From Chloroflexota bacterium (GTDB lineage Bacteria > Chloroflexota > UBA11872), in assembly GCA_026707585.1 (NCBI GenBank), contig JAPOWQ010000074.1:1-64000 (forward strand): a DNA stretch of 64,000 nt, read 5' to 3'. The position numbers and the translations under genes were made by a program. The notes under the pieces were generated by a model. That model saw only the letters and a list, made by a program, of their open reading frames with translations, did not search any database and was not told where the DNA came from. Shown here one piece after another: positions 1 to 64,000 of the stretch. How positions within the stretch are numbered: the first letter of the stretch is position 1; every line of letters begins with the position of its first letter.

Positions 1-221
1 AAGGCCTCGAGATACGCCGCCTGACGATCCGGCTTTCGCGGGTCCGCAGGCTCAGCCATGACGCGGGCGGTGAAATACCGGACGAGGGCTAGCTGCTGGT
101 TTGGAGCCAACAACTTCGTCGCCAGCTTGCAGAGGTCAAGCCAGTAGTAGCGGCGCCACCTTCGATCGCGAAGGCCGTGGTAGAGATTGAAGCCGTCGAC
201 GTACACGGCTACTCGCTGCAT
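1..221 (-). CDS. NYN-domain (LabA/DUF88-like) protein, 3' end outside window
   Basis: The first 73 codons can be read, starting at an ATG at 221; the gene runs off the left edge. The N-terminus reads MQRVAVYVDGFNLYHGLRD, which is the first strand and nucleotide-binding loop of the NYN fold: hydrophobic strand, conserved Asp in VDGFN, then Asn-Leu. A later LVRYFTARV strand also fits. NYN proteins are PIN-like, metal-dependent ribonucleases, often found with RNA processing or in accessory islands. The remaining catalytic acids lie beyond the edge, so activity cannot be judged. A purine-rich GGTGG lies shortly upstream of the ATG. Family call is by motif recognition only. Confidence 0.8.
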   Translation of the reverse strand, partial: MQRVAVYVDGFNLYHGLRDRRWRRYYWLDLCKLATKLLAPNQQLALVRYFTARVMAEPADPRKPDRQAAYLEA

Positions 222-802
222 AGACCACCAATCCTTGCAGCATCGTGTTCTGGGGCTGTCCGGTCACTCATACGCCTGCGCCACGCCTGGATGTGGATCG
301 CATTGACCTGCGGCACCGCGCTCGCCCTCATTACTGGCGACATCGGTCATGCACGACTCCGTGTGCAAGATCAGCCGAAGATCGAGCCAGGCCCCGATGG
401 TACGCGGCATCAACGAGCCGAAGTGCCGACGCCGCCAAACGTCACACCAGCCAACAAACGCCGAGGCGGATCACGATGCTGAAGCCGATCTTGACCCAGA
501 ACCCCCGCGATGGGCGATTCACGGCCAGCGACGGTGGATGGACCATCAATCGCGTCCTGGGCTTCTCCGGGACACCGAGAACTCCTGAGCGCGACACCAA
601 CGTAGCCCACGATCGCCGGCTGGATAAGGCCGAAGTCTCCGGTGTCAGGAGCTGGTCAAGCACGGACGCATCGGTTCAATCCCACGCGTGCGCGGGGCGG
701 CCGCGCCGGTCGATCTTGGAGGGGCGTGCATGGTTGGGCTTCAGGTTCCTCCGCGATCACGCTGGCCCAGGGACCACGGGGGTGGTCAGGCACCGACGAG
801 AA
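222..802. other. No supportable gene
   Basis: Open frames here on both strands give arginine- and proline-rich products without recognisable domains and look like chance frames in GC-rich DNA. I see no tRNA, clear promoter or repeat. Confidence 0.5.
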
Positions 803-1147
803 CTAGCTCTCGATCATACGAAGGGCGTCCTTGATACGGGCCTGGATCTCGGCTGCGGTGACGATGGGCTTCCGGGGTGCGGGTCGGCAGAACCGACACA
901 AGTGCACGCCATTGGGTTGCCCGAGGCCTTGAGCCAAACTGAGGGCAGCCTTGTAGGAGTAGAAGTAGCCGTCAGGGCGTCAGGGAAACCACCGTGTGTG
1001 CTTGGTGGTGTGCCCCCTCGGCTTGGCGAACGAGCACGTGGCCTCGTGGATGCGCGTGTGCTTGTGCGGCCCGTGGTTCTCCATCACAACGTGCTTGCGC
1101 GACCTCTCCGTGCGGCGAGCGAGCGCCTCGGCGATCGTATCGCTCAC
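803..1147 (-). pseudogene. Small Cys/His-containing protein interrupted by an in-frame TGA
   Basis: A single frame runs from a GTG at 1147 (preceded by a CCGGGAT ribosome-binding-like stretch) to a TAG at 803-805, broken only by a TGA at 980-982. The first part has HEATCSFAKPRGHTTKHTRW; after the stop it continues with DGYFYSYKAALSLAQGLG and a CRFC pair, then a helical tail ending ALRMIES. The protein-like composition on both sides of the stop, in one frame, suggests one gene of about 114 codons disabled by a point mutation or a C-to-T sequence error. The His/Cys pattern could bind zinc. I do not recognise the family. Readthrough of TGA cannot be excluded. Confidence 0.45.
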
Positions 1148-1514
1148 TGTATCCCGGTGGCTACCACCCGTCGCAGCCCACAAGCGCTACGAATGCGGGA
1201 GTGTACCGGCACCGGCAGGCGGACCCGCGAGCGTACCGGAGAGGATTGTCCGAGCTGACACGACCGACAGGCACGAGGTGGCTTTGCGGCGGAGCGTTCG
1301 GAGCCGACGCCACGAGGTATGGGTGCATGCGTGAGGTGAGCGGATTCTCGCCGTGACTCAGGATGTGGTCGCCAACCATCTGGTAGGTCACGGCCTTTCT
1401 GGGCGTTCTGGTGTGGGTCTGGAGCACTCCGCTCTCGATCCATCATGCGAGCGCGTGATTCGACGGGACGTCAGCAGATATTGCCTGATGCACTACGAGA
1501 GCTGAGGACCGGGG
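1148..1514. other. No supportable gene
   Basis: Only short, low-complexity Arg/Pro-rich frames are present on both strands; nothing recognisable. Confidence 0.4.
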
Positions 1515-2005
1515 GTGGTATCGGCCCTGACCGAACTGTCCCCACTTTCTAGTCAGTCTGGGTACAGAGTTCTAGTCGCTGCCCTCATTGGTTCATTCTT
1601 GATCGGGTGCGCCAATGTGCCCGAAACCAAAACAACCTATGTGTACGTCCCGGCTGCCCTACGCCCACCACCAGTGAGCGCATACGGGCGCTCAGCGGCA
1701 TGGTTGATGATGTCAACGACTTGATACGGAGCAAAATGGACGCCACAGACAATGAAATTGCCGTGGCGCTCCAGACGGCGGCTTACACGTACATCAGAAT
1801 AAGCTATGAACTCATGGAAACCGGTGAACGGCAATATGAAGACGCCTCAGTGTATGCCGTGGACGCCGCATTTGCTTTTGCCACGGCTGCACGAGCCTTC
1901 AACTATGGTGATGTCATTGTTGGGTTTGACGAGCTTGATGTTGCCACGAAACACATCAAAGACCTTGCCTACGCCGTATATCCGACTGGGGGTGGTAGCG
2001 GTTGA
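1515..2005 (+). CDS. Putative small lipoprotein, broken by a frameshift
   Basis: A GTG-started frame (1515) encodes a hydrophobic segment ending in a lipobox, LIGC, at about residues 29-32, followed by ANVPETKTTYVYVPAALRPPP. In the next frame the text continues as SERIRALSGMVDDVNDLIRS and a helical domain rich in Asp, Ala and Tyr that ends at 2005. The two parts join if one base is added near 1668-1675, in the CCACCACCAGTGAGC region. The product would be a lipid-anchored, largely alpha-helical envelope protein of about 163 residues. No family recognised. The frameshift could be an assembly error, because both halves still look like protein. It stands alone, with no operon partner. Confidence 0.5.
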
Positions 2006-2510
2006 CAGTCGAGCCATGAGTCATTTATGCATCACTTGACAAATCCGCCACGACCTGCTTATCAATGCTGTGCCGCCAGCGCGTTCCCGCAGCCCGTGGT
2101 CGCTATAATTTTCCGTGCGGATGGTCGACCGTGGCCTGACGGCCATAAGCCATGATGCTGAAGGAACCCACGACCTGCTAGCGGGCCAGGCGCACGGCAC
2201 ACGGGCGGGCTGACGGCTGGCACAATAGCCGCTCTCCGCTCATTCGAGCGAGGCCCGCCCGTGTTGCGCCTCAACCGCGTTCACGCAGCCCGCCACTCGA
2301 AGGAACTGGCCTGTCTCGGCTTAGAGTTGTTCGGGGCTGGTCCGTCCAGGTGAGCGGGTCCCCAGCCCAAGCACATTCGGACGTAATGTCGGAGTTGACT
2401 ACTGCCGAACCGTACGCATCAAGGTCCTAGCCTAGGAAAGCGTCCTGATCTGAAATGAAGGTCATGCGGCTAGGCGTTGAGTCGCATCTCATGCGACGGG
2501 AGACCGACGT
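2006..2510. other. Intergenic, contains a structured inverted repeat
   Basis: No gene seen. A TATAAT hexamer occurs at 2104-2109 but without a convincing -35 box. CCACGACCTGCT occurs twice (2048-2059 and 2169-2180). The strongest signal is the nested inverted repeat listed separately at 2199-2264. Confidence 0.4.
2199..2264. repeat. 12-bp perfect inverted repeat enclosing two small hairpins
   Basis: ACACGGGCGGGC (2199-2210) is perfectly complementary to GCCCGCCCGTGT (2253-2264). Inside are two further hairpins: CGGCT/AGCCG (2214-2218 with 2227-2231) and CGCTC/GAGCG with a 4-nt loop (2237-2241 with 2246-2250). Transcribed, this would fold as a three-way junction. No T-run follows on either strand, so a simple terminator is unlikely. 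It could be a small RNA or a recombination or protein-binding site. Confidence 0.6.
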
Positions 2511-2768
2511 ATGACGGGTGATGACGTTCTCACCGCGCGCCAGATGCTGAGAATCGTCCTCGGCCTCGCACTGATCGTCATCGCGGTCATCGCACCCACG
2601 CACGCCGTGACCATTGAAGCCCTTACGCCGACGCAGGAGTTCCGCCAGGCGATGTGGGTCGTCGAAGCGTCAATTTGGTGGCTGGCAGCTGTCGTCGCCG
2701 TGCTGCGCCAACTGAGTCTTCGCCGACCGCCTCGAAGCTGGCCAGAACGTACGACGGCACGCGTTTGA
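2511..2768 (+). CDS. Small integral membrane protein of unknown function
   Basis: Encodes 85 residues from an ATG at 2511, with GGGAG about 8 nt upstream as a ribosome-binding site. Two hydrophobic segments are visible: about residues 14-32 (IVLGLALIVIAVIAPTHAV) and 48-64 (VVEASIWWLAAVVAVL), separated by a short hydrophilic loop and followed by a basic tail. By the positive-inside rule the C-terminus is probably cytoplasmic. No enzyme motif is present and I do not recognise the family. A strong hairpin terminator at 2829-2860 lies 60 nt downstream on the same strand, which supports a real, monocistronic gene. Confidence 0.55.
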   Translation: MTGDDVLTARQMLRIVLGLALIVIAVIAPTHAVTIEALTPTQEFRQAMWVVEASIWWLAAVVAVLRQLSLRRPPRSWPERTTARV

Positions 2769-2828
2769 CGCAGGGTGTCGCCGCGCGTATCGTCAAGGCA
2801 CTACCCCAGCCGAGAGCATCGCTGGGTC

Positions 2829-2860
2829 GACGTCCTCCCCACGGGGAGGGCGTCTCTTTT
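2829..2860 (+). terminator. Rho-independent terminator after the small membrane protein gene
   Basis: GACGTCCTCCCC (2829-2840) pairs with GGGGAGGGCGTC (2843-2854), with one T-G wobble and a very short loop, followed by TCTTTT. The position suits termination of the 2511-2768 gene. Confidence 0.65.
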
Positions 2861-3217
2861 CGCTACTCGACGACCGAAGCCACCGCGGCGTCCACGACGC
2901 GCACATCCGGTCACGCTGGCGGGCGCGAGGATTGTTGCGCCTGGGTCGCAGGTTTGAGCACAGGCTCGAAGATCGAGTCGATCCAAGGCCCGTCGCGCGA
3001 TTGGTGGCACGGCCTGGCAACAACCTCATTGCACGTTCACGATCGTCCGAAGGGCCGACGTCGTGCAATGGACCTATTGACCAGTGGCACGACGGGTATA
3101 TGACGAAACCGGTCGGTCGAGCGGGCAAGCCGCGTAAGCGTCGAAAGCGCCCCGTCCGTGATACATGTGACGCCACCTTGACATCGCATCGCACCGGGCG
3201 ATGGCCGTCGGTCCGTT
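2861..3217. other. No supportable gene
   Basis: Frames on both strands overlap one another and are Arg/Gly-rich without domains. Confidence 0.4.
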
Positions 3218-3585
3218 TCATCCATCCCAGTGTCCCGGAGGATACTGGTATTCGCCGGCGGCGAGTCCAGTGATCATGGTGGAGGTGCCCGAACCACTGT
3301 GCCCGGCGCTGATCCACGATCCCTCACCTTTCTTCCGGTACTGGACGGAGTAGCCGGTCAGGGGCGGGTTGTCCTGGTCCGAGGGCGCTGCCCATGACAC
3401 GACAATCTGTCCTTCGCCTCCCCGCGCCCCTATGCCGGCAAAAGCGCGGGGCTTACGCTGGGGCTCCGTGTCAGGCTCTTCCTCTTCGGACAGGGACACG
3501 CTGATTACCACCTTGTCCGGTTCTGAATCGCTGTTCCCGTCGTTGACCACCAGGGAGAAGGTCAGGGTGTAGTCCGCCGTGCGGT
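3218..3585 (-). pseudogene. Fragment of an extracellular fibronectin type III protein
   Basis: On the minus strand, reading from about 3585, a cadherin/PKD-like strand pattern DYTLTFSLVVNDGNSDSEPD is followed by an acidic linker (SLSEEEEPDTEPQRKPR). An FN3 start comes next: IVVSWAAPSDQDNPPLTGY, then VQYRKKGEGSWISAG and ITGLAAGEY. The domain breaks off before its last strands and the frame ends at 3218. The upstream end abuts a plus-strand regulator fragment at about 3589, where both frames lose their natural continuation, so this is a rearrangement joint. It is an internal piece of a larger secreted protein and is presumably not expressed. Confidence 0.7.
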
Positions 3586-3588
3586 CAG

Positions 3589-4278
3589 GCGCGGGTGCTG
3601 GCGGTGGACGACGACCCCCAGGCCCTCCGGCACATCCGGGACGCCTTGGTCAGGGCGGACTACCGGCCCATCATGACGGCCGACCCGGAGGAGGCGGTTC
3701 GTCTGGTGGAAGAGGAGAGGCCCACCTGGTCCTGCTCGACCGGGTGTTGCCGGGAGCCGACGGGATGGAGCTGATGGAGGACATCGCGCAGATATCGGAG
3801 GCGCCGGTCATCTTCCTATCGGCCCACGGCCAGGAGCAACTCGTGGCCCGGGCCCTGGATGAGGGGGCCGCCGACTACCTGGTCAAGCCCTTCTCGCCGC
3901 TGAAGCTCGCCGCCCGTCTCCGGCTGGCCCTGCGCCGGCGGGAGATGCCCGAGCCGTCAGCGCCCTACGTCCTGGGCGACCTGACCAACGAGTATGCCGA
4001 GCGCCGGGTGCGCCTGGCCGGTCGTGCGGTGGAGCTGACCGACATCGAATACCGGACCCTGGCCGAGCCTTCGGTCAATGCCGGCCGGGTGCTGACCTAC
4101 GAGCACCTGCTGCGACGGGTCTGGCGGCTCGAGGGCGACGCTGACCTTGCGTCCCATGCGCTCCGTGATCCGGCGACTGCGCCGCAAGCTGGGCGACGAC
4201 GCCGAGGACCCGACCTACATCTTCACCCAGCTCCGCGTCGGCTACCGGATGCCGAAGGGGGAGGGAGCGGGATCGTAG
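3589..4278 (+). pseudogene. Response-regulator remnant (receiver plus OmpR-type winged helix), two frameshifts
   Basis: The reading begins at ARVLAVDDDPQAL (acidic pocket DDD), with no upstream start in keeping with the family. It continues to a frameshift near 3717-3723, then LVLLDRVLPGADGMELM (phospho-acceptor Asp), IFLSAHG and YLVKPFSPLKL (conserved Lys). The winged helix follows: VELTDIEYRTLAE, NAGRVLTYEHLLRRVW. A second frameshift lies near 4146, then VIRRLRRKLGDDAEDPTY and RVGYRMPKG to a TAG at 4276-4278. It aligns with the last 240 residues of the hybrid kinase at 44387-46807, so it is probably the 3' remnant of a second such hybrid gene, cut at about 3589. Confidence 0.8.
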
Positions 4279-4408
4279 ACGGAGGCGGTCCTTGCGTTTC
4301 TTCTACCTACGCGTCTTGGTCGTCTCCTCGAACTACAGCGTCCCGGACTCCCTGGATGCGGCTGGGCTGCTATCTGTTCGAGTGCCATTCACGAACTCAC
4401 GACGCCTG

Positions 4409-5912
4409 CTAGGGCAGTGACAGCCCTCCACGTTGGATGATCTTGCGCCACATTTCGAAGGCTTCGGGAAGATACATGGCGGGGTCTTCGGGGACTAGTT
4501 GGAACTGGTAGATCTTCTTGTCTGACGCAGCCTTCTGCCACCTTCGCAGGTGCCTCTCCACATCCTTGCCGCAGTAGTACTTGGTGCGTTCATCAACCGG
4601 ATCACCCTCCTGCTTGGGCCACTTGGGGTGAGCCATGTAGAGCCGGATGGGGACACTGATGACGTAGGGGATTCCATGCTTTCGGCATCAATGCCCTGGT
4701 GAGAGACAGGGCTCGCATCGGGCGGTGGTGGAGGGGCGTTGTCGACCCTGGCTTCCACGCGGCCTCCAATGCTTGATCGATTTCCTTCTGTTCCTTCATC
4801 GACCAGCTCAAAGAATCGGACTTGAAGGAGGGGATCTCCGTCTCCGCCCGAGGCGGGTCGTGCCGAATCGCTTTGAAATCCTTACTCTTTGCCCAGTCCG
4901 GCGGTCTTCCTTCGGAGATCATGGTCTGCAGGCTCGCCCGAACCACGTTCTCGACCTCGGCGAGCTGCGTGACACGCCTATCGCTTTGTTCCGGCGTGGG
5001 ATTTTCCGGGACACTACCATGCACGATACGCTCGCGATAACCGTAGAACTCCTTAAGTAGTGTCCTCACCTGTTCTCTTTCCGAGTGTGAGTCTGCAAAA
5101 TGCCAGGAAGCCCTTCTTGAAACCAATTTCTTGTGGTCATGTTTCTCGCCCTCTTCCATAAACAGAGCTTCCAAAGCGATGCACACGTCGATGACCTTGT
5201 CATCGAACTCGATCCTTTCGGTGCTATCCCGAAGTCTCCGCAGGGCTAGATTCAGGACGCGCTGGGTTTGTCCGGGCAGGGCGGCATATTTGTCCACCAA
5301 CTCCACAAATTCTGCTTTGTTGAGAGGGCGGTTCTTTGACGACCGTCTGAAGCCGGGCAGAGTGAGCAAGGTTTGCTGACTCATTCCGCTTGCCCCTGAC
5401 GTTGTAAGAAAGAACGGGAGAGTCTCCGCGATTGGCCTAGCAATGCTCTGCCAACTTCCGAACACGCGAAGACCCTTTCCCCACACCAGGCCGAGGATAA
5501 GCGCCAGCGATTCAGGCCCGCATTGCAGTAGACGGCTTTCATGCCGCTCGAATTCGTTTGCCTCCGCACCCCTACGTTCGAAGCTTTTTACTTCGAGCGC
5601 GCACACGTTGTCGGTTGTCTCTGGAGGCCAATGAGAATCCTCCACCCAATACTGCGCCGATGGCTCTGCACTTATCTTCCGCAGAGCCTCTGGGTATGAG
5701 AGGAGAACGCAGTAGTCGTCCAGCGGTTTTGCCGATACCGACGCTCCCTTCAGGAGATAGAATCTGCGGACCTCGATCATGCCATGAGCCGCGAATTCCG
5801 TGGCGCACCTCGCCACCGTCTCGGAGCCGTACCCGCCGGCGGCCAGGAGCAGTTTGCAAGTGGCGGTCAGAGGGTCAAGTTGTACTTCACCCTGGTTCCC
5901 GAAATCGTCCAC
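4409..5912 (-). CDS. HEPN-domain (Apea-like) protein, C-terminus shifted out of frame
   Basis: A GTG at 5912 opens a frame of about 500 codons. The first ~220 residues have no recognised domain. Residues 245-300 are HEPN-like: VCIALEALFMEEGEKHDHKK, then helices ending FYGYRERIVHGS. There Arg293-x4-His298 matches the R-x4-6-H signature of HEPN ribonucleases and of Apea-like proteins. The main frame stops at 4602. The natural ending is in the next frame (KHGIPYVISVPIRLYMAHPK through IIQRGGLSLP, stop at 4409), so one indel lies around 4680-4740. It may be a sequencing error, as the tail is well conserved in style. The gene follows 5930-6345 by 17 nt and so is probably co-transcribed. GC is clearly lower than in the PKS region. 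An RNase role in defence is inference. Confidence 0.65.
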
Positions 5913-5929
5913 GGTAGAAACTGTGCCGA

Positions 5930-6345
5930 CTAGAGGCTGCGTTGGACGTTCGGTATCCCAGTGAACTTCGACTCAGTTCTGCACGTCCTGGATGCCAGGA
6001 CAGCAGCCAACCACTCCTCCTTTCTTTGGAGCACGGTCTTGACTGCCTCTTCAAACCGCCCGCTGGTCACCGGAATGCCGGCTATTGGGGCGCCGTCTCC
6101 TAAGGAAGTCCCAAACTGTGCGAGAGCACGATCCAGCCGCTCTTCGATGCTGTTGAGGCTTGGTGCATGCTTCATCGGTACCACCCGTCTCTGCCTCTTA
6201 GATTCATCCTTCCACACGTTACGCATTATCAGCTCGTTCCCGATGGGCTCTTGTTCCTCGTCCAGCCTCTTGAAGATTCCCCTGCGGCAGAGGGCCTGGC
6301 AGCCATGAGCAGGGCGCGGTGCTTTTCTAACTTCTCGACAGCCAT
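5930..6345 (-). CDS. Hypothetical protein in the HEPN island, frameshift near its start
   Basis: The frame that ends at 5930 reads back through SIEERLDRALAQFGTSLGDG and MRNVWKDESKRQRR to RLDEEQEPIGNELIMRNV. Upstream coding then passes into another frame that begins at an ATG at 6345 (MAVEKLEKHRALLMAA), so one indel is needed near 6295-6303. The product would be about 138 residues, charged, alpha-helical and soluble, with a C-terminal LQRKEEWLAAVLAS segment. No family recognised. Its stop lies 17 nt before the HEPN gene start, which argues for a shared transcript and possibly a partner role. An alternative is a shorter protein starting at the internal ATG at 6226. Confidence 0.5.
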
Positions 6346-6835
6346 CGCGTATACAGCTCCCGACGCAGCACTGTAGGTGTCCCGTGGGATCGCTGAAATC
6401 CCTACCTAAGTGCCGGGCCTAGTGGTTTGAGGCTTGAAGTACAGTCTTGGAGGTTCAGCGGTCAGTGCCACTTTCGGTAAGCCCAAAGGGGGCAGGACAC
6501 CCTGTGACGAACATGATGCTGGGGCTCATAGGACCCCCAGCCACAGTTCAAATACGGTTCTGTCTACCGTATACGTTGATGGGCCTGAGGGGACGGTAGA
6601 TGGCACCGTCTTTGAGATGTGGTTGGGTGCACTGTGAGCCTTTCCTTACCTGCAGCTACTCTACCAACAGATATGGCTCGCCACATCGAAGTGGATACAT
6701 CTATACTTGCCCATATCCAAAGGGCTTGGGCGAGCGCCCCATTGGTGTCTTAGTGTACCGTTGTTCGCCGATTCTTATCGCGGCGGCATGATCCGGGTCG
6801 GCTGAAACACGGGTCGATACCTCTAAGGCTGTTCC
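6346..6835. other. Intergenic gap inside the minus-strand island
   Basis: About 490 nt without a supportable gene; short frames on both strands lack any protein-like pattern. It separates the upstream three-gene operon from the two downstream genes, so a promoter for the latter may lie here, but I cannot point to one. Confidence 0.4.
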
Positions 6836-7462
6836 TCATCTAGACGTCCTCACGAGTCGGGAGAAATCATCAGGTCGAAGTGGATAAGGTTCCCAAAGGA
6901 ATTGGTTAGCCTCATCTCGCACTTTCGGCCAGGCTGGGTAACCTGTTTCCTTAGCAATCACCTCCAGCCCCACGAAATAGTCCGTCGTTAGTCCCTGCAC
7001 CAGTTTGTGCAACACAGTCAGGTACAGCACGTGAGAGGCGCCATGAAGACCGCCAGCAAACCGGGGATAGCGCAACAATGTCTCCGTTGGGTGTGAGAAG
7101 CGAGCCAACTGCTTCTCTCTCCATGCAAAGCGTCTCCGCAACTCGGTGAGAGCGGCATTGTCAGAACCATCGATGTGGTCCCGGACTACGGGCTCCAACT
7201 GTGCCGAGGCTGCACGAATGTCTGGGGCCATGACGTGTAGTGCCCATTCGTCCAGTGGGCATGATGCTATCGCACGTATGTGGAGGTACACCTTTCGAAG
7301 GCGTAGAGCGTGCTTGGTTCCGGACAGACTCCTTGCCTCTCGCACGAAGTCGTCGACATCCCGGTGCGTCGCATTCAACCATCGTAAGCGGCCCCTAAAC
7401 CGCAGGCATCCTGACTTCAGCATACTTTCTGCTTCGTCGTGGGTGAGTTCCCGATTAAGCAT
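6836..7462 (-). CDS. Hypothetical helical protein, translationally coupled third gene of the island operon
   Basis: Encodes 208 residues from an ATG at 7462 (MLNRELTHDEAESMLKSG). The start overlaps the stop of the preceding gene in ATGCTTAA, a classic translational coupling arrangement; the longer frame upstream of this ATG is just overlap with the neighbour. The protein is soluble and mainly alpha-helical, with many Arg, His and Leu, e.g. LRLRKVYLHIRAIASCPLDE and FAGGLHGASHVLYLTVLHK. I see no signal peptide, membrane segment or known catalytic motif. Its fixed partnership with the two upstream genes suggests a common complex or pathway. Function unknown. Confidence 0.65.
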   Translation of the reverse strand: MLNRELTHDEAESMLKSGCLRFRGRLRWLNATHRDVDDFVREARSLSGTKHALRLRKVYLHIRAIASCPLDEWALHVMAPDIRAASAQLEPVVRDHIDGSDNAALTELRRRFAWREKQLARFSHPTETLLRYPRFAGGLHGASHVLYLTVLHKLVQGLTTDYFVGLEVIAKETGYPAWPKVRDEANQFLWEPYPLRPDDFSRLVRTSR

Positions 7463-8294
7463 CGGTCGGCTCCTGACGGACGGTTGGATCTCGCAGCATC
7501 TCGTTGGCCTGATCCCAGTAAGGATCCATCGCCGAACACAGACGGTCCATGAGGTCATGTACCCAGTCGAGCAACGCTCGGTCGCTATCACCACCAACTG
7601 CGATCACCAGAAGTTCTTGGTCTAACAGCATGGAGACGATTTGGCATGTCAAGGTATCCAGGAGTGCAACAAAGGATGTGTCGTCTACCTCCGGGTCCCG
7701 CGATGCAACGCCGCCGTTGAAGGACAGTGCAGTGAGTGCGTTCTCAGGCGTATGGCTGAACGACTCACTGAGATGCTCGTACCAATCCCTTCCCCTCTCC
7801 ATAGTCGCAACCTTATCGGTGATCCTGACCACGGTCGGAGGTCTATCGCCCTTGCGGCCTGTACTCTTCCGCAGACCGGCTATCTTATCTCTGATTTCGT
7901 CGATGCTGAAATTCCTGTGTTCCAAGCTAAGCAAGGTGTACTGGTAGTCGTATTCGAGGGCGTTCATGACCCAATCAAGTCTCTTCGGGGTTTCCTCGCG
8001 CACCACGCTGCCGGCCATTTGCACATGGGCGACACACTCTTGGATCACTCTGGCGTGCACGCCTAGCGAGTGGATGTTGTTGCCCTCATGAGCACGCAAC
8101 ACGGCCGGCAGGTGCAGTTCCGCCTTTCTCAGGAACAGCCCGCAGCGGTTCCGAGTCATTGTCACGGGGTCACCGTCCGGCTCCCCGAAGATGTCCGGGA
8201 AGGATTCTTCAAAGTCCGCCCCCGAAAGCGCGTGCCGGATCATCCCAAGGGACTCCTCCAAGAAACCGGCTGCGATTCTGCGATAATTGTTCAT
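7455..8294 (-). CDS. Hypothetical alpha-helical protein, second gene of the island operon
   Basis: Encodes 279 residues from an ATG at 8294, with GGCGGA 5 nt upstream and only 9 nt after the stop of the preceding gene. The central helix HSLGVHARVIQECVAHVQMA resembles the aRtlxE-type helix seen in DUF5677-like proteins that occur beside HEPN and defence genes, but I cannot confirm that family. The rest is helical and acidic, ending RDPTVRQEPTDA. No signal peptide or membrane segment. The stop overlaps the start of the next gene. A co-regulated three-gene unit is the clearest statement that can be made. Confidence 0.65.
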   Translation of the reverse strand: MNNYRRIAAGFLEESLGMIRHALSGADFEESFPDIFGEPDGDPVTMTRNRCGLFLRKAELHLPAVLRAHEGNNIHSLGVHARVIQECVAHVQMAGSVVREETPKRLDWVMNALEYDYQYTLLSLEHRNFSIDEIRDKIAGLRKSTGRKGDRPPTVVRITDKVATMERGRDWYEHLSESFSHTPENALTALSFNGGVASRDPEVDDTSFVALLDTLTCQIVSMLLDQELLVIAVGGDSDRALLDWVHDLMDRLCSAMDPYWDQANEMLRDPTVRQEPTDA

Positions 8295-8303
8295 ATCCGC
8301 CTA

Positions 8304-9581
8304 CTACCTGAAGAAGGCACCTAGCCCTTCGACCATTTCTACGTAGTTACTCTCCCTTGGCGTTGTGGCGGCTTCTACTGTCAAGGCTTCTGTGATTTTG
8401 CCATCGTTTCGCGGCACATGGAAAATCGTGTTGCGGCTCAAGTCAAGGCGCATTTCATCATACTTCTTCTCTAGGACAGGTATACGCCATTCCTCTTGTT
8501 GTCCGGCCAACATCCGATATATTCGCATCGGCTCGGCCAGCAATGCGTTTCGGACTTCGAACAGAGTTCCTACCTGCATGGACTCTTCTATTTCTGCGAG
8601 TGTCACTTCGGGTCGTTTGATGGTGGCTTCTGCTAGCTTTTGTAGTGCTGCCTCCATGGGCTCGTCTTGACTGTTGATTACTTTATCAATGTGCCTATCC
8701 TTTACTTTCGCATTCATGAACTCAATCAGAATGATACTGGCCATATTGGCCATTACCATTGAATGCAGAAGCATGTTTAGGATTGCCTGACGATGACGGA
8801 ATATGGAAGGTGGAAGTTGTAAGGCGATAGGCCCTAGACGTGAGCCCGGGCAGAGGCGGTGCATGTGATGAGCTGTCGCTTCCATTATTGGCAGCTGCAT
8901 CGCTCCCTCAATTTTGACGTAAGAAGCCCCGGGCACTGTCAGCGATAACTCCTCACTTGCCAGTCTCCAATGGCCCTGTTTGGACCGACTGGTAGTAGAT
9001 GGAGCACCCTTAACTTCACTTGTCCATTCCTGCCGTAGTTGTTCTCTCAACCTCAGCAGGTATTTGTCCAATGCCACCTGTAACTCGACCAGGGCGTGAG
9101 TGGGACTCCGTTCGAGGGAAGTCAAGGATTGATCAAAAGCACTATATGGAGGAAACGGCGTAGCGTTCAGTGGATGCAACAGCTTGTTGCGAATTGCTTT
9201 CAAGCCGTCCAGAAGATCCCTGTGCGTTCGGCAATAGCTATCTAGCGGCTCATGCCTGGAGCTGGGGTTAGCTTGAGTGAACTCCTCGTACCGTTCCAAC
9301 AATGCACTGAGCAAGCAAGCATACGTGTCCCAGATCGCGTCTGTTGTTAGCTTCAGTGCCCAACGGTTTAGGGGAGTTTGAGGCAACCCCTGTTCCTCTA
9401 GGACCTTGTTCTCCGTGGCTTCGATATGTAGATTGGTACTTCGAGTGGTCGCCTCTGAGAATTGTTGGTGCACTCGTTCCAAGTGGTCCATGTTTTGGAA
9501 GGCGAGTGTGCGAATAGGCTCGACAACTACCCACCGATATTGTCTCAGTGTCCGGTAGTAATTTAGCAGTTCTTTGTTCAT
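8304..9581 (-). CDS. HEPN-like protein with an RN-x3-H motif, first gene of the island operon
   Basis: Encodes 425 residues. I chose the ATG at 9581 (MNKELLNYYRTLRQYRW) over a TTG 15 nt upstream because GGGAA sits at suitable spacing. At about residues 95-140 lies a helical pair ending LLDGLKAIRNKLLHPL, in which Arg131-Asn132-x3-His136 fits the canonical HEPN RNase signature exactly. The C-terminal half is helical (LNMLLHSMVMANMASIILIE) with no recognised domain. It begins a tight minus-strand operon (gaps of 9 nt and an overlap). HEPN proteins commonly act as RNA-cleaving toxins or effectors; toxin activity here is inference. GC is lower than in the flanking high-GC genes. Confidence 0.65.
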   Translation of the reverse strand: MNKELLNYYRTLRQYRWVVVEPIRTLAFQNMDHLERVHQQFSEATTRSTNLHIEATENKVLEEQGLPQTPLNRWALKLTTDAIWDTYACLLSALLERYEEFTQANPSSRHEPLDSYCRTHRDLLDGLKAIRNKLLHPLNATPFPPYSAFDQSLTSLERSPTHALVELQVALDKYLLRLREQLRQEWTSEVKGAPSTTSRSKQGHWRLASEELSLTVPGASYVKIEGAMQLPIMEATAHHMHRLCPGSRLGPIALQLPPSIFRHRQAILNMLLHSMVMANMASIILIEFMNAKVKDRHIDKVINSQDEPMEAALQKLAEATIKRPEVTLAEIEESMQVGTLFEVRNALLAEPMRIYRMLAGQQEEWRIPVLEKKYDEMRLDLSRNTIFHVPRNDGKITEALTVEAATTPRESNYVEMVEGLGAFFR

Positions 9582-9596
9582 TTCCGTATTTCCCAA

Positions 9597-9880
9597 GTCC
9601 GCTGTTCCGATCCCTGCAGAGGAAAGGACAAGACCGCTTCTTCGGCGGCGGTGGCCGTTCCTTCGAGCACCCCATGTCTTTCAGGGCCTGGGCCACGAAA
9701 GCTGCGGAGTGCCCGGTAACCAACCGGTCCAACAGTATGCCAGTGCCATCGAGGTGCTCGGCCCGCAGGCGGTCCGGCCCGATGATGTCGCTGTTGGCCA
9801 TTGCCCAATCCTCGTTCTCAATGCCGATGGCGACTTATACTCCATGATCGAGGGCTTCTACCAGACTCTGGACGTCTCTC
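9597..9880 (-). other. Gap with a possible gene remnant, no definite gene
   Basis: Two short minus-strand stretches look protein-like: DINERDVQSLVEALDHGV (around 9840-9895) and, after a stop and in the same frame, IGIENEDWAMANSDIIGPD through FVAQALKDMG (around 9670-9830). They could be pieces of one damaged small gene ahead of the HEPN operon, but neither is recognisable. Confidence 0.3.
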
Positions 9881-10586
9881 TCATTGATGTCCTTGCCGAG
9901 TTGGGCCTAGTTGGTCTCGGTATGTCAACCCCGCAGTCTCGTGCGGGGCAAATTCTTCCGATCCGTAACGCGTTCCGATGTGCGCGCCCCGTGCCCCTCC
10001 AAGCACGTGGCTGTTCGTTACGACGTATCCGTCCGCCGTCATCACGAACGCGCTGCCGATGCGTCCTTCAGCCGTGCGGATAAGTCGAACGGCGTTCCCT
10101 GCCCGCTGCACCAGCTCAGTGATCGACAGCGCAGTGGAAGGCGTCTGCGTAGCCCGTGGTGCCCGCGTCGGTGTTGGTGTCGGAACGCGCGTGAAGGTCG
10201 GCGCTGGAGTCGGTGTCGGTGTCCGGAGCGGCGTTGACGTGCGAGCACCCGTTGGGGTCGGGGATAGAACCGGCGGGCGCGTCGTGGCATGGGTGGACAT
10301 CACGGTCGGCGTCGGTGCGCGCTCTGAACGTTGGGCTGAGCGTTGGTTGTGCGGTCAGCATTGCGGCCGGTGCCGGGCTTGGCGTTGGAGTCGAGCCAAG
10401 CGCCGGCATCTGGCTGATCAACTGTGTCGCAAGCTGCGGCCGAGCCATCGCGAAAACCACGGCAGCGATGCCAATAGCCGCCAGCAGCACAAGTGTCGTT
10501 AGATCGATCGCCGCCAAAACTCTATTCAGAAGCGCGTCCTTACCCCGCCTGAGAGTGTCGGCGCCGACCGCAGCCGCAAATGGCAA
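9881..10586 (-). pseudogene. Membrane-anchored trypsin-like (HtrA-type) protease, truncated and frameshifted
   Basis: From 10586 the frame gives a short cytoplasmic head, one membrane helix (LTTLVLLAAIGIAAVVFAMA, residues ~29-48) and the start of a Pro/Thr/Ser linker (GSTPTPSPAPAAML). A frameshift at about 10303-10320 moves the linker into the next frame (TPTPTRAPRATQTPS). The protease domain then begins: ELVQRAGNAVRLIRTAEGRI, GSAFVMTADGYVVTNSHVLG. Its catalytic His is intact in TNSHVL. After GTRYGSEEFA the sequence degenerates and ends at 9881, so the Asp and Ser of the triad are missing. This is the N-terminal remnant of an envelope serine protease; it cannot be active. Confidence 0.7.
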
Positions 10587-11034
10587 GCCATTGTCTTAAA
10601 GGATCCGCCGTTCTTCTCACATCGGCTCTGCATAACTACGGCAATGGACTCCTCAGTAGTTGAGTTGATCGAGGGCCTGACTCATCCACGACGCCCAGCA
10701 CCCCACGCAGGCATCCGAAAGTTCCCAACCAGCTTGGCGCTTTCAGGCTCGAAGGCCTCGCGCGACTCAGCACGTGCCACCTTTCGGGCTTGCCCTGAAG
10801 GTCATGGCTCTGGAGGAACCGGCCGTCGATGTAATCGGCTGCTCGGATATGGCGCATTTCACTAGACCAAGAAGCGGCTGTCTCTGGGCAGCCTTGCGGA
10901 CCTGCCTCGAAGCGCGCAAAGCCCCTGGGTTGGAATCTTGGCCGAACGCTGCGGAAGACTGTCCGCATCGCCATGTGATTCCATCGGGTCACGTTGCGGC
11001 TGGGCGGGGTTACCCTATCCGTTAGAGTGCCAAT
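10587..11034. other. No definite gene
   Basis: A minus-strand stretch around 10700-10850 (ADYIDGRFLQSHDLQGKPE) has a protein-like look but no start, no family and no continuation. The DNA just left of the direct repeat has ATCCGTTAGAG, matched by ATCCGTTAAAA before the second copy at 16.42 kb, so the repeated region may begin slightly earlier than annotated. Confidence 0.35.
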
Positions 11035-11193
11035 ACCACCGACTGGACGGTGGTTGGAAACCGCATTAGTCGGATCGGGGCTACCAGTCTGCGGACGTTC
11101 CGGCGTCGGCGGGTGGCAAGCCGAATCGAGGCGCCGTGCTGGTGACCAGCGGTGGGCCAGGCTCAATTGAGGGGCTTGAGTTCTGCCTGGCCC
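11035..11193 (+). repeat. Direct repeat copy A: left boundary of the 5.3 kb cassette
   Basis: The segment 11048-11176 matches 16453-16581 base for base in length (129 nt) with about a dozen mismatches. It is preceded in both copies by a hairpin whose stem is kept while the loop varies (here ACCACCG 11035-11041 / CGGTGGT 11048-11054). Further conserved pieces include GCTGGTGACCAGC, a perfect 5-bp hairpin. Similarity ends at TTGAGGGGCT (11167-11176), which equals a tRNA-Leu(GAG) anticodon loop. In this copy only, the 3' side forms a long hairpin, GGGCCAGG (11154-11161) with CCTGGCCC (11186-11193). It could be an element end or a structured RNA. Confidence 0.75.
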
Positions 11194-11512
11194 GCATCAC
11201 TCTCGAGAAGGATCTAGAACACCACAGCTAACCGTCGGCCGACGGCAACTGTTCAACCTTGAGGACTGGTCGCAGCGTCACGTCTGGAGAACTGAAACCA
11301 ACCTCAAGTTCGCGCGCATCTTCGGTGGCCGGCCGGAATGCCGAGGAGTGCCGACGTTGGGTCACAGACACAGCCTTCCTTACGACGTCGCCAAAGGCGA
11401 CGGCATTTTGGTCGGAGATCTCCGCTGCTCATCGAACGGCCGCGTGTCGCACGCGTAGCTAGACTGCACGCCAACCGAGGGCAGGCAGCCGCCCCGCCAA
11501 GGCTGACAGATC
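11194..11512. other. Leader region of the RCC1 gene, no gene seen
   Basis: About 320 nt without a supportable reading frame. The promoter of the following gene must lie here or in the repeat, but no convincing -35/-10 pair stands out. AAGG about 10 nt before 11513 is a weak ribosome-binding site. Confidence 0.4.
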
Positions 11513-14128
11513 ATGCGCTGTGTGCGGGCGATCATGGTTGTCGCAATACTGGTCGTTGCGGCGCAAGCGGCAACCACTCCAGCCCTGGCCCAGTGGCCGA
11601 CAAGCTGCGTCAGGCTCAACGACATTGTTGAGCTCCATCTTGGCAACCATGAAAACGTCGGTATCTACCAGCGTGTCTTCGGGGTTCACGCCGAAGCGGC
11701 ATGCCAAGCCGACCACAGGGCAGACGTGCGGGCGACATTCGCCTGGGCATTCAATGACGCAGCGCGCTCGTCCGAAGAGGGCATTGCATCCACCGCCTGG
11801 CCGTCCAATTGTGTGGAGCTCAACGACATCGTCGAAGGCCACCTTGGCAATCAGGGCAACGTCGGCATCTATCAGCGCACCCTCGGTTTCGGGGCCGAGG
11901 GCACCTGCCGTCGGGATCATCGCGAGGACGTACGCGATGCGTTCGCCTGGGCCTTCGCCAGTTCTTCGTCGGACGATCTCGAGCGGGCCGCGGCATCGCC
12001 GTCGCCGTCTGCTGCCGGGTGGACATCGGTAAGCGCCGGCGAGCACCACGCGTGTGCCGTGACAGCAAACGGTGGCATCGTCTGCTGGGGACGGCAAGCG
12101 CGGGCCCAACCCACTCCGCCACCTAGCAAGTTCGACTCAATCAGTGTTGGCGTCTACCACTCGTGCGGCGTGCTGACAGACGGTACGGTTTCCTGCTGGG
12201 GATCGAACTCGTCAGGCCAAGCTGAACCGCCCGACGGCACGTTCACGACGGTGAGCGTTGGCGCCTATCACACATGCGGCCTATTATCCGAAGGATACGT
12301 CGCCTGCTGGGGTGGAAATCCATATACGGGGGAAGCCCGACCACCGGGCAGCCTGGCATGGGTCCGAGATGGCCAATCGAAAGCCCGGTTTCTCGCCATC
12401 AGCGCTGGCGGCAAGCGAACCTGTGGGATTCAAGCCGATGGCGCCGCATCCTGTTGGGGAGAATACGCTCTTACGCCTCCGGAGGGCACCTTCCGGTCAG
12501 TCAGCATCAGTCATCGTGGCTTCTACGCCTGTGGCGTGCGGACGGACGACACCCTGACTTGCTGGGGCGGCCGAATCAAGACACCGCCAGGCACCTTTCG
12601 CTCAGTCAGCACCGGCGACTACCACGCCTGCGGGGTGCGAACGAATGGCACGATCACCTGCTGGGGGAACGACGACAAGCCGGACTCGAATGACGCATTA
12701 CTCGTCCCTCCTGGCACGTTTCAGTCGGTCAGTGTCGGTCGCGGATTTACCTGTGGAGTGCGGCCGGACGGAGGCCTCGTCTGCTGGGGAAACAACGCGC
12801 ACTGGCAGTCGGCACCACCTCCGGACGCGTTCCAGTCCGTCGGTGCCGGCTTTGCCCATACATGCGGAATACGAACCGACGGACGTGTTGCCTGCTGGGG
12901 ACGGAACTATGCCGGCCAGGCGGCGCCTCCGCCAGGCGTGTTCCGCGACCTCAGTGTCGGCGATTATCACACCTGCGGACTACGAAACGACGGTGTCCCT
13001 TTCTGCTGGGGCGAAAACGGCTATGGCCAAGCCGACCCACCACGAGAAACCTTCAAGGCCATCAGCGCGAGTCAAGCCCACACCTGCGCGATACGGTCTG
13101 ACGACACGGTTGCCTGTTGGGGCACGAACGTAGCCCGAAACGGGACGTACATCGGTCAGGCCGATCCGCCGGCGGGCACTTTCCAATCAGTGAGCGCCGG
13201 CCTTGCGCACACTTGCGGCCTTCGGACCGACGGCTCCGTCACGTGCTGGGGCCTGGACAATTTCGGCCAACTCCAACCGCCATCGGGAGTCTTTTGGTCC
13301 ATAAGCGCCGGTCAAGCCCACACGTGCGGGACTCGCGCCGATGGCCGCGTGTCCTGCTGGGGACGCAATGCCTTCGGTCAAGCCGATCCACCCGGGGGAG
13401 TCTTCCGGTCCGTCACCGCCGGAGCCAATCACACGTGCGGGATCAAAGCCGACAGTGCCGCCGTCTGCTGGGGCGACCGATACTTTGGCCAGGCCTTCCC
13501 GCCCAGCGATAGGTTTCAGTCCGTCAGCGCTGGCGCCGCCCACAGCTGTGGCATCCGCACCGATGGGACGGTTGCCTGCTGGGGAGAGAATCTCGACGGA
13601 CGGTCGACGCCGCCGTTCTTCCCTCGCGAAGTCCAAGAGTCTGGCAAACCACCACCAGACACGGCAGCTTCAGAAGGGACTCGCTGGTCACCTGGGCCAC
13701 CCGTCCCTATCGGAACCCCCGTTAACTCGCTCCGAAACGGCTGGGAGATCACGGTGCTTTCGGTCTATTTCAGCACTGGTGTTCCGAGCAACCTTGATCC
13801 CGATCAATGGGTGACCCTCATCGCTCGGCTCCGCGTCACCGGAAACAACGGAGCCGAGGGACAGTTCGCACCGTATTCGACGTTTCGCTTCCATGCACGA
13901 CGAATCGATGACCAAGGGCGCTCGCGAACAAGCGTCTATCGAATCGTAGGGTGTAGTGGTCCTGACGCGCTTGGACAGCCCACGATTTCCGCTGGCGAGT
14001 CGGTCGAAGGAACAATCTGCGTGGCGATTCTCAGCCGCGATGCACACAGGGTTGTGATGCATCTATACAACGCGCATCACTCTGGGACCGCCTCCGATGC
14101 GCACCCAGGCTGGCGGCTCTCCTACTAA
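11513..14128 (+). CDS. Secreted RCC1-type double beta-propeller protein
   Basis: Encodes 871 residues. A signal peptide (AIMVVAILVVAAQAATTPAL, cleavage after ALA near residue 26) leads to two copies of a ~50-residue Cys-containing module starting WPTSCVRLNDIVELHLG (~27) and WPSNCVELNDIVEGHLG (~96). Residues ~168-700 hold 14 repeats of the form FxSVSAGxxHTCGIRTDGxVxCWG, so two seven-bladed propellers would fit. Each repeat has two Cys, suggesting disulphides outside the cytoplasm. The last ~140 residues (PVNSLRNGWEITVLSVYF...) resemble DUF4352-like beta domains of envelope proteins. RCC1 folds are binding scaffolds; the ligand is unknown. It is the largest gene of the cassette between the two direct repeats and faces the nuclease-like operon convergently. 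Confidence 0.85.
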   Translation: MRCVRAIMVVAILVVAAQAATTPALAQWPTSCVRLNDIVELHLGNHENVGIYQRVFGVHAEAACQADHRADVRATFAWAFNDAARSSEEGIASTAWPSNCVELNDIVEGHLGNQGNVGIYQRTLGFGAEGTCRRDHREDVRDAFAWAFASSSSDDLERAAASPSPSAAGWTSVSAGEHHACAVTANGGIVCWGRQARAQPTPPPSKFDSISVGVYHSCGVLTDGTVSCWGSNSSGQAEPPDGTFTTVSVGAYHTCGLLSEGYVACWGGNPYTGEARPPGSLAWVRDGQSKARFLAISAGGKRTCGIQADGAASCWGEYALTPPEGTFRSVSISHRGFYACGVRTDDTLTCWGGRIKTPPGTFRSVSTGDYHACGVRTNGTITCWGNDDKPDSNDALLVPPGTFQSVSVGRGFTCGVRPDGGLVCWGNNAHWQSAPPPDAFQSVGAGFAHTCGIRTDGRVACWGRNYAGQAAPPPGVFRDLSVGDYHTCGLRNDGVPFCWGENGYGQADPPRETFKAISASQAHTCAIRSDDTVACWGTNVARNGTYIGQADPPAGTFQSVSAGLAHTCGLRTDGSVTCWGLDNFGQLQPPSGVFWSISAGQAHTCGTRADGRVSCWGRNAFGQADPPGGVFRSVTAGANHTCGIKADSAAVCWGDRYFGQAFPPSDRFQSVSAGAAHSCGIRTDGTVACWGENLDGRSTPPFFPREVQESGKPPPDTAASEGTRWSPGPPVPIGTPVNSLRNGWEITVLSVYFSTGVPSNLDPDQWVTLIARLRVTGNNGAEGQFAPYSTFRFHARRIDDQGRSRTSVYRIVGCSGPDALGQPTISAGESVEGTICVAILSRDAHRVVMHLYNAHHSGTASDAHPGWRLSY

Positions 14129-14238
14129 ACAGCCGGGCACCGGCGGCCGAGGAATCGCACCCAGGCGAGTACCGGCAGACGCCGAGCCGTACGCTGACTC
14201 GCGCGGGGCTCCGATCAGATGCCTTCGCGAGCTCCCGT

Positions 14239-15159
14239 TCACTTCACCTGGCGTAGTCGGCGGTCCGTGTGCTCCCAGAGTTCGACATCACCGACGCCGC
14301 GTGGCAGGTGCCTGTTAACGATCGGGAGCACGCCGCCATAGCGCCGCTTCACCTCTGGACTTCGGACGTCGCGACCAAAGCCAACGACGGCCCGCATTCC
14401 GTCACCGAGCCGGCGAACGCGTGGCATGAGACCCGCATCGACACGCGCATCAATCAGCGCCTGCACACCGTCGCGTACGTCATCGAATGCGTCATGCCAG
14501 ATCCAGACGTAGTGCAGAAGCTGGAGCGGCGCGTAATACAGGTCGGCGGATGACTTGGACGCGTCCTTGAGTTCGATAAGCACCAGACGCCCGCGCGAGT
14601 CAATCGCCAGTTGGTCGAGCTCTGTGCCACCAGCCGGTGGCGCCGCCCAACGGCTGCCGTGCGCGACGGCGGTTAGGGCCTTGTGCGCCGATCTGACCTT
14701 CGGTAGCGCCGCAGCCTCCACCTGATGGGCCAGCACGACCTCGCGGTCGATTGGCAGCCAGGGCTTCTGGACCCGTGACCATTGCATCTGGATCGCCCCT
14801 TCGGCCTTGGTCCACCGTGGGCCGACCTTCACACCTCGCACGTAGCTGGTCAGGGCCGAGCCGAGGCCTGTCTCGCCAGCACGCCATGTTCTGAAGAGAC
14901 CCTGCGCACACGCCTGTGTGGTGTAGGTCCGATGCGCCGTCAGCTTCACATCTCCGCCCCACAGTGCCTGGGCCGTGATGAGCCGGGTCATCCCGCAGTA
15001 GACGTGCATCTCGTCATTGCGCCGGAAGTGCACGTCCAGCCCGACACCTCCGGTGTTCTCGTCGCCCAGCGACACCAAGGGCGCAAGCAAGCCCGTAGGC
15101 CGCAGGAGTCGCAGCAATTGCGCCGAGGGCGCGCGGTCATACGGTGCTGGAGTCGTCAT
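14239..15159 (-). CDS. PD-(D/E)xK nuclease-like protein, second gene of a two-gene operon
   Basis: Encodes 306 residues from an ATG at 15159. Residues 180-198 read ELDQLAIDSRGRLVLIELK: Glu180/Asp182, a turn, then Glu196-Leu-Lys198 on the second strand, which is the D...ExK core of the PD-(D/E)xK nuclease fold. It is followed by an aromatic helix (YYAPLQLLHYVWIWHDAF). The N-terminal half is an unfamiliar beta-rich region with WRAGETGLGSALTSYV. The gene starts 10 nt after the stop of 15170-16129, so the two are surely co-transcribed; both have ExK cores, so they may form a heteromeric nuclease or a restriction-like pair. No methyltransferase is nearby. Substrate unknown. Confidence 0.7.
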   Translation of the reverse strand: MTTPAPYDRAPSAQLLRLLRPTGLLAPLVSLGDENTGGVGLDVHFRRNDEMHVYCGMTRLITAQALWGGDVKLTAHRTYTTQACAQGLFRTWRAGETGLGSALTSYVRGVKVGPRWTKAEGAIQMQWSRVQKPWLPIDREVVLAHQVEAAALPKVRSAHKALTAVAHGSRWAAPPAGGTELDQLAIDSRGRLVLIELKDASKSSADLYYAPLQLLHYVWIWHDAFDDVRDGVQALIDARVDAGLMPRVRRLGDGMRAVVGFGRDVRSPEVKRRYGGVLPIVNRHLPRGVGDVELWEHTDRRLRQVK

Positions 15160-15169
15160 CGGTCTCCCC

Positions 15170-16129
15170 TTACAGCTGGTAGCGCTGGCGCATGTACGTC
15201 GCCCATCCCGTCAGGCCCTCCGCCTCACCAATGCGAACGACCTCCGACGCCGAGAGCACCGGCGCATGCGACGGCTCCGGCAACAGGCGGTGCCACGCCG
15301 CCCATTGCCTCGCAATGTTGAGATTCGCATCGTGGGTGCAGAGGCCGAACCACGCGCTACGTACCCTGCCGTCCTGTTCGAGACCCCGCGCGATGGCGAG
15401 GTTGCGCATGGGCTGCTGCATGTCGTAGGCGAAAGGACACGGCCCATCGAGATCGGCGTTCGGAAAGGCGTTGTGCACGCTCCCGTGGCTGCCGGCGAAG
15501 ATCTCCCAATAGCGGCGATCACGCCGCTGCCGTACCGGCCGGCGGAGATAACAGGCGTTCGGATCGCGCATGAAGAGCCGAGCCGATCGGCAAACGTCCG
15601 TCCGCCGATTCCCCCGGCTGGTGCGTCCGCCACAGGCCGTGAAGTCCCGCTCGCTCAGCTTGACTTCCAGCAGGACGGCAATCCGGCGTCGAAATCGCAT
15701 TCGACCCCACAGGACCACGTCGCTGGCCGTCGCCGGTTCATCACCGACGGGCCGATCGCCCGCAATCTCCCCGAGCAGCCCGCCGGGCGGCACCCACTCG
15801 AACTGCACCCGATCGATCCTCAGCCGACGTCCAACCAGGTCGCTCACGGCCTCGGACAAGAGCGCCCGCGGCCCGTCGCGAAACGGCAAGAACAGGTTCA
15901 AGGCGAATGCCTGTGAACTGCGCAGGTGCGCCACCTGCCGGTGAAGGCGCACGTGATCGGCGCGGATCGCCGCCGCGGCGAGATCGCGATATGCCGAGTA
16001 GATCCCGTCGGTCCAGTGGTTCCAATAGCGCGATCCGGAGCCGTCCACCTGGACTCGCCACGCTGTTAAATGTGCCTGGAGGCTCGCGTCGAACGGAGGT
16101 CGACCACGAGGTGGGCCAGCACTGGTCAC
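15170..16129 (-). CDS. PD-(D/E)xK nuclease-like protein with a Cys-containing insert, first gene of the operon
   Basis: Encodes 319 residues from an ATG at 16129. The nuclease core is TASDVVLW (Asp137) followed by IAVLLEVKLSERDF (Glu155-x-Lys157), a D-x17-ExK spacing usual for the fold. FTACGG and two further Cys (VCRSAR, ACYLRR) follow at once, like the putative restriction endonucleases of the PGN_0703 type; that subfamily assignment is tentative. The C-terminal part contains LARQWAAWHRLL-like helices and ends MRQRYQL. Upstream, in another frame (around 16130-16270), SRTEVIQALGKLRVRLTNEG looks protein-like, so the true start could be further upstream with an indel. It lies directly left of direct repeat copy B. 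Confidence 0.7.
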   Translation of the reverse strand: MTSAGPPRGRPPFDASLQAHLTAWRVQVDGSGSRYWNHWTDGIYSAYRDLAAAAIRADHVRLHRQVAHLRSSQAFALNLFLPFRDGPRALLSEAVSDLVGRRLRIDRVQFEWVPPGGLLGEIAGDRPVGDEPATASDVVLWGRMRFRRRIAVLLEVKLSERDFTACGGRTSRGNRRTDVCRSARLFMRDPNACYLRRPVRQRRDRRYWEIFAGSHGSVHNAFPNADLDGPCPFAYDMQQPMRNLAIARGLEQDGRVRSAWFGLCTHDANLNIARQWAAWHRLLPEPSHAPVLSASEVVRIGEAEGLTGWATYMRQRYQL

Positions 16130-16441
16130 GCTTCCGAGCGAACTTCCTTCTGCATGGTGCCGTCCACAGCCTAGCGACTACTGCCCGCCCTTCCGCACCA
16201 TCCGCTCCTTCATTTGTCAACCGGACTCGCAGCTTGCCGAGCGCTTGTATGACTTCCGTACGACTCACGTAGCCCAGGGAATCCTCACGCTTCCTGCGAA
16301 TGCGATCGCCGAGCACCGGCGCCGCTCCTCGCGCCTCGGCGCTGACTCCTGTACAACGGCGGGGACTCCTGGTCGTACCGTGCCGTTCCGGCGCGATACC
16401 GAGACTAGGCATGTCCACGCCAATCCGTTAAAATTCAGTTG
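16130..16441. other. Upstream region of the nuclease operon
   Basis: About 310 nt. Minus-strand text SRTEVIQALGKLRVRLTNEG (around 16190-16270) may be a lost N-terminal extension or a short gene, but no full frame supports it. The operon's promoter should lie here; none stands out. Confidence 0.35.
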
Positions 16442-16581
16442 CCACCGATTATCGGTGGTTGGAAACCGCACTTGGCGAATCGGGGCTACTAGCCTGCGGA
16501 CGTTCCGGCGTCGGCGGGCGGCAAGCCGAATCGAGACGCAATGCTGGTGACCAGCGGTGGGCCAGGCTCAATTGAGGGGCT
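16442..16581 (+). repeat. Direct repeat copy B: right boundary of the cassette, fused to a tRNA-Leu half
   Basis: Same sequence and orientation as 11035-11176. The hairpin here is CCACCGA (16442-16448) / TCGGTGG (16452-16458), followed by the 129-nt conserved block 16453-16581. The block ends in AATTGAGGGGCT, the last ten bases of which coincide with the anticodon loop and the start of the following stem of the tRNA-Leu half at 16572-16626. Mobile elements that use tRNA genes leave exactly such a junction at their distal end, with the displaced tRNA 3' half outside it. Confidence 0.75.
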
Positions 16582-16626
16582 AGTGGCCTTCGGGCTGTGC
16601 GGGTTCGAGTCCCGCCCTCGGCACCA
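16572..16626 (+). tRNA. 3' half of tRNA-Leu(GAG), displaced fragment or attachment site
   Basis: TTGAGGG is the anticodon loop (GAG). A long variable arm with a TTCG loop follows (GTGGCCTTCGGGCTGT), then a perfect T arm GCGGG-TTCGAGT-CCCGC (16599-16615), acceptor strand CCTCGGC (16616-16622), discriminator A and encoded CCA (16624-16626). The long variable arm and discriminator A are class II, leucine features. The 5' half is absent: upstream is repeat B, which cannot pair with the anticodon stem or acceptor strand. It is therefore not a functional tRNA. Confidence 0.8.
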
Positions 16627-16726
16627 CTCGAAGTAGGCGCGGCTTCGAGCGAACGGCGGCGACTGCGAGAGTTCTTGGCCGCCGGTGCTTGGCGATATTG
16701 ATGCCGGAGCGAAGTGCCGCCGCCGA

Positions 16727-17320
16727 TCACCGCCGCCAGTCGGTGCATTGGCGCCGAAGGTACAGCAGCGGGGCGAAGATGCCGAACAGGCACTACGCGT
16801 TCAGGGTGTAGACCTCGGTGATGATGGCCTGGACCCAGAGATGCTCCGAGGCGGCGAACAGCCAGGCCCCGATCAGTGCGACTGCCGCCGAGACGCCGCG
16901 TAGCCTGGCGCAGGCATACACCGCCCCGCAGGCGAGAGCGCCCAGGACCGCGCTGAGCAGATGGCCAAAGGGAGCAGGCGATCCCCACGGCAGCTTGAGG
17001 AATAGGCTGGGAATCAGGGTGTGCAGCGGGTAACCAGGCGGATGCCGGATGCCCTGGAACCAGCCCACCATGAGGAACCAGCCATCGTCCTCCAGCGCCA
17101 CCGTGTGGGGCATGGTGATGACGTGGAGGGTCAGTGGGCCGGAAACGGCGCCGATACCGGCGACGGCATCGGCAACGCCTGGTCGCGGCCATGATCGGCG
17201 CGAAGCGTCGGGAATCTCGGGTGCGGCCGACTCGGCGCCGCGGCGAGACGTCCACATCCGCCTGCGGCCCGCCGCCGAGCGCCTACGCCGTGAGCGGGAT
17301 TTTCTGGCTCGTCGGGCCAC
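16727..17320 (-). pseudogene. DUF2723 membrane glycosyltransferase-like gene, N-terminal remnant
   Basis: The N-terminal part of a DUF2723 (GT-C type, protein O-mannosyltransferase-like) protein: HVITMPHTVALEDDGWFLMV, then GIRHPPGYPLHTLIPSLFLK, LLSAVLGALACGAVYACARL and EHLWVQAIITEVYTLNA. The acidic DD pair, the HPPGYPL motif and the EVYTLN motif are family hallmarks, lying between membrane helices. An in-frame TAG at 16793-16795 follows; the same frame resumes with CLFGIFAPLLYLRR and stops at 16727. The remaining ~300-500 residues expected for the family are missing; the tRNA-Leu fragment lies 100 nt beyond. The gene was probably cut by the integration event. The stretch from the nominal start at 17320 to about 17160 reads poorly and may not be coding. 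Confidence 0.8.
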
Positions 17321-17514
17321 TGCCGTCGTCCTGGGCCCGAGCTATTGGGACAGGAATCGCGGGCTGCTGGGACGCGCCCTCTTTTGCCGAGTCCCAGACG
17401 CCTTCGCCGCAGCGGGACTGGGCCGGGAGACTGGCCCGATGCCGGGTCATTGCGGCACGCGGATGAGTCGAGGCTCAGTTTCCCGTGACTACTGGGGCAA
17501 CAGACGACCCGATC

Positions 17515-20500
17515 CTATTCCTCGGGTCCCCGAACCATCGTCTCTCGCCGGCTGGAGAGCATGATGCCGTCGGCCGTGCAGATGGCTCCCGGATCGTCGC
17601 AGTCCGTGGTGACGGGGAGCACGATGGTCACGTCGGCGCCGGAGTCCGGTCGGACAGTGATTCGCCAGCGGATGTTGCTGGGCTTCTCCAGCCGCTGAGC
17701 CTTGGTCACCGTGCCGCCCGTGACGTCGAGTCCATGGTCGCGGAGGCTTCGGAAGCTCAGCTTCACTTCCTGATTGAAGCGAATCTCAAAGGTGAAGGTT
17801 GACTCTCCGTCATGGGTTTCCGGCACGCTTTCGAAGGCAACCGTCAGCGGCTCGGAAGGTGCGGCCGCGACCTCGGCCGTCGCCGCGCTCGTGAGCGACT
17901 CGCTGTGCCCGGCGTCGTCGGTGAAGGTCACCCGCACTCGGATCGCCTTGCCCGCGTCGCCGTCTTGCAGTTCGTAGGTCGCGCCGGTGGCGCCATCGAT
18001 GTCGGCGTCACCGCGAATCCACTGGTAACTGAACGTCGCGTTGGCCAGGCCGTCCGCATCCGCGATGCCCGACGTGTCCGCCGTTAGCGTTTGGCCGACC
18101 TCAGTCGTGCCGCTGACGGTCGGCGCGCCCGTAGCTGTGCGGTTGGGCCTAGCCGCGACCTCGGCCGTCGCCGCGCTCGTGAGCGACTCGCTGTGCCCGG
18201 CGTCGTCGGTGAAGGTCACCCGCACTCGGATCGCCTTGCCCGCGTCGCCGTCTTGCAGTTCGTAGGTCGCGCCGGTGGCGCCATCGATGTCGGCGTCACC
18301 GCGAATCCACTGGTAACTGAACGTCGCGTTGGCCAGGCCGTCCGCATCCGCGATGCCCGACGTGTCCGCCGTCAGCGTTTGGCCGATTTCAGTCGTGCCG
18401 CTAATCGTGGGGGCGCCCGTCGCCGGTCGGTTCGGCCGGGCCGCGACCTCGGCGGTCGCCGCGCTGGTGAGCGACTCGGCGTGGCCGGCGTCGTCGGTGA
18501 ACGTGACCCGCACCTTGATCGTGGCGCCCGCGTCGGCATCCGCTAGCTCGTAGGTCGCGCGGGTCGCGCCGTCGATGTCCGCGTCACCGCGGATCCACTG
18601 GAAGCTGAACGTCGCGTTGGCCAGGCCGTCGGCGTCCGTGATGCCCGACGTGTCCGCCGTCAGCGTTTGGCCGACCTGGGCAGTGCCGGTGATCGTCGGG
18701 GCGCCCGTGGCGGACCGGTTGGGCCGAGCCGCGACCTCGGCCGTCGCCGCGCTGGTGAGCGACTCCGAGTGGCCGGCGTCGTCCGCAAACGTCACCCGCA
18801 CCGTGATCGTGGCGCCCGCGTCGGCGTCCGCTAGCACGTAGGTCGCGCCGGTGGCGCCCTCGATGTCCGCGTCGCCGAGAATCCACTGATAGCTGAACGT
18901 CGCGTTGGTCAGGCCGTCCGCATCCGCGATGCCCGTCGTGTCCACCGACAGCGTCTGTCCCACCTCGGCTGTGCCCGTGATTTGCGGCACACCGGAAGCG
19001 GGCGAGTTGGTCGCCGGTGCCGTCGGCGTCGCCTCGGCCCGGTCGGATGCCTCACTCACGCCGGACTTGCCGATGGCCTTGACGCGGTAGACGTGCCGGA
19101 CATCGACGGTCGTGGCGGTGTCCGTGTAGGTCGTGGCGGTGCTGCCGGTGTCTTCGACGTAGATCTGCAATGCCGTCTCACCCTCGCTGGGGCGCCGCCG
19201 CAGAATCCGATAGCCGGTGACGGACGAATCGACCGGGGCATCCCAACTGAGGGCTATGGAGCCATCCGCGTTGACTGATGCCGTGAGGTTCCGCGGCGCT
19301 TGCGGTGGGCTGGCCGGCGGCTCTACGGACTTACCGACGCTGGGCTCCTCGGACTTCCCGACGCTCGTCGTGCTCTTCGACTGTTTGCCGGAGCCCTGGC
19401 CCTGGCGGTTAGGGCTCACCGACCGGCCCTCGCTTGGCGCGCCCTCTCCGGTGATGGTTTGCTCGAGGCTGTTGGTTAGCCGCCGGTCGCCGCTGGCGCA
19501 CGGGGCGCCTCGGGCGTCGCATGCCCGGTCCGCGGGAAGCGTGATCAAGATGTCGTCGTAGGAGTCGGGCACCAGCACGACCTCCCACAGCCTCCCGTCG
19601 CGGTTCACCCACCACGCGCTCGTCACGTCGGCGCCGGTGACCGTGAGCAGGAATGCGGACGCGGGGCCGGCGTCGATCCGGATCGGCTCACTGAAGCGAA
19701 TGTGGAACCGCAGTTCGTCATCCGAACCCGTGTGAGTCTCGGGCACTTGCTCGAATTGGGCCGTGAGCGGCTGGAGTCCCGCAGGGTCGGTGAGGTTCTC
19801 GGACTCTGAACCGGGCTCGGAGAAGTCACACGAGGCGGCGTAGTTGCCGTCGGTGTCGCGAATGGCCGGTTCGCCCGCGGTCGCCGGCATCAGGTAGCGC
19901 ATTTCGACCTCGTCGGCGGCGGTAACGGGTGAGGCCAGGAAGAGCGTGAAGCTACGCCCGGAGATTGACACGTGGATCACGTCCCGCAAGCCGCCGTTCA
20001 CGATCACCGCGAAGCGGCTGACATCGGGCACGGAGGATTCGTCCAGGTCCCGGTCATAGGTCAGCGTCAGCTCCGCACCGCTCACGGTGTTGCCGACAAG
20101 CTGGGGTCCGGCACTCTGCGGCATTCCGAAGTGCTCGCCGGAGGGAGCGCTGTCCCCAACGGCGTTGATCGCCATGACTCGCACGGTGTAGACGGAGCCG
20201 TTGGTCAGCCCCCCGATGAGGTGGTGGATCTGTGTGGCTCCGGGAGTCCACTCCTCGACAATGGCTTCGGACACCGCGTTGGCATTGGTCCAGCTTTCCG
20301 CGCCCGGCTTCCACTGGAGTCGATAGCCGGTGATCGCGGAGTTGCCGTCGCTGCGCGGTTCATTCCAGCTGGCGACAAGCTGATTGTCGAACGGCGCGAC
20401 CCGGAGATACCGCGGTTCGGCGGGCACAGTCGACGTTGGTACGGGCTGATCCTCGAGCGGCGTCTCCTCGATCCAAATCTGGTGCGTCGTCGACGGCATC

Positions 20501-23500
20501 CAGTCCATGAACAGTTGGTAGAACTCTTCGCTTAGCCAGACGAACGTGTTCCCGTTTTGGCCATCAACCTCGGTGAATCGAACCGTTACGTCATCGATGT
20601 GCAGGGTCCAATCCTCGTAGTGATCCCGCTTCACCTCGGCGGCCCAGCTGGGCCCGTCCACCCGTCGGATGTGGATGGAGAACCGCGAGCGTTCGGGTGT
20701 CCCAAATATGGGCCTTGGGTCAAGGCTTGGGTCGATATTTGGCCAGGTGTGGACACTCCACACTTTGAAGGTCTCGCCGCGGAAGGTGAAGTGGTCGCTG
20801 CTGATGCTCGACCGATCCGCGTAAGGGTCCTGGGTCCCGTGATACCCGAGGTGCAGACGTCCGAAGTCGTCGTTAGAGCTGTCGGCAAGCTTGAGCACGG
20901 CGCACCAGATGCCGGAATCGCATGTGGCCGGTTGGTCCGTGTCGTCATTCATGAGCGTGACGTCGGCGCTTGACGGATGGGCGGCCACATAACCCTCCGG
21001 CAGGGCGCCGAAGCCCAGGCGCACCATCTCGCCGTCATCCTCGACGGTGTCGTCCACGGCCACCAACGTGAAGGACTTCTGGGTTTCCCAGGCGCCAAAG
21101 GTCAGAACCGGCGGCACTCCGGTCCAGTCGTCCGGAGTCGCCCCGGAATGTCCCTCCGCCGTCAGAGGGACCTCCACCGGCTCTTCACGCGACGAGTCGA
21201 GCCTGACGGTCACGATCGCGTCTAGCCCGCCCTCCGTGGCGCTGTACCTTTCCGCGTCGAATGTGACGAGCACGGAACCCTCGGGATATGGAATCTCCTT
21301 GATCAGCCCCGGTCGATCATTGGGGTCCGTAATCGCCTCCCGATCGTCGTCCGTGATCGTCACCGTGGTCGTCGCCTGGGCGCCGGCGCTCACGCCCGTG
21401 GGCAGGCTGCCGCCAAAGCCGAGCTTGACGCTCTCGCTATCGTCATCCTCGGAGTCATCAACCGCGGTGAACGTGAGCGTCTTTGCGGTATCGCCGCTCG
21501 CGAACGTGAGGCTGGCCGGCACTCCGGTGTAGTCGGAATCCGTGGCCCCGTCCTGGTTGGTCCGCGTCAGCGGGATCACCACTTCCCGCTCCGGATCGGC
21601 GCTCAACACCACCCTCACCTCGACCTCGTCTTCCGCCACGTTGGTGGTCGAGGGGTCGTCGTACTCGTCCACCGTGTAGGCCGCCGCGCCGAAGCTCACC
21701 GTCACCGCCGGTACGTCGTCGTCGGTGATGCTCACCACAGCTTCGTCGGTAGCGCCTGCGCTTACGCCCGTGGGCAAGTTCCCGAAGCTCAGCTTGACCG
21801 ACTCTCCGTCGTCATTGGCGCTGTCTGACGCCGCCCTGAATTCGAATGTCTGCGCCGTCTCCCCGCTGCTGAACGTGACGTTGGCCGGCACGCCCGAGTA
21901 GTCGCCGCTGGTCGCCCCACCCTGATTGGCCTTCGTCAGCGGGATCACGACCTGCCGCTCCGGGTCCGCGCTCAGCGTCACCGCCACGGTCACGTCGCCG
22001 CCCTCGGCCACCGTGTAGGTCGCCGCGCCAAAGCTCACCGTCACCGCCGGCACGTCGTCGTCCGATATCGTGACCACCGCCTGGGACGGTGCCGCGGATG
22101 TGACCCTGGCGGGCAGCGTTCCGAAACTCAGCTTCACCGACTCTCCGTCGTCGTTGGCGCTGTCCGACTCCGCTCTGAACGCGAAGGTTTGTTCCGTGTC
22201 GCCACTCTGGAAGGTCACGCTGGCGGGCACGCCCGAGTAATCCGCGCTCGTCGCCCCACCCTGGTTCACCCTGAGCAGCGGAACCTCCACAGTCCGCTCC
22301 GGGTCCGCGCTTAGCGTCACCGACACCGTCACTTCGCCGCCCTCGGCCACGCTGTAGCTTGCCTGCCCAAAGCTCACCGTCACCGCCGGGTCGTCGTCAT
22401 CGGCGATGCTCACCACGGCTTCGTTGGGGGTGCCGGCGCTCACGCCCGTGGGCAGGCTGCCGCCAAAGCCCAGCTTCACCGACTCCCCGTCGTCGTCCAC
22501 GTTGTCGGTCGTCGCGCTGAACGTGAACGTCTGCTCCACTTGCCCGCTCGTGAACGTGACCTCAGCGGGGACGCCGGAGTAGTCCGCGTTGCTGGCGCCG
22601 TCCTGGTTGGTCCGCGTCAGCGGGATGACGACCTGCCGCTCCGGATCCGCGCTGAGCGTCAGTGTCACGGTCACGTCGTCGCCCTCGGCCACCGCGTAGG
22701 TAGCCGCGCCAAAGCTCACCGTCACGGTCGGGTCGTCGTCGTCGGCAATCGCCACCACAGCTTGCGACGGCGACGCGGAGCTGACCCTGGCGGGCAGGGT
22801 CCCGAAGGTCAACCGCACCCGTTCCCCGTCGTCGTCGATTGCGTCCTGCTCCGCGCGGAACTCGAACGTCTCCGTCGTGTCGCCACTCTGGAACGTCAAG
22901 CTTGCCGGCACGCCCGAATAATCGGCGGCCGTCGCCCCGTCCAGGGTGGTCACCGTGATCGGCACCTCCACCGTCCGCTCGGGATCCGCGCTCAGTTCCA
23001 CCGTCACGGTGACCTCACCGCCCTCCGCCACCGAGTACGTCGACGCGTCAAAGCTCACCGTCACGGTCGGGTCGTCGTCATCAGCGATGCTCACCACGGC
23101 TTCATGGGTAGCGCCCGCATTCACGCCCGTGGGCAGGCTGCCACCGAAGCCCAGCTTCACCGACTCCCCGTCGTCGTCCACGTTGTCGGCGGTAGCGCTG
23201 AACGTGAACGTCTGCTCCGTCTCCCCGCTCGTGAACGTCACCTCGGCCGGAACGCCCGAGTAGTCGGAGCTCGTCGCCCCGCCCTGGTTGGTCTTCGTCA
23301 GCGGGATAACGACCTGCCGCTCCGGGTCCACGCTCAACTCCACCGTCACCACGACTTCGTTTTCCATCACGCTCGTGGTGCCCGTCTCGTCGCTCTCCGC
23401 CACGCTGTAGCTGGCCTGCCCAAAGCTCACCGCCACGACGGGCACATCGTCATCCGTGATCGTCACCGTCGTCGAGGAGGGGGTGCCCGCGCTCACACGC

Positions 23501-26500
23501 GTGGGGAGGTTCCCGAAGCTCAGCTTCACCGACTCCCCGTCGTCGTTGGCGCTGTCCGACTCCGCGTCGAACGTGAAGGTCTTTTCCGTCTCTCCGCTCT
23601 GGAACGTGACGCCGGCCGGCACCCCGGAGTAGTCAGCGTTGCTCGCGCCGCCCTGGTTCGTCGCCGTCAGCGGGATCTCCACCGTGCGCTCCGGATCCGC
23701 GCTCAGCGTCACCCTCACCGTGACGCCGGCGCCTTCCGGCACCGTGTACGCCACCTGCCCGAATCGGACGCTCACCGCCGGGTCGTCGTCGTCCGCGATG
23801 GCGACCGTCGTGGCAACTGGGATTGCGGCGCTCACGCCCGTGGGCAGATTGCCGAAGCCCAGCTTCACCGACTCCCCATCGTCGTCCACGCTGTCGGCGG
23901 TAGCACTGAATGTGAACGTCTGCTCCGTCTCGCCGCTCGGGAATGTCACCTCGGCCGGGACGCCTGAGTAGTCGCCGGTGCTCGCCCCGCCCTCGTGCGT
24001 CACCGTCAGCGGAATCTCCACCGTCCGCTCGGGATCCGCGCTCAACCGCACCGTCACCACGACCTCGTTTTCGGTCACGTTCGAGGTGCTCGTGTCGTCA
24101 CTCTCAGCCACGCTGTAGCTGGACTGCCCGAAGCTCACCGTCACGACAGGGTCGTCGTTGTCCATGATGGAGATCGTCGTGGCATCCGGGGTTCCGGCGC
24201 TCACGCCCGTGGGCAGGCTGACGCCAAAGCTCAGCTTGACCGACTCCCCGTCATCGTCCACGTCGTCGGCCGCAGCACTGAACTTGAATGTCTGCTCCGT
24301 CTCCCCGGTCGTGAACGTCACCTCGGCCGGGACGCCCGAGTAGTCGGCGTTGCTCGCCGCTCCCTGGTTCGTCGTCGTCAGCGGAATCTCCACCGTCCGT
24401 TCGGGATCCGCGCTCAGCCGCACCGTCACCGTGACCTCACCACCCTCCGCCACCGGATACGTCGCCGCGCCAAAGCTCACCGCCACCGCCGGGTCGTCGT
24501 CGTCCGTGATGCTCACCGCCGCCTGCGACGGCGACGTGGAGGTCACCCTCGAGGGCAGAGTCCCGAACGTCAGCCTTACCGACTCACCGTCGTCATCGAC
24601 CGTGTCCTGGGTAGCGCGGAATTCGAATGTCTCCGTCGTGTCGCCACTCTGGAACGTCACGCTGGCCGGCACCCCCGAATAGTCGGCGGCCGTCGCGCCG
24701 TCCATGTTCGTCACGGTGATCGGGACCTCCACCGTGCGCTCCGGGTCCGCGCTCAGCGTCACCGTCACGGTGGCGGTGCCGCCCTCCGTCGCGCTGTAGC
24801 TGGCCTGCCCAAAGCTCACCGTCACCGCTGGATCGTCGTCGTCCGCAATCGTCACCGTCGTGGCGTCAGGGGCGGCGGCGCTCACGCCCGCGGGCAGGCT
24901 GCCGCCAAAGCCCAGCTTCACCGACTCCCCGTCGTCGTCGACCGTGTCCTGGAGCGCCGTAAAGGTAAAGGTCTCCGTCGTGTCGCCACTCTGGAACGTC
25001 ACGCTGGCCGGCACCCCCGAATAGTCGGCGGCCGTCGCGCCGTCCATGGTGGTCACAGAGACTGGGATCTCCACCGTCCGCTCCGGATCCGCGCTCAGCG
25101 TCACCGTCACCGTCAGGTCGTCGCCTTCCGCCACGCTGTAGCTGGCCTGCCCGAAGCTCACCGTCACCACGGGATCGTCGTCGTCCGTGATCGCCACCAT
25201 GGCTGTCGCCGGGGTACCGGCGCTCACGCCCGTCGGCAGGCTCCCGCCAAAGCCCAGCTTCACCGACTCCCCGTCGTCGTCCACGCTGTCGCTCGTCGCG
25301 CTGAACGTGAACGTCTGCTCCGTCTCCCCGCTCGTGAACGTCACCTCGGCCGGGACGCCCGAGTAGTCGGCGTTGCTCGCCGCTCCCTGGTTCGTCGTCG
25401 TCAGCGGAATCTCCACCGTCCGTTCGGGATCCGCGCTCAGCCGCACCGTCACCGTGACCTCACCACCCTCCGCCACCGGGTAGGTCGCCGCGCCGAACAT
25501 CACCGTCACTGCAGGGTCGTCGTCGTCGGTGATCGCCACCGTCGCCGCGGTGTGAGTCCCAGCGCTCACCCGGGCGGGGAGGTTTCCAAGGGTCAGCCTT
25601 ACCGACTCTCTGTCGTCGTCCACCGAGTCCTGGAGCGCCGAGAACGCAATAGTCTCCGTCGTCTCGCCGCTATTGAACGTCACGCTGGTCGGCACACCCG
25701 AGTAATCCCCGCTCGTCGCCCCGCCCTGGTTCACTTTGAGCAGCGGAATCTCCACCGTCCGCTCCGGATCCGCGCTCAGCGTCACGATTACCGTGACGGT
25801 GTTCCCCTCCCCGACCGTGTACGTCGGCTGGCCAAAGCTCACCGTCACCGCGGGATCGTCGTCGTCCGTGATGGACACCACGGCCTGGGACGGCGCAGCG
25901 GCGGTGACCCTGGGGGGCAGGGTCCCGAAGGTCAACCGCAGCGACTCTCCGTCATCATCCACGGCATCGGCCGTGGCACTAAACGTGAATGACTTCGACG
26001 TCTCGCCGCTGGCGAAAGTCAGGCTGGTCGGCACTCCCGAGTAGTCGCTGGCGCTGGCCCCGCCCAGGTTCGCGGTCGTCAGCGGGATCAGGACCTGTCG
26101 CTCCGGGTCCGCGCTCAGGGACACCGTTACCTCAATCTCGTTCTCCGTAGCATTCGTGGTGTCCGGATCGTCGCTCTCCGCCACGCTGTAGCTGGCCTGC
26201 CCAAAGCTCACCGACACCGGCGGATCGTCGTCGTCGGCGATGGATACCGTCGTCGTCGCCGGCGCGCCGGCGCTCACGCGCGGGGGCAGCCCGCCAAAGC
26301 CCAGAATCACGGACTCACCGTCGTCATCCACGGCGTCCGGCGTCGCACGGAATGCGAACGACTTCGCCGTCACGCCGCTGGTGAACGTGAGGTTGGCCGG
26401 CACGCCCGAATAGTCGCTGGAGCTTGCCCCGCCCTGGTGCGTCGTCGTCAGCGGGATCACCACCTGCCGCTCCGGATTCGCGCTCAGCGACACCGTCACC

Positions 26501-29500
26501 TCGAATTCGTTTTCCGTTGCGTTCGTGGTCGAGGGGTCGTCGCTCTCCGCCACGGTGTACCTCGCCTGTCCAAAGCTCACCGTCACCGTTGGATCGTCGT
26601 CGTCCGTGATGCTCACCACCGCCTGCGACGGCGACGCCGAGCTGACCCTGGGCGGCAGGGTCCCGAAGGTCAGTCGCACCCGCTCCCCGTCGTCGTCAAT
26701 CGCGTCCTGCTCCGCCCGAAATTCGAACGTCTCCGTCGTGTCCCCGGTCACGAACGTCACCCGCGCCGGCACCCCGGAGTAGTCCGCGCTAGTCGCGCCA
26801 TCCATGTCGGTCACGGTGATCGGCACCTCCACCGTCCGCTCGGGATCGGCGCTCAACGTCACCGTCACCGTCACGTCACCGCCCTCGGTCGCGCTGTAGC
26901 TCGACTGCCCAAAGCTCACCGTCACCGCCGGATGGTCGTCATCCGCGATCGACACCGTGGTCGTCGCCGGCGTGCCGACGCTCACGCCCGCCGGCAGGCT
27001 GCCGCCAAAGCCCAGCTTCACCGACTCCCCGTCGTCGTCCACGGTATCGGCCGTGGCACTGAACGTGAACGACTTCGACGGCTCGCCGCTGGCGAAGGTG
27101 AGGTTGGCCGGGACTCCCGAGTAGTCGCCGGTGCTGGCCCCGCCCTGGTTCGTTGTGGTCAGCGGAATCACCACCTGCCGCTCCGGGTCCGCGCTCAAGG
27201 ACACCGTCACCTCGACCTCGTGCTCGGCCACGCTCGTGGTCGAGGTCTCATCGCTTTCCGCCACGCTGTAGCTCGCCTGCCCAAAGCTCACCGTCACCGA
27301 CGGATCGTCGTCGTCCGCGATCATCACTGTCGCGGTCGCGGGGGCGCCGGCGCTCACGCGCGCGGGCAGGTTGCCAAATCCGAGTCTGACGCTCTCGCCA
27401 TCGTCGTCTACAGCGTCCTGAACCGCCGAGAAGTTGAACTCCTTCTCGGTTTCGCCCGAGCTGAAGGTGACGCTGGACAGCCCTCCCACGTAGTCCGCGC
27501 TCGTCGCGCCACCCTGCTCCGTCGTCGTCAGCGGAATCTCCACTGTCCGCTCCGGGTCCGCGCTCAGCCTCACGGTCACCGTGACGTGGCTCCCCTCCGG
27601 TGCCGAGTACGACGCCTGTCCGAAGCTCACACTCACCGCCGGCACGTCGTCGTCGTTGATCGCCACCGTGGTCGACCGATGGGCTCCCGCGCTCACCCGG
27701 TGCGGAAGGCTCCCCAGCGTCAGCTTCACCGACTCGCCATCGTCATCCACATCATCGGCGGTGGCGCTGAACGTAATCGTCTGCGCCGTTTCGCCGCTGG
27801 CAAACGTCAGGCTGGTCGGCACGCCGGAGTAGTCCGCGCTCCCTGCTCCACCCTGGTTCAGCCGCAGCACCGAGATCTCCACGTCCCGTTCCGGATCCGC
27901 GCTCAGCCTCACCAGCACCATCACGTCGTCGCCCTCGGCCACCGTGTACGCCGCCGCGCCGAAGCTCACGCTTACTGCCGGGTGGTCGTCATCCGATATC
28001 GTCACCGTCGCCGCACTGCGGGCCCCGGCGCTCACCCGGGCCGGCAGATTCCCGAACGTCAGCTTTACGGACTCTCCGTCATCGTCCACGGTGTCGTCGG
28101 TAGCACTTAGCATGAACGTCTGCTCCGTTTCGCCGCTGTTGAACGTGACCTCAGTCGGAACGCCGGAGTAGTCCAGGTTGCTGGCACCACCCTGGTTGGC
28201 CGTCACCAGCGGGATCGCCACCGTCCGCTCCGGGTCCACGCTCAGCGTCACTGTCACGGTCACGTCGTTCCCCTCCGCCACCGGATACGTCGCCTGCCCG
28301 AAACTCACGCTCACCGCCGGCACGTCGTCGTCCGTGATCGCCACCGTCGTGGCCGCCGTGGCGCCGGCGCTCACAGCCGTCGGCAGCGTGGCGCCGATGG
28401 CCACCTTCACGCTCTCGCCGTCGTCATCCACCGTGTCCTGCTTCGCCGTGAACGCGAACGTCTGCTCGGTGTCCCCGCTGTCGAAGGTCACCGTGGCCGG
28501 GACGCCGTCGTAGTCCGCGCTCGTCGCGCCGCCTTGGTTGGTCACCGTCAACGGGATCTCAACCGTCCGCTCCGGATCGGCGCTCAGCGTCACCGTCACG
28601 GTGACGTCGTTCCCCTCGGCCACCGCATACGTGGGTTGCGCAAAGCCGACGGTCACCGGCACGTCCTCGTCGTCCGTCACCCTCACTGCCACCGCACGCA
28701 CGCTGATCCCGCCGTAGTCGCCATCGCCGGAGGCGGCCGTGTGGGTGATCGATTCCCTGTCATCGACAGCGTCGGCGTCCTGGGCTGCCGAAACGGTCAC
28801 CGTCTGCGCTTGGCTCCAGGTGGAGGCCGTGAACGTAAGGCTCGTTTGATTGACCGAGACATCCGAGCCGCTGGGGGCATTGACCGCGACGGTGACCGTC
28901 GACGTGGGTTGGCTGTCCAGCTTCACCGAATAGGTCCGGTCGCTCCCCTCCGGGATTGTCAACGCGGTTGGCGTCACGGTGACGCCGGCCCCGTCGTCGT
29001 CCGTAATCGCCACCGTCGCGGTGTCCCGCGCCTGCGTGTCCCCGGGCGGGATGCTCGTGTCTACAGTTACCCCGGCGGGCAACGTGGAGCCGAAGCCCAC
29101 CTTGACGCTCTCCCCGTCGTCGTCAACGGCGTCCTGGATCGCCGCGAAGTCGAAGGTCTCTTCCGTTTCGCCACTCGTGAAGGTGACTGTGGCCGGCACC
29201 CCCGAGTAGTCGCCGCTGCTGGCCCCGCCTAGGTTCGTCGTCGTCAGCGGGATCACCACCGTCCGCTCCGGGTCCGCACTCAACGCCACCGTCACCGTGA
29301 CGTCGCCGCCCTCCGCCACGCTGTAGCTCGCCTGCCCAAAGCGCACGGTCACGGCCGGGTCGTCATCGTCGGTGATGGACACCACGGTCTGGGACGGCGA
29401 CACGGACGTGACCCTGGTGGGAAGAATGCCGAAGGTCAACCGCACGCGCTCCCCGTCGTCATCGACGGCGTCGTCGGTCGCACTGAAGTTGAACGTCTCC

Positions 29501-29856
29501 GTCGTATCCCCCGCGTTGAAGGTCAACCGAGGTGGCACCCCGGAGTAATCCGCGCTCGTCGCGCCGTCCATGTCGGTCAGGGTGATCGGGACCTCCACCG
29601 TCCGCTCCGGGTCCGCGCTCAGCGTCACCGTCACGGTGACGTCGCTCCCCTCCGCCACCTGATACGCCGATTGCCCGAAGCTCACCGTCACCGCCGGCAC
29701 GTCGTCGTCCGCGATGCTCACCACGGCCTGCGACGGCGACGCCGCGCTCACCCGGGGCGGCAGGGTCCCGAAGGCGAGCCTCACCGACTCGTCGTCATCG
29801 TCCACAGTGTCCTGGACCGCCGTAAACGTGAAGGTTTCCGTCGTGTCCCCGCTCAC
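17515..29856 (-). CDS. Giant Calx-beta/FN3/Ig repeat protein, C-terminal part (same gene as 29795-43960)
   Basis: Encodes 4,113 residues. The first codon is an internal GTG (Val) of the repeat unit broken at 29877-29882, so this is a continuation, not a gene with its own start. In order: about 24 Calx-beta-like units of ~100-115 residues (pattern VTVSFGQASYSVAEG ... ADPERTVEIPL ... DYSGVP ... VDDDGESVKL ... ITDDDDP), one of them replaced by an EGSDRTYSVKL-type unit. Then come a region of ~300 residues with no clear domain, an FN3 (~3140-3240), a SwmB-like domain (~3243-3345), a beta domain ending SLEQTITGEG, and a second FN3 (~3515-3615). Four 96-residue Ig-like units and a second copy of the beta domain end the protein at MVRGPEE. 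No sortase motif or C-terminal membrane helix is visible. Calx-beta units usually bind calcium; an adhesin or matrix role is inference. Confidence 0.85.
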   Translation of the reverse strand: MSGDTTETFTFTAVQDTVDDDDESVRLAFGTLPPRVSAASPSQAVVSIADDDVPAVTVSFGQSAYQVAEGSDVTVTVTLSADPERTVEVPITLTDMDGATSADYSGVPPRLTFNAGDTTETFNFSATDDAVDDDGERVRLTFGILPTRVTSVSPSQTVVSITDDDDPAVTVRFGQASYSVAEGGDVTVTVALSADPERTVVIPLTTTNLGGASSGDYSGVPATVTFTSGETEETFDFAAIQDAVDDDGESVKVGFGSTLPAGVTVDTSIPPGDTQARDTATVAITDDDGAGVTVTPTALTIPEGSDRTYSVKLDSQPTSTVTVAVNAPSGSDVSVNQTSLTFTASTWSQAQTVTVSAAQDADAVDDRESITHTAASGDGDYGGISVRAVAVRVTDDEDVPVTVGFAQPTYAVAEGNDVTVTVTLSADPERTVEIPLTVTNQGGATSADYDGVPATVTFDSGDTEQTFAFTAKQDTVDDDGESVKVAIGATLPTAVSAGATAATTVAITDDDVPAVSVSFGQATYPVAEGNDVTVTVTLSVDPERTVAIPLVTANQGGASNLDYSGVPTEVTFNSGETEQTFMLSATDDTVDDDGESVKLTFGNLPARVSAGARSAATVTISDDDHPAVSVSFGAAAYTVAEGDDVMVLVRLSADPERDVEISVLRLNQGGAGSADYSGVPTSLTFASGETAQTITFSATADDVDDDGESVKLTLGSLPHRVSAGAHRSTTVAINDDDVPAVSVSFGQASYSAPEGSHVTVTVRLSADPERTVEIPLTTTEQGGATSADYVGGLSSVTFSSGETEKEFNFSAVQDAVDDDGESVRLGFGNLPARVSAGAPATATVMIADDDDPSVTVSFGQASYSVAESDETSTTSVAEHEVEVTVSLSADPERQVVIPLTTTNQGGASTGDYSGVPANLTFASGEPSKSFTFSATADTVDDDGESVKLGFGGSLPAGVSVGTPATTTVSIADDDHPAVTVSFGQSSYSATEGGDVTVTVTLSADPERTVEVPITVTDMDGATSADYSGVPARVTFVTGDTTETFEFRAEQDAIDDDGERVRLTFGTLPPRVSSASPSQAVVSITDDDDPTVTVSFGQARYTVAESDDPSTTNATENEFEVTVSLSANPERQVVIPLTTTHQGGASSSDYSGVPANLTFTSGVTAKSFAFRATPDAVDDDGESVILGFGGLPPRVSAGAPATTTVSIADDDDPPVSVSFGQASYSVAESDDPDTTNATENEIEVTVSLSADPERQVLIPLTTANLGGASASDYSGVPTSLTFASGETSKSFTFSATADAVDDDGESLRLTFGTLPPRVTAAAPSQAVVSITDDDDPAVTVSFGQPTYTVGEGNTVTVIVTLSADPERTVEIPLLKVNQGGATSGDYSGVPTSVTFNSGETTETIAFSALQDSVDDDRESVRLTLGNLPARVSAGTHTAATVAITDDDDPAVTVMFGAATYPVAEGGEVTVTVRLSADPERTVEIPLTTTNQGAASNADYSGVPAEVTFTSGETEQTFTFSATSDSVDDDGESVKLGFGGSLPTGVSAGTPATAMVAITDDDDPVVTVSFGQASYSVAEGDDLTVTVTLSADPERTVEIPVSVTTMDGATAADYSGVPASVTFQSGDTTETFTFTALQDTVDDDGESVKLGFGGSLPAGVSAAAPDATTVTIADDDDPAVTVSFGQASYSATEGGTATVTVTLSADPERTVEVPITVTNMDGATAADYSGVPASVTFQSGDTTETFEFRATQDTVDDDGESVRLTFGTLPSRVTSTSPSQAAVSITDDDDPAVAVSFGAATYPVAEGGEVTVTVRLSADPERTVEIPLTTTNQGAASNADYSGVPAEVTFTTGETEQTFKFSAAADDVDDDGESVKLSFGVSLPTGVSAGTPDATTISIMDNDDPVVTVSFGQSSYSVAESDDTSTSNVTENEVVVTVRLSADPERTVEIPLTVTHEGGASTGDYSGVPAEVTFPSGETEQTFTFSATADSVDDDGESVKLGFGNLPTGVSAAIPVATTVAIADDDDPAVSVRFGQVAYTVPEGAGVTVRVTLSADPERTVEIPLTATNQGGASNADYSGVPAGVTFQSGETEKTFTFDAESDSANDDGESVKLSFGNLPTRVSAGTPSSTTVTITDDDVPVVAVSFGQASYSVAESDETGTTSVMENEVVVTVELSVDPERQVVIPLTKTNQGGATSSDYSGVPAEVTFTSGETEQTFTFSATADNVDDDGESVKLGFGGSLPTGVNAGATHEAVVSIADDDDPTVTVSFDASTYSVAEGGEVTVTVELSADPERTVEVPITVTTLDGATAADYSGVPASLTFQSGDTTETFEFRAEQDAIDDDGERVRLTFGTLPARVSSASPSQAVVAIADDDDPTVTVSFGAATYAVAEGDDVTVTLTLSADPERQVVIPLTRTNQDGASNADYSGVPAEVTFTSGQVEQTFTFSATTDNVDDDGESVKLGFGGSLPTGVSAGTPNEAVVSIADDDDPAVTVSFGQASYSVAEGGEVTVSVTLSADPERTVEVPLLRVNQGGATSADYSGVPASVTFQSGDTEQTFAFRAESDSANDDGESVKLSFGTLPARVTSAAPSQAVVTISDDDVPAVTVSFGAATYTVAEGGDVTVAVTLSADPERQVVIPLTKANQGGATSGDYSGVPANVTFSSGETAQTFEFRAASDSANDDGESVKLSFGNLPTGVSAGATDEAVVSITDDDVPAVTVSFGAAAYTVDEYDDPSTTNVAEDEVEVRVVLSADPEREVVIPLTRTNQDGATDSDYTGVPASLTFASGDTAKTLTFTAVDDSEDDDSESVKLGFGGSLPTGVSAGAQATTTVTITDDDREAITDPNDRPGLIKEIPYPEGSVLVTFDAERYSATEGGLDAIVTVRLDSSREEPVEVPLTAEGHSGATPDDWTGVPPVLTFGAWETQKSFTLVAVDDTVEDDGEMVRLGFGALPEGYVAAHPSSADVTLMNDDTDQPATCDSGIWCAVLKLADSSNDDFGRLHLGYHGTQDPYADRSSISSDHFTFRGETFKVWSVHTWPNIDPSLDPRPIFGTPERSRFSIHIRRVDGPSWAAEVKRDHYEDWTLHIDDVTVRFTEVDGQNGNTFVWLSEEFYQLFMDWMPSTTHQIWIEETPLEDQPVPTSTVPAEPRYLRVAPFDNQLVASWNEPRSDGNSAITGYRLQWKPGAESWTNANAVSEAIVEEWTPGATQIHHLIGGLTNGSVYTVRVMAINAVGDSAPSGEHFGMPQSAGPQLVGNTVSGAELTLTYDRDLDESSVPDVSRFAVIVNGGLRDVIHVSISGRSFTLFLASPVTAADEVEMRYLMPATAGEPAIRDTDGNYAASCDFSEPGSESENLTDPAGLQPLTAQFEQVPETHTGSDDELRFHIRFSEPIRIDAGPASAFLLTVTGADVTSAWWVNRDGRLWEVVLVPDSYDDILITLPADRACDARGAPCASGDRRLTNSLEQTITGEGAPSEGRSVSPNRQGQGSGKQSKSTTSVGKSEEPSVGKSVEPPASPPQAPRNLTASVNADGSIALSWDAPVDSSVTGYRILRRRPSEGETALQIYVEDTGSTATTYTDTATTVDVRHVYRVKAIGKSGVSEASDRAEATPTAPATNSPASGVPQITGTAEVGQTLSVDTTGIADADGLTNATFSYQWILGDADIEGATGATYVLADADAGATITVRVTFADDAGHSESLTSAATAEVAARPNRSATGAPTITGTAQVGQTLTADTSGITDADGLANATFSFQWIRGDADIDGATRATYELADADAGATIKVRVTFTDDAGHAESLTSAATAEVAARPNRPATGAPTISGTTEIGQTLTADTSGIADADGLANATFSYQWIRGDADIDGATGATYELQDGDAGKAIRVRVTFTDDAGHSESLTSAATAEVAARPNRTATGAPTVSGTTEVGQTLTADTSGIADADGLANATFSYQWIRGDADIDGATGATYELQDGDAGKAIRVRVTFTDDAGHSESLTSAATAEVAAAPSEPLTVAFESVPETHDGESTFTFEIRFNQEVKLSFRSLRDHGLDVTGGTVTKAQRLEKPSNIRWRITVRPDSGADVTIVLPVTTDCDDPGAICTADGIMLSSRRETMVRGPEE
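17865..19016 (-). repeat. Four direct repeats of 288 nt (96 residues, Ig-like)
   Basis: Units begin at 17865, 18153, 18441 and 18729, exactly 288 nt apart. Each encodes PTITGTAEVGQTLTADTSGI ... NATFSYQWIRGDADIDGATG ... ADAGATIKVRVTFTDDAGH ... AATAEVAARPN. The two units nearest the gene end (17865 and 18153) are almost identical over more than 220 nt, implying recent duplication or gene conversion; the other two differ more. Confidence 0.9.
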
Positions 29857-32560
29857 GAATGTCAGCCGGGGCGGTACCCCCCGCGTAGTCGCCGTTGCTC
29901 GCCCCGCCCTGGTTCGTCGTCGTCAGCGGGATCTCCACCGTCCGCTCAGGATCGGCGCTCAGCGTCACCGTCACCGTCACATCGTCGCCCTCCGCCACCG
30001 GATACGCCGCCGCGCCGAAGCTCACACGCACCGCCGGATCGTCGTCGTCAGCGATTGACACCGTCGTTGCCGCGTGCGCGCCCACAGTCACGGCGTTGGG
30101 CAGCCCCCCAAAGCTCAACCGCACCGACTCGCCGTCGTCGTCCAGCGTGTCGTGGATCGCCGTGAAGGTGAAGGTCTTGTCCGTGTCGCCACTCTGGAAG
30201 GTCAGTGCGGCTGGCACGCCGGAGTAATCCGCGCTCGTCGCGCCGCCCTGGTTCACCCTGAGCAGCGGAATCTCCACCTCCCGCTCCGGATCCGCGCTCA
30301 GCGTCACCGTCACGACGACCTCGTTTTCCGTCGAGTTCGTGGTGCTCGTGTCATCGCTTTCGGCCACGCTGTGGCTGGCCTGCCCAAAGCTCACCGTCAC
30401 CGCAGGCACGTCGTCATCCGTGATCGCCACCGTGGTTGTGGCGGGGCTGCTGGAACTCACGCGCGCGGGCAGGCTTCCGAACGCCAGCTTCACGGTTTCC
30501 CCGTCGTCGTTCGCCGTGTCCTGGAGCGCCGAGAAGGTGAAACTCTGCTCTGTGTCGCCGCTGGCGAATGTGACGCTTGCCGGCACGCCTTCGTAGTCCG
30601 CGCTCGTTGTCCCACCCTGGTTCGTGGTCGTCAGCGGGATCTCCACCTCCCGCTCCGGATCCGCGCTCAGCCGCAGGGTCACCGTGACGCTGCTGCCCTC
30701 GGTGGCGCTGTAGCTCGGCTGCCCAAAGCGCACGGTCACCGCTGGGTCATCGTCGTCCGCGATGGACACCGTCGCCATCGAGGGGGCGCCCGCACTCACA
30801 CCGCTCGGCATTGTGCCGCCAAAGCCCAGCCTCACCGATTCCCCGTCGTCGTCAACAGCGTCCGGCGTCGCCCGGAACGTGAACGACTTTGCCGTCACAC
30901 CGCTGGTGAACGTGATGTTGGCCGGCACTCCGGAGTAATCGCTCGTGCTCGCCCCGCCCTGGTGCGTCGTCGTCAGCGGAATGACGACCTGTCGCTCCGG
31001 GTCCGCGCTCAATGACACCGTCACCTCGACCGCGTGCTCGGCCGTGTTCGTGGTGCTCAAGTCGTCGCTCTCTGCCACGCTGTAGCTCGCCTGCCCAAAG
31101 TGCACTGTGACCGCCGGATCGTCGTCGTCCGTGATGCTCACCACCAACTGCGACGGCGACGCCGAGCTGACCCGATTGGGCAGGGTCCCGAAGGTCAGCC
31201 GGACCCGCTCCCCGTCGTCGTCAACGGCGTCGTCGGTCGCGCTGAAGTCGAAAGTCTGCGTCGTGTCCCCCGCATTGAATGTCAACCGGGGTGGCACGCC
31301 GGAGTAGTCGGCGCTCGTCGCGCCATCCACGTTGGTCACGGTGATCGGCACCTCCACCGTCCGCTCCGGATCCGCGCTTAGCGTCACCGTCACCGTGACG
31401 TCGTGGCCTTCCGCCACCGCGTGGGTCGAATTCCCAAAGCTCACGGTCACGGCCGGATCGTCGTCATCCGTGATCGCCACCGTCGTCGACGGGTGCGTTC
31501 CCGCGCTCACCCGGTCCGGCAGGCTTCCCAGGGTCAGCTTCACCGACTCCCCGTCGTCGTCGGCGTTGTCCGGCTCCGCGGTGAAGGTGAAGTTCTGTTC
31601 CGTGTCGCCACTCTGGAACGTCAGACGGTTCGGCACGCCGGAGTAATCCGAGCTCGACGCCCCACCCTGGTTCACCCGGAGCAGCGCGACCTCCACTTCC
31701 CGCTCGGGATCCGCGCTCAGCCGCACCGTCACCGTGACCTCGTTCTCCGTCGTGCTCAACGTCAGCGGGTCGTCGCTCTCGGCCACGGTGTACGCCGACC
31801 GCGCAAAGCTCACCGTTACCGCCGGATCGTCGTCATCCGCAATCGTCACCGTCGTCGCTGCTGGGACGCCGGCGCTCACGCGCGTGGGCAGGCTGCCGAA
31901 GGTCAGCTCCACGGACTCCCCGTCGTCATCGAGGGCGTCGGGCTGCGCCGTGAACGTGAACGTCTGAGTCGTTTCCCCACTCGCGAACGTCACGCGGGCC
32001 GGCACCCCTTCATAGTCCCCATTGCCGGCCCCGCCCTGGTTCGTCGTGATGATCGGAATCTCCACGGTCCGCTCCGGGTCCGCGCTCAGCTCCACCGTTA
32101 CCGTGACGTCGTTCTCCGTCACGTTCGTGGTGCTCGGGTCGTCGCTTTCCGCCACGCTGTATGTGGCCTGGGCGAATCTCACCGTCACCGATGGATCGTC
32201 GTCGTCCGCGATGGCCACCGTGGTTGCCGCGTGGGTCCCCGCGGTCACCGCGTTGGGCAAGATGCCGAAGCTCAGCCGCACCGACTCGCCGTCGTCATCC
32301 AGCGTGTCGTAGGCCGCCGCGAAGGTGAAGGTCTGTTCCGTGTCGCCGCTCTGGAAGGTCACCGCGGCCGGCACGCCGGAGTAGTCGCCGCTCGTCGCGC
32401 CGCCCTGGTTCACCCGGAGCAGCGAGATCACCACCTCCCGCTCCGGGTCCGCGCTGAGCGTCACCGTCACCGTGACTTCGTTCTCCGTCACGTTCGTGGT
32501 GCTCGGGTCGTCGCTCTCCGCCACGGTGTAGCTGGCCTGCCCGAAGCTCACCGTCACCGG
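21240..32560 (-). repeat. Tandem array of about 31-32 Calx-beta-like units (~300-345 nt each)
   Basis: Counting the VTVSFGxxxY...EG unit starts gives 8 before the frameshift and about 24 after it, interrupted once (around 28.7-29.0 kb) by a different unit. Two unit sizes occur: a short one (VAEGGEVTVTV) and one with a 12-residue insert (VAESDDPSTTNVTENEVTV). Blocks of adjacent units recur in the same order (e.g. around 22.9 and 24.7 kb), indicating duplication of unit groups. The array is long enough to be misassembled. Confidence 0.8.
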
Positions 32561-35500
32561 GATGTCCTCGTCGTCGATCACCGTCACGTTCACGTCGCTC
32601 ACGCTGATCCCGCTGTAGTCGTCGTCCGTGGAGCTCGCCGCGTGGGTGACGGTGACTGGATCGTCCAGCGCGTCCGCGTCTTGCGCCGCCGACACGGTCA
32701 CCGTTTGTGCGGTCGCCCAGTTGCTGTCCGTAAACGTTAGGCTCGTCGGGTCCGCGGTGATATCCGACCCGCCGGGCGCGGTGACGGCCACGGTGACGTC
32801 GGCGATTGGCTGGGTGTCCAGCACCACTGTGTAAGTGGTCGAGGCCCCTTCGTTAACAGTTAACGTGTTGTCCGAGACCGTGATCCCTGGGTCATCGTCG
32901 TCGTTGACGACGATGCCGAGGCTGTCCGCGCTCAGCCCGTCGTAGTCGCTGTCGGCGCTGGAGCTGACGGTATGCGTGATCGTGGCCGTGTCGTCGACGG
33001 CGTCGGCGTCCTGGGCGGCCGATACGTTCACGGTTTGTGCCGTGCTCCAATTCTCGGGCTTAAAGGTGAGGCTGCTCGAACCCACCGACAAATCGGTACC
33101 GCCCAGCCCACCCAGCGTCACTGTGACGTCGCCGACCGGCCGCGTATCGAGGACCACCGTGTAGGTGTCCGAGTCGCCTTCGTCGATGGGCAGCGAGGTC
33201 TCGGAAATGGTGACCCCGGCGCCCACCACATCCTCAACGGTGACGGCGACGCTGTCAGCGGTGACGTTCGCGTAGTCGCTGTCGGCCACCGAGCCGACGG
33301 CGTGCGTGAGGGTGGCCGGATCGTCCGTGGTATCGCCGTCGGGCGCCGCCGTCACGGTCACGGTCTGCGCCGCGCTCCAGCTCACTGCCGTGAAGGTCAG
33401 CGTGCTGGCGTTGAGCGTCAGATCGGTGCCGGCCGTCCCGCCAATCGTCACCGTCACGTCGCCCGTGGGCTTCGTGTCCAGCACCACCGTGTACGTCCGG
33501 CTTTGGCCCTCGGGAATATCAAGCGCCGTGGGGGTGATGGTAACGCCGGCCTCGTCGTCGTCCGTCACCTTGACGTCCACGGAGCCGAGCGTCAGCGAGG
33601 CGTACTCCGTCGCGCCGGTAATGGCGTGGGTCAGCGTCACGGGCGCCTCGTCGGCGACATCGGCGTCGTGCAAGGCCGTCACGGTCACCGTCTGCTCGAT
33701 ATTCCAGCTGCTGTTGGTGAACGTCAGGCTCTGCGACGACAGCGAGAGTTCGGCCCCGTGCGGCACCTCAACCGTCACGGTCACGTTGGCCGTCGGCTCC
33801 GTATCCAGCACCACCGTGTAGGCGCCCGACATGCCTTCGTCGATGGGCAGCACGGTCTCGGAAACCGTCACGCCCGGGGTGTCGTCGTCCCGCACGGTCA
33901 CCGACACGTCGGGGACGGTGTGCGACCGGTAGTGCTCGTCAGTCGACGAGACCGTGTGGCTGATGGTCGCCGCCGCCTCGTCAGCGCCGTCGTCGTCCTG
34001 CAGGCCGGTGACGGTCACGAACTTCCTGCCCCAGCTCTGGGACGTGAAGGTCAGGGTTCCCGGGTTGACGCTGAATCCGGCATTTGGCGGCACATCCAGC
34101 GTCACCGTCACCGGATCCACCGGTTCCGAGGTCAGGCGCACGGTGTATCGCTGCGTGCGACCTTCTCGCACAGTCAATGACGGCGTCGATAGGCGTATTC
34201 CAGACGTGTCGTCATTGGTGACGATCACCTGGTCCGGAATCACGTGCAGGCCGGGCGTGTCGGTGGTGCCCCTCAGCTCGAGCGTCTCATCCGCATCGTG
34301 AACGTCATCGTTCAAGTCCCTGAGGTAATAGATGGTTTCACCCACCGACTTACCGGCGTCAATATTCAGCGGAATAATCTGAATCACGTTCTCTGAGCGC
34401 ACTTCGGATCCGTTGCGAACCAGTGTGGTTTCAATCTCGATGTCTTCAGTGAGCGTGGTCTTCCCCTCCAAGACTGCTTGGACGTCCAGGAGCCAGACTC
34501 CGGCGCCCTCGGAAAGCGTTTCCTGGTAAATGACCAATTTGACTGTCGTTGGCGCCGGATCGTCATCCACAATGGTGAGCCGGACGCCATTGACCGGCAG
34601 GCCCGGTGTGGCATTCGTGCCGCGCACGGCGAGGAATTCGTCGCCCTCGTAGAGCGTGTCGTCATTTGGAGTCAGCGTGAGCGTGGCCGTGCCGCTGAAC
34701 TGGCCCGCGGGAATGGTCAGCGTCGACGAGTCGAAGGTCGCGGTGTAGTCGTCGGTTTCGGTTGCCGTCAGGCCCACAACCGTGAGGGTGACCAAGGTGT
34801 CCGTGGACCGGGTCCCGGCGCCCAGCAGGGTCGCCTGCACCGGCACCGTGGCCGCGCCGCCGCCTTCGCCGATCGGCGCAGAGGTCACGGACAGGCCAAT
34901 GCTCGTCGGCTCAGCGTCGTTGTCCTGGATGGTCAGGTCGGTCGGCATCACGGTGATCCCGGCCGTTGTCCCGGTGATCTGCAAGGTCTCGCTGCCCTCG
35001 GCGATGTTGTCGTCCAACACGTTGAGGACCAGCACGGCGGTTGCGGACATCTCGCCGGCCGGGATGGTGAGCGTGGCGGTGCTGGTCGAATAGTCGTCGC
35101 CCGCAACCGCCGTCCCGTCGCTCTGAGTGAGCGTGACAATCGTGTCGACCACCCGGGTGGCTTGCCCGCTCAACGTCCCGGTGACGGTCAGCGCCGACGA
35201 CGATGCCGACTCGTCCACGTTATCGGGGTCGACCGACAGGACCACCTCCACGGGCTCGACGTCGTTGTCTTCGATGACCACGCCCTTCCCGTCCGAGCCG
35301 GCCAGCGCCGACGACCTGGCGGACAGCCGGGCAACCTCGTCGTCTTCCGCGATGTTGTCGTCCACCGGGGTGAGCGTGATGGTGGTGACGACGCTCGACT
35401 GGCCGGCCGGGATCACCGTGTTGGAGGTCGTGGCCGCGTAGTCCACGCCAAGCGTCGCGTTGCGGTTCACGCCCGGTCGATCGATCATCTCCACCGTCAC

Positions 35501-38500
35501 CGGGGTGTCCACCGTGAATTGCGTGGTTCCGTCCAGCGAGACCGTGACGCTGATGGCGGTCGCGCCATCGTCCTCGGCCAAGCGCCGCGGGTTGGCCGAG
35601 ACCGTGACCCCGGTAGGCGCCGTGTCGTTGTCCTCGATGGTGCCGATGGCCGCGGTCACGCCCAGCGGGACCATTTCATTGGGCGTCGTGGACGTGATCC
35701 GGGCCTCGTCCAGCACCACCCGGAAGGTCTCATTGCCCTCCACCAGGGTGTCGTCGGTGGTGGCGACGGTGAACGTGGCGGTGGTGCTCCCCGCGGCAAT
35801 GGCCACGGTGCCGCTCGACGCCGGGTAGTCCGAGTCGGGCTCGGCGGCCTCGCCGACCGCAAGGGTGTCGCCCGCTTGCGTCGTCGACCAATCCACCGAC
35901 ACGTCCTCATCGCTCGCCACCGACAGGAAGACGGTGAAGGTGGCGGCCGAGCCCTCGGCGACCGACGGCGTCCCCTGAATGGACACGGTCAACGAATCCT
36001 GGTCCAGGATGGTCGTCGATGCCCTGTTGTCGCCCGACGCGATCGTCACGGCCCGCAAGCCAGTGACCGCGTTGAGGATCTCCACAGTCATCGTCTCGTC
36101 GTCGTCGTCCACTCCGTCGGCGCGAATGGGATAGGTGATGGTTCCCTTGGCTTCTCCGGCGGGGATGGTCAGCGTTCCTTCGCTACCGGTCGTGTTACCG
36201 GACGGGAACGTGAGGTTGCCGATTGGGGTGCTGTAGTCGTCCGCGGCGCTCACCTCGCCCTTGGTCTCGAATTGCACCGTCACCGCTTCCGCGGCCACGC
36301 CTCCCGTCAGCGTCACGGTGAATTGGGCGTCCTGCCCTTCGGCCACCGTCTCGGCGTCGGCCGTGATGGCGGCCGCCAGCGTTTCGTTGTCCCGGATGCT
36401 GACCTCGTAGGACGCCGCGGTGGGAGAGATTGACAGCAGCCTGGATCCCGCCTGGATCAGCTCGACGGTGAACGTCTCCAACGCTGGCTCGAAGAGGTTG
36501 TCGTCTACGAGATCGACATCCAGGAAACCGGAGGTGGCCCCGACGGGGAAGTTGAACTGGCCGCCGGCTGCCCGATAGTCCGCGCCCTCGGTCGCCGTGC
36601 CGGCCACCACCTGCCAGCCCACGGCCGGGCGCCGCTCGCTGGCCACGGTGTTCGAATGCTTGAGCTCCACCATGAATCGCACCGGGCCGCTCTGGTCTTC
36701 GTCGACGACCGCGTACGCCCGGCTCACCGAGGCCACCATGGCCTGTTCGTCGTCGATGATGGTGCCGACCGCGGTGTCGTCCGCCAGGCTCGAATGCTGC
36801 GGCGGGCTCCTGAGCCGGACCTCGAAGGTCTCGCTCTTCTCCTGGATGGCGTCGTTCGTCACGACCACGGCAAAGGTCTTCTGCTGTTCCCCGACCGCGA
36901 AGGTGAGGGTCTCCGACTTCGCCTCAAAGTCCTGGCCCAGGCTGGTGGCGGTCACGTTGGCGTGCGACGTGGCCTCGCCGTCCACCGTCATCGCATGGAC
37001 GGTCACCTCCGCGGGCGCCGCCGCGTTCAGGCTCACGGTGAAGTCCAGCTGGCCGGCCGACTCGCCGGCCTGGGCGTCCTGCACCGAGAACGTCAAGTCG
37101 TTGTCGTGGACCGTGCGATGCGCCGTGGGCACGTCCTCGCCCGGCATCTGGGCAGGCTCCACGACCAGGGGCGAGTAGCCCGCGCCGTTCAGAATCTCGG
37201 CCTTGACGGCCCCCTTGGCCTCGACGGTCGCGTCGTCGTCGGTGGGAATCGTCAGCGAGGCGTACGACGAGCCGGGCGCGAACGTGACCGTCGTCGGGGC
37301 GGCACCCGCGATCACGTTGCCTTGATGGGTCACGCGCACGTTGACGGTCAGCGCCGTGTTGCCCGGGTCGCCGTCGAAGTCGAAGCACTGGGTGGACGGG
37401 GCGTCGTAGCACGGGTCGTCGGTGTCCAGCGGCGCTCCGTCCGCCAGCGGCGGCAGCCGCTTGATCCGCAGGACGATGTCCTGTCCCTCCACCACCGAGC
37501 CCTCATAGTCGGAGTCGAAGATCACGGCCATCGCCAGCTCGTCGTCGAGGATGGTCCCGCTGGCGGTGTCGTCGCTCAGGACCAGCTCGGAGGGATTGCT
37601 CAGCACCACGTTGAAGGTCTCGTGGTCCTCGTCCATCGAGTCGTCGAGCAGCGTGACGGTGAAGCTCTTTTCGGTTTCGCCCACGGCGAAGGTGAGCAAG
37701 CCGCTGGCGGCGGTGTAGTCGACGCCGGCCGTCGCCGCCTTGCTGGAGCCGTCGTCCGACGTGGCCCAATCCACCGTGCTGACCTGCTCCAAGTTCGGCG
37801 CGTCCAGGGTGACGGTGAAGGTGATGCTCCCGTCCGCCTCCCGGCCCTCGGCGTCGGCAATGCTCACGCCCGGCTGCACATAGTCGTTGTCGGTGACGGC
37901 GGTGGTTACCCGCCATGACTCCCACGCAGTGCCTATGTATTGACCGACGCCGTAGCAGCGCTCGACGTCCGGGCAGTCTGCTCTCGACGCGTAATCGAGG
38001 GCCACGGTGATCGAACCATCAACCTCGTCCACCGCGTCGTCGGTGGTCGGAATGGTGAGGGTGGCTGTCGCCTCGTTGGCGGCGAAGGTGATCGTCTGCT
38101 GAGTGACGCTGGAGAGGTAGTCGCCCTCCTGGGTCAGATTTACCCTGACTTCGAGCGGCCGCGTCATGGAGTCGGGCTTGCCCCCCTGGCGGCGCAGGGT
38201 GAAGGTGGCGGCGTCGCCCTCGTTCACGGAGGCCTGGTCCGCATCGATGCGCACCCCCATGAAGTTGCTGTAGTACCGAAAGTCGACGCTCGACGGGGTC
38301 CCCACCTGGTACTGGGGAAAGTAGCCGCAATTTGCCGGGTTGTTGGGGCAATAGTGAGGTTGCAGCTCCATGGTCCCGGATATGCCGAGAGCATGGATGT
38401 AACCGATTGTATGGATGCCGACGCCTTGCGCGTCCCCCGGCTCGAACCCGAATCCCTGGGTTTCAGTGTCGGAATACACCTCATTCCCGAGCGGAGATGG

Positions 38501-41500
38501 TCGGTAGCGGGTCTGGGTGTAGTCGTAGTTCAGCCACAGCAAGCCGGAAGCGTCGCCGGTGCGGCTGAAGGGAAGCTGGGGCTTGTAGAGCCCATCGTAG
38601 AGCTCGCTCGTGGTCGACGTCCCGGTCACGGTGGGAATGTCGTTGTCCCGGACCCATATCTGAGCGGACGAGCTGCTCAGGGCGATGTAGTCGTCGTCCG
38701 CGTCGTTGAGGACGGTGGCGTGGTAGGTGCTGTTGCCGTGCGGCAGGCTGTCGTCGGTCGTCGGTCGGGTGACGGTGACGGACTTCGTTCCGATCGGGAA
38801 TTCGACCGTGATCTCCTCCACGCCGAAGTGGATGTGGTTCCGCGGGCTGGTGATGCCCAGGGTGGGGTCGTCCAGGTCCGCCTGGGTCACCCGGTACCTG
38901 ACCCGCGTGAGCTCGAGCCGGGCCTCCAGCGTAGTGTTCGTGGGGTTGGTGCGGGTGACCGTGAAGGACACCGATTCCCCCTCGGTCACCCAGTTCTGGT
39001 CGCGGGCGACGGTCACCGAGGGCTTGAACCCGTCATCGTCGTAGATGGTGAAGGTGTGGGTGTTGGGCCAGCCGGCCCGATAGTCCGTGCCGTCTTTCAC
39101 GGTGACCGTCAGCTTGCCGATGTCCTCGGCCGTGGCGTCGTCTTCGGTGGGGATGGTGACGATGATCGACTTTTCGCCCTTGGGGAAGGTTGCGGTCTGG
39201 GGCAGTGAGCCGCTCGCGTACTGCCCGGATTCGGTCACGTCGAGGGTCACCGTTAAGGACGGCCCCCTGCTCGAGCGCCGGATCAACTCCAGCTCGATGG
39301 TCTCGCCCTCGGCGATCCGCAGCTGCGAGGTGTACAGGTCCACCAGGCCGAGGTTGACGTCTCGCACGGTCACCGAAGCGGTCGCGGGGCTTCCCGGCCG
39401 GTAGGTCTTGGGTTCGCCAATCGACGTCGGGGCCACCAGGGAGACGGTGACGGTGTGGGGGCCAGCCCGTTCGTCGTCGTCGGTCGTGGTGATGGTGTGC
39501 GCCACGGTGTCCGATCCCGCGGGAAACACCACGGTGTCGCGGCGGCTCAGGGCCTGCGGGGCGGTCTTGTCCACATCCAGCCACACGGTCAGCTCGTCGG
39601 TCGGATCGCCGTCTCGGGTGAGGGTCAGCACCACGTCACTGCCCTCGTCAACGGACTGCGCCTGGGCTTCCAGCGTGACCTCGGACTCGTCGTCGGTGAT
39701 GACGCCCCGGGCGGTCAGCGAGGCCTGCCCGTCCTGCAGGGTCGCGTAGACGGGATTGCTCAGCACCACCGTGAAGTCCTCGGTGAGCTCGGCGAGCCGG
39801 TCGTCGACCACCGGCACCTCGATCACCGCGCTGGTCGCGCCGGGAGCGAAGGTGAGCGTCCCCGTGGATTCGACGATGTCGTCGCTGGCGCCGGGAACGC
39901 CGTCCGTGATCTCGTAGTCGACGGTGATGGTGCGGAGCGACGGCAGCGGGCTGACCATGTCCACCCAGAACTCCGCGGCGCCGTCGGCTTCGCCTACCTC
40001 GACGGCGATGTCCCGGAATCCGAGCACGGGCAGCGGATCTCGGTCGCGCACCGCGATCGTCGCCGAAGCCTGGGCGGGATCGATGACGTAGCCGTCGCCG
40101 GGCTCCAGCGTGACCACGAAGAACGCGTCCGCCTCATTGCCGTCGTTGGCCTCGGTGAGGTACGCCCGCGTGATCCCGGAATTTCCCGTCAGAATCGTGT
40201 GTGTCCGTGGGCTTAGCAGGCCGTCCGGGACCGCGCTGCCGATCTCGGCGTGCGAGACGGTCACCTGCAGCGGCGCCTCGGTGTGGCCGTCGTGGACGAT
40301 CCGGTAGTAGAGCAGGGCGCCTTCATCCACCACCCTAGTGATGGCCCGCACGCCAACCGTGTAGGGATCGTCGTCCAGAATCGTGCCCCGAACCGTGGTC
40401 GGGCCCGTTGGCGTCCAAAACTCCGGCGGCCCGGGGTGCAGCGTGAACTCGTAGTGCCGGTCCGGGGACTTGTAGTCGTCGTCGTCGTCGAAGGTCAGGT
40501 GCAGCAGGGACTCGCCGGGCCCCATCCCGAACGCCATGTATTGCTGCGCGCCGACCGGCCCGCCCGTGATGGTGAACTCGATCGGGTTCCTGTCGTCGCC
40601 GATCCGTTTCAGCATCAGGATCAGCGGGTTGCCCTCGACCACCTCCGGGTGGTTGAAGACGATTTGCACCTGCGGCGCCACGTCGTTGTCGGCCACGTCC
40701 ACCGTCACCGAGTCGGCGCCCGTGATCTGGTACTCCTGCGCCGGCTTCACCGTGAAGGTCAGCGTGCTGTCGGGGATGTCCCGCACGTCGTCCGGCGGCG
40801 TGAGGACTATCTCCTTGACGGATTCACCCGCGGCGAAGACCACGTTGGTCGGTTTGCTCACGGCTTCGCTCGGGTAGTCGCCGTCGAGGAATCCGCCGGG
40901 GTCGTCGACGGATACGCCCACAATCGACTCGACCGCCGTGTTGTTGCCCCGGGTCAGCGTGAAGGTGACCGGCTCGCCTTCGGTGATGCTGGTGGTGTCG
41001 GCGCTGAGGCTGATGGTCGGGAGGTCGTCGTCCTGGATGAGCACCTCCGTTATCGGACTGCGACGGTCTTGACCGTGGATAGTCCAGGAAGCCCTGAGCT
41101 TGAGCGTGTCCCGGGGTTCGTAGTCCACGTCGTCCCCGGTCGCGATGGTGAGCGTTTGCGACTGGGTCTCGGACGCCACGAATGGGAGGAAGCGGTCCGT
41201 CAACGGAATCGCCGGGAAAGTCACCTCGTAGACCCGGTCGGTGGGATTGGTTCCATCGGGTCGCTGCTGATTGGGTTCCCACGTGTCCACCCGCACGGTG
41301 AACGGCTCTATGAGGTACCCGTAAACGCGCTCGACGGAGAGTGTGATCGACTGGCCCTCGGGCACCGGTTGCGGCGCAATCGAGGTGAAGCGGATCTGCA
41401 CGAGTGGCGTCTCGCCGGGGCGATCAACTGTCCGCGATCTGCTTCCGTTCACGGTCCAGTATTGGGCCTCTTCGGCGTCGGTCAGGGCAGTTCCGTCGGC

Positions 41501-43960
41501 GGCCTCGATGCGTATGATTTCCGCCGAATACTCCCAATCGCTAGGGTCGTCAATCCCGTTGTGGAGAACTTCGATCCGACCGACGACGCTCCGCTGGTTG
41601 CCGGTGAGAGTCAGGGGGAATTCCTGGTAGCGGTTGCCGGTTAGCGGGTCGATGGGCCAGTGGGCGTGCCGTGGACCCGCCCACCCGCGGTTGTGCTCCA
41701 CCCGCACCACGAAGGACACCGGCTTGCCAATGTCCTGCGCGCGGCGGCTGACCATGAAGTGCAGCGGCCAGCGCTCCTCGATTTCGTCCCAGTGGCGAAA
41801 ACTCCGTCCGTCTTCGTAGTAGAAGAACCCCTCGGCGGGGCCGGGCGTACAGTCGCCGGTGCCAGGGCAGAGAAGCCAAGCCTCACCTGCTTCCCACGAA
41901 GACTCGTCGTAGCCGACCCAGCCCCACTCGAGCGTTAGCTCCTGGGCGGTGTCGGTGTCGGAGACCGAGATGCTGTCAAAGGTCCCGTGGCCCGATTGCC
42001 CAAGCAGATAGCCGGTTCCGGGAAGCACGCGGACGGTGACCAGGCTGGCGCTGGGCAGGTCGCGCTCGTCGTCGGGGGCGGTGAGGGTAAGCGTGTGGGT
42101 CGTGGCGTTGGCCGCGAAGGTGATTTGCGTGGGAATGACGGGCGCCGGATCCCAGTGGTTGCCCCGCAGATGGTCGTTCGGGTCGTCCACGCGGATGTTG
42201 ACGGTCAGCTCCGTGGCCGCGTCTCCGCCGGTGCGCGTGAACGTGAAGCTGCCGGATTGCCCCTCCGCGATCGAGTTCTGGTCCCTGGCCACGGTGACGA
42301 TCGTGCTGCCGCTGGGGGGGTCGTTGATCTCGACTTCGACCTGGTTGGGAGTTCCCTCGGCATAGCGACTGCCGCTGATCGTCACGATGTCGGCGAGCAA
42401 GATGTCGGTGGCCTCGACCTCGCCGTCCACGTAGGGGTAGACCTCAATGGTCTTGAGTGTTTCCCACGGCTCGAACCTCACATCGTGGTAGAGCGTGCTG
42501 GGATTGACGCCGAAGCCTTCCTGCCGGTTCGCTTCGGACGTCTGGACCCTGACGGTCACTGCTTGGCTGCTCGGACCGTCGACGCGGACGACATCGAACA
42601 CCACTGCCTCACCCTCGGTGACCGTGGTTCGGTCGGCCTCGATGGTGACTAGGCCGTTGGTGGCGCCGGTGTCGGTGACGTCGATCGAGGTTTCCCGCAA
42701 TCCCTGCTTGACGGTCCAATACTCAGCCTCGGCGGACGCGCTGAGGTCGGCGCCGTTGGCGTTTTGCAGCGGTCGAATCGAGGCCCAGTAGCCCCAGTTG
42801 GTCTCGGCCTCGCCGTTGGTGGTGACCCGCAGCTCCTCCTTCACCTGCAGATCGGTTCCCGACAGCTCGAGGGGGAAGTCCTTGTAGAGCCGGCCGGTGT
42901 TGGAGTCCTCGGTCCAATCGGCGAGCCGGTAGTCCGCGCCGCTGCGATCCGTCTCCAGCCTGACGGTGAAGACCGCGGTCTGGTTCGCGTCCTGCGAGCG
43001 CCGCTTCACGACGATCGCGATCTTGTCGCCCTCGGTCGCGTCGGCGTCGTTGACGCCGTCCTTGCCGAAGTTGAGCTCCAGCTCTTGCGCGGTGTCGTTG
43101 TCGGTGACCGTGACGCTGGCCGAGGGTTCGAGGCCCGAGCCGCCGACGAGGTAGTCACTGGAGTGCCGTAGCGCAACCGCGAATTCGCCGGCCGCCAGGT
43201 CGCGCAGGTCGTCGGCGGTGGCCAGGGAAAGCGTTTCGCTAGTCGCGTTCGCCGCGAACGCCACTTGGGTGGGAAGCTCGGGCCGCGGGTCCCAGTGGTT
43301 GCCGCGCAGCCGACTGTCCGGGTCCTTGACGCGAATACCCACGGTCAATGGATCGGCCGTGTCGCCGTCGCGCGTCAAGGTGAATTCGGCCGTGCCGCCC
43401 TCGGTGACCGAGGCCTGGTCCGCGCTAATCGTGACGCGGCTGAACCCGGCGGGCGCCTGCTGCACATCGAAGACCGACATGGTGGCGACGCCGGGGCTGC
43501 CGACCACGTAGTTCCCGAAGTCGCTGGTGTCGGACGACGTGAGGACCTGAGCCTTGAGCTCAAGCGTGCCCGTGTTGACCGCCGGATCCACGGAGACGCC
43601 TACGTCAAATCTGACGACCCTTACCGACGAGTCGAGGACGACCACGCGGACTTGCTCGGTTTCATTCTGTCCCAGCGCATCTTCGCGATGCGGTTCCCAG
43701 GTCTTCACAACGACATGCCTGGCGTATCCACTGCCGCTTCGCCGGGTGAGGGTGAATGTGGCCAGCCCACCCTCATGGACCCCGAACTGATCGGCGGCGA
43801 TGGTGACCGTGTTGGTCAAGGGGCCTCTTGTGGACTGCGCCTCGGCCGTGCGCTCGATCCCGACGACGAGCGCCAACGCCAGGCCAATCGCCAATGTTGC
43901 GGAAAGTCGAGCTACAGGACTGAGTGCCGGGATCGGACGCGTCACGGCCGATCCGTCCAA
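29795..43960 (-). CDS. Giant Calx-beta repeat protein, N-terminal part with signal peptide
   Basis: Encodes 4,721 residues from an ATG at 43960. Residues 1-41 are a signal peptide (LSATLAIGLALALVVGIERT, cleavage after AEA), so the protein is exported. About 25 diverse Calx-beta-like domains follow (for example VTISADQASVTEGGTAEFTL, ending TVTDNDTA), then five units of the GVTVSETVLPIDEGMSGAYT type (~3300-3790). The near-identical VTVSFGQ units then begin and run on into the next frame. The last ~30 residues (GTAPADIRERGHDGN...) are out-of-frame noise after the extra base. With that base removed the gene spans 43960-17515 and encodes 8,814 residues. It is divergently transcribed from the hybrid kinase at 44387, which may share its control region. 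Confidence 0.85.
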   Translation of the reverse strand: MDGSAVTRPIPALSPVARLSATLAIGLALALVVGIERTAEAQSTRGPLTNTVTIAADQFGVHEGGLATFTLTRRSGSGYARHVVVKTWEPHREDALGQNETEQVRVVVLDSSVRVVRFDVGVSVDPAVNTGTLELKAQVLTSSDTSDFGNYVVGSPGVATMSVFDVQQAPAGFSRVTISADQASVTEGGTAEFTLTRDGDTADPLTVGIRVKDPDSRLRGNHWDPRPELPTQVAFAANATSETLSLATADDLRDLAAGEFAVALRHSSDYLVGGSGLEPSASVTVTDNDTAQELELNFGKDGVNDADATEGDKIAIVVKRRSQDANQTAVFTVRLETDRSGADYRLADWTEDSNTGRLYKDFPLELSGTDLQVKEELRVTTNGEAETNWGYWASIRPLQNANGADLSASAEAEYWTVKQGLRETSIDVTDTGATNGLVTIEADRTTVTEGEAVVFDVVRVDGPSSQAVTVRVQTSEANRQEGFGVNPSTLYHDVRFEPWETLKTIEVYPYVDGEVEATDILLADIVTISGSRYAEGTPNQVEVEINDPPSGSTIVTVARDQNSIAEGQSGSFTFTRTGGDAATELTVNIRVDDPNDHLRGNHWDPAPVIPTQITFAANATTHTLTLTAPDDERDLPSASLVTVRVLPGTGYLLGQSGHGTFDSISVSDTDTAQELTLEWGWVGYDESSWEAGEAWLLCPGTGDCTPGPAEGFFYYEDGRSFRHWDEIEERWPLHFMVSRRAQDIGKPVSFVVRVEHNRGWAGPRHAHWPIDPLTGNRYQEFPLTLTGNQRSVVGRIEVLHNGIDDPSDWEYSAEIIRIEAADGTALTDAEEAQYWTVNGSRSRTVDRPGETPLVQIRFTSIAPQPVPEGQSITLSVERVYGYLIEPFTVRVDTWEPNQQRPDGTNPTDRVYEVTFPAIPLTDRFLPFVASETQSQTLTIATGDDVDYEPRDTLKLRASWTIHGQDRRSPITEVLIQDDDLPTISLSADTTSITEGEPVTFTLTRGNNTAVESIVGVSVDDPGGFLDGDYPSEAVSKPTNVVFAAGESVKEIVLTPPDDVRDIPDSTLTFTVKPAQEYQITGADSVTVDVADNDVAPQVQIVFNHPEVVEGNPLILMLKRIGDDRNPIEFTITGGPVGAQQYMAFGMGPGESLLHLTFDDDDDYKSPDRHYEFTLHPGPPEFWTPTGPTTVRGTILDDDPYTVGVRAITRVVDEGALLYYRIVHDGHTEAPLQVTVSHAEIGSAVPDGLLSPRTHTILTGNSGITRAYLTEANDGNEADAFFVVTLEPGDGYVIDPAQASATIAVRDRDPLPVLGFRDIAVEVGEADGAAEFWVDMVSPLPSLRTITVDYEITDGVPGASDDIVESTGTLTFAPGATSAVIEVPVVDDRLAELTEDFTVVLSNPVYATLQDGQASLTARGVITDDESEVTLEAQAQSVDEGSDVVLTLTRDGDPTDELTVWLDVDKTAPQALSRRDTVVFPAGSDTVAHTITTTDDDERAGPHTVTVSLVAPTSIGEPKTYRPGSPATASVTVRDVNLGLVDLYTSQLRIAEGETIELELIRRSSRGPSLTVTLDVTESGQYASGSLPQTATFPKGEKSIIVTIPTEDDATAEDIGKLTVTVKDGTDYRAGWPNTHTFTIYDDDGFKPSVTVARDQNWVTEGESVSFTVTRTNPTNTTLEARLELTRVRYRVTQADLDDPTLGITSPRNHIHFGVEEITVEFPIGTKSVTVTRPTTDDSLPHGNSTYHATVLNDADDDYIALSSSSAQIWVRDNDIPTVTGTSTTSELYDGLYKPQLPFSRTGDASGLLWLNYDYTQTRYRPSPLGNEVYSDTETQGFGFEPGDAQGVGIHTIGYIHALGISGTMELQPHYCPNNPANCGYFPQYQVGTPSSVDFRYYSNFMGVRIDADQASVNEGDAATFTLRRQGGKPDSMTRPLEVRVNLTQEGDYLSSVTQQTITFAANEATATLTIPTTDDAVDEVDGSITVALDYASRADCPDVERCYGVGQYIGTAWESWRVTTAVTDNDYVQPGVSIADAEGREADGSITFTVTLDAPNLEQVSTVDWATSDDGSSKAATAGVDYTAASGLLTFAVGETEKSFTVTLLDDSMDEDHETFNVVLSNPSELVLSDDTASGTILDDELAMAVIFDSDYEGSVVEGQDIVLRIKRLPPLADGAPLDTDDPCYDAPSTQCFDFDGDPGNTALTVNVRVTHQGNVIAGAAPTTVTFAPGSSYASLTIPTDDDATVEAKGAVKAEILNGAGYSPLVVEPAQMPGEDVPTAHRTVHDNDLTFSVQDAQAGESAGQLDFTVSLNAAAPAEVTVHAMTVDGEATSHANVTATSLGQDFEAKSETLTFAVGEQQKTFAVVVTNDAIQEKSETFEVRLRSPPQHSSLADDTAVGTIIDDEQAMVASVSRAYAVVDEDQSGPVRFMVELKHSNTVASERRPAVGWQVVAGTATEGADYRAAGGQFNFPVGATSGFLDVDLVDDNLFEPALETFTVELIQAGSRLLSISPTAASYEVSIRDNETLAAAITADAETVAEGQDAQFTVTLTGGVAAEAVTVQFETKGEVSAADDYSTPIGNLTFPSGNTTGSEGTLTIPAGEAKGTITYPIRADGVDDDDETMTVEILNAVTGLRAVTIASGDNRASTTILDQDSLTVSIQGTPSVAEGSAATFTVFLSVASDEDVSVDWSTTQAGDTLAVGEAAEPDSDYPASSGTVAIAAGSTTATFTVATTDDTLVEGNETFRVVLDEARITSTTPNEMVPLGVTAAIGTIEDNDTAPTGVTVSANPRRLAEDDGATAISVTVSLDGTTQFTVDTPVTVEMIDRPGVNRNATLGVDYAATTSNTVIPAGQSSVVTTITLTPVDDNIAEDDEVARLSARSSALAGSDGKGVVIEDNDVEPVEVVLSVDPDNVDESASSSALTVTGTLSGQATRVVDTIVTLTQSDGTAVAGDDYSTSTATLTIPAGEMSATAVLVLNVLDDNIAEGSETLQITGTTAGITVMPTDLTIQDNDAEPTSIGLSVTSAPIGEGGGAATVPVQATLLGAGTRSTDTLVTLTVVGLTATETDDYTATFDSSTLTIPAGQFSGTATLTLTPNDDTLYEGDEFLAVRGTNATPGLPVNGVRLTIVDDDPAPTTVKLVIYQETLSEGAGVWLLDVQAVLEGKTTLTEDIEIETTLVRNGSEVRSENVIQIIPLNIDAGKSVGETIYYLRDLNDDVHDADETLELRGTTDTPGLHVIPDQVIVTNDDTSGIRLSTPSLTVREGRTQRYTVRLTSEPVDPVTVTLDVPPNAGFSVNPGTLTFTSQSWGRKFVTVTGLQDDDGADEAAATISHTVSSTDEHYRSHTVPDVSVTVRDDDTPGVTVSETVLPIDEGMSGAYTVVLDTEPTANVTVTVEVPHGAELSLSSQSLTFTNSSWNIEQTVTVTALHDADVADEAPVTLTHAITGATEYASLTLGSVDVKVTDDDEAGVTITPTALDIPEGQSRTYTVVLDTKPTGDVTVTIGGTAGTDLTLNASTLTFTAVSWSAAQTVTVTAAPDGDTTDDPATLTHAVGSVADSDYANVTADSVAVTVEDVVGAGVTISETSLPIDEGDSDTYTVVLDTRPVGDVTVTLGGLGGTDLSVGSSSLTFKPENWSTAQTVNVSAAQDADAVDDTATITHTVSSSADSDYDGLSADSLGIVVNDDDDPGITVSDNTLTVNEGASTTYTVVLDTQPIADVTVAVTAPGGSDITADPTSLTFTDSNWATAQTVTVSAAQDADALDDPVTVTHAASSTDDDYSGISVSDVNVTVIDDEDIPVTVSFGQASYTVAESDDPSTTNVTENEVTVTVTLSADPEREVVISLLRVNQGGATSGDYSGVPAAVTFQSGDTEQTFTFAAAYDTLDDDGESVRLSFGILPNAVTAGTHAATTVAIADDDDPSVTVRFAQATYSVAESDDPSTTNVTENDVTVTVELSADPERTVEIPIITTNQGGAGNGDYEGVPARVTFASGETTQTFTFTAQPDALDDDGESVELTFGSLPTRVSAGVPAATTVTIADDDDPAVTVSFARSAYTVAESDDPLTLSTTENEVTVTVRLSADPEREVEVALLRVNQGGASSSDYSGVPNRLTFQSGDTEQNFTFTAEPDNADDDGESVKLTLGSLPDRVSAGTHPSTTVAITDDDDPAVTVSFGNSTHAVAEGHDVTVTVTLSADPERTVEVPITVTNVDGATSADYSGVPPRLTFNAGDTTQTFDFSATDDAVDDDGERVRLTFGTLPNRVSSASPSQLVVSITDDDDPAVTVHFGQASYSVAESDDLSTTNTAEHAVEVTVSLSADPERQVVIPLTTTHQGGASTSDYSGVPANITFTSGVTAKSFTFRATPDAVDDDGESVRLGFGGTMPSGVSAGAPSMATVSIADDDDPAVTVRFGQPSYSATEGSSVTVTLRLSADPEREVEIPLTTTNQGGTTSADYEGVPASVTFASGDTEQSFTFSALQDTANDDGETVKLAFGSLPARVSSSSPATTTVAITDDDVPAVTVSFGQASHSVAESDDTSTTNSTENEVVVTVTLSADPEREVEIPLLRVNQGGATSADYSGVPAALTFQSGDTDKTFTFTAIHDTLDDDGESVRLSFGGLPNAVTVGAHAATTVSIADDDDPAVRVSFGAAAYPVAEGDDVTVTVTLSADPERTVEIPLTTTNQGGASNGDYAGGTAPADIRERGHDGNLHVYGGPGHCGR
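29877..29882. other. One-base insertion in a C6 run that splits the giant gene
   Basis: On the coding strand the repeat reads ...GACTACGCGGGGGGTACC; with five G instead of six it becomes DYAGVPPRLTFVSGDTTE, which fits the DYSGVPxxLTF unit consensus exactly and joins the two frames. A homopolymer error in sequencing is the simplest cause; a real frameshift or phase-variable tract is possible. Confidence 0.85.
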
Positions 43961-44386
43961 CCTGTTCGGGCGCTGTTATCGGAGCTCGCGAACGCGACCA
44001 AACAACCCCCCGGATCGGCGGGCAACTACCTCTGCGGAGTCACCCTGAGGCAGGTCTGCTGCCTCCGAGAACAGCACATCACGGCTGCAACCGATGCTTG
44101 GGGAACTAGTCTATATAAACCCCTATGAGAATTGTATGAGAGTATCTACATTCCCTATAGAAGTATTATTAGAGTTGCAAAGTACAGTGCAAAAGCATTC
44201 CGCCTATCCGATCTCCTCGATGGACCCATTGAGAGATACATTTATGGCCCATTCGAGAGATATGCGATATAATAGAACTATTTATGAGAGCACCATGAGA
44301 ATCCCTAGTGGAGATATGAAAGTATTGTGTGATTCATCACTCTCTGGTAGAGTTCGGCGACTCGCCACCGTCCAAGTTCGGTCGGC
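43961..44386. promoter_or_regulatory. AT-rich divergent intergenic region between giant protein and hybrid kinase genes
   Basis: From about 44105 to 44340 the base composition drops sharply to AT-rich, unlike anything nearby. It holds TATAAT at 44268-44273, a TATATAA at 44111-44117, and repeated TATGAGAG/CATGAGA/GAGAGATA words (near 44124, 44135, 44231, 44256, 44284, 44295). It separates two divergent genes, so it probably contains both promoters and possible regulator-binding repeats. No -35 box is clear. Confidence 0.45.
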
Positions 44387-46807
44387 GTGACAGCCGTGCC
44401 AGGTCGCCGTGAGGTGAAGGTGGGCTCCCAGAAGCGCGATCCCGTTTCCCGGATGGCGGAAGCGTGCTTCCGCGTGACCGGCATGCTCGACGTTGACGAA
44501 GCGTTACAGGCCCTGGTGGACGAGGCGCGGTCGATCACCGACGCCCGATACGGCGTACTGGTGACGTTTGACCACGACGGGAGCTTGGATGACTGGGTGA
44601 TGTCGGGGATGAGTCCCGAGGAGCGGCAAAGTTTGTCGACGCTGCCCGCCGGTCAGCAGCTCTTTGGCCACCTGAGACATCTCTCGGGCGCGCTGCGAGT
44701 CCAGAACCTCCAGAGCTACACCGCGTCGCTTGGCATTCCTGCCGACTCAATGCTGGCCGAGAGCTTTCTGGGCGCGCCGATGCGCCATCAGGGCCGACGC
44801 ATCGGATGCGTCTTCTTGGGCGGAAGACTCGATGGCGGTGAATTTACCCCGGAGAATGAGCGAATCCTCGAAATGTTCGCGTCCCACGCGGCGGTGGTGC
44901 TCACCAACGCCCGGTCGTATCGGGACGAACAGCGGGCTCGGCGCGAATTGGAGGCCCTGATCAACGACTCCCCACTCGGCGTCCTCGTGTTCGATGCCAC
45001 GACTGGAGATCTGCTCACGGTCAACGAAGAGGCGCGCAGAATCGTCGGCCTTCGAGGTCAGGGCCATTCGCTGGCCATGTTGTTGGAGACGCTCACGTTT
45101 CAGCGCCCGGACGGGCGTGAGATTGGCCTGGACGAGCTACCACTCACGCACGCCATCACCGCCGGTACCACCGTGCGCGCCGAAGAGATAGTCATCTCGC
45201 ATGCCCACGGCCCTCCGGTCAGCACGCTGGTCAATGCGCGGCCAATCTACTCCGACGACGGCGCGATCGTATCGGTCGTTGCCACGATCCAGGACATGAC
45301 GCCCCTGGAAGAGGTCGAACGACAGCGGTCAGAGTTCCTGGGAACCGTGAGCCGCGGCCTGCGAACACCGCTCGCGACCATCAAGGGCTCGACCGCCTCG
45401 GTGTTGGCGTCGGCTTCCACGCCCGACCCGGCCGAAATGCTTCACTTCCTTCAAATCATCGACGAGCAGGCGGATCACCTGCGCGGATTGACCGCCGACC
45501 TACTCGATGTTTCGAGAATCGAGACTGGAGAATTGCAGATTGCTCCGCGGCCCATCGATCTCGAGGCCCTGGTAACCGACGTCGTCGCCGACTTCCGGAA
45601 CGGTAGAGCCCACCAGCAGATCCAACTGAATATTCCCGGCCATCTGCCACGCATCGGCGCTGATCGAACGAGAATCGGTCAGGTGCTGAGCAATCTGATC
45701 GAGAACGCTGCGTACCTCTCTCCGCCTGCGTCCACGATCACCGTTTCAGCCTCCGAGGAGGCGGCGCATGTGGCGGTCTCGGTCGCCAACGAAGGCATCG
45801 GGATTTCAAGCGACCGCCTGCCGCACGTGTTCAGCAAGTTTTTTCAGCTCGCGGCCGGAGATGACCAATCGAGCAACACAGGCTTGAATCTTGCGATCTG
45901 CAAAGGCCTCGTTGAAGCCCACGGAGGCCGGATTTGGGCCGAGAGTCAGGGACCTACGGATGGCTCGCAATTCACTTTCACAATTCCCACGACAGCGCCC
46001 GAAGATGAGCAACCCGCCGACGGCGATCGCCTTGCCAGGGCAAAAGGTGCAGCGCAAAGCCGGCCAAGCCGGAAAGAGCAGATTCTTGCCGTCGACAGGG
46101 ATCGCCGGCTCCTGCGATCGATTAGCGACGCGCTCCTGCGGGAAGGCTTCTCACCCTCAATCGCCACGGCGACCGCGGATCTCTCAGAGATTGTCCAGGC
46201 GCAACGGCCGGACCTTGTGCTGTTGGACGCCACCCTCCTGCATATCGACGCCGCCCGCCCGGGCCGGCACGTGTCAGAAGTCCTGGACGCACCAGTGATT
46301 CTGCTCTCGGAGCGCGGACCCCAGTGGGACATCGCCTCGGCATTTGACATGGGAGCCGTCGATTACATTGAAAAGCCGTTCTCCACCACCGAGGTCACGG
46401 CCCGGGTTAAGGTAGCCCTGCGACGACGATCCCAGTTATCCGCCGGCGAAGTCACGCGCAATTTCGTGCTCAGAGATCTGACCATCGACTACCACGCGCG
46501 GGCGGTCGCTGTGGCACAGAGTCCGATTCAATTGACCGCAACTGAATACCAGCTTCTTCTTGAGCTCTCGATGAATGCTGGCCGCGTGTTGACCCACGAC
46601 TACCTTCTCCAGAAAGTCTGGGGCAAAGGCTACGCCGGAAACTCACAGTTGCTTCGCACCTATATTCGCTATCTGCGAAACAAGATCGGTGACGATGCCC
46701 GGGATCCCCGCTACATATTCACCGTACCTAGGGTCGGCTACCGAATGCCGACACAAGCGAGACTTCCCGACCATCCCGATGCACGACACCCCGCGTCCCA
46801 AGCCTAA
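44387..46807 (+). CDS. Hybrid sensor protein: GAF-PAS-histidine kinase-receiver-winged helix, with damaged kinase motifs
   Basis: Encodes 806 residues from a GTG at 44387. Order: GAF (~25-180), PAS (~190-300), HisKA (~312-380), HATPase (~425-540), receiver (~567-685) and OmpR-type winged helix (~700-795, ending RVGYRMPTQ). The phospho-acceptor box reads VSRGLRTPL, with Arg323 where SHELRTPL has His. The ATP site is also altered: VANEGIGIS has Asn468 for the usual Asp, and GLNLAI has Asn501 for Gly. The receiver keeps Asp614 (LVLLDATLL), a Ser in ILLSERG and Lys in YIEKPF, but its acidic pocket is VDRD (Arg571). It may act as a ligand-sensing DNA-binding protein without autokinase, or be phosphorylated by another kinase. 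The same layout left a remnant at 3589-4278. Confidence 0.85.
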   Translation: MTAVPGRREVKVGSQKRDPVSRMAEACFRVTGMLDVDEALQALVDEARSITDARYGVLVTFDHDGSLDDWVMSGMSPEERQSLSTLPAGQQLFGHLRHLSGALRVQNLQSYTASLGIPADSMLAESFLGAPMRHQGRRIGCVFLGGRLDGGEFTPENERILEMFASHAAVVLTNARSYRDEQRARRELEALINDSPLGVLVFDATTGDLLTVNEEARRIVGLRGQGHSLAMLLETLTFQRPDGREIGLDELPLTHAITAGTTVRAEEIVISHAHGPPVSTLVNARPIYSDDGAIVSVVATIQDMTPLEEVERQRSEFLGTVSRGLRTPLATIKGSTASVLASASTPDPAEMLHFLQIIDEQADHLRGLTADLLDVSRIETGELQIAPRPIDLEALVTDVVADFRNGRAHQQIQLNIPGHLPRIGADRTRIGQVLSNLIENAAYLSPPASTITVSASEEAAHVAVSVANEGIGISSDRLPHVFSKFFQLAAGDDQSSNTGLNLAICKGLVEAHGGRIWAESQGPTDGSQFTFTIPTTAPEDEQPADGDRLARAKGAAQSRPSRKEQILAVDRDRRLLRSISDALLREGFSPSIATATADLSEIVQAQRPDLVLLDATLLHIDAARPGRHVSEVLDAPVILLSERGPQWDIASAFDMGAVDYIEKPFSTTEVTARVKVALRRRSQLSAGEVTRNFVLRDLTIDYHARAVAVAQSPIQLTATEYQLLLELSMNAGRVLTHDYLLQKVWGKGYAGNSQLLRTYIRYLRNKIGDDARDPRYIFTVPRVGYRMPTQARLPDHPDARHPASQA

Positions 46808-46857
46808 AGCACGGATCCGTTATGGGATACATCGGAAAGAAATGATCTGACGATCAA

Positions 46858-47709
46858 ATGGCTGTTCGTATTGTAACTGACAGTGTTGCTGATTTGCCGC
46901 CTTCGGTTGCTAAGGAGGCGAACATCACAGTCGTTCCTCTCTACGTCCATATTGGCGAAGCTACATTCCTTGACGGCGTAGAACTGAATGCTGATCAATT
47001 CTACTCGCACCTTGCTCGTTCGACCAATCTTCCAAGAACCTCTCAGCCATCTATATCCGACTTCAAGCGCGAGTATCAGAAGATATTAGACGAGGGTCAT
47101 CAGGTTCTCTCAATTCACGTGAGCTCGAAACTAAGCGGCACATATAACTCTGCCGTCCAAGCGAGGTATTTGTGCAGCAATCCGGCCGCCGTTGACGTAA
47201 TCGATTCACAACTCGCCGGCGGTGCGCTGGCTCTTCTTACTCTCGGAGCCGCTACCTGGGCTTCCCATACCGCTGACCTTGAAGGATTGGCGCACCGTGT
47301 GCGCTTCGCTATTCCGCGTCACGAGTGCTTTGTTATGGTCGATACACTCAAGTATCTGCAAATGGGCGGCCGCATCGGAATGGCACAGGCGTTTCTTGGT
47401 GGCATGCTTCGGTTCAAACCGATCGTCTGCATTCGCAATGGCGAAACAAGTCCGGTCGCACGGCCGCGCACCCGGAAACGAGCTCTGGCTCGCTTGGTTG
47501 AGATCGTAAGAGAGCAAGCACCAATTGATCTGCTACACATCAGCTACACGACCGGTGCGGAAGTAGCGGCAAACTTCACAAGAGAGTTGGTTGACGTGGT
47601 GACTCCAGATGCTATTGTACAGTCCCGCTTCGGCCCCGTCCTTGGCACGCACCTGGGTCCCAATGCCATCGCTGTCGCCTTTCGCCGTACCTTCAACTAC
47701 GCAAGTTAA
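46858..47709 (+). CDS. DegV family fatty-acid-binding protein
   Basis: Encodes 283 residues, full length for the family. Hallmarks: N-terminal VRIVTDSVADLPPSVAKE, then VPLYVHIGEATFLDGVEL, PRTSQPSISDF, the SSKLSGTYNSAVQA loop with the conserved Ser/Gly lining the lipid head-group site, VIDSQLAGGALAL, LKYLQMGGRIG, KPIVCIRNGE, and the C-terminal GPVLGTHLGPNAIAVAF. DegV/FakB proteins hold a fatty acid for transfer or phosphorylation by FakA; no FakA gene is in the window. It lies 50 nt after the hybrid sensor gene but is lower in GC, so common transcription is uncertain. Confidence 0.93.
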   Translation: MAVRIVTDSVADLPPSVAKEANITVVPLYVHIGEATFLDGVELNADQFYSHLARSTNLPRTSQPSISDFKREYQKILDEGHQVLSIHVSSKLSGTYNSAVQARYLCSNPAAVDVIDSQLAGGALALLTLGAATWASHTADLEGLAHRVRFAIPRHECFVMVDTLKYLQMGGRIGMAQAFLGGMLRFKPIVCIRNGETSPVARPRTRKRALARLVEIVREQAPIDLLHISYTTGAEVAANFTRELVDVVTPDAIVQSRFGPVLGTHLGPNAIAVAFRRTFNYAS

Positions 47710-47815
47710 AAGCAAGGCTCACCTTCCCAAGGCCATCGTAGGGCCCGATAAGCCGCATGGCGCCGACACACTCTTGCTCAGCATACAGCCATGCTCATTT
47801 GCGTAGCCAAATTTG

Positions 47816-47836
47816 GCCGTAAGTTCAATTTACGGC
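47816..47836. terminator. Hairpin between convergent DegV and response-regulator genes
   Basis: GCCGTAA (47816-47822) pairs perfectly with TTACGGC (47830-47836) across a 7-nt loop. It sits between two converging genes but lacks a T-run, so it may be a weak bidirectional terminator or an operator-like site. Confidence 0.4.
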
Positions 47837-47991
47837 AGAAGTCCAAATCGAATCCAATGTCGATGACCAAGGACGCAACTCAACGCCGCGCCTGATTGTC
47901 AGTCACTCTAGTAGATCTGCGTATGTGGAGGCTGTCACGCTCCCCAACACAACTCAGCGTATAGCCGGTCCGATTACACACTGTCCTCTAA

Positions 47992-48690
47992 TTACTGAGC
48001 AGACGAATTCAAATCATCACTTAATTCGCTACTATCATCCAAAAGACCATTGCGAACTGCCCAAACGACAATCTCCTGCTTCGTTGAGTAACCAAGTTTG
48101 TCCTGGATTCGATACACGGCATTCCTTATGGTTAACGGGCTGTTTCCTCTTGCCTCGGCAATCTCGCTGTAGGAATTACCCTGTGCAAACAACGTAAGTA
48201 TTTCTTGCTCCCTGACCGTTAGGCCCCCGGTCGAACTCGCGCGCGATTGACGTGTCGGCGCTCGAATACCGGAAAACACACGACGCACGACATCAATCGG
48301 CAGTCTCGCTCCACCGACGGAAACCTCGCGTACTGCGCTCAGAAACTCATCTGTGCCAGTAAACTTCTGCAGATAGCCGGTTGCTCCCGCCGCAACGGCG
48401 TTGATCACAGCGTCCTCTTCAGTCGACGCCGTCAGGATCAACACTCGAGTCTCCGGCAGTTTGCCCATAATCTCCCTACACGATTCCACTCCGTCTTTAT
48501 TTGGCATCAGAACATCCATAACCACGACATCTGGAGACAGCGACATCGCCGCCTCCACCGCAGTCAGCCCGTCGTCGGCTTCCCCGACGACCCTAATGTC
48601 GCCGGTATCTTCAAGAATACGGCGAAGACCGTCGCGCACGATTGAGTGGTCGTCCACCAGCAACACTTTGATATCGGTAGCTTCAGACAA
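47992..48690 (-). CDS. NarL/LuxR-type response regulator
   Basis: Encodes 232 residues. The start is a TTG at 48690: it lies 1 nt after the kinase stop and is preceded by AAGGGGGAT, a strong ribosome-binding site inside the kinase's last codons; no ATG fits. The receiver has LLVDDHS, the phospho-acceptor Asp59 (VVVMDVLMPNKDG), LTAS and YLQKFTG (conserved Lys). The C-terminal HTH (LTVREQEILTLFAQGNSYSE, then NSPLTIRNAVYRIQDKLGYS) is of LuxR/NarL type, although the recognition helix has TIRNAVYRI instead of the usual TVKxHV. It is the cognate regulator of the upstream kinase; targets are unknown. Confidence 0.93.
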   Translation of the reverse strand: MSEATDIKVLLVDDHSIVRDGLRRILEDTGDIRVVGEADDGLTAVEAAMSLSPDVVVMDVLMPNKDGVESCREIMGKLPETRVLILTASTEEDAVINAVAAGATGYLQKFTGTDEFLSAVREVSVGGARLPIDVVRRVFSGIRAPTRQSRASSTGGLTVREQEILTLFAQGNSYSEIAEARGNSPLTIRNAVYRIQDKLGYSTKQEIVVWAVRNGLLDDSSELSDDLNSSAQ

Positions 48691-48691
48691 A

Positions 48692-49918
48692 TTAATCCCC
48701 CTTCGGCAGCTGTGCGTACGGAATCTCGCAGACCACTGCCGTGCCTACAAGCGCCTCGCCTGACTGGACCGACAACCTACCGCCAATCCGCTCGGCGTCC
48801 GACCGCATGTTAGGAATACCATGGCCGCGTACCTCGAAATCATCTGGAAGGCCAATACCGTTATCACGCACCGTGAGCCGAATCCTAGCCGAATCAAACT
48901 CCAGAATCACATCCACCGAGGTCGCCTCGGCATGTCGAAATGCATTCGTCAGCGCATTGTGGGCAACCGAATATAGAACCGCTCGAGTCTCCACATCCAG
49001 TTCCTCCTCACCACCCGAAATCGATAATTCCGCCGGTACGGATGTGATCGCGGTAAATGTACCGATATGGCTACGAAGCACATCACCAATAGTCTTGCCT
49101 TCGAAGATGCTGGCCATATTGAGAGGTTTTCGCAGTTCCCACATTGCAGACTTTGCAAGATTAGACGTCGCCTCCAGTGTCGACATCAATTGCTCGTTAG
49201 ACTTGTCCGCTAGATCGATAGCAGACTCGATTCCAAGGTTCACCATATATGCCGCCTGCGCGGAGGTGTCGTGAATTGTGCGAGACACGCGCACCCGGTC
49301 CTCGAGCAACAATCGTTCACTCCTTACAGCCGCGCGTCTCCGAATCCGCTCAATCCGGCTAATCAGATTGACTACTAGTACCACCAGATACATTGTCAGA
49401 ATTCTTGCAAAAAGCACCTTCTCTTCCCGCATCTCAATATCCACTCCCGAGCCCACGAATACACTAATTGCCGTGTAAATCAGAGCAACAAGAGTCGTCC
49501 ACATGACCCACATCACTATGGACGTGAATGCAACGGCAATCAAAGCAAGTGACGGGTAAAATGCTACAAAGAAAAAGTGCTCGAAGCCATTTCCGATTGT
49601 GATAACGGAGGCTATCATAAACACTTCGATCGCGCTTGCTACAAGCATCCAACTCCATGATATTGGCTTCTTCAGCAACAGTCGGACGTGTAAACCGAGA
49701 TTCAGAGTGAGAAATGCAACGGCAAGCAATGAGAGAGCCGTGTATGAATAAAGATCGATCGCCGGCCGGTACGCAAGCAAGAAAAGGCAACCCGATAAGA
49801 ATATCCATCTCGCCCAAACGGCAACTTTAGCCGCGTGCTGGATCTCGTCGGGATGAGTACGCGCGTTCCCTTCAAGCCACTGCCAAATGGCCGTGGTCCA
49901 GCGCTTAGCAGCGACCAT
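48692..49918 (-). CDS. Membrane sensor histidine kinase of the NarX/DesK (HisKA_3) type
   Basis: Encodes 408 residues from an ATG at 49918. Residues ~35-190 contain five or six membrane helices (WIFLSGCLFLLAYRP, ALSLLAVAFLTLNLGL, LTMYLVVLVVNLIS), with no large periplasmic loop, so it probably senses within or near the membrane. The phospho-acceptor is His216 in SRTIHDTSAQAAY, typical of HisKA_3. The ATP domain is intact: HNALTNAFRHA, DNGIGLP, GHGIPNMRSDAERIGG. It overlaps no other gene and is followed by its regulator after 1 nt, so the two are translationally coupled. DNA of this operon is lower in GC than the PKS and giant-repeat genes. Confidence 0.93.
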   Translation of the reverse strand: MVAAKRWTTAIWQWLEGNARTHPDEIQHAAKVAVWARWIFLSGCLFLLAYRPAIDLYSYTALSLLAVAFLTLNLGLHVRLLLKKPISWSWMLVASAIEVFMIASVITIGNGFEHFFFVAFYPSLALIAVAFTSIVMWVMWTTLVALIYTAISVFVGSGVDIEMREEKVLFARILTMYLVVLVVNLISRIERIRRRAAVRSERLLLEDRVRVSRTIHDTSAQAAYMVNLGIESAIDLADKSNEQLMSTLEATSNLAKSAMWELRKPLNMASIFEGKTIGDVLRSHIGTFTAITSVPAELSISGGEEELDVETRAVLYSVAHNALTNAFRHAEATSVDVILEFDSARIRLTVRDNGIGLPDDFEVRGHGIPNMRSDAERIGGRLSVQSGEALVGTAVVCEIPYAQLPKGD

Positions 49919-51969
49919 GCTGGTTCACTCTCCGAACCCTGGCCGCTAGCGGCAGTTCATGTCCTACTCGGGCTCGACGCGGTGAGAGCATAGACATGAC
50001 CATATTGTGGGACAAGTTATATCGCAACCTAACACCACCGGGTACCAACGGTGCCATCATCATGCTGACACCTGATCTATACCCCCCACAATGCCATAGG
50101 AACCCTAACTGGGTTCAGTGATACTCTCACCGAGGGTACCAAGAGACCAATACAGTTTGTCCGTTGAGTCTCGATGGTATTGAGAAACCATGCATGCACA
50201 AGAAGTATATCGCAGAGCTAGCAAACCTGTCTGCAAGCAAGTAGCACTCAATGCCTCTCGTCCCTTCGACGAGCCACCCACATGCCTACTCGACCTCACC
50301 TGAACATAGTCGAGCTGTAGCACCCAGCTTGTAACGTTTATAACGTTCGCAGCGCACTCTGGGATGGGTCGTACGCGTGGCGAGAGTCTCGGGTCGATTG
50401 CCCGGTCGAGTCACGCTTGGGCAGACGGTGCCAGCAGCCCAGTGCTGTCAACAGACGCTCGGGCCGCACGCCGTGCAGGGTTTGCGGGACTCGCCGGCAC
50501 GCAAGTGGCTCCGCTAAAGGCAGTGGTCCGCGGCCGAAGCCGATAGCCAAGAGTCCTTCAATGTCGTGGGAGTCCCATTCATCCGGTCCCAGCGAACTGC
50601 TCAGTACTCCTGGGAGCAACGTCCGCCGGTTGCCGGCGGCGCGTCCACAGGCGGTACAGGCGTTGCTGGAGCGGGCGTCCCGGAGATCAACTCCCACTGC
50701 AGCGTCTCGGGAGGTTTTCGAAGACTCTCCAATCGCCCACGCCGGTCGCTTCATTCCGACGTAGATCAATGCCCACACCACAAGCGATTGCTTGGACTTG
50801 GGGCCAACTGGAGCGTTGACCTCGGCCGAATACGCACGTCCGGAATCGACGCTCTTCTTTCGCAACTCCAAGCCGACTACCGAGCCCACTCCAAAGTTGG
50901 AAGCAATTGGCCGGCGACTGTTGCGCTTAGTCGCGGAGAACCACGCTGTCCGTCCATTGCGGCCAGTGACGATCCGGCGGATGAGGTTCAGGGCTTGAGC
51001 GCAAGTCCCGACCACCGAGTGACTGCGGCTGGAATCGGTCGGTGCAAGGCGTCCAGCTCAGACGACGCAACACGTGAGTATTGCGGAATCCAGGACTCCC
51101 CGGCTCATCCAAGTCTGCGAGACTCGCAGCGAACGGTAAACGTCGCGGCTCTCTGGCCGAGCACGTCTACGAGGAATGTGCACTAACCGGGCCAAGCGAT
51201 GAGGTCAGCTGATCGCCGGACCCACCAATCTGAATCGACTGACATCATTTCGCCCGGCCACAAGCTCGACTTGCGCGCTTGGACAGAGGACCTGATCCCC
51301 GCACGGTGAGGTGCGCCGCCGGCTGCCGATCCGAAACGGCGTTGACCCACCGGCCGGCGCGCCGCCGAAACAGGCCTGGGGCCCAAGGCTGTCGAGTTGG
51401 AGGTCGTGGTCGGCCGCAGCGAGACGCGGCACATGAAGCTGTTTTCCACGTCCAACCGACCGTATTGGGCGCCGGCGCTCAGGTACCTGAGCGCCCAGTT
51501 GCCACCGGCAAGTCCGCGACACGATCGCCCGGAGTCGAGGTCCTCGCGACGAAACTCCGCCTCCACGGCGGCCTTGAGAACCGGGCGCTCGTCATGGCTG
51601 CTGTGGACGTATGCGCCGCACGCATCCGCCGCGGTCCGTCGCTTTGCCACGCGAAGGCGCATCCCCCTGGCAACGGCCACTCACGCTGATTCGGAACTTG
51701 GTGCAATCCCCGCCGCTCTCGTCGGTGTATACGTCAACACTGAGCCACTCCTTGAACTCGCACCGTGCGCCGGCGCCAAACGCCGCCCGATCGGCAGCCA
51801 AGCGGGCCAACTGGTCGTGGCGTCACCGCCGAGGGCAAGACCTGAGTTAGACACGAGTAGCACGTATCGTCCTCCCCGGCTGCTCCGCATCCCGAGTTAC
51901 GGAATCTCCCGGTCTCGATGTCATCCTGCTGATCGCCCGGTACGGACATGTAGGCGTCCAAGTCCTGCG
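49919..51969. other. Two kilobases without a supportable gene
   Basis: Open frames on both strands overlap and lack recognisable motifs. Some minus-strand stretches look faintly protein-like (e.g. EFKEWLSVDVYTDESGGDC near 51740; KSKQSLVVWALIYVGMKRP near 50780) but have no coherent frame. The segment 49980-50330 is less GC-rich and contains short hairpins such as AACCC/GGGTT (50101-50115). With the decayed recombinase on its right, this is probably degenerating mobile-element DNA. Confidence 0.45.
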
Positions 51970-51994
51970 CCGCCGACCGCTAAGAGGTCGGCGG
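51970..51994 (-). terminator. 9-bp perfect hairpin at the end of the recombinase remnant
   Basis: CCGCCGACC (51970-51978) pairs with GGTCGGCGG (51986-51994) across a 7-nt loop and overlaps the recombinase stop codon at 51980-51982. No T-run follows; it may be a terminator remnant or part of an attachment site. Confidence 0.45.
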
Positions 51995-52553
51995 AGCGTG
52001 GGCGTAGAGATTCCCAGTCGTTGTGTTTGTGCGATGGCCCAGGCGCGCGCTAATCACGGGAAGTGCGTGCCCATGCGCAATCAGCAGCGAGACGTCGGGC
52101 GCAAATCGTGGAGCCGTATCGATGATGATAGACGAGCCCGCTCGAATGCTGCATTGACCCACCTATGTACCCCGCTGACGTGCAGCGGCCGACCAGCAGC
52201 GTCGGCAAAATCGAGGCACCGGCAGGACGCAGCGTCCGCAGCGCGACGCTGCTGGGAAACCTGTCATATCCTCTGTTGTTACAGGGCTTCCAGGCGGAGC
52301 ACGACTAAGTCCACGCGTCGCTCGTGCTGGGGCGTTGTCGGTCCAAAACGTGCCCGCGGCCAGGCAAGTGCGTCAAGCCCCGGCGCGCGATGACGCTATC
52401 CCAGTCAAATTCGACATCCGCCCGGCGCAGGCCCCGGAGTTCGCCGCGACACAGTCCGCCGAGCGCCGCAAGCACCAGCAGCGCATCGACCGGCGGCGAC
52501 TGTTTCGTCTCAAAGAGCCGCCGGAATGCCGGGCGGTTCAGCTCCGTAATTCC
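51980..52553 (-). pseudogene. Tyrosine recombinase (phage-type integrase), catalytic domain remnant with frameshifts
   Basis: Reading down from 52553: LNRPAFRRLFETKQSP, LLVLAALGGLCRGELRGLRR (catalytic Arg of the RGEL box), ADVEFDWDSVIARRGLTHLP. A frameshift/stop follows near 52310, with RRVDLVVLRLEAL in another frame. Then VNAAFERARL, HDLR (the HxxR box), a further shift, and SLLIAHGHALPVISARLGHR (LGH) and NLYAH (nucleophile Tyr) to the stop at 51980. All four catalytic elements are traceable across three frames, so this is a recently inactivated gene rather than a chance match. The N-terminal arm-binding and core-binding regions are missing. It points away from the tRNA-Leu fragment 130 nt to its right, the usual integrase position beside an attachment site. 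Confidence 0.8.
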
Positions 52554-52684
52554 ACGCTGCGGCCTACGTGGCTATTCGCGGGTTGCTGCTAGGCTTGGGA
52601 CGACTCGACGGTCGGCGGTGCTCAGTTGGGTCCGCCGAACTTATTAGTCGATCACGCTGGGGGCAATCGCCCGGGCCGGCAGAC

Positions 52685-52738
52685 TTGAGGGGTTAGCGGC
52701 CTTCGGGCTGCGCAGAATCGAGTCCCTCTCTCGGCACT
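52685..52738 (+). tRNA. Degenerate 3' half of tRNA-Leu(GAG), second attachment-site relic
   Basis: TTGAGGGG, TTAGCGGCCTTCGGGCTGC and TCGAGTCCC...CTCGGCA match the fragment at 16572-16626 at most positions. The T-arm no longer pairs (GCAGA against CCCTC) and the CCA end is CTC. GGCAGAC just upstream (52676-52684) resembles a leucine tRNA D-loop, so part of the 5' half may survive in shortened form. Not a functional tRNA. Confidence 0.65.
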
Positions 52739-53002
52739 CGATCCACCGCATTTTGCGCCACATGCTGGACGGCGGTCATCGAGTCGGTATCTGAAGGCGC
52801 CCGTGTGGCTGAAGTGCGCTGGCAGCGGGGCTCTGTCGCCTGACTTGGCGCCCGTCAACAGTCGCGGGCGTTCGGACATTAAGATATGAGGTGCGTGCAT
52901 TGATTCCTAGGCGGACACTGAGCGCGACGTGAACCGACGTCAAAGCCACGCGCTACCAGTGAGGAGACATGCTGTTATGGGCTTCAGACCGGCGAGAAGA
53001 AC

Positions 53003-56000
53003 ATGACCGAGCGAGTTCAAGACCCCGCCTCGACTGCTGAGAGCGTCGTTCCCGCGGCGAATGGCAGCCAACCACCTCCTCAACCCGCGGAGCCCATCGC
53101 GATCGTCGGCATGGCCTGCCGATTCCCTGGGGCGTCGAGCGTGGCCGAATTCTGGCGCCTGTTGGAAGCCGGGGAGAACGCGGTCAGCGAGGGAGATCCT
53201 GGCTCCGGCGTCGGACGAATGGGCGAGCTTTTCCCGGACGATCGTGTCCGGAGTGAGGCCTGCAGATTCGGCGCCTTCGTGGAGGACCTGGACCAATTCG
53301 ACGCGGAGTTCTTCCGGATTTCCCCGGTCGAGGCGCAACTGCTGGATCCGCAGCAGCGCATGATGCTGGAGACGACCTGGCTGGCGCTTGAAGACGCGGG
53401 GATCAACCCCGATCGGCTCAAGGGCAGTCGAACCGGCGTCTACACCGGGATCAGCAACGACGAATACCGAATGCTGGTCGTGGACTCGGTGAGGCCAACC
53501 GAAGCGGCTGGCTGCCTCTACGCACTGAGCGGCACCAACCTGAATGGCACGAGCGGACGGGTCTCTTTCGTCCTTGGTCTCATGGGCCCCGCAAAGGCCG
53601 TCGACGCCGCCTGCGCGTCGTCCCTCGTGTCGGTGCACGACGCCGTATCAGACCTCCAGTACGGGAAGGCCGACCTTGCCATTGCCGCCGGTGTGCAAGC
53701 GATATTGAACGGACGCATCTACGAGCTCCGGGCCGATTCGATGATGTTGTCCCCAGACGGGCAGTGCAAGACCTTTGACGCCTCTGCCAACGGCTACGTC
53801 CGCGGCGAAGGATGCGGGGTCGTCGTTCTCAAACGGCTGAGCGAGGCCGAAGCCGACGGCGATCGGATCTGGGCGGTCATCCGCGGCTCGGCGGTGAACC
53901 ACGGCGGGGCGAGCACGGGTCTGACCGTTCCGCATACGCCCGCGCTGGAACAGGTCATTGAAGCAGCACTGTCGCAAGCCGGTGTCGCCGCCTCGGAAGT
54001 CGACTACCTGGAGGCGCACGGAACCGGAACGGCGGTCGGCGATCCCATCGAAATCGATGCCGTGGCCAACGTCTACGGCCGCGAACGCCCGGCCGACCAT
54101 CCGCTACTGATAGGTTCTGTAAAGACCAACATCGGGCATCTGGAGTCCGCCGCAGGCGTCGCCGGGCTCATTAAGGCAGCAATGGTCGTCAATCGCGGAG
54201 TGATACCGAAGCACCTGCACTTCCACAATCCCAACCCGGCGCTTGACTGGGATCGCCTCCCGATCCAGATCACCTCGGAAATGTCGGACTGGCCGGACGG
54301 CTATCGAAGGCCACGTTTGGCCGGCGTGAACTCGTTCGGCATCTCCGGGACGAACGCCCACATCCTGGTTGAGGAGTACCCCGGGCTTAACGGCGCGCCA
54401 GACCAAGAGTCGCCGATGGCGGGCGTCCCGCAGACGGTGGCCGTATCGACGCCCCGTCAGGCGCATCCCGACGAGCAGATCGATCAGCGACGGGATCGCT
54501 TCCTGCCGCTGTCGGGCAAGTCAGATCAGGCCCTCCGCGCACTTGCGCAGCGCTACCTGACATGGCTCGACGATCGGACCGCGACACTCGCTACTGAGGA
54601 TGCCGGCTCGAATCCGCTTCTGTCGGATATGTCCTGGACCGCCGGCGTCGGTCGAAGCCACTTCGATCATCGGTCTGGCGTCGTGTTTAGCGACACCAGG
54701 TCGTTGCGGGAGCAACTCCGATCCGTCGCCGAGGCCGGTCCAGTTGGACGGCCTCGGACAGTGACCAGGGTGGCCTTCGCCTACACGGGGCAGGGCAGCC
54801 AGTGGATCGGCATGGGCAAGACCCTGTATGAGACCGAGCCGGTAGTGCGATCGGTGCTGGACCGCTGCGAGGCCGTATTCCGAAAAGAGCGTGGGGCCTC
54901 GTTGCTGGACGTGATGTTCGGCCGGCCGGGAGCAACCGGCGAACTGGGCGACACCGCGTGGGAGCAGCCGGCCCTCTATGCGCTGGAATGCGCCCTGACC
55001 GCCCTCTGGTCCAGCGTCGGCATCCAACCCGACGTGGTCATGGGGCACAGCGTCGGCGAGCTGGCAGCGGCGCAGGCGGCTGGCGTCTTCAGCCTGGAAG
55101 ACGGAATGCGGTTCGCGGCGGCCCGAGGCGCCCTGCTGTCGGCAACACCACGCGGCGCCATGGCCGCGATCTTCGCGCCTCCGGCACTCGTCGCGTCAGC
55201 GGTTGCGGAGGCCAACGCGGCCTCCGATGACGTCGGTTTGAGCGTCTCGGCCGACAACGGCGCCCACCAGGTAGTGAGTGGTACCGCGGCCGACATCGAG
55301 ACCATTTCAACGCGCTTTGAATCACAGGGCATCCGGGTACGACGGCTGAACACAACCCGCGCATTTCACAGCGCCTTGGTCGAGCCAGCCCTCGTCAAGC
55401 TGGAAGCTTTCCTTCGCGCTCTGGCATTTGAGCCGCCGACCCTGACCCTCGTCAGCAACTTGACCGGCCAGAAGGTGGAGCCGGGCACCACGCTTGATAG
55501 CGCCTATTGGCGGCGCCACGCTCGACAGCCCGTGGCGTTCGCGGGCGGCGTCAGAACGCTGGCCGACCTGGGCGTTGACCTGGCAATTGAGATTGGTCCG
55601 CACGCGGTGCTTGGGCCCATGACTACGCTGGCCTGGCCCGATCCGGCGTCTGGGCGGGACGCGCCCGAGGCCCCAGGCGTGCTCGCCAGTCTGCGGCGAC
55701 CGCCACGGGATGCCTCGACTCCGGAAGCCGAGAGCAGCTTCGTTGACGCCGTCGCGGAAGCCTATGAGGTGGGGTTGGAAATTTCATTCGAAGGACTCTT
55801 TGCTGGCGAGACTCGTCGTCGGATCTCGCTTCCGAGCTATCCATTCCAACGCCGCCGCCATTGGCTCGAGCCGTCCAGGCAACGGGGGCCAACCGCCGGT
55901 CACCCCTTGCTCGGCGTCCGTCACGAATCCGCTCGCGGCGAAGTCACGTTCGAGACGGAAGTAATGCCGTCCGATCCCGAGTGGCTGAACGACCACCGGG

Positions 56001-59000
56001 TTTTCAATCGCCTCGTGGCTCCCGGCGCCCTCTACGCGGCCATGGCGGCCGCCGCCTCGCAGGCCGAAGGCAGCGGCGCGCTTGTCGTGGAAGACATGCA
56101 ACTGCACAGCGCCATGGTCTTTTCCGACCAGGGTTCCGAGGACGGATCAGGCGACGAAGGCCGCACGATGCAGGTCGTTCTCGACCCTGCCGAGCAATCG
56201 TCGTCGCGGGAAATCCAGATCTACAGCCAGGGCAGTGACGAGGAGTGGACGCTGCACGTGGAGGGCCGAGTGCCGGCGGTCGCCCCTTTGCCCGAAGGCG
56301 TCGATCGGGTCGATCTCGAAGAGCTGAAGTCGCGTCTTTCGCCGGCCGATGTGCCGGGGTATTACCAGGCCAAGACAAGCACCGGGATCGATCTGGGTCC
56401 GTTTTTCCGCACCTTGGAGAACGCCTGGTCTGGTCCGGGTGAGGCCCTGGCTGAAGTCCGCCTGCCCGATTCCGCTGGCCGAAACGACCTGGACGTTCAT
56501 CCGCTCGTGCTTGACGGCTGCTTCCAGGTGGTGGGCCTGGCTCGCAACATGTCCGGCGCACCCGGCGAGGCAACCTACCTGCCGTTCGGCTGGGACCGGC
56601 TGTGGCTCACGCGCCGCCTGCCAGATCGAGTCTTTTGCCACGTTTCCATGGACGAGGCTTCCCAGGAGTCAGAGTCGAGTGAGCCGCCGGAAGTCCTCAG
56701 CGGCGAACTTCGCATCTACGATCCCAACGGCGTGCTCCTCGGTGGCCTGACCGGTTACACGGTCAAGCGGGCCACGCGGGCCGCCCTGCTCTCGGCGGTC
56801 GAGGGCATTGATGATCTGCTGTATGAAGTGGCGTGGCGCGAACGCGAACTGCCACCCGGAATCGAGGCCGCAGACTTCTTCCCAGGACCGACCGAAATTG
56901 CCGCCAGGTCGCAGCTGTTCACCGGCTACCTGACCGACGCCGGAGTCGACCCGCAACGTCGAAACGCGCTGCTGGCCGACCTGGAGCGATGGTCGCGCTC
57001 ACGCGCGCTTGCCACGTTGGAGGACCTGGGGTGGCAGCGGATCGTCGGCGAAACCGTGGATCCCCAAGCCCTGCGGACTCAGCTCGACGTTCTTCCGGAG
57101 CACCAACGCGTATTCCGCCGAATGTTCGAAATGCTCGCCAGGTCAGGTGTGGTGGAGGAGACGAACGACGGATTCACGGTACTCGTGGGACCGGATGATC
57201 CGCTGCCGGACCGCATGCCAGGCGATCTCGAAGAGTTCGCTGACGGGATGATGGACCGGTACCCGGACGGCCAGACCGAAATCGGGCTCTTCCGACGGTC
57301 TGGCCGCGCGCTAGCCGAGGTCCTCCGCGGTAACGCCGATCCGCTGACACTGCTCTTCAGCAGCGGCGAACCAACCGCGGCCGATCTCTACTTGAAAGCG
57401 CCCGTTGCGCGCGCCGCAAACCGAATGCTGGCGGACGCGGTCCAGCCCCTGGTCGCCGCGCTGCCCGACGGACGGCGGCTTCGAGTGCTTGAAGTCGGAG
57501 CCGGTACGGGGTCCGCAACCGCATCCGTGCTTCCCGAGCTTCCCGAAGGTCGGTTCGACTACACCTACACCGACATTTCCGCGGGCTTCTTCGCTGAGGC
57601 CGAGGCGCGCTTCGGCGATGGCGACGGATGCATTCAGTACCGTCCGCTGGACATCGAGCGAGACCCCATCGCCCAGGGCTTCGATCGCCACGGCTACGAC
57701 CTACTCATTGCCTCCAACGTGCTTCACGCCACGCGCTACCTGGAGGACACGCTGGGACACTGCCGAGATCTGCTTGCGCCGTCCGGGCAACTGATCGCGC
57801 TTGAGAACCTCAGCGGCGTCGGATGGATGGACCTGACCTTCGGGCAGCTGGACGGCTGGTGGCGGTTTGCCGACGACTACCGCCCGCACCACGCGCTGGC
57901 CGGTCCACTGGTCTGGCGCCAGGCGCTCGGAGACGCGGGTTTTGAGGCGGTCGAAGTCCTCGGGGTTGACGAATCTGACGCGACCCAGACCCTGGACAAG
58001 GGCGTAATCGTGGCGCAGGGTCCGGCGCAGGTGGCGGAGCCTCCGGGCGTCTGGGTGCTTACAGGCGACCACGCCGGCCTGGCGGAGGAACTCGCGGCGG
58101 AGCTGTCCGCGCGCAATCAAACGGTGGTTCTGGCGAACGCCGAAACGCCGGACGCGGACAAACCTGCGATAGCCGGCCCCGCCATTCTCCGGCCCGCGCT
58201 CGACACCGAAAGTCGTGACGAGTGGCAGTCGCTGATCGAGAGTCTGCCTCGGGACATCCCCTTCAACGGCGTCGTACACCTTCAAGCGCTCGATGGCCAC
58301 GGCGCTCAGGCAACCACCGTGGAAATAGGAGCGGACGTTCGCCACGCCGGCGCCAGCGCCCTGGCCCTGGTGCAAGGCGTGGCCGACGCTGACGTCCTTC
58401 CCGCCAACGGCCTTTGGTTCGTAACCCGTGGAGCGCAGATTCTGGAGCGGGAGCGCATCGGAGAGATCTCCGGCGCCGTCCTTTGGGGACTGGGCAAGGT
58501 CGTCGCCCTTGAGGCCGCCCAGCTGCAGCCGCGCATGATCGACCTGGAACCCAATGCCACCCCCCTGCTGGCTGACCTCTCAAACGAACTGATGTATCCC
58601 GACCAGGAAAACCACATTGCCTACCGCTCAGGGCGCCGCCTTGGAGCACGCCTGGTACGGCCCGGGGCCGCGGCCCGGCGGCTAACGCTGCCGGACGATT
58701 CATCGTGGGTTCTCGCGCCGGACCGCAGCGGCGTGTTCGATCAACCGGAGGTCAAGCAGCTTCCTGGACGCACCCTTGAGTCGAAGGAAGTTCGCGTCAC
58801 CGTCCAGGCAGCCGGCCTCAACTTCTGGGATGTCTTCCGATCGCTCGGGTTTATCGAGGAGGGCGATCTCGGCCGAGAAATGTGCGGTCGCGTTCTCGAT
58901 GTCGGCTCAGAGGTCTCGACCGTCAACGTCGGCGACCACGTGGTTGGCCTGGGCTTTGGAGCCTTCGGCCCGGAGATGGTCACCCGCGAGGAACTGGTGG

Positions 59001-62000
59001 CGCCGGCTCCCAAAGGAATGTCGGTCTCGGACCTCGCCACCATCCCAAGCGCGTTCGTCTCGGCGGCGCTTTCCTACCGGTACTCAGGGCTGGAAGCTGG
59101 CGACCGGGTGCTGATTCACGCCGGCGCCGGCGGAGTCGGCCTGGCGGCCATCCAGTTGGCCCAGGCGGCTGGGGCGGAGGTATATGCCACGGCCAGCGCT
59201 CCCAAGCAGGCATATCTGCGCTCGCTCGGCGTCGAGCACGTGTTCGATAGCCGCCAGATCAGCTTTGGCCAGGAAATCCTCGAAGCCACCGGCGGCGAGG
59301 GCGTGCACGTGGTGCTGAACAGCCTCACGAGCGAGGGCTTTATCGAGGCCAGCCTGTCGTGCCTTGCCCATGGTGGTCGATTCGTCGAGCTGGCCAGACG
59401 CGACATCCTGACCGAGGACGAGATGGCGGCCGTACGTCCGGATGTCGCCTACGACATTCTGGAATTGGACGTCCTGAAAAAGACCGATCCGGCCTGGGTC
59501 GGCGAGGTTCTGCGCGAGGTGATGGCGCAACTTTCGGCGGGCGTCCTGAAGCCCATCACCCATAGTCGATGGCCTCTGGCCGAAGCTGGAGCTGCCCTGG
59601 ACTTCATGCGGTCGGCTCGGCACGTGGGCAAGATCGTCTTGACGGCGCCGCCAATCGTGAGCGGCCGCCTTCGGCAGGATCGAACCTACCTGGTGACCGG
59701 CGGCCTCGGCGGCATCGGCTGCGCGGTGGCCGGCTGGCTGGCTGATCACGGCGCCGGCGCCATCGTGCTCAACGGCCGCCGCGACCCGGATGCTGAGGCT
59801 CAGGCGGCCATTGATGCGCTGCGCGGACGCGGAGTCCGGGTTGAAGTTGAGCTCGCGGATGCCACCGACTCCGCGGCGATCGATCGGATGTTGGAGCGAA
59901 TCGACGCGACGCTGCCACCGCTCGGTGGCGTCATCCACAGCGTCGGCGTGCTATCGGACGCCGCGCTCACCAATCAGACCTGGGCAAGCTTCGAGCAGGT
60001 GCTCTGGCCCAAGATCCTGGGGGCATGGCACCTGCACCGTGCGACGCAGAACCGCGACCTGGATCTCTTCATCCTCTTTTCCAGCCGCGTCGGCGTCATG
60101 GGCAATCCCGGCCAGGCCAACCACGCCGCCGCCAATGCCTTTCTCGATCAGCTTGCCGGGCACCGGCGTGCCCTCGGACTTCCAGGCCAGGCCATTGCCT
60201 GGGGCGCCTGGTCAGAGATCGGTGAAGCCGCCGAACAGCGGGAGCGAATCGAGCGACGCCGGGCGGCACTCGGTGGCCGCTGGTTCACCCCGCAGCAAGG
60301 CATCAGGGCCCTTGAACGGCTGGTGCGCCAGGACGCCACAGCATCGGTCGTAATGTCTATGGACTGGTCGGTATTTGAAGAAGCCGTCGAAGAGCGGCCG
60401 GCCTTCCTCGAAGATCTGCTGTCGTCCGCCGCCGACGACGGCGCCGACACCGCCGCCGCGTCCGAAGACCTGCTCACCCGGTTGCGAAGTGCACCTGCGG
60501 CCGAGCACCAGACGGTGCTTTCGTCCTTCCTCCAGCAAGAAGTGCAGGCCGTCCTGCGTCTGTCCACAACACCGGCGCCCACGGTCGGCTTCTTCGATCT
60601 CGGGATGGACTCTCTGATGGCGGTCGAGCTTCGCAACCGCCTCAACCGCGCGTTCGCCGGCGAATACACCGCGTCCAACACCATGGTATTCGACTATCCG
60701 GACATCGAGACCCTTGCCGAGCACCTGGTCGAAGAACTCGGCCAGGGGGATGAGACCCCGGCCCTGCCCGCGGTGGCCTCCCCGGAGCCCCGGCCGCGGG
60801 CTGCACCTGCGGACGATGGCATCGCAATCATCGGCATGGGATGTCGCTTTCCGGGCGCGGAAAGTCCGCTCGCCTTCTGGCGACAGCTGAAGGCTGGTGT
60901 GGATTCGGTAAGAAACGGACGGCAAGACTCAGGTACTTGGTACACCGCCTTTGGCGACCCAGCCAGCGAGGATCCCGTCTTTCGACGCGGTGCCTTTCTG
61001 GATGACATTGAGCGGTTCGACTCACGCTTCTTCCGCATCGCGCCAATCGAAGCGAGACTGATGGATCCACGCCAGCGGCTGCTGCTGGAGACCACGTGGC
61101 ATGCGCTCGAGGATGCTGGAATCGATCCCGACGGGCTGCGAGGGAGCAAGACCGGGGTCTATATCGGCGTTGGCGGCAACGAGTACAGGGACTTGATCCT
61201 CGCCAGCGGCGAGGAGGACAGTTTTGTCGGGACTGCCGGCAGCATGACCGTTGGGCGTCTGTCGTATGTCCTTGGTCTGGAAGGACCCGCCATGCCGCTG
61301 GACATGGTCTGCGCATCGTCGCTGGTCGCGGTGCACCAGGCCGTTGCCGGCCTGCACCGTGGGGAAGCCGACATGGCGCTGGTTGGCGGGGTCAACGTAC
61401 CCCTGTCCCGCGGAATCACACGTTTCCTCAATGACCTGGGCATGTTGTCAGACAGCGGATGTTCCCGGACGTTCGACGCCGAAGCCGACGGCTTCGTGCG
61501 AAGCGACGGCTGCGGCATGGTCGTCCTGAAGCGACTGAGCGACGCGGAAGCCGACGGTGACCGGATTTGGGCAGTAATCCGCGGCTCCGCCATCAATCAG
61601 AACGGCGCAAGCGCCGGCCTCACCGTGCCGAACGGTCCAGCCCAGGAGCAGGTGCTCAGAGACGCGCTGTCGAGGGCCGGTGTCGATCCGGCCGACATCG
61701 ACTATCTGGAAGCCCACGGCGCCGGCTCGGCTCTCGGCGATCCCATCGAAGTCCAGGCTGCGGCGTCCGTCTACGGCCAGGGCCGCGACCCCGACCGGCC
61801 GCTGCTAATCGGCTCGGTGAAAGCCAATATCGGCCACCTGGAGTGGGCGGCCGGTATTGCCAGTCTGATCAAGACCGTGCTGGCGATGCACCAGCGGATG
61901 ATCCCCAGGCAGTTGCATTACAGCACCCCGAGCCCACAACTCGACTGGGATCAGTTGCCCGTACGGGTGGCGTCGAGCGACACCCCGTGGCCGACCGCGC

Positions 62001-63346
62001 CTGACCGGCCACCCGTGGCGTCGGTAAGCGCCTTCGGCATGTCGGGAACGAATGCGAACGTCGTGGTGCAGGGCTACGACTCTCAGGAGGATTCGGCGGT
62101 TCGACAGGGTGACCTACGCATTCCGGCCGGCACGTCCCGTCGGGTCGAGGTGTCGATGCCAGAAATCGTTGCCCGGATTCCCCAGCCAACATCACAACTA
62201 AGCGAGCGCGAGACGCGACTGTTGCCCTTGTCCGCGAAATCAGACCGCGCGCTGCGCCAACTTGCAAAGCGCTATCTGTCGTGGCTCGACGGTCAGCCTG
62301 CGGGCACCGCGGCTCAAGCCGACCTCGCGGACTTGGCATGGACGGCGAGCGTGGGGCGCAGTCACTTCGACTTCCGGGCGGGGCTGGTCTTCGGCGACAC
62401 CGACTCCATGCGCGAAGGGCTGCGCACGCTGGCTCAGTCCACGGTGGAACCCGTACCTCAGTCGCCCCCCAGAGTGGCCTTCGTGTATTCCGGACATGGC
62501 AGCCAGTGGCTTGGTATGGGCGAAGATGTCTACCGGACCGAGCCCGTGGCACGGGCGGCACTTGATCACTGCGACGCGGTCCTGCGCGATGAGCGCGGCG
62601 CTTCCTTGCTGGACATCATGTTTGGTCGGGAAACCGCCGCCAGCAGCCTGGATGACCCGAGCTGGGCTCAGCCGGCAGTCTATGCGCTCGAGTGCGCGCT
62701 GACAGCGCTCTGGGCAAGCATTGGAATCCGCCCAACGGCGGTCGCTGGCGAGGGTGTGGGTGAGGTCGCCGCCGCCCAGGCGGCAGGAGTCATCAGCCTG
62801 GAAGACGGCCTCCGCTTTGCGTCGGCCCGAGGCGCGCTATTGGCGGCGCTTCCTGGTGCGGGACTCGCCCTGGAAGGCAGCCTCGAAGCCGCCCTGCGCG
62901 ATGTCGCGATCGCCTCCCCCACGCTGAACTTGGTCAGCAGCGTGACCGGACGTGTCGTTGCACCCGATCAGGCGCTTGATGCCACCTACTGGCATCGGCA
63001 AATTCGCGAGCCGGTTGACTTCGCGCGCTGCGTTGAGACGCTCGCCGCCCTCGCCAGCGCGGTCGTCGTGGAGATAGGTCCGGATGTCGCGCTCAAACCG
63101 CTGGTGAGCGAATGCTGGCCTGACATATCCGCAGCCGCCGAGCCGGTCCGTGCCCCCGTCGCGCTATCGTCGCTGCATCGGCCTCCCACCAACGGTGCAT
63201 CGCCCAAACTCGGATTCGTCGACGCCATTGCGGCCGCGTATCAGGCGGGACTCACGCCCACGTTCTCCAGCCTGTTCGCTGGCGAAGCGAGACGACGGGT
63301 CGCACTGCCCATGTACCCCTTCCAGCGCCGGCACCACTGGGTCTAG
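53003..63346 (+). CDS. Type I polyketide synthase: KS-AT-DH-cMT-ER-KR-ACP-KS-AT(inactive)
   Basis: Encodes 3,447 residues from an ATG at 53003, with GAGAAG just upstream. KS1 (~32-455): Cys204 (DAACASS), His339 (EAHGTGT), His379. AT1 (~590-885): Ser683 in GHSVG and AFHS, which predicts malonyl-CoA. DH (~967-1280): His998, but Asn1002 for the Gly of HxxxGxxxxP; Asp1171 (LDGCFQ). cMT (~1300-1680): VLEVGAGTG near 1497. ER (~1900-2210): HAGAGGVG at 2039. KR (~2225-2410): GGLGGIG, Lys2337, Ser2361, but His2374 where YxxxN has Tyr. ACP (~2505-2575): Ser2537 in GMDSLM. KS2 (~2608-3035): Cys2770, EAHGAGS (His2905), His2945. AT2 (from ~3158) lacks the nucleophile. One module thus extends, methylates and fully reduces; KS2 has no partner domains except the separate ACP gene. 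Likely product is a methyl-branched acyl chain. No thioesterase is seen. Confidence 0.93.
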   Translation: MTERVQDPASTAESVVPAANGSQPPPQPAEPIAIVGMACRFPGASSVAEFWRLLEAGENAVSEGDPGSGVGRMGELFPDDRVRSEACRFGAFVEDLDQFDAEFFRISPVEAQLLDPQQRMMLETTWLALEDAGINPDRLKGSRTGVYTGISNDEYRMLVVDSVRPTEAAGCLYALSGTNLNGTSGRVSFVLGLMGPAKAVDAACASSLVSVHDAVSDLQYGKADLAIAAGVQAILNGRIYELRADSMMLSPDGQCKTFDASANGYVRGEGCGVVVLKRLSEAEADGDRIWAVIRGSAVNHGGASTGLTVPHTPALEQVIEAALSQAGVAASEVDYLEAHGTGTAVGDPIEIDAVANVYGRERPADHPLLIGSVKTNIGHLESAAGVAGLIKAAMVVNRGVIPKHLHFHNPNPALDWDRLPIQITSEMSDWPDGYRRPRLAGVNSFGISGTNAHILVEEYPGLNGAPDQESPMAGVPQTVAVSTPRQAHPDEQIDQRRDRFLPLSGKSDQALRALAQRYLTWLDDRTATLATEDAGSNPLLSDMSWTAGVGRSHFDHRSGVVFSDTRSLREQLRSVAEAGPVGRPRTVTRVAFAYTGQGSQWIGMGKTLYETEPVVRSVLDRCEAVFRKERGASLLDVMFGRPGATGELGDTAWEQPALYALECALTALWSSVGIQPDVVMGHSVGELAAAQAAGVFSLEDGMRFAAARGALLSATPRGAMAAIFAPPALVASAVAEANAASDDVGLSVSADNGAHQVVSGTAADIETISTRFESQGIRVRRLNTTRAFHSALVEPALVKLEAFLRALAFEPPTLTLVSNLTGQKVEPGTTLDSAYWRRHARQPVAFAGGVRTLADLGVDLAIEIGPHAVLGPMTTLAWPDPASGRDAPEAPGVLASLRRPPRDASTPEAESSFVDAVAEAYEVGLEISFEGLFAGETRRRISLPSYPFQRRRHWLEPSRQRGPTAGHPLLGVRHESARGEVTFETEVMPSDPEWLNDHRVFNRLVAPGALYAAMAAAASQAEGSGALVVEDMQLHSAMVFSDQGSEDGSGDEGRTMQVVLDPAEQSSSREIQIYSQGSDEEWTLHVEGRVPAVAPLPEGVDRVDLEELKSRLSPADVPGYYQAKTSTGIDLGPFFRTLENAWSGPGEALAEVRLPDSAGRNDLDVHPLVLDGCFQVVGLARNMSGAPGEATYLPFGWDRLWLTRRLPDRVFCHVSMDEASQESESSEPPEVLSGELRIYDPNGVLLGGLTGYTVKRATRAALLSAVEGIDDLLYEVAWRERELPPGIEAADFFPGPTEIAARSQLFTGYLTDAGVDPQRRNALLADLERWSRSRALATLEDLGWQRIVGETVDPQALRTQLDVLPEHQRVFRRMFEMLARSGVVEETNDGFTVLVGPDDPLPDRMPGDLEEFADGMMDRYPDGQTEIGLFRRSGRALAEVLRGNADPLTLLFSSGEPTAADLYLKAPVARAANRMLADAVQPLVAALPDGRRLRVLEVGAGTGSATASVLPELPEGRFDYTYTDISAGFFAEAEARFGDGDGCIQYRPLDIERDPIAQGFDRHGYDLLIASNVLHATRYLEDTLGHCRDLLAPSGQLIALENLSGVGWMDLTFGQLDGWWRFADDYRPHHALAGPLVWRQALGDAGFEAVEVLGVDESDATQTLDKGVIVAQGPAQVAEPPGVWVLTGDHAGLAEELAAELSARNQTVVLANAETPDADKPAIAGPAILRPALDTESRDEWQSLIESLPRDIPFNGVVHLQALDGHGAQATTVEIGADVRHAGASALALVQGVADADVLPANGLWFVTRGAQILERERIGEISGAVLWGLGKVVALEAAQLQPRMIDLEPNATPLLADLSNELMYPDQENHIAYRSGRRLGARLVRPGAAARRLTLPDDSSWVLAPDRSGVFDQPEVKQLPGRTLESKEVRVTVQAAGLNFWDVFRSLGFIEEGDLGREMCGRVLDVGSEVSTVNVGDHVVGLGFGAFGPEMVTREELVAPAPKGMSVSDLATIPSAFVSAALSYRYSGLEAGDRVLIHAGAGGVGLAAIQLAQAAGAEVYATASAPKQAYLRSLGVEHVFDSRQISFGQEILEATGGEGVHVVLNSLTSEGFIEASLSCLAHGGRFVELARRDILTEDEMAAVRPDVAYDILELDVLKKTDPAWVGEVLREVMAQLSAGVLKPITHSRWPLAEAGAALDFMRSARHVGKIVLTAPPIVSGRLRQDRTYLVTGGLGGIGCAVAGWLADHGAGAIVLNGRRDPDAEAQAAIDALRGRGVRVEVELADATDSAAIDRMLERIDATLPPLGGVIHSVGVLSDAALTNQTWASFEQVLWPKILGAWHLHRATQNRDLDLFILFSSRVGVMGNPGQANHAAANAFLDQLAGHRRALGLPGQAIAWGAWSEIGEAAEQRERIERRRAALGGRWFTPQQGIRALERLVRQDATASVVMSMDWSVFEEAVEERPAFLEDLLSSAADDGADTAAASEDLLTRLRSAPAAEHQTVLSSFLQQEVQAVLRLSTTPAPTVGFFDLGMDSLMAVELRNRLNRAFAGEYTASNTMVFDYPDIETLAEHLVEELGQGDETPALPAVASPEPRPRAAPADDGIAIIGMGCRFPGAESPLAFWRQLKAGVDSVRNGRQDSGTWYTAFGDPASEDPVFRRGAFLDDIERFDSRFFRIAPIEARLMDPRQRLLLETTWHALEDAGIDPDGLRGSKTGVYIGVGGNEYRDLILASGEEDSFVGTAGSMTVGRLSYVLGLEGPAMPLDMVCASSLVAVHQAVAGLHRGEADMALVGGVNVPLSRGITRFLNDLGMLSDSGCSRTFDAEADGFVRSDGCGMVVLKRLSDAEADGDRIWAVIRGSAINQNGASAGLTVPNGPAQEQVLRDALSRAGVDPADIDYLEAHGAGSALGDPIEVQAAASVYGQGRDPDRPLLIGSVKANIGHLEWAAGIASLIKTVLAMHQRMIPRQLHYSTPSPQLDWDQLPVRVASSDTPWPTAPDRPPVASVSAFGMSGTNANVVVQGYDSQEDSAVRQGDLRIPAGTSRRVEVSMPEIVARIPQPTSQLSERETRLLPLSAKSDRALRQLAKRYLSWLDGQPAGTAAQADLADLAWTASVGRSHFDFRAGLVFGDTDSMREGLRTLAQSTVEPVPQSPPRVAFVYSGHGSQWLGMGEDVYRTEPVARAALDHCDAVLRDERGASLLDIMFGRETAASSLDDPSWAQPAVYALECALTALWASIGIRPTAVAGEGVGEVAAAQAAGVISLEDGLRFASARGALLAALPGAGLALEGSLEAALRDVAIASPTLNLVSSVTGRVVAPDQALDATYWHRQIREPVDFARCVETLAALASAVVVEIGPDVALKPLVSECWPDISAAAEPVRAPVALSSLHRPPTNGASPKLGFVDAIAAAYQAGLTPTFSSLFAGEARRRVALPMYPFQRRHHWV

Positions 63347-63663
63347 GCCTCGAAGCACCAGGCGCATTGGGCTCATCATGCGCACCGCGGGGATTCGTAC
63401 TGCCGGCGTAGGGCATCGTCGTCGCCGAGACCCTCCCCTGCGACGGCCGCAGACCCGGCCGGGTAACTCGCTTCACGGGCCGCACCCGTTCCTGCCCGCC
63501 ACCTTCTCGCCTTGACGCTATTGATCGGTGCCAGGAGGCGTCGCGGCCTCGAGACGAACGCTGCAATCCACAGCGCGTGTTTTCTCGCAGATGACGACGC
63601 GCCCCCGCTGCTACACTTGCCGATTCTCCGGCCCTAAGGCCCCTGCAGGATGGAATTGCCCTC
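63347..63663. other. Gap between PKS and ACP genes
   Basis: About 320 nt with no gene. It contains a 12-bp palindrome ACCCGGCCGGGT (63453-63464), a TTGACG at 63513-63518, and AGGATGGA about 15 nt before the ACP start. The length suggests the ACP may have its own promoter, but no paired -35/-10 is convincing. No DNA coding for the missing AT2 parts is seen here. Confidence 0.45.
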
Positions 63664-63909
63664 ATGGCCTCGACTGAAGACCGCCTCAGAACTCTCGTTG
63701 CCGAAAACCTTGAAGTGGACGGTCAGCCCGTGAACGTGCCGGCCGACTTGAACGTCAGCCTCACCGACGCCGGTGTTCCCTCCATGGACTTCGTTGCGTT
63801 CGCGAAGGTGATCGTGCGGGAGTTTGACGTCCCGCTGACCCCGGACGAATGCGCGGACTTCAGCACCCTGAAGGACTTGACCGCGTACATCGACTCGCAA
63901 GCCGCCTAG
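63664..63909 (+). CDS. Free-standing acyl carrier protein
   Basis: Encodes 81 residues, normal ACP length. The pattern is a four-helix ACP: helix 1 EDRLRTLVAENLEV, then DLNVSLTDAGVPSMDFVAFA, where Ser40 in PSMD is the predicted phosphopantetheine attachment site. The usual DSL triplet is PSM here, as in some specialised discrete ACPs. Helix 2/3 VIVREFDVPLTPDECADFST and helix 4 LKDLTAYIDSQAA follow. It lies 317 nt downstream of the PKS on the same strand and would supply the carrier that the terminal KS2 lacks, or load or offload the chain. No phosphopantetheinyl transferase is in the window. Confidence 0.88.
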   Translation: MASTEDRLRTLVAENLEVDGQPVNVPADLNVSLTDAGVPSMDFVAFAKVIVREFDVPLTPDECADFSTLKDLTAYIDSQAA

Positions 63910-63919
63910 CCACATAATC

Positions 63920-63994
63920 CTGCGAGGGCCTTCGACTCTCGCTAATGTCGAGCCGGCGAAGGAGCGCGAACGAACACCATGTGCTCCCTCGCAG
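63920..63994. repeat. 9-bp inverted repeat downstream of the ACP gene
   Basis: CTGCGAGGG (63920-63928) is perfectly complementary to CCCTCGCAG (63986-63994), 57 nt apart. It could close a long stem-loop past the ACP stop; no T-run is visible before the window ends. Confidence 0.45.
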
Positions 63995-64000
63995 CCGGGT

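Follow-up and report, generated by a model that had tools for sequence, protein, structure and literature searches.

The window analyzed here, the first 64 kb of contig C63 from an uncultured Chloroflexota genome (G000), contains parts of at least two stacked islands lying on top of an older PKS-bearing insertion. We are highly confident that the stacking of islands of at least two families at a single tRNA-Leu(GAG) gene explains the window, with a 5.3 kb segment near its left end as a CIME-like remnant. An initial annotation had singled out this segment as a mobile cassette bounded by direct repeats and a tRNA-Leu half; much of what it saw at the ends is borne out below, and it is the reading as a single unit that is not supported.

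Two directly repeated blocks of 129 nt, at 11048–11176 and 16453–16581, are 92% identical, start 5405 nt apart, and both end in TTGAGGGGCT, as the initial annotation had described. In a gapped alignment the homology reaches upstream to 11014 and 16420 respectively, the extension including a CCACCG-CGGTGG hairpin, and the left and right copies are 87% identical over 156 columns. The tRNA-Leu(GAG) 3′ half continues beyond the block in the right copy only, to 16625/16626, and the 54 nt of this attR core (16572–16625, plus strand), which begin with the 7-nt anticodon loop (TTGAGGG) and end in CACC, match the intact tRNA-Leu(GAG) gene of the same genome (C44:7954–8040, minus strand) at 54 of 54 positions. 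Half a gene would escape ARAGORN, which accordingly reports no tRNA anywhere in the window. The right junction is thus the tRNA-Leu integration scar that had been proposed, with the crossover region placed at the anticodon loop.

Seven copies of the block, which we refer to as block A, are distributed among four genomes of the family belonging to two genera (three in G000, two in G003, and one each in G005 and G010), and the repeat is therefore not a chance one. Complete tRNA cores behind block A start at the anticodon loop in every case, and on C73 of G000 and in G010, G003 and G005 the block precedes the core beside different cargo, with an integrase of the IntA family (see below) following it in G005; block A thus ends islands with other cargo, a further point against reading the 5.3 kb segment as one mobile unit. 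We note that one integration into a tRNA gene should leave the tRNA half as its repeat, and not a 129-nt block, which is instead the adjacent part of the island; with its extension of the homology to approximately 160 nt, the block is the P arm of the attP of islands that target tRNA-Leu(GAG). The right block (16420–16571, plus strand), delimited by alignment of the block copies, is such an arm (type A) and forms the right end of an IntA-type island.

In sister genomes this site carries fewer insertions. A flotillin gene lies no more than 1.6 kb after tRNA-Leu(GAG) in G010, G014, G011 and G012, where there is no insert, and these are the empty sites with an intact tRNA-Leu that had been anticipated; in G015, G008 and G013 the same distance is 16.8 kb. 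The first base after the G015 tRNA corresponds to window position 52739, from which the match runs for 11.26 kb at 88% identity (blastn), and the window DNA to the left of 52739 is thus inserted relative to G015. To the right (52739–64000, plus strand) lies the region with PKS domains that directly follows the intact tRNA-Leu in G015, and this is an older insertion relative to G010; it is preceded in the window by an older, decayed tRNA-Leu core (52685–52738, plus strand) with nine mismatches to the intact tRNA. G016 has one IntB island more than the G015-type site: its tRNA is followed by an island whose left end is ACTCGAAGT, and on another contig a core-bearing island end comes before the PKS region. 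G000 has both IntA and IntB islands. The genes that flank the tRNA on the left are on C44 in G000, while those on the right are at 68–72 kb of C63, with the flotillin gene at C63:69522. By synteny with the sister genomes, C44 would therefore be placed to the left of C63; these are separate contigs, and we infer the joined left end and the length of the island, the orientation of the ends being taken from synteny.

A complete tyrosine integrase gene lies directly after the tRNA-Leu(GAG) gene on C44 (6623–7717, minus strand; PF00589, E 6e-36), and the catalytic residues R-K-H-R-H-Y of its product are seen by eye in an alignment. The same arrangement of a tRNA-Leu core followed by an integrase is present in G001, G003, G004 and G005, in G010:C3, and a second time in G000 (C59). 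The XerD and XerC models match the IntA family over nearly its full length, and thus no separate arm-binding domain is seen. A second, related family, IntB (G016:C101, G001:C31, and also G005:C26), is 36–41% identical to IntA and is encoded on the opposite strand and at the other end of its islands. Three features by which an integrated island is recognized can be pointed to here: an intact tRNA at one end with a like-oriented 3′ fragment at the opposite end (C44:7954–8040 and 16572–16625), a tyrosine integrase inside and adjoining the tRNA (C44:6623–7717, minus strand), and relatives with an uninterrupted site (G010, G014, G011 and G012 with no insert, and G015 to the exact base at 52739).

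The second stacked island (16626–52684, plus strand) has IntB-type ends, ACTCGAAGT at the left and ..GGCAGAC at the right, as judged by end comparison, and a domain search shows that its cargo includes Calx-beta giants, a sensor kinase, DegV, and a two-component pair. The DegV gene, at 46858, is found in G000 but in none of the genus's 12 other genomes, and the relatives of the sensor kinase beside it are at most 48% identical, as expected for island cargo. The slot occupied by IntB in relatives contains a tyrosine integrase pseudogene (51932–52589, minus strand) with frameshifts and stops, which was recovered in three frames by tblastn with the G010:C78 integrase (E 3e-47); it represents a third integrase type, not IntB, within an IntB-type island.

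A type B arm, unlike block A, precedes the same tRNA core in G003, G001, G004 and G000:C56. The clearest feature common to arms of types A and B is GGYYACTAGCYT or a near match to it, the first base of which lies exactly 88 nt ahead of the core in nearly every P arm of either type; in the right block of the window it is present as GGCTACTAGCCT (16484–16495, plus strand). There are only five exact occurrences of the motif in the 3.92-Mb genome and all five are in island arms (two on C44, and one each on C59, on C73 and at C63:16484), while a reversed control pattern occurs 11 times in the same genome. The P′ arms adjoining IntA have the motif at +63/78, +93/108 and +119/120, and in IntB arms a comparable sequence lies at −93 and +55/56, oriented the other way. 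Compared with the reverse complement of GGCTAGTGGCC, the stretch of the tRNA that comes directly after the anticodon loop, the motif shows two mismatches at most, and usually none or one. We take the copies to be putative integrase binding sites. We tentatively propose that the integrases here, which are Xer-like and show no distinct arm-binding domain, could assemble attP by binding extra copies of the tRNA half-site (GGCYACTAGCC, approximately the reverse complement of GGCTAGTGGCC in tRNA-Leu) at fixed distances (−88, +93/108 and +119 for IntA; −93 and +55, in the opposite orientation, for IntB), a layout on which both integrase families and both of the unlike P arms would have converged; we consider this plausible but somewhat less likely than not. 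If true, the accessory sites of the islands would amount to several mimics of the gene that they target.

The conserved hairpins of the block, together with an upstream TTAAAAT box, could alternatively mean that the block is an intron of tRNA-Leu or encodes a structured non-coding RNA, and is not a recombination arm. This seems to us extremely improbable, as there is no Rfam match, compensatory change is seen in only 2 of 36 consensus pairs, no tRNA 5′ half lies beside any copy, and the −88 motif is common to the unlike type B arm and is also present in P′ arms. A group I intron, a T-box or other RNA in the tRNA was likewise rejected, since Rfam gave no match and compensatory changes were almost absent.

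The left block comprises a relic type A P arm of an IntA-type island (11014–11166, plus strand; from alignment with the six other copies) and a tRNA-Leu core stub TTGAGGGGCT (11167–11176, plus strand), which is the anticodon loop plus 3 nt; the other 44 nt of the core are missing and unrelated sequence lies beyond. Its accessory site has decayed to GGCTACCAGTCT, with two mismatches, and a tRNA half reduced to 10 nt and a damaged accessory site both speak against the single-unit reading. The two window blocks, 87% identical to each other, are 83–86% identical to the C73 and G010 copies, and they thus look like the ends of two separate islands; differing from each other about as much as from copies elsewhere, including one in another species, they point to two arrivals. 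A recent duplication of the block in place was rejected, with the window copies differing by about 13%, much as they do from copies elsewhere.

How the left core was lost may be illuminated by G003, in which one block (C10:376186) ends right after TTGAGGG; the approximately 0.9 kb of DNA leading up to it shares 82–85% identity with the stretch that precedes the complete junction in G005, indicating that this truncated copy came from a normal junction. A break immediately after the overlap has therefore been seen twice, at TTGAGGGGCT in the window and at TTGAGGG in G003, as might be expected if an IntA-type island had inserted, or its integrase had made a deletion, at a secondary site sharing only the 7–10 bp overlap, and SGI1 is known both to use secondary att sites and to form tandem arrays (PMC2297512). 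However, a search of 19 genomes for the unrecombined left junction (the sequence at 11177–11512) returned nothing convincing, and a plain deletion inside a tandem junction explains the left block equally well; we consider a secondary-site origin rather unlikely, but not remote. The loss of the core is compatible with either event, whether a deletion in a tandem junction or the action of an integrase on a poor secondary site.

The only credible genes in the 5.3 kb segment encode an RCC1-repeat protein and a nuclease-like pair, and there is no PF00589 match anywhere in C63, in agreement with the earlier statement that no recombinase lies inside. The RCC1-repeat protein (871 aa; 11513–14128, plus strand; PF13540, E 7e-97) is secreted, and has host-type paralogues with 45–47% identity at about 76–84 kb of C63, just outside the island. 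The 319-aa protein, encoded by the first gene of the pair (15170–16129, minus strand), belongs to a PD-(D/E)XK nuclease family (REase-ARP / PDDEXK_13; PF22558, E 4e-18; PF20796, E 2e-16), with a family profile score of 66.4 bits against a cut-off of 27 and with D137, E155 and K157 invariant. The 306-aa protein, encoded by the second gene (14239–15159, minus strand), has a D-x(n)-E-x-K motif in which D182, E196 and K198 are invariant, but it has no family profile match and none in a sequence search of solved structures; PaqCI, SduA and Shedu nucleases are among its first-ranked Foldseek matches, a weak fold similarity that is not significant (best E 0.03). The second gene in the Pseudomonadales genome L093 was considered as a homologue of the 306-aa protein, a reading unsupported by profile comparison.

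The gene pair is conserved in G014, G002, G001 and G018, where it has different neighbours and no block A, and so for the cargo there are four related genomes with the same genes and no repeats, an outcome that the initial annotation had named beforehand as contrary to its interpretation. The RCC1 gene is not part of this conserved nuclease-like module. In both G002 and G001 one contig carries tRNA-Leu(GAG) with the pair downstream of it, and the G014 pair lies 8 kb from a decayed tRNA-Leu core. Relatives of the 319-aa protein are found in Chloroflexota MAGs and, at 59–63% identity, in two Pseudomonadales MAGs, where they adjoin DNA methyltransferase or Schlafen-type genes, neighbours that hint at a possible role in defence. 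PADLOC reports no convincing defence system (one match has an E value of 0.007), and a search of one literature library for the family name REase-ARP found no paper.

The segment at 11177–16571 thus has no integrase or transfer gene among its credible genes and has a complete att site on the right, with the P arm and overlap only on the left. An integrase acting in trans through the two block-core sites might be supposed to mobilize it as a self-contained cassette and functional cis-mobilizable element, given that the P arm and 7-nt anticodon loop are present on both sides, that an intact IntA is present in the genome, and that integrase-less islands between att repeats have been described in Dehalococcoides and discussed as cis-mobilizable elements (PMC3146451). 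We find this improbable, as the left site retains only 10 nt of the core and has a decayed accessory motif, the gene pair occurs elsewhere without the blocks, the blocks are not recent duplicates, and the left side of a normal island would be a P′ arm and not a second P arm; the integrase end, moreover, is on C44. The 5.3 kb segment is probably a truncated island or CIME-like remnant and not a self-contained cassette, and it can be read as what remains, on the right-hand side, of an inner island of the IntA type that would have lost its left end, with the tRNA half, P′ arm and integrase.

In the stacking model that we favor, related island families, at least IntA and IntB, each with a Xer-like tyrosine integrase, would enter tRNA-Leu(GAG) through a crossover in its 7-bp anticodon loop, the use of which as the overlap is a textbook arrangement (PMC8371274). 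Each island would supply a copy of the tRNA 3′ half, such that the gene stays intact at the left and the 3′ half is displaced to the right, and repeated insertion would generate stacked islands by tandem accretion. The 129-nt block would serve as the P arm of an IntA-type attP, its accessory integrase site lying 88 bp away from the core. Together with 16572–16625, the right block would make up the attR of the most recent island of the IntA type; the attL and integrase of that island would be on C44, the two contigs bounding the same island; the left block would be the right end of another IntA-type island, its neighbour having lost the tRNA half and integrase end, and this loss would leave the 5.3 kb RCC1/nuclease segment as a CIME-like remnant.

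The arrangement resembles the anticodon-loop class of the Islander set, in which an intact tRNA on one side is paired with a displaced 3′ half of like orientation on the other, the integrase lies beside the tRNA, crossover is at the anticodon loop, and tandem arrays occur; the island definition used there applies here, except that the two ends are on different contigs, and stacks of at least three islands are rare in that set, with four listed among 3919 islands (PMC4383910). Our example differs in having two integrase families at one site and extra attP sites that resemble the tRNA half-site. The nearest relatives in kind within the phylum are the ssrA islands of Dehalococcoides, which also lie in tandem downstream of one RNA gene with direct repeats of its 3′ end, and some of which have no integration genes (PMC3146451); those use a serine recombinase, tmRNA and a 20-bp repeat, whereas here there are Xer-like tyrosine integrases, tRNA-Leu(GAG) and a 54-nt half. 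A CIME produced by tandem accretion and deletion is similar in carrying integrase-less cargo between att-type sites in a tandem array (PMC3146451), but the left site here has only the P arm and 10 nt of core and its function is doubtful. SGI1 also forms tandem arrays at one attB and uses a partly matching second attB (PMC2297512), although its arrays are copies of one island, whereas the stacked islands here differ from each other.

The stack at tRNA-Leu(GAG) is thus a known kind of structure that is unusually well documented, and the new details are the family in which it is found, the site common to two integrase groups, and the target-like accessory sites. It records step by step how islands accumulated at a single tRNA gene of an uncultured family of Chloroflexota, with a base-exact junction; the states seen in sister genomes are an empty site, one older insertion, one island more, and two. 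The integrases and attachment sites can be named and target-mimicking accessory sites are indicated, and the 5.3 kb segment illustrates that a truncated island can resemble a mobile cassette.

A longer array of islands occupies 76 kb of another of the Chloroflexota genomes (G003:C10:328760-404963, loci L041-L045), with all of its elements on the same strand and in the order type B arm, core and integrase; a block A stub, its core mostly lost; block A and core; and type B arm and core. An intact tRNA-Leu(GAG) core was not found in the G003 assembly. Additional decayed island junctions and another IntA integrase gene are present in G000 itself (C73:7025-7244, C56:2799 and C59:28990-30155), and these contigs possibly belong between C44, which carries the intact tRNA-Leu(GAG), and C63, the contig of the window.

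The start of a trypsin-like protease (PF13365, E 5e-4) lies on the minus strand of the window at 9881-10586, apparently divided between two frames, and is possibly a pseudogene within an IntA-type island. Two very long minus-strand ORFs of 4113 aa and 4721 aa span 17515-43960, with Calx-beta domains in the second and 288-nt tandem repeats at 17836-18999; the two ORFs share 62 nt, each reading them in its own frame, and may represent a single giant surface protein gene split by a frameshift or an assembly error. At 53003-63346 a single 3447-aa ORF encodes a modular polyketide synthase (KS, AT, DH, MT, ER, KR and ACP domains, plus a second KS-AT), which is conserved directly after tRNA-Leu in G015; the 16.8-kb distance from tRNA-Leu to the flotillin gene in G015 recurs in G008 and G013.

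Relatives of the 319-aa PD-(D/E)XK protein (15170..16129, minus strand) in Pseudomonadales MAGs (L093 8134-11849 and L092 8758-15385) adjoin Eco57I-type methyltransferase or Schlafen/AlbA genes, which suggests that a defence-like gene has moved between phyla.

Follow-up and report, generated by a model that had tools for sequence, protein, structure and literature searches.

A decayed tRNA-Leu(GAG) half very probably marks the right end of a composite genomic island in a Chloroflexota bacterium

Introduction

How did a damaged 3′ half of a tRNA-Leu(GAG) gene come to lie at 52.7 kb of a Chloroflexota contig, close to a broken tyrosine recombinase and 36 kb from a second, perfect copy of the same half? 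Insertion of foreign DNA at tRNA genes is a common route of gene gain in bacteria. Islands inserted at tRNA genes by tyrosine integrases carry an intact tRNA at one end, the displaced 3′ half of the old gene at the other and an integrase near a terminus, and successive islands can stack at the same gene. An earlier note on this DNA had proposed that the decayed half was a second relic of such an integration and that the DNA between the two halves could be one block. Here we ask which DNA was inserted, in how many pieces, and by which enzyme.

The analyzed stretch (the window) covers 64 kb from the left end of contig C63, which is 139,052 bases long and belongs to a 3.92-Mb genome of 75 contigs. 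This genome is called G000, and C44, C72 and similar labels without a genome prefix denote its contigs. It was compared with 20 relatives, 12 of which belong to the same genus (G001 to G012); nine of these 12 presumably come from sponges, judging by their bin names.

Results

The two tRNA halves of the window and the recombinase remnant are the following.

16572..16625 (+): relic A, a 3′ half identical to the intact tRNA-Leu(GAG) (54/54), probable internal junction of two elements
51896..52607 (−): dead tyrosine recombinase fragment, residues 163-397 of 430, in three frames
52608..52684 (+): putative right arm of the last inserted element; its last bases, GGCAGAC, adjoin the core TTGAGGGG, likewise in the island of relative G008
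52685..52738 (+): relic B, decayed 3′ half of the chromosomal tRNA-Leu(GAG), very probably displaced to the right end of the island (attR)

Relic B matches the 3′ half of tRNA-Leu(GAG) at 45/54 bases without gaps, and the sole better match within the window is relic A. Apart from a stub at 11.18 kb, only these two relics score at least 32/54 on either strand, and the best score in 50 Markov-1 sequences of 64 kb with the window's dinucleotide composition was 31/54. Chance likeness is ruled out by this difference, so the degenerate half reported at 52.7 kb is real. With the relic A region as query, relic B was also recovered from the own genome (E 1.6e-10). ARAGORN found no intact tRNA in the window. 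Among the 20 own-genome loci matched by the relic A region, it located one intact tRNA-Leu(GAG), at C44:7954-8040 (−), the gene that the earlier note had suggested looking for. An intact PF00589 tyrosine recombinase with an open frame of 394 aa begins directly 3′ of this tRNA, and a peptidase-C26 gene adjoins it on the 5′ side. The genome thus shows the arrangement of an occupied site, with the intact tRNA of C44 at one end, an integrase beside it and relic B at the other end. The proposed old integration at tRNA-Leu(GAG) is supported, and relic B marks a junction of the same kind as that at 16.6 kb.

To the right of relic B lies one large gene that is also found in relatives.

52739..63346 (+): resident flank, a short intergenic stretch followed by a PKS gene (53003-63346), next to the intact tRNA in four relatives

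The pair formed by the C44 flank and the tRNA is present in 9/12 same-genus relatives. In four of the 12 (G005, G007, G011 and G012), the peptidase flank, an intact tRNA-Leu(GAG) and the PKS gene are contiguous. Alignments to the C44 flank start at base 7951 or 7947 in these four genomes (81-86% identity) and cover 16.7 kb at 83% in G012, 11.2 kb at 85% in G011 and 11.3 kb at 81% in G005; in G007 they cover 0.66 kb at 86% and stop at the contig end. On the PKS side, the match begins at window base 52684, at the tRNA core, in G007, G011 and G012 (88-93%); in G005 it runs from the tRNA half for 77 bases at 83%, before the PKS gene follows at 70%. Four other genomes (G001, G004, G006 and G010) have, after the tRNA, a match to C63:68.2-72.0 and then to C63:121.5 kb onward, with the PKS block located elsewhere. 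We found no match to the flank in G002, a distant one only in G003, and no close match to the tRNA in G009.

Because four relatives hold an intact tRNA between both flanks, relic B would be the displaced original 3′ half (attR), and everything to its left would therefore be inserted DNA. We regard these empty sites as decisive for this reading, which very probably makes the window up to 52,684 a composite genomic island; they also rule out that relic B is a secondary site unrelated to the real tRNA. Accordingly, the description of relic B as a second relic holds in that the relic is real and falls short in that, by the empty sites, it is more than that, namely the ancestral chromosomal half. 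The boundary assigns the giant repeat protein, the hybrid sensor, DegV and the two-component pair described below to the island cargo and leaves the PKS gene outside.

As a separate observation, the PKS block (53003-63346, extending to about C63:67460) lies beside tRNA-Leu(GAG) or its displaced half in the own genome and in G005, G007, G008, G011 and G012. The block may itself have moved, being elsewhere in G001, G004, G006 and G010.

The two halves of the empty site are found on different contigs of the own genome: C44 carries the flank and the tRNA, and C63 carries the old 3′ half and the PKS gene. Queries with the contig ends gave no overlap between them. C63:1-1558 recurs at 84% identity at C68:10437, as does C44:1-120 at 83% at C65:341793; since both contig ends are copied elsewhere, the contig break falls in repeated sequence. 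We propose that the inserted DNA comprises C44:1-7953, window positions 1-52684 and anything between both contig ends. Its size would then be 52.7 kb or more in the window, with a further 7.95 kb on C44, divided among no fewer than two or three tandem units.

The left part of the window contains a second kind of repeat, in addition to the tRNA halves, and the cargo of a small unit.

1..16571: island DNA left of relic A, at least two units; base 1 is the contig end
11014..11176 (+): arm A again, 87% identical to 16420-16581 and cut off within the core (TTGAGGGGCT), a truncated junction
11513-14128 (+): RCC1-repeat protein, small-unit cargo (Pfam)
15170-16129 (−): REase-ARP / PD-(D/E)XK nuclease, small-unit cargo together with its neighbor (Pfam)
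16420..16571 (+): arm family A, the right arm of the element that precedes relic A; copies at 11014-11176, on C73 and on G001:C78

The copy of arm A on C73 is 81% identical, and that on G001:C78 is 84% identical over 170 bases and is followed by a decayed tRNA half. As the arm recurs at 11014-11176, at least one small unit, of about 11.18-16.57 kb, is left in the window. Positions 1-16.5 kb are mostly without collinear copies in the relatives. The nuclease pair (14265-16095) is 80% identical to G006:C27:44676-46506, on a contig that also carries a tRNA-Leu relic. PADLOC run on 10 proteins, nine of the window and one of C44, revealed no convincing defense genes.

Relics A and B and the stub ending at 11176 all lie on the (+) strand, in the orientation of the target gene. 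Relic B is more decayed (45/54) than relic A (54/54), so that the relic nearer the intact gene would be the younger. The common orientation and the stronger decay of relic B are as tandem accretion predicts. We also asked whether the stub was homologous to relic A on its right side, and this was not significant (235/1000 shuffles as good). Relic B differs from the tRNA at 9/54 sites and relic A at 0. Between the own genome and G007, 83/591 four-fold sites of the PKS start and 40/182 intergenic positions differ. As a rough reading, these divergences would fit an insertion soon after the split from G007.

Further relic-like tRNA-Leu halves occur in the own genome at C73:7179-7256, C72:27330-27372, C56:2799-2846, and on C59; compared with the relatives, pieces of C72 match different contigs. 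On C59 (L063:17127-17156) and on G001:C3:16872-16927, a tRNA-Leu half is followed by integrases that are 88.8% identical to each other, and the arm CGTCAAACCTGATGGGACGGC is shared. These two represent one element family in two species.

From the positions and states of these junctions, we infer the following order of events. A mobile element carrying a copy of the tRNA 3′ half would have recombined with tRNA-Leu(GAG) through a tyrosine integrase, and its copy would have made the tRNA whole again at the left end, which now lies on C44. The old half would have ended up on the right, next to the PKS gene, free to decay to 45/54. Later elements would have reused the rebuilt tRNA and stacked in tandem, leaving behind relic A and the 11.18-kb junction; positions 16,626-52,684 would most likely be the oldest, right-most unit. 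Displaced tRNA halves would in this way order successive insertions.

The right-most unit has the following content.

16626..52684: the roughly 36 kb from relic A to relic B, probably one integrated element
17515..43960 (−): island cargo, a giant protein of Calx-beta repeats in two ORFs (4113 and 4721 aa) that overlap
44387-46807 (+): hybrid sensor kinase with output domain (Pfam)
46858-47709 (+): DegV (Pfam)
47992-49918 (−): response regulator and histidine kinase (Pfam)

The two giant ORFs meet at 29795-29856 in different frames and perhaps form one protein of about 8,800 residues, split by a frameshift or an assembly error. Of this element, 24.0-44.0 kb and 44.0-52.7 kb were compared with the 20 relatives, and neither stretch has a collinear copy there, the cargo at 44387..49918 included. 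The 24-44 kb stretch had no match at E≤1e-50 in 12/12 same-genus genomes; 24.0-44.0 kb had one match at 67% in G014, which belongs to another family. Over 44.0-52.7 kb, we obtained scattered weak matches of paralog type, mostly at 64-71% with short pieces up to 86%, plus the integrase stretch. Relatives carrying these genes in the same context free of tRNA relics, which the earlier note had named as fatal to its proposal, were thus not found among the 20 for these two stretches.

In G008 the site is occupied as well, with an intact tRNA on C60 and a displaced half (55/55) on C101 before its PKS gene. Relic A and the G008 tRNA are followed by the same nine bases (ACTCGAAGT), and the same six (GGCAGA) precede relic B and the G008 core. 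These signatures are short, extending 9 and 6 bases past the core, with chances of 8e-6 and 4e-4 for one comparison (per-site 0.27), before counting the several comparisons made. Longer homology to G008 was not significant, either for the arm at relic B (549/1000 shuffles as good) or to the right of relic A (265/1000). The G008 island at this tRNA carries a GmrSD-type restriction protein as cargo, on G008:C60 (L139:2162-4132).

The recombinase remnant next to relic B was recovered by tblastn with the intact integrase of C72, in three consecutive segments (52607-52344, 52347-52093 and 52090-51896, all −) of 60-64% identity (E 1e-53). The first ∼162 residues, the N terminus, are missing. The Arg region (GGLCRGELRGL), HDLR, LGHRT and NLYAH are distributed over the three frames, confirming a frameshifted tyrosine recombinase with Arg, HxxR, LGH and Tyr elements. 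The remnant is weak to single-frame searches, and its place was not among the matches when the own genome was scanned with PF00589 (E≤10). Its homology ends about 77 nt from relic B, not 130 nt as first described.

Discussion

Three other accounts of the locus have to be weighed. One is that an inversion or translocation with its breakpoint in the tRNA split the C44 flank and tRNA from the PKS side, relic B being the broken end. C44 and C63 have no physical link in the assembly, and the region is otherwise rearranged, as shown by G001, G004, G006 and G010, where sequence from C63:68.2 kb onward follows the tRNA and the PKS block has another location. This account is nonetheless very improbable: an integrase directly follows the remaining tRNA, which is undamaged, and the window holds a further 3′ half free of mismatches. 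Site-specific insertion predicts exactly this combination, and a random break would not. In another account, the recombinase remnant would be the enzyme that made the relic B junction. It lies close to the relic, where G008 has an intact 333-aa integrase in the same place and orientation beside its displaced half, and an integrase of its subfamily lies on G001:C78, 2.6 kb from the tRNA-Leu relic with arm A. However, the remnant belongs to the C72/C30 subfamily, and tblastn with the C44, C59 and G008 integrases gave no match at its position (E≤0.05). The related integrase of C30 has its C-terminal end against tRNA-Gly(GCC), and the C72 and G008:C65 copies resemble each other no farther than the C terminus, whereas here the C terminus faces away from relic B and the N terminus is gone. 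No tRNA-Gly or tRNA-Leu end was detected by the C terminus (51600-51960; 241 and 253/500 shuffles as good). The proposed pairing of remnant and relic fits their proximity but is weakly supported, as subfamily and orientation speak against it. The remnant probably did not make the junction, a role that we consider quite unlikely for it, and is likely a fragment of another element.

This fragment bears in turn on the number of pieces between the relics. As a truncated integrase of a different subfamily lies inside the right end of the block, at least one other element was probably once there, and 16.6-52.7 kb could be what is left of several elements that no longer have their inner junctions. 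The ORFs examined at 50.3-51.0 and 52.0-52.4 kb, in which no Pfam family was found, would also fit such remains. No intact integrase was identified from relic A to relic B, and the block's native enzyme was not seen where G008 has its own. On the other side, relics A and B alone reach 32/54 in the window, besides the 11.18-kb stub, and the outer ends share short signatures with both ends of the G008 island. Because both ends carry these signatures, we favor one element and consider a multiple origin rather unlikely. With no collinear copy in the searched parts, the DNA between the relics is best read, as the earlier note had suggested, as one block that probably entered as one piece.

tRNA-borne islands with tyrosine integrases and tandem accretion have reportedly been found at the asn-tDNA of Klebsiella and as a composite island in Shewanella, and accretion of ICESt1 is said to have been described by Pavlovic in 2004. 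The present locus differs from islands of this type in its target gene, host phylum and cargo (the giant Calx-beta protein, the hybrid sensor and DegV). Of the same phylum are the Dehalococcoides islands at ssrA, which, according to passages of one report, are arranged in tandem, each bounded by a repeat of the 3′ end of the RNA gene, carry strain-specific cargo and in some cases lack an integrase (PMC3146451). The likeness lies in the tandem arrangement at one RNA gene with 3′-end repeats; the same passages give a tmRNA target, a serine recombinase and 20-bp repeats (PMC3146451), in contrast to the tRNA-Leu(GAG) target, tyrosine recombinases and 54-base repeat found here. The locus is of a known kind, a tRNA-borne tandem island, and differs from the Dehalococcoides case in target, enzyme class and cargo, not in kind. 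Literature searches limited to open-licence PMC papers listed none that we recognized as a description of this site, which can now be inspected by name as a hot spot in related Chloroflexota that are uncultured.

More tentatively, and with less than even confidence, we suggest that tRNA-Leu(GAG) could be a genus-wide loading dock in these uncultured Chloroflexota, common to several unrelated integrase subfamilies, with an array of at least 100 kb (C44, C59, C73, C56 and the window) exchanging cargo between species. If this were true, the Calx-beta surface protein of about 8,800 residues and the nuclease genes would pass between species.

Farther along C63, a stretch of about 49.5 kb (C63:72000-121500) has flanks that lie about 1-2 kb apart in G001, G004, G006 and G010. 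It represents another insertion specific to the own genome, within which the window's RCC1-repeat gene has several matches.
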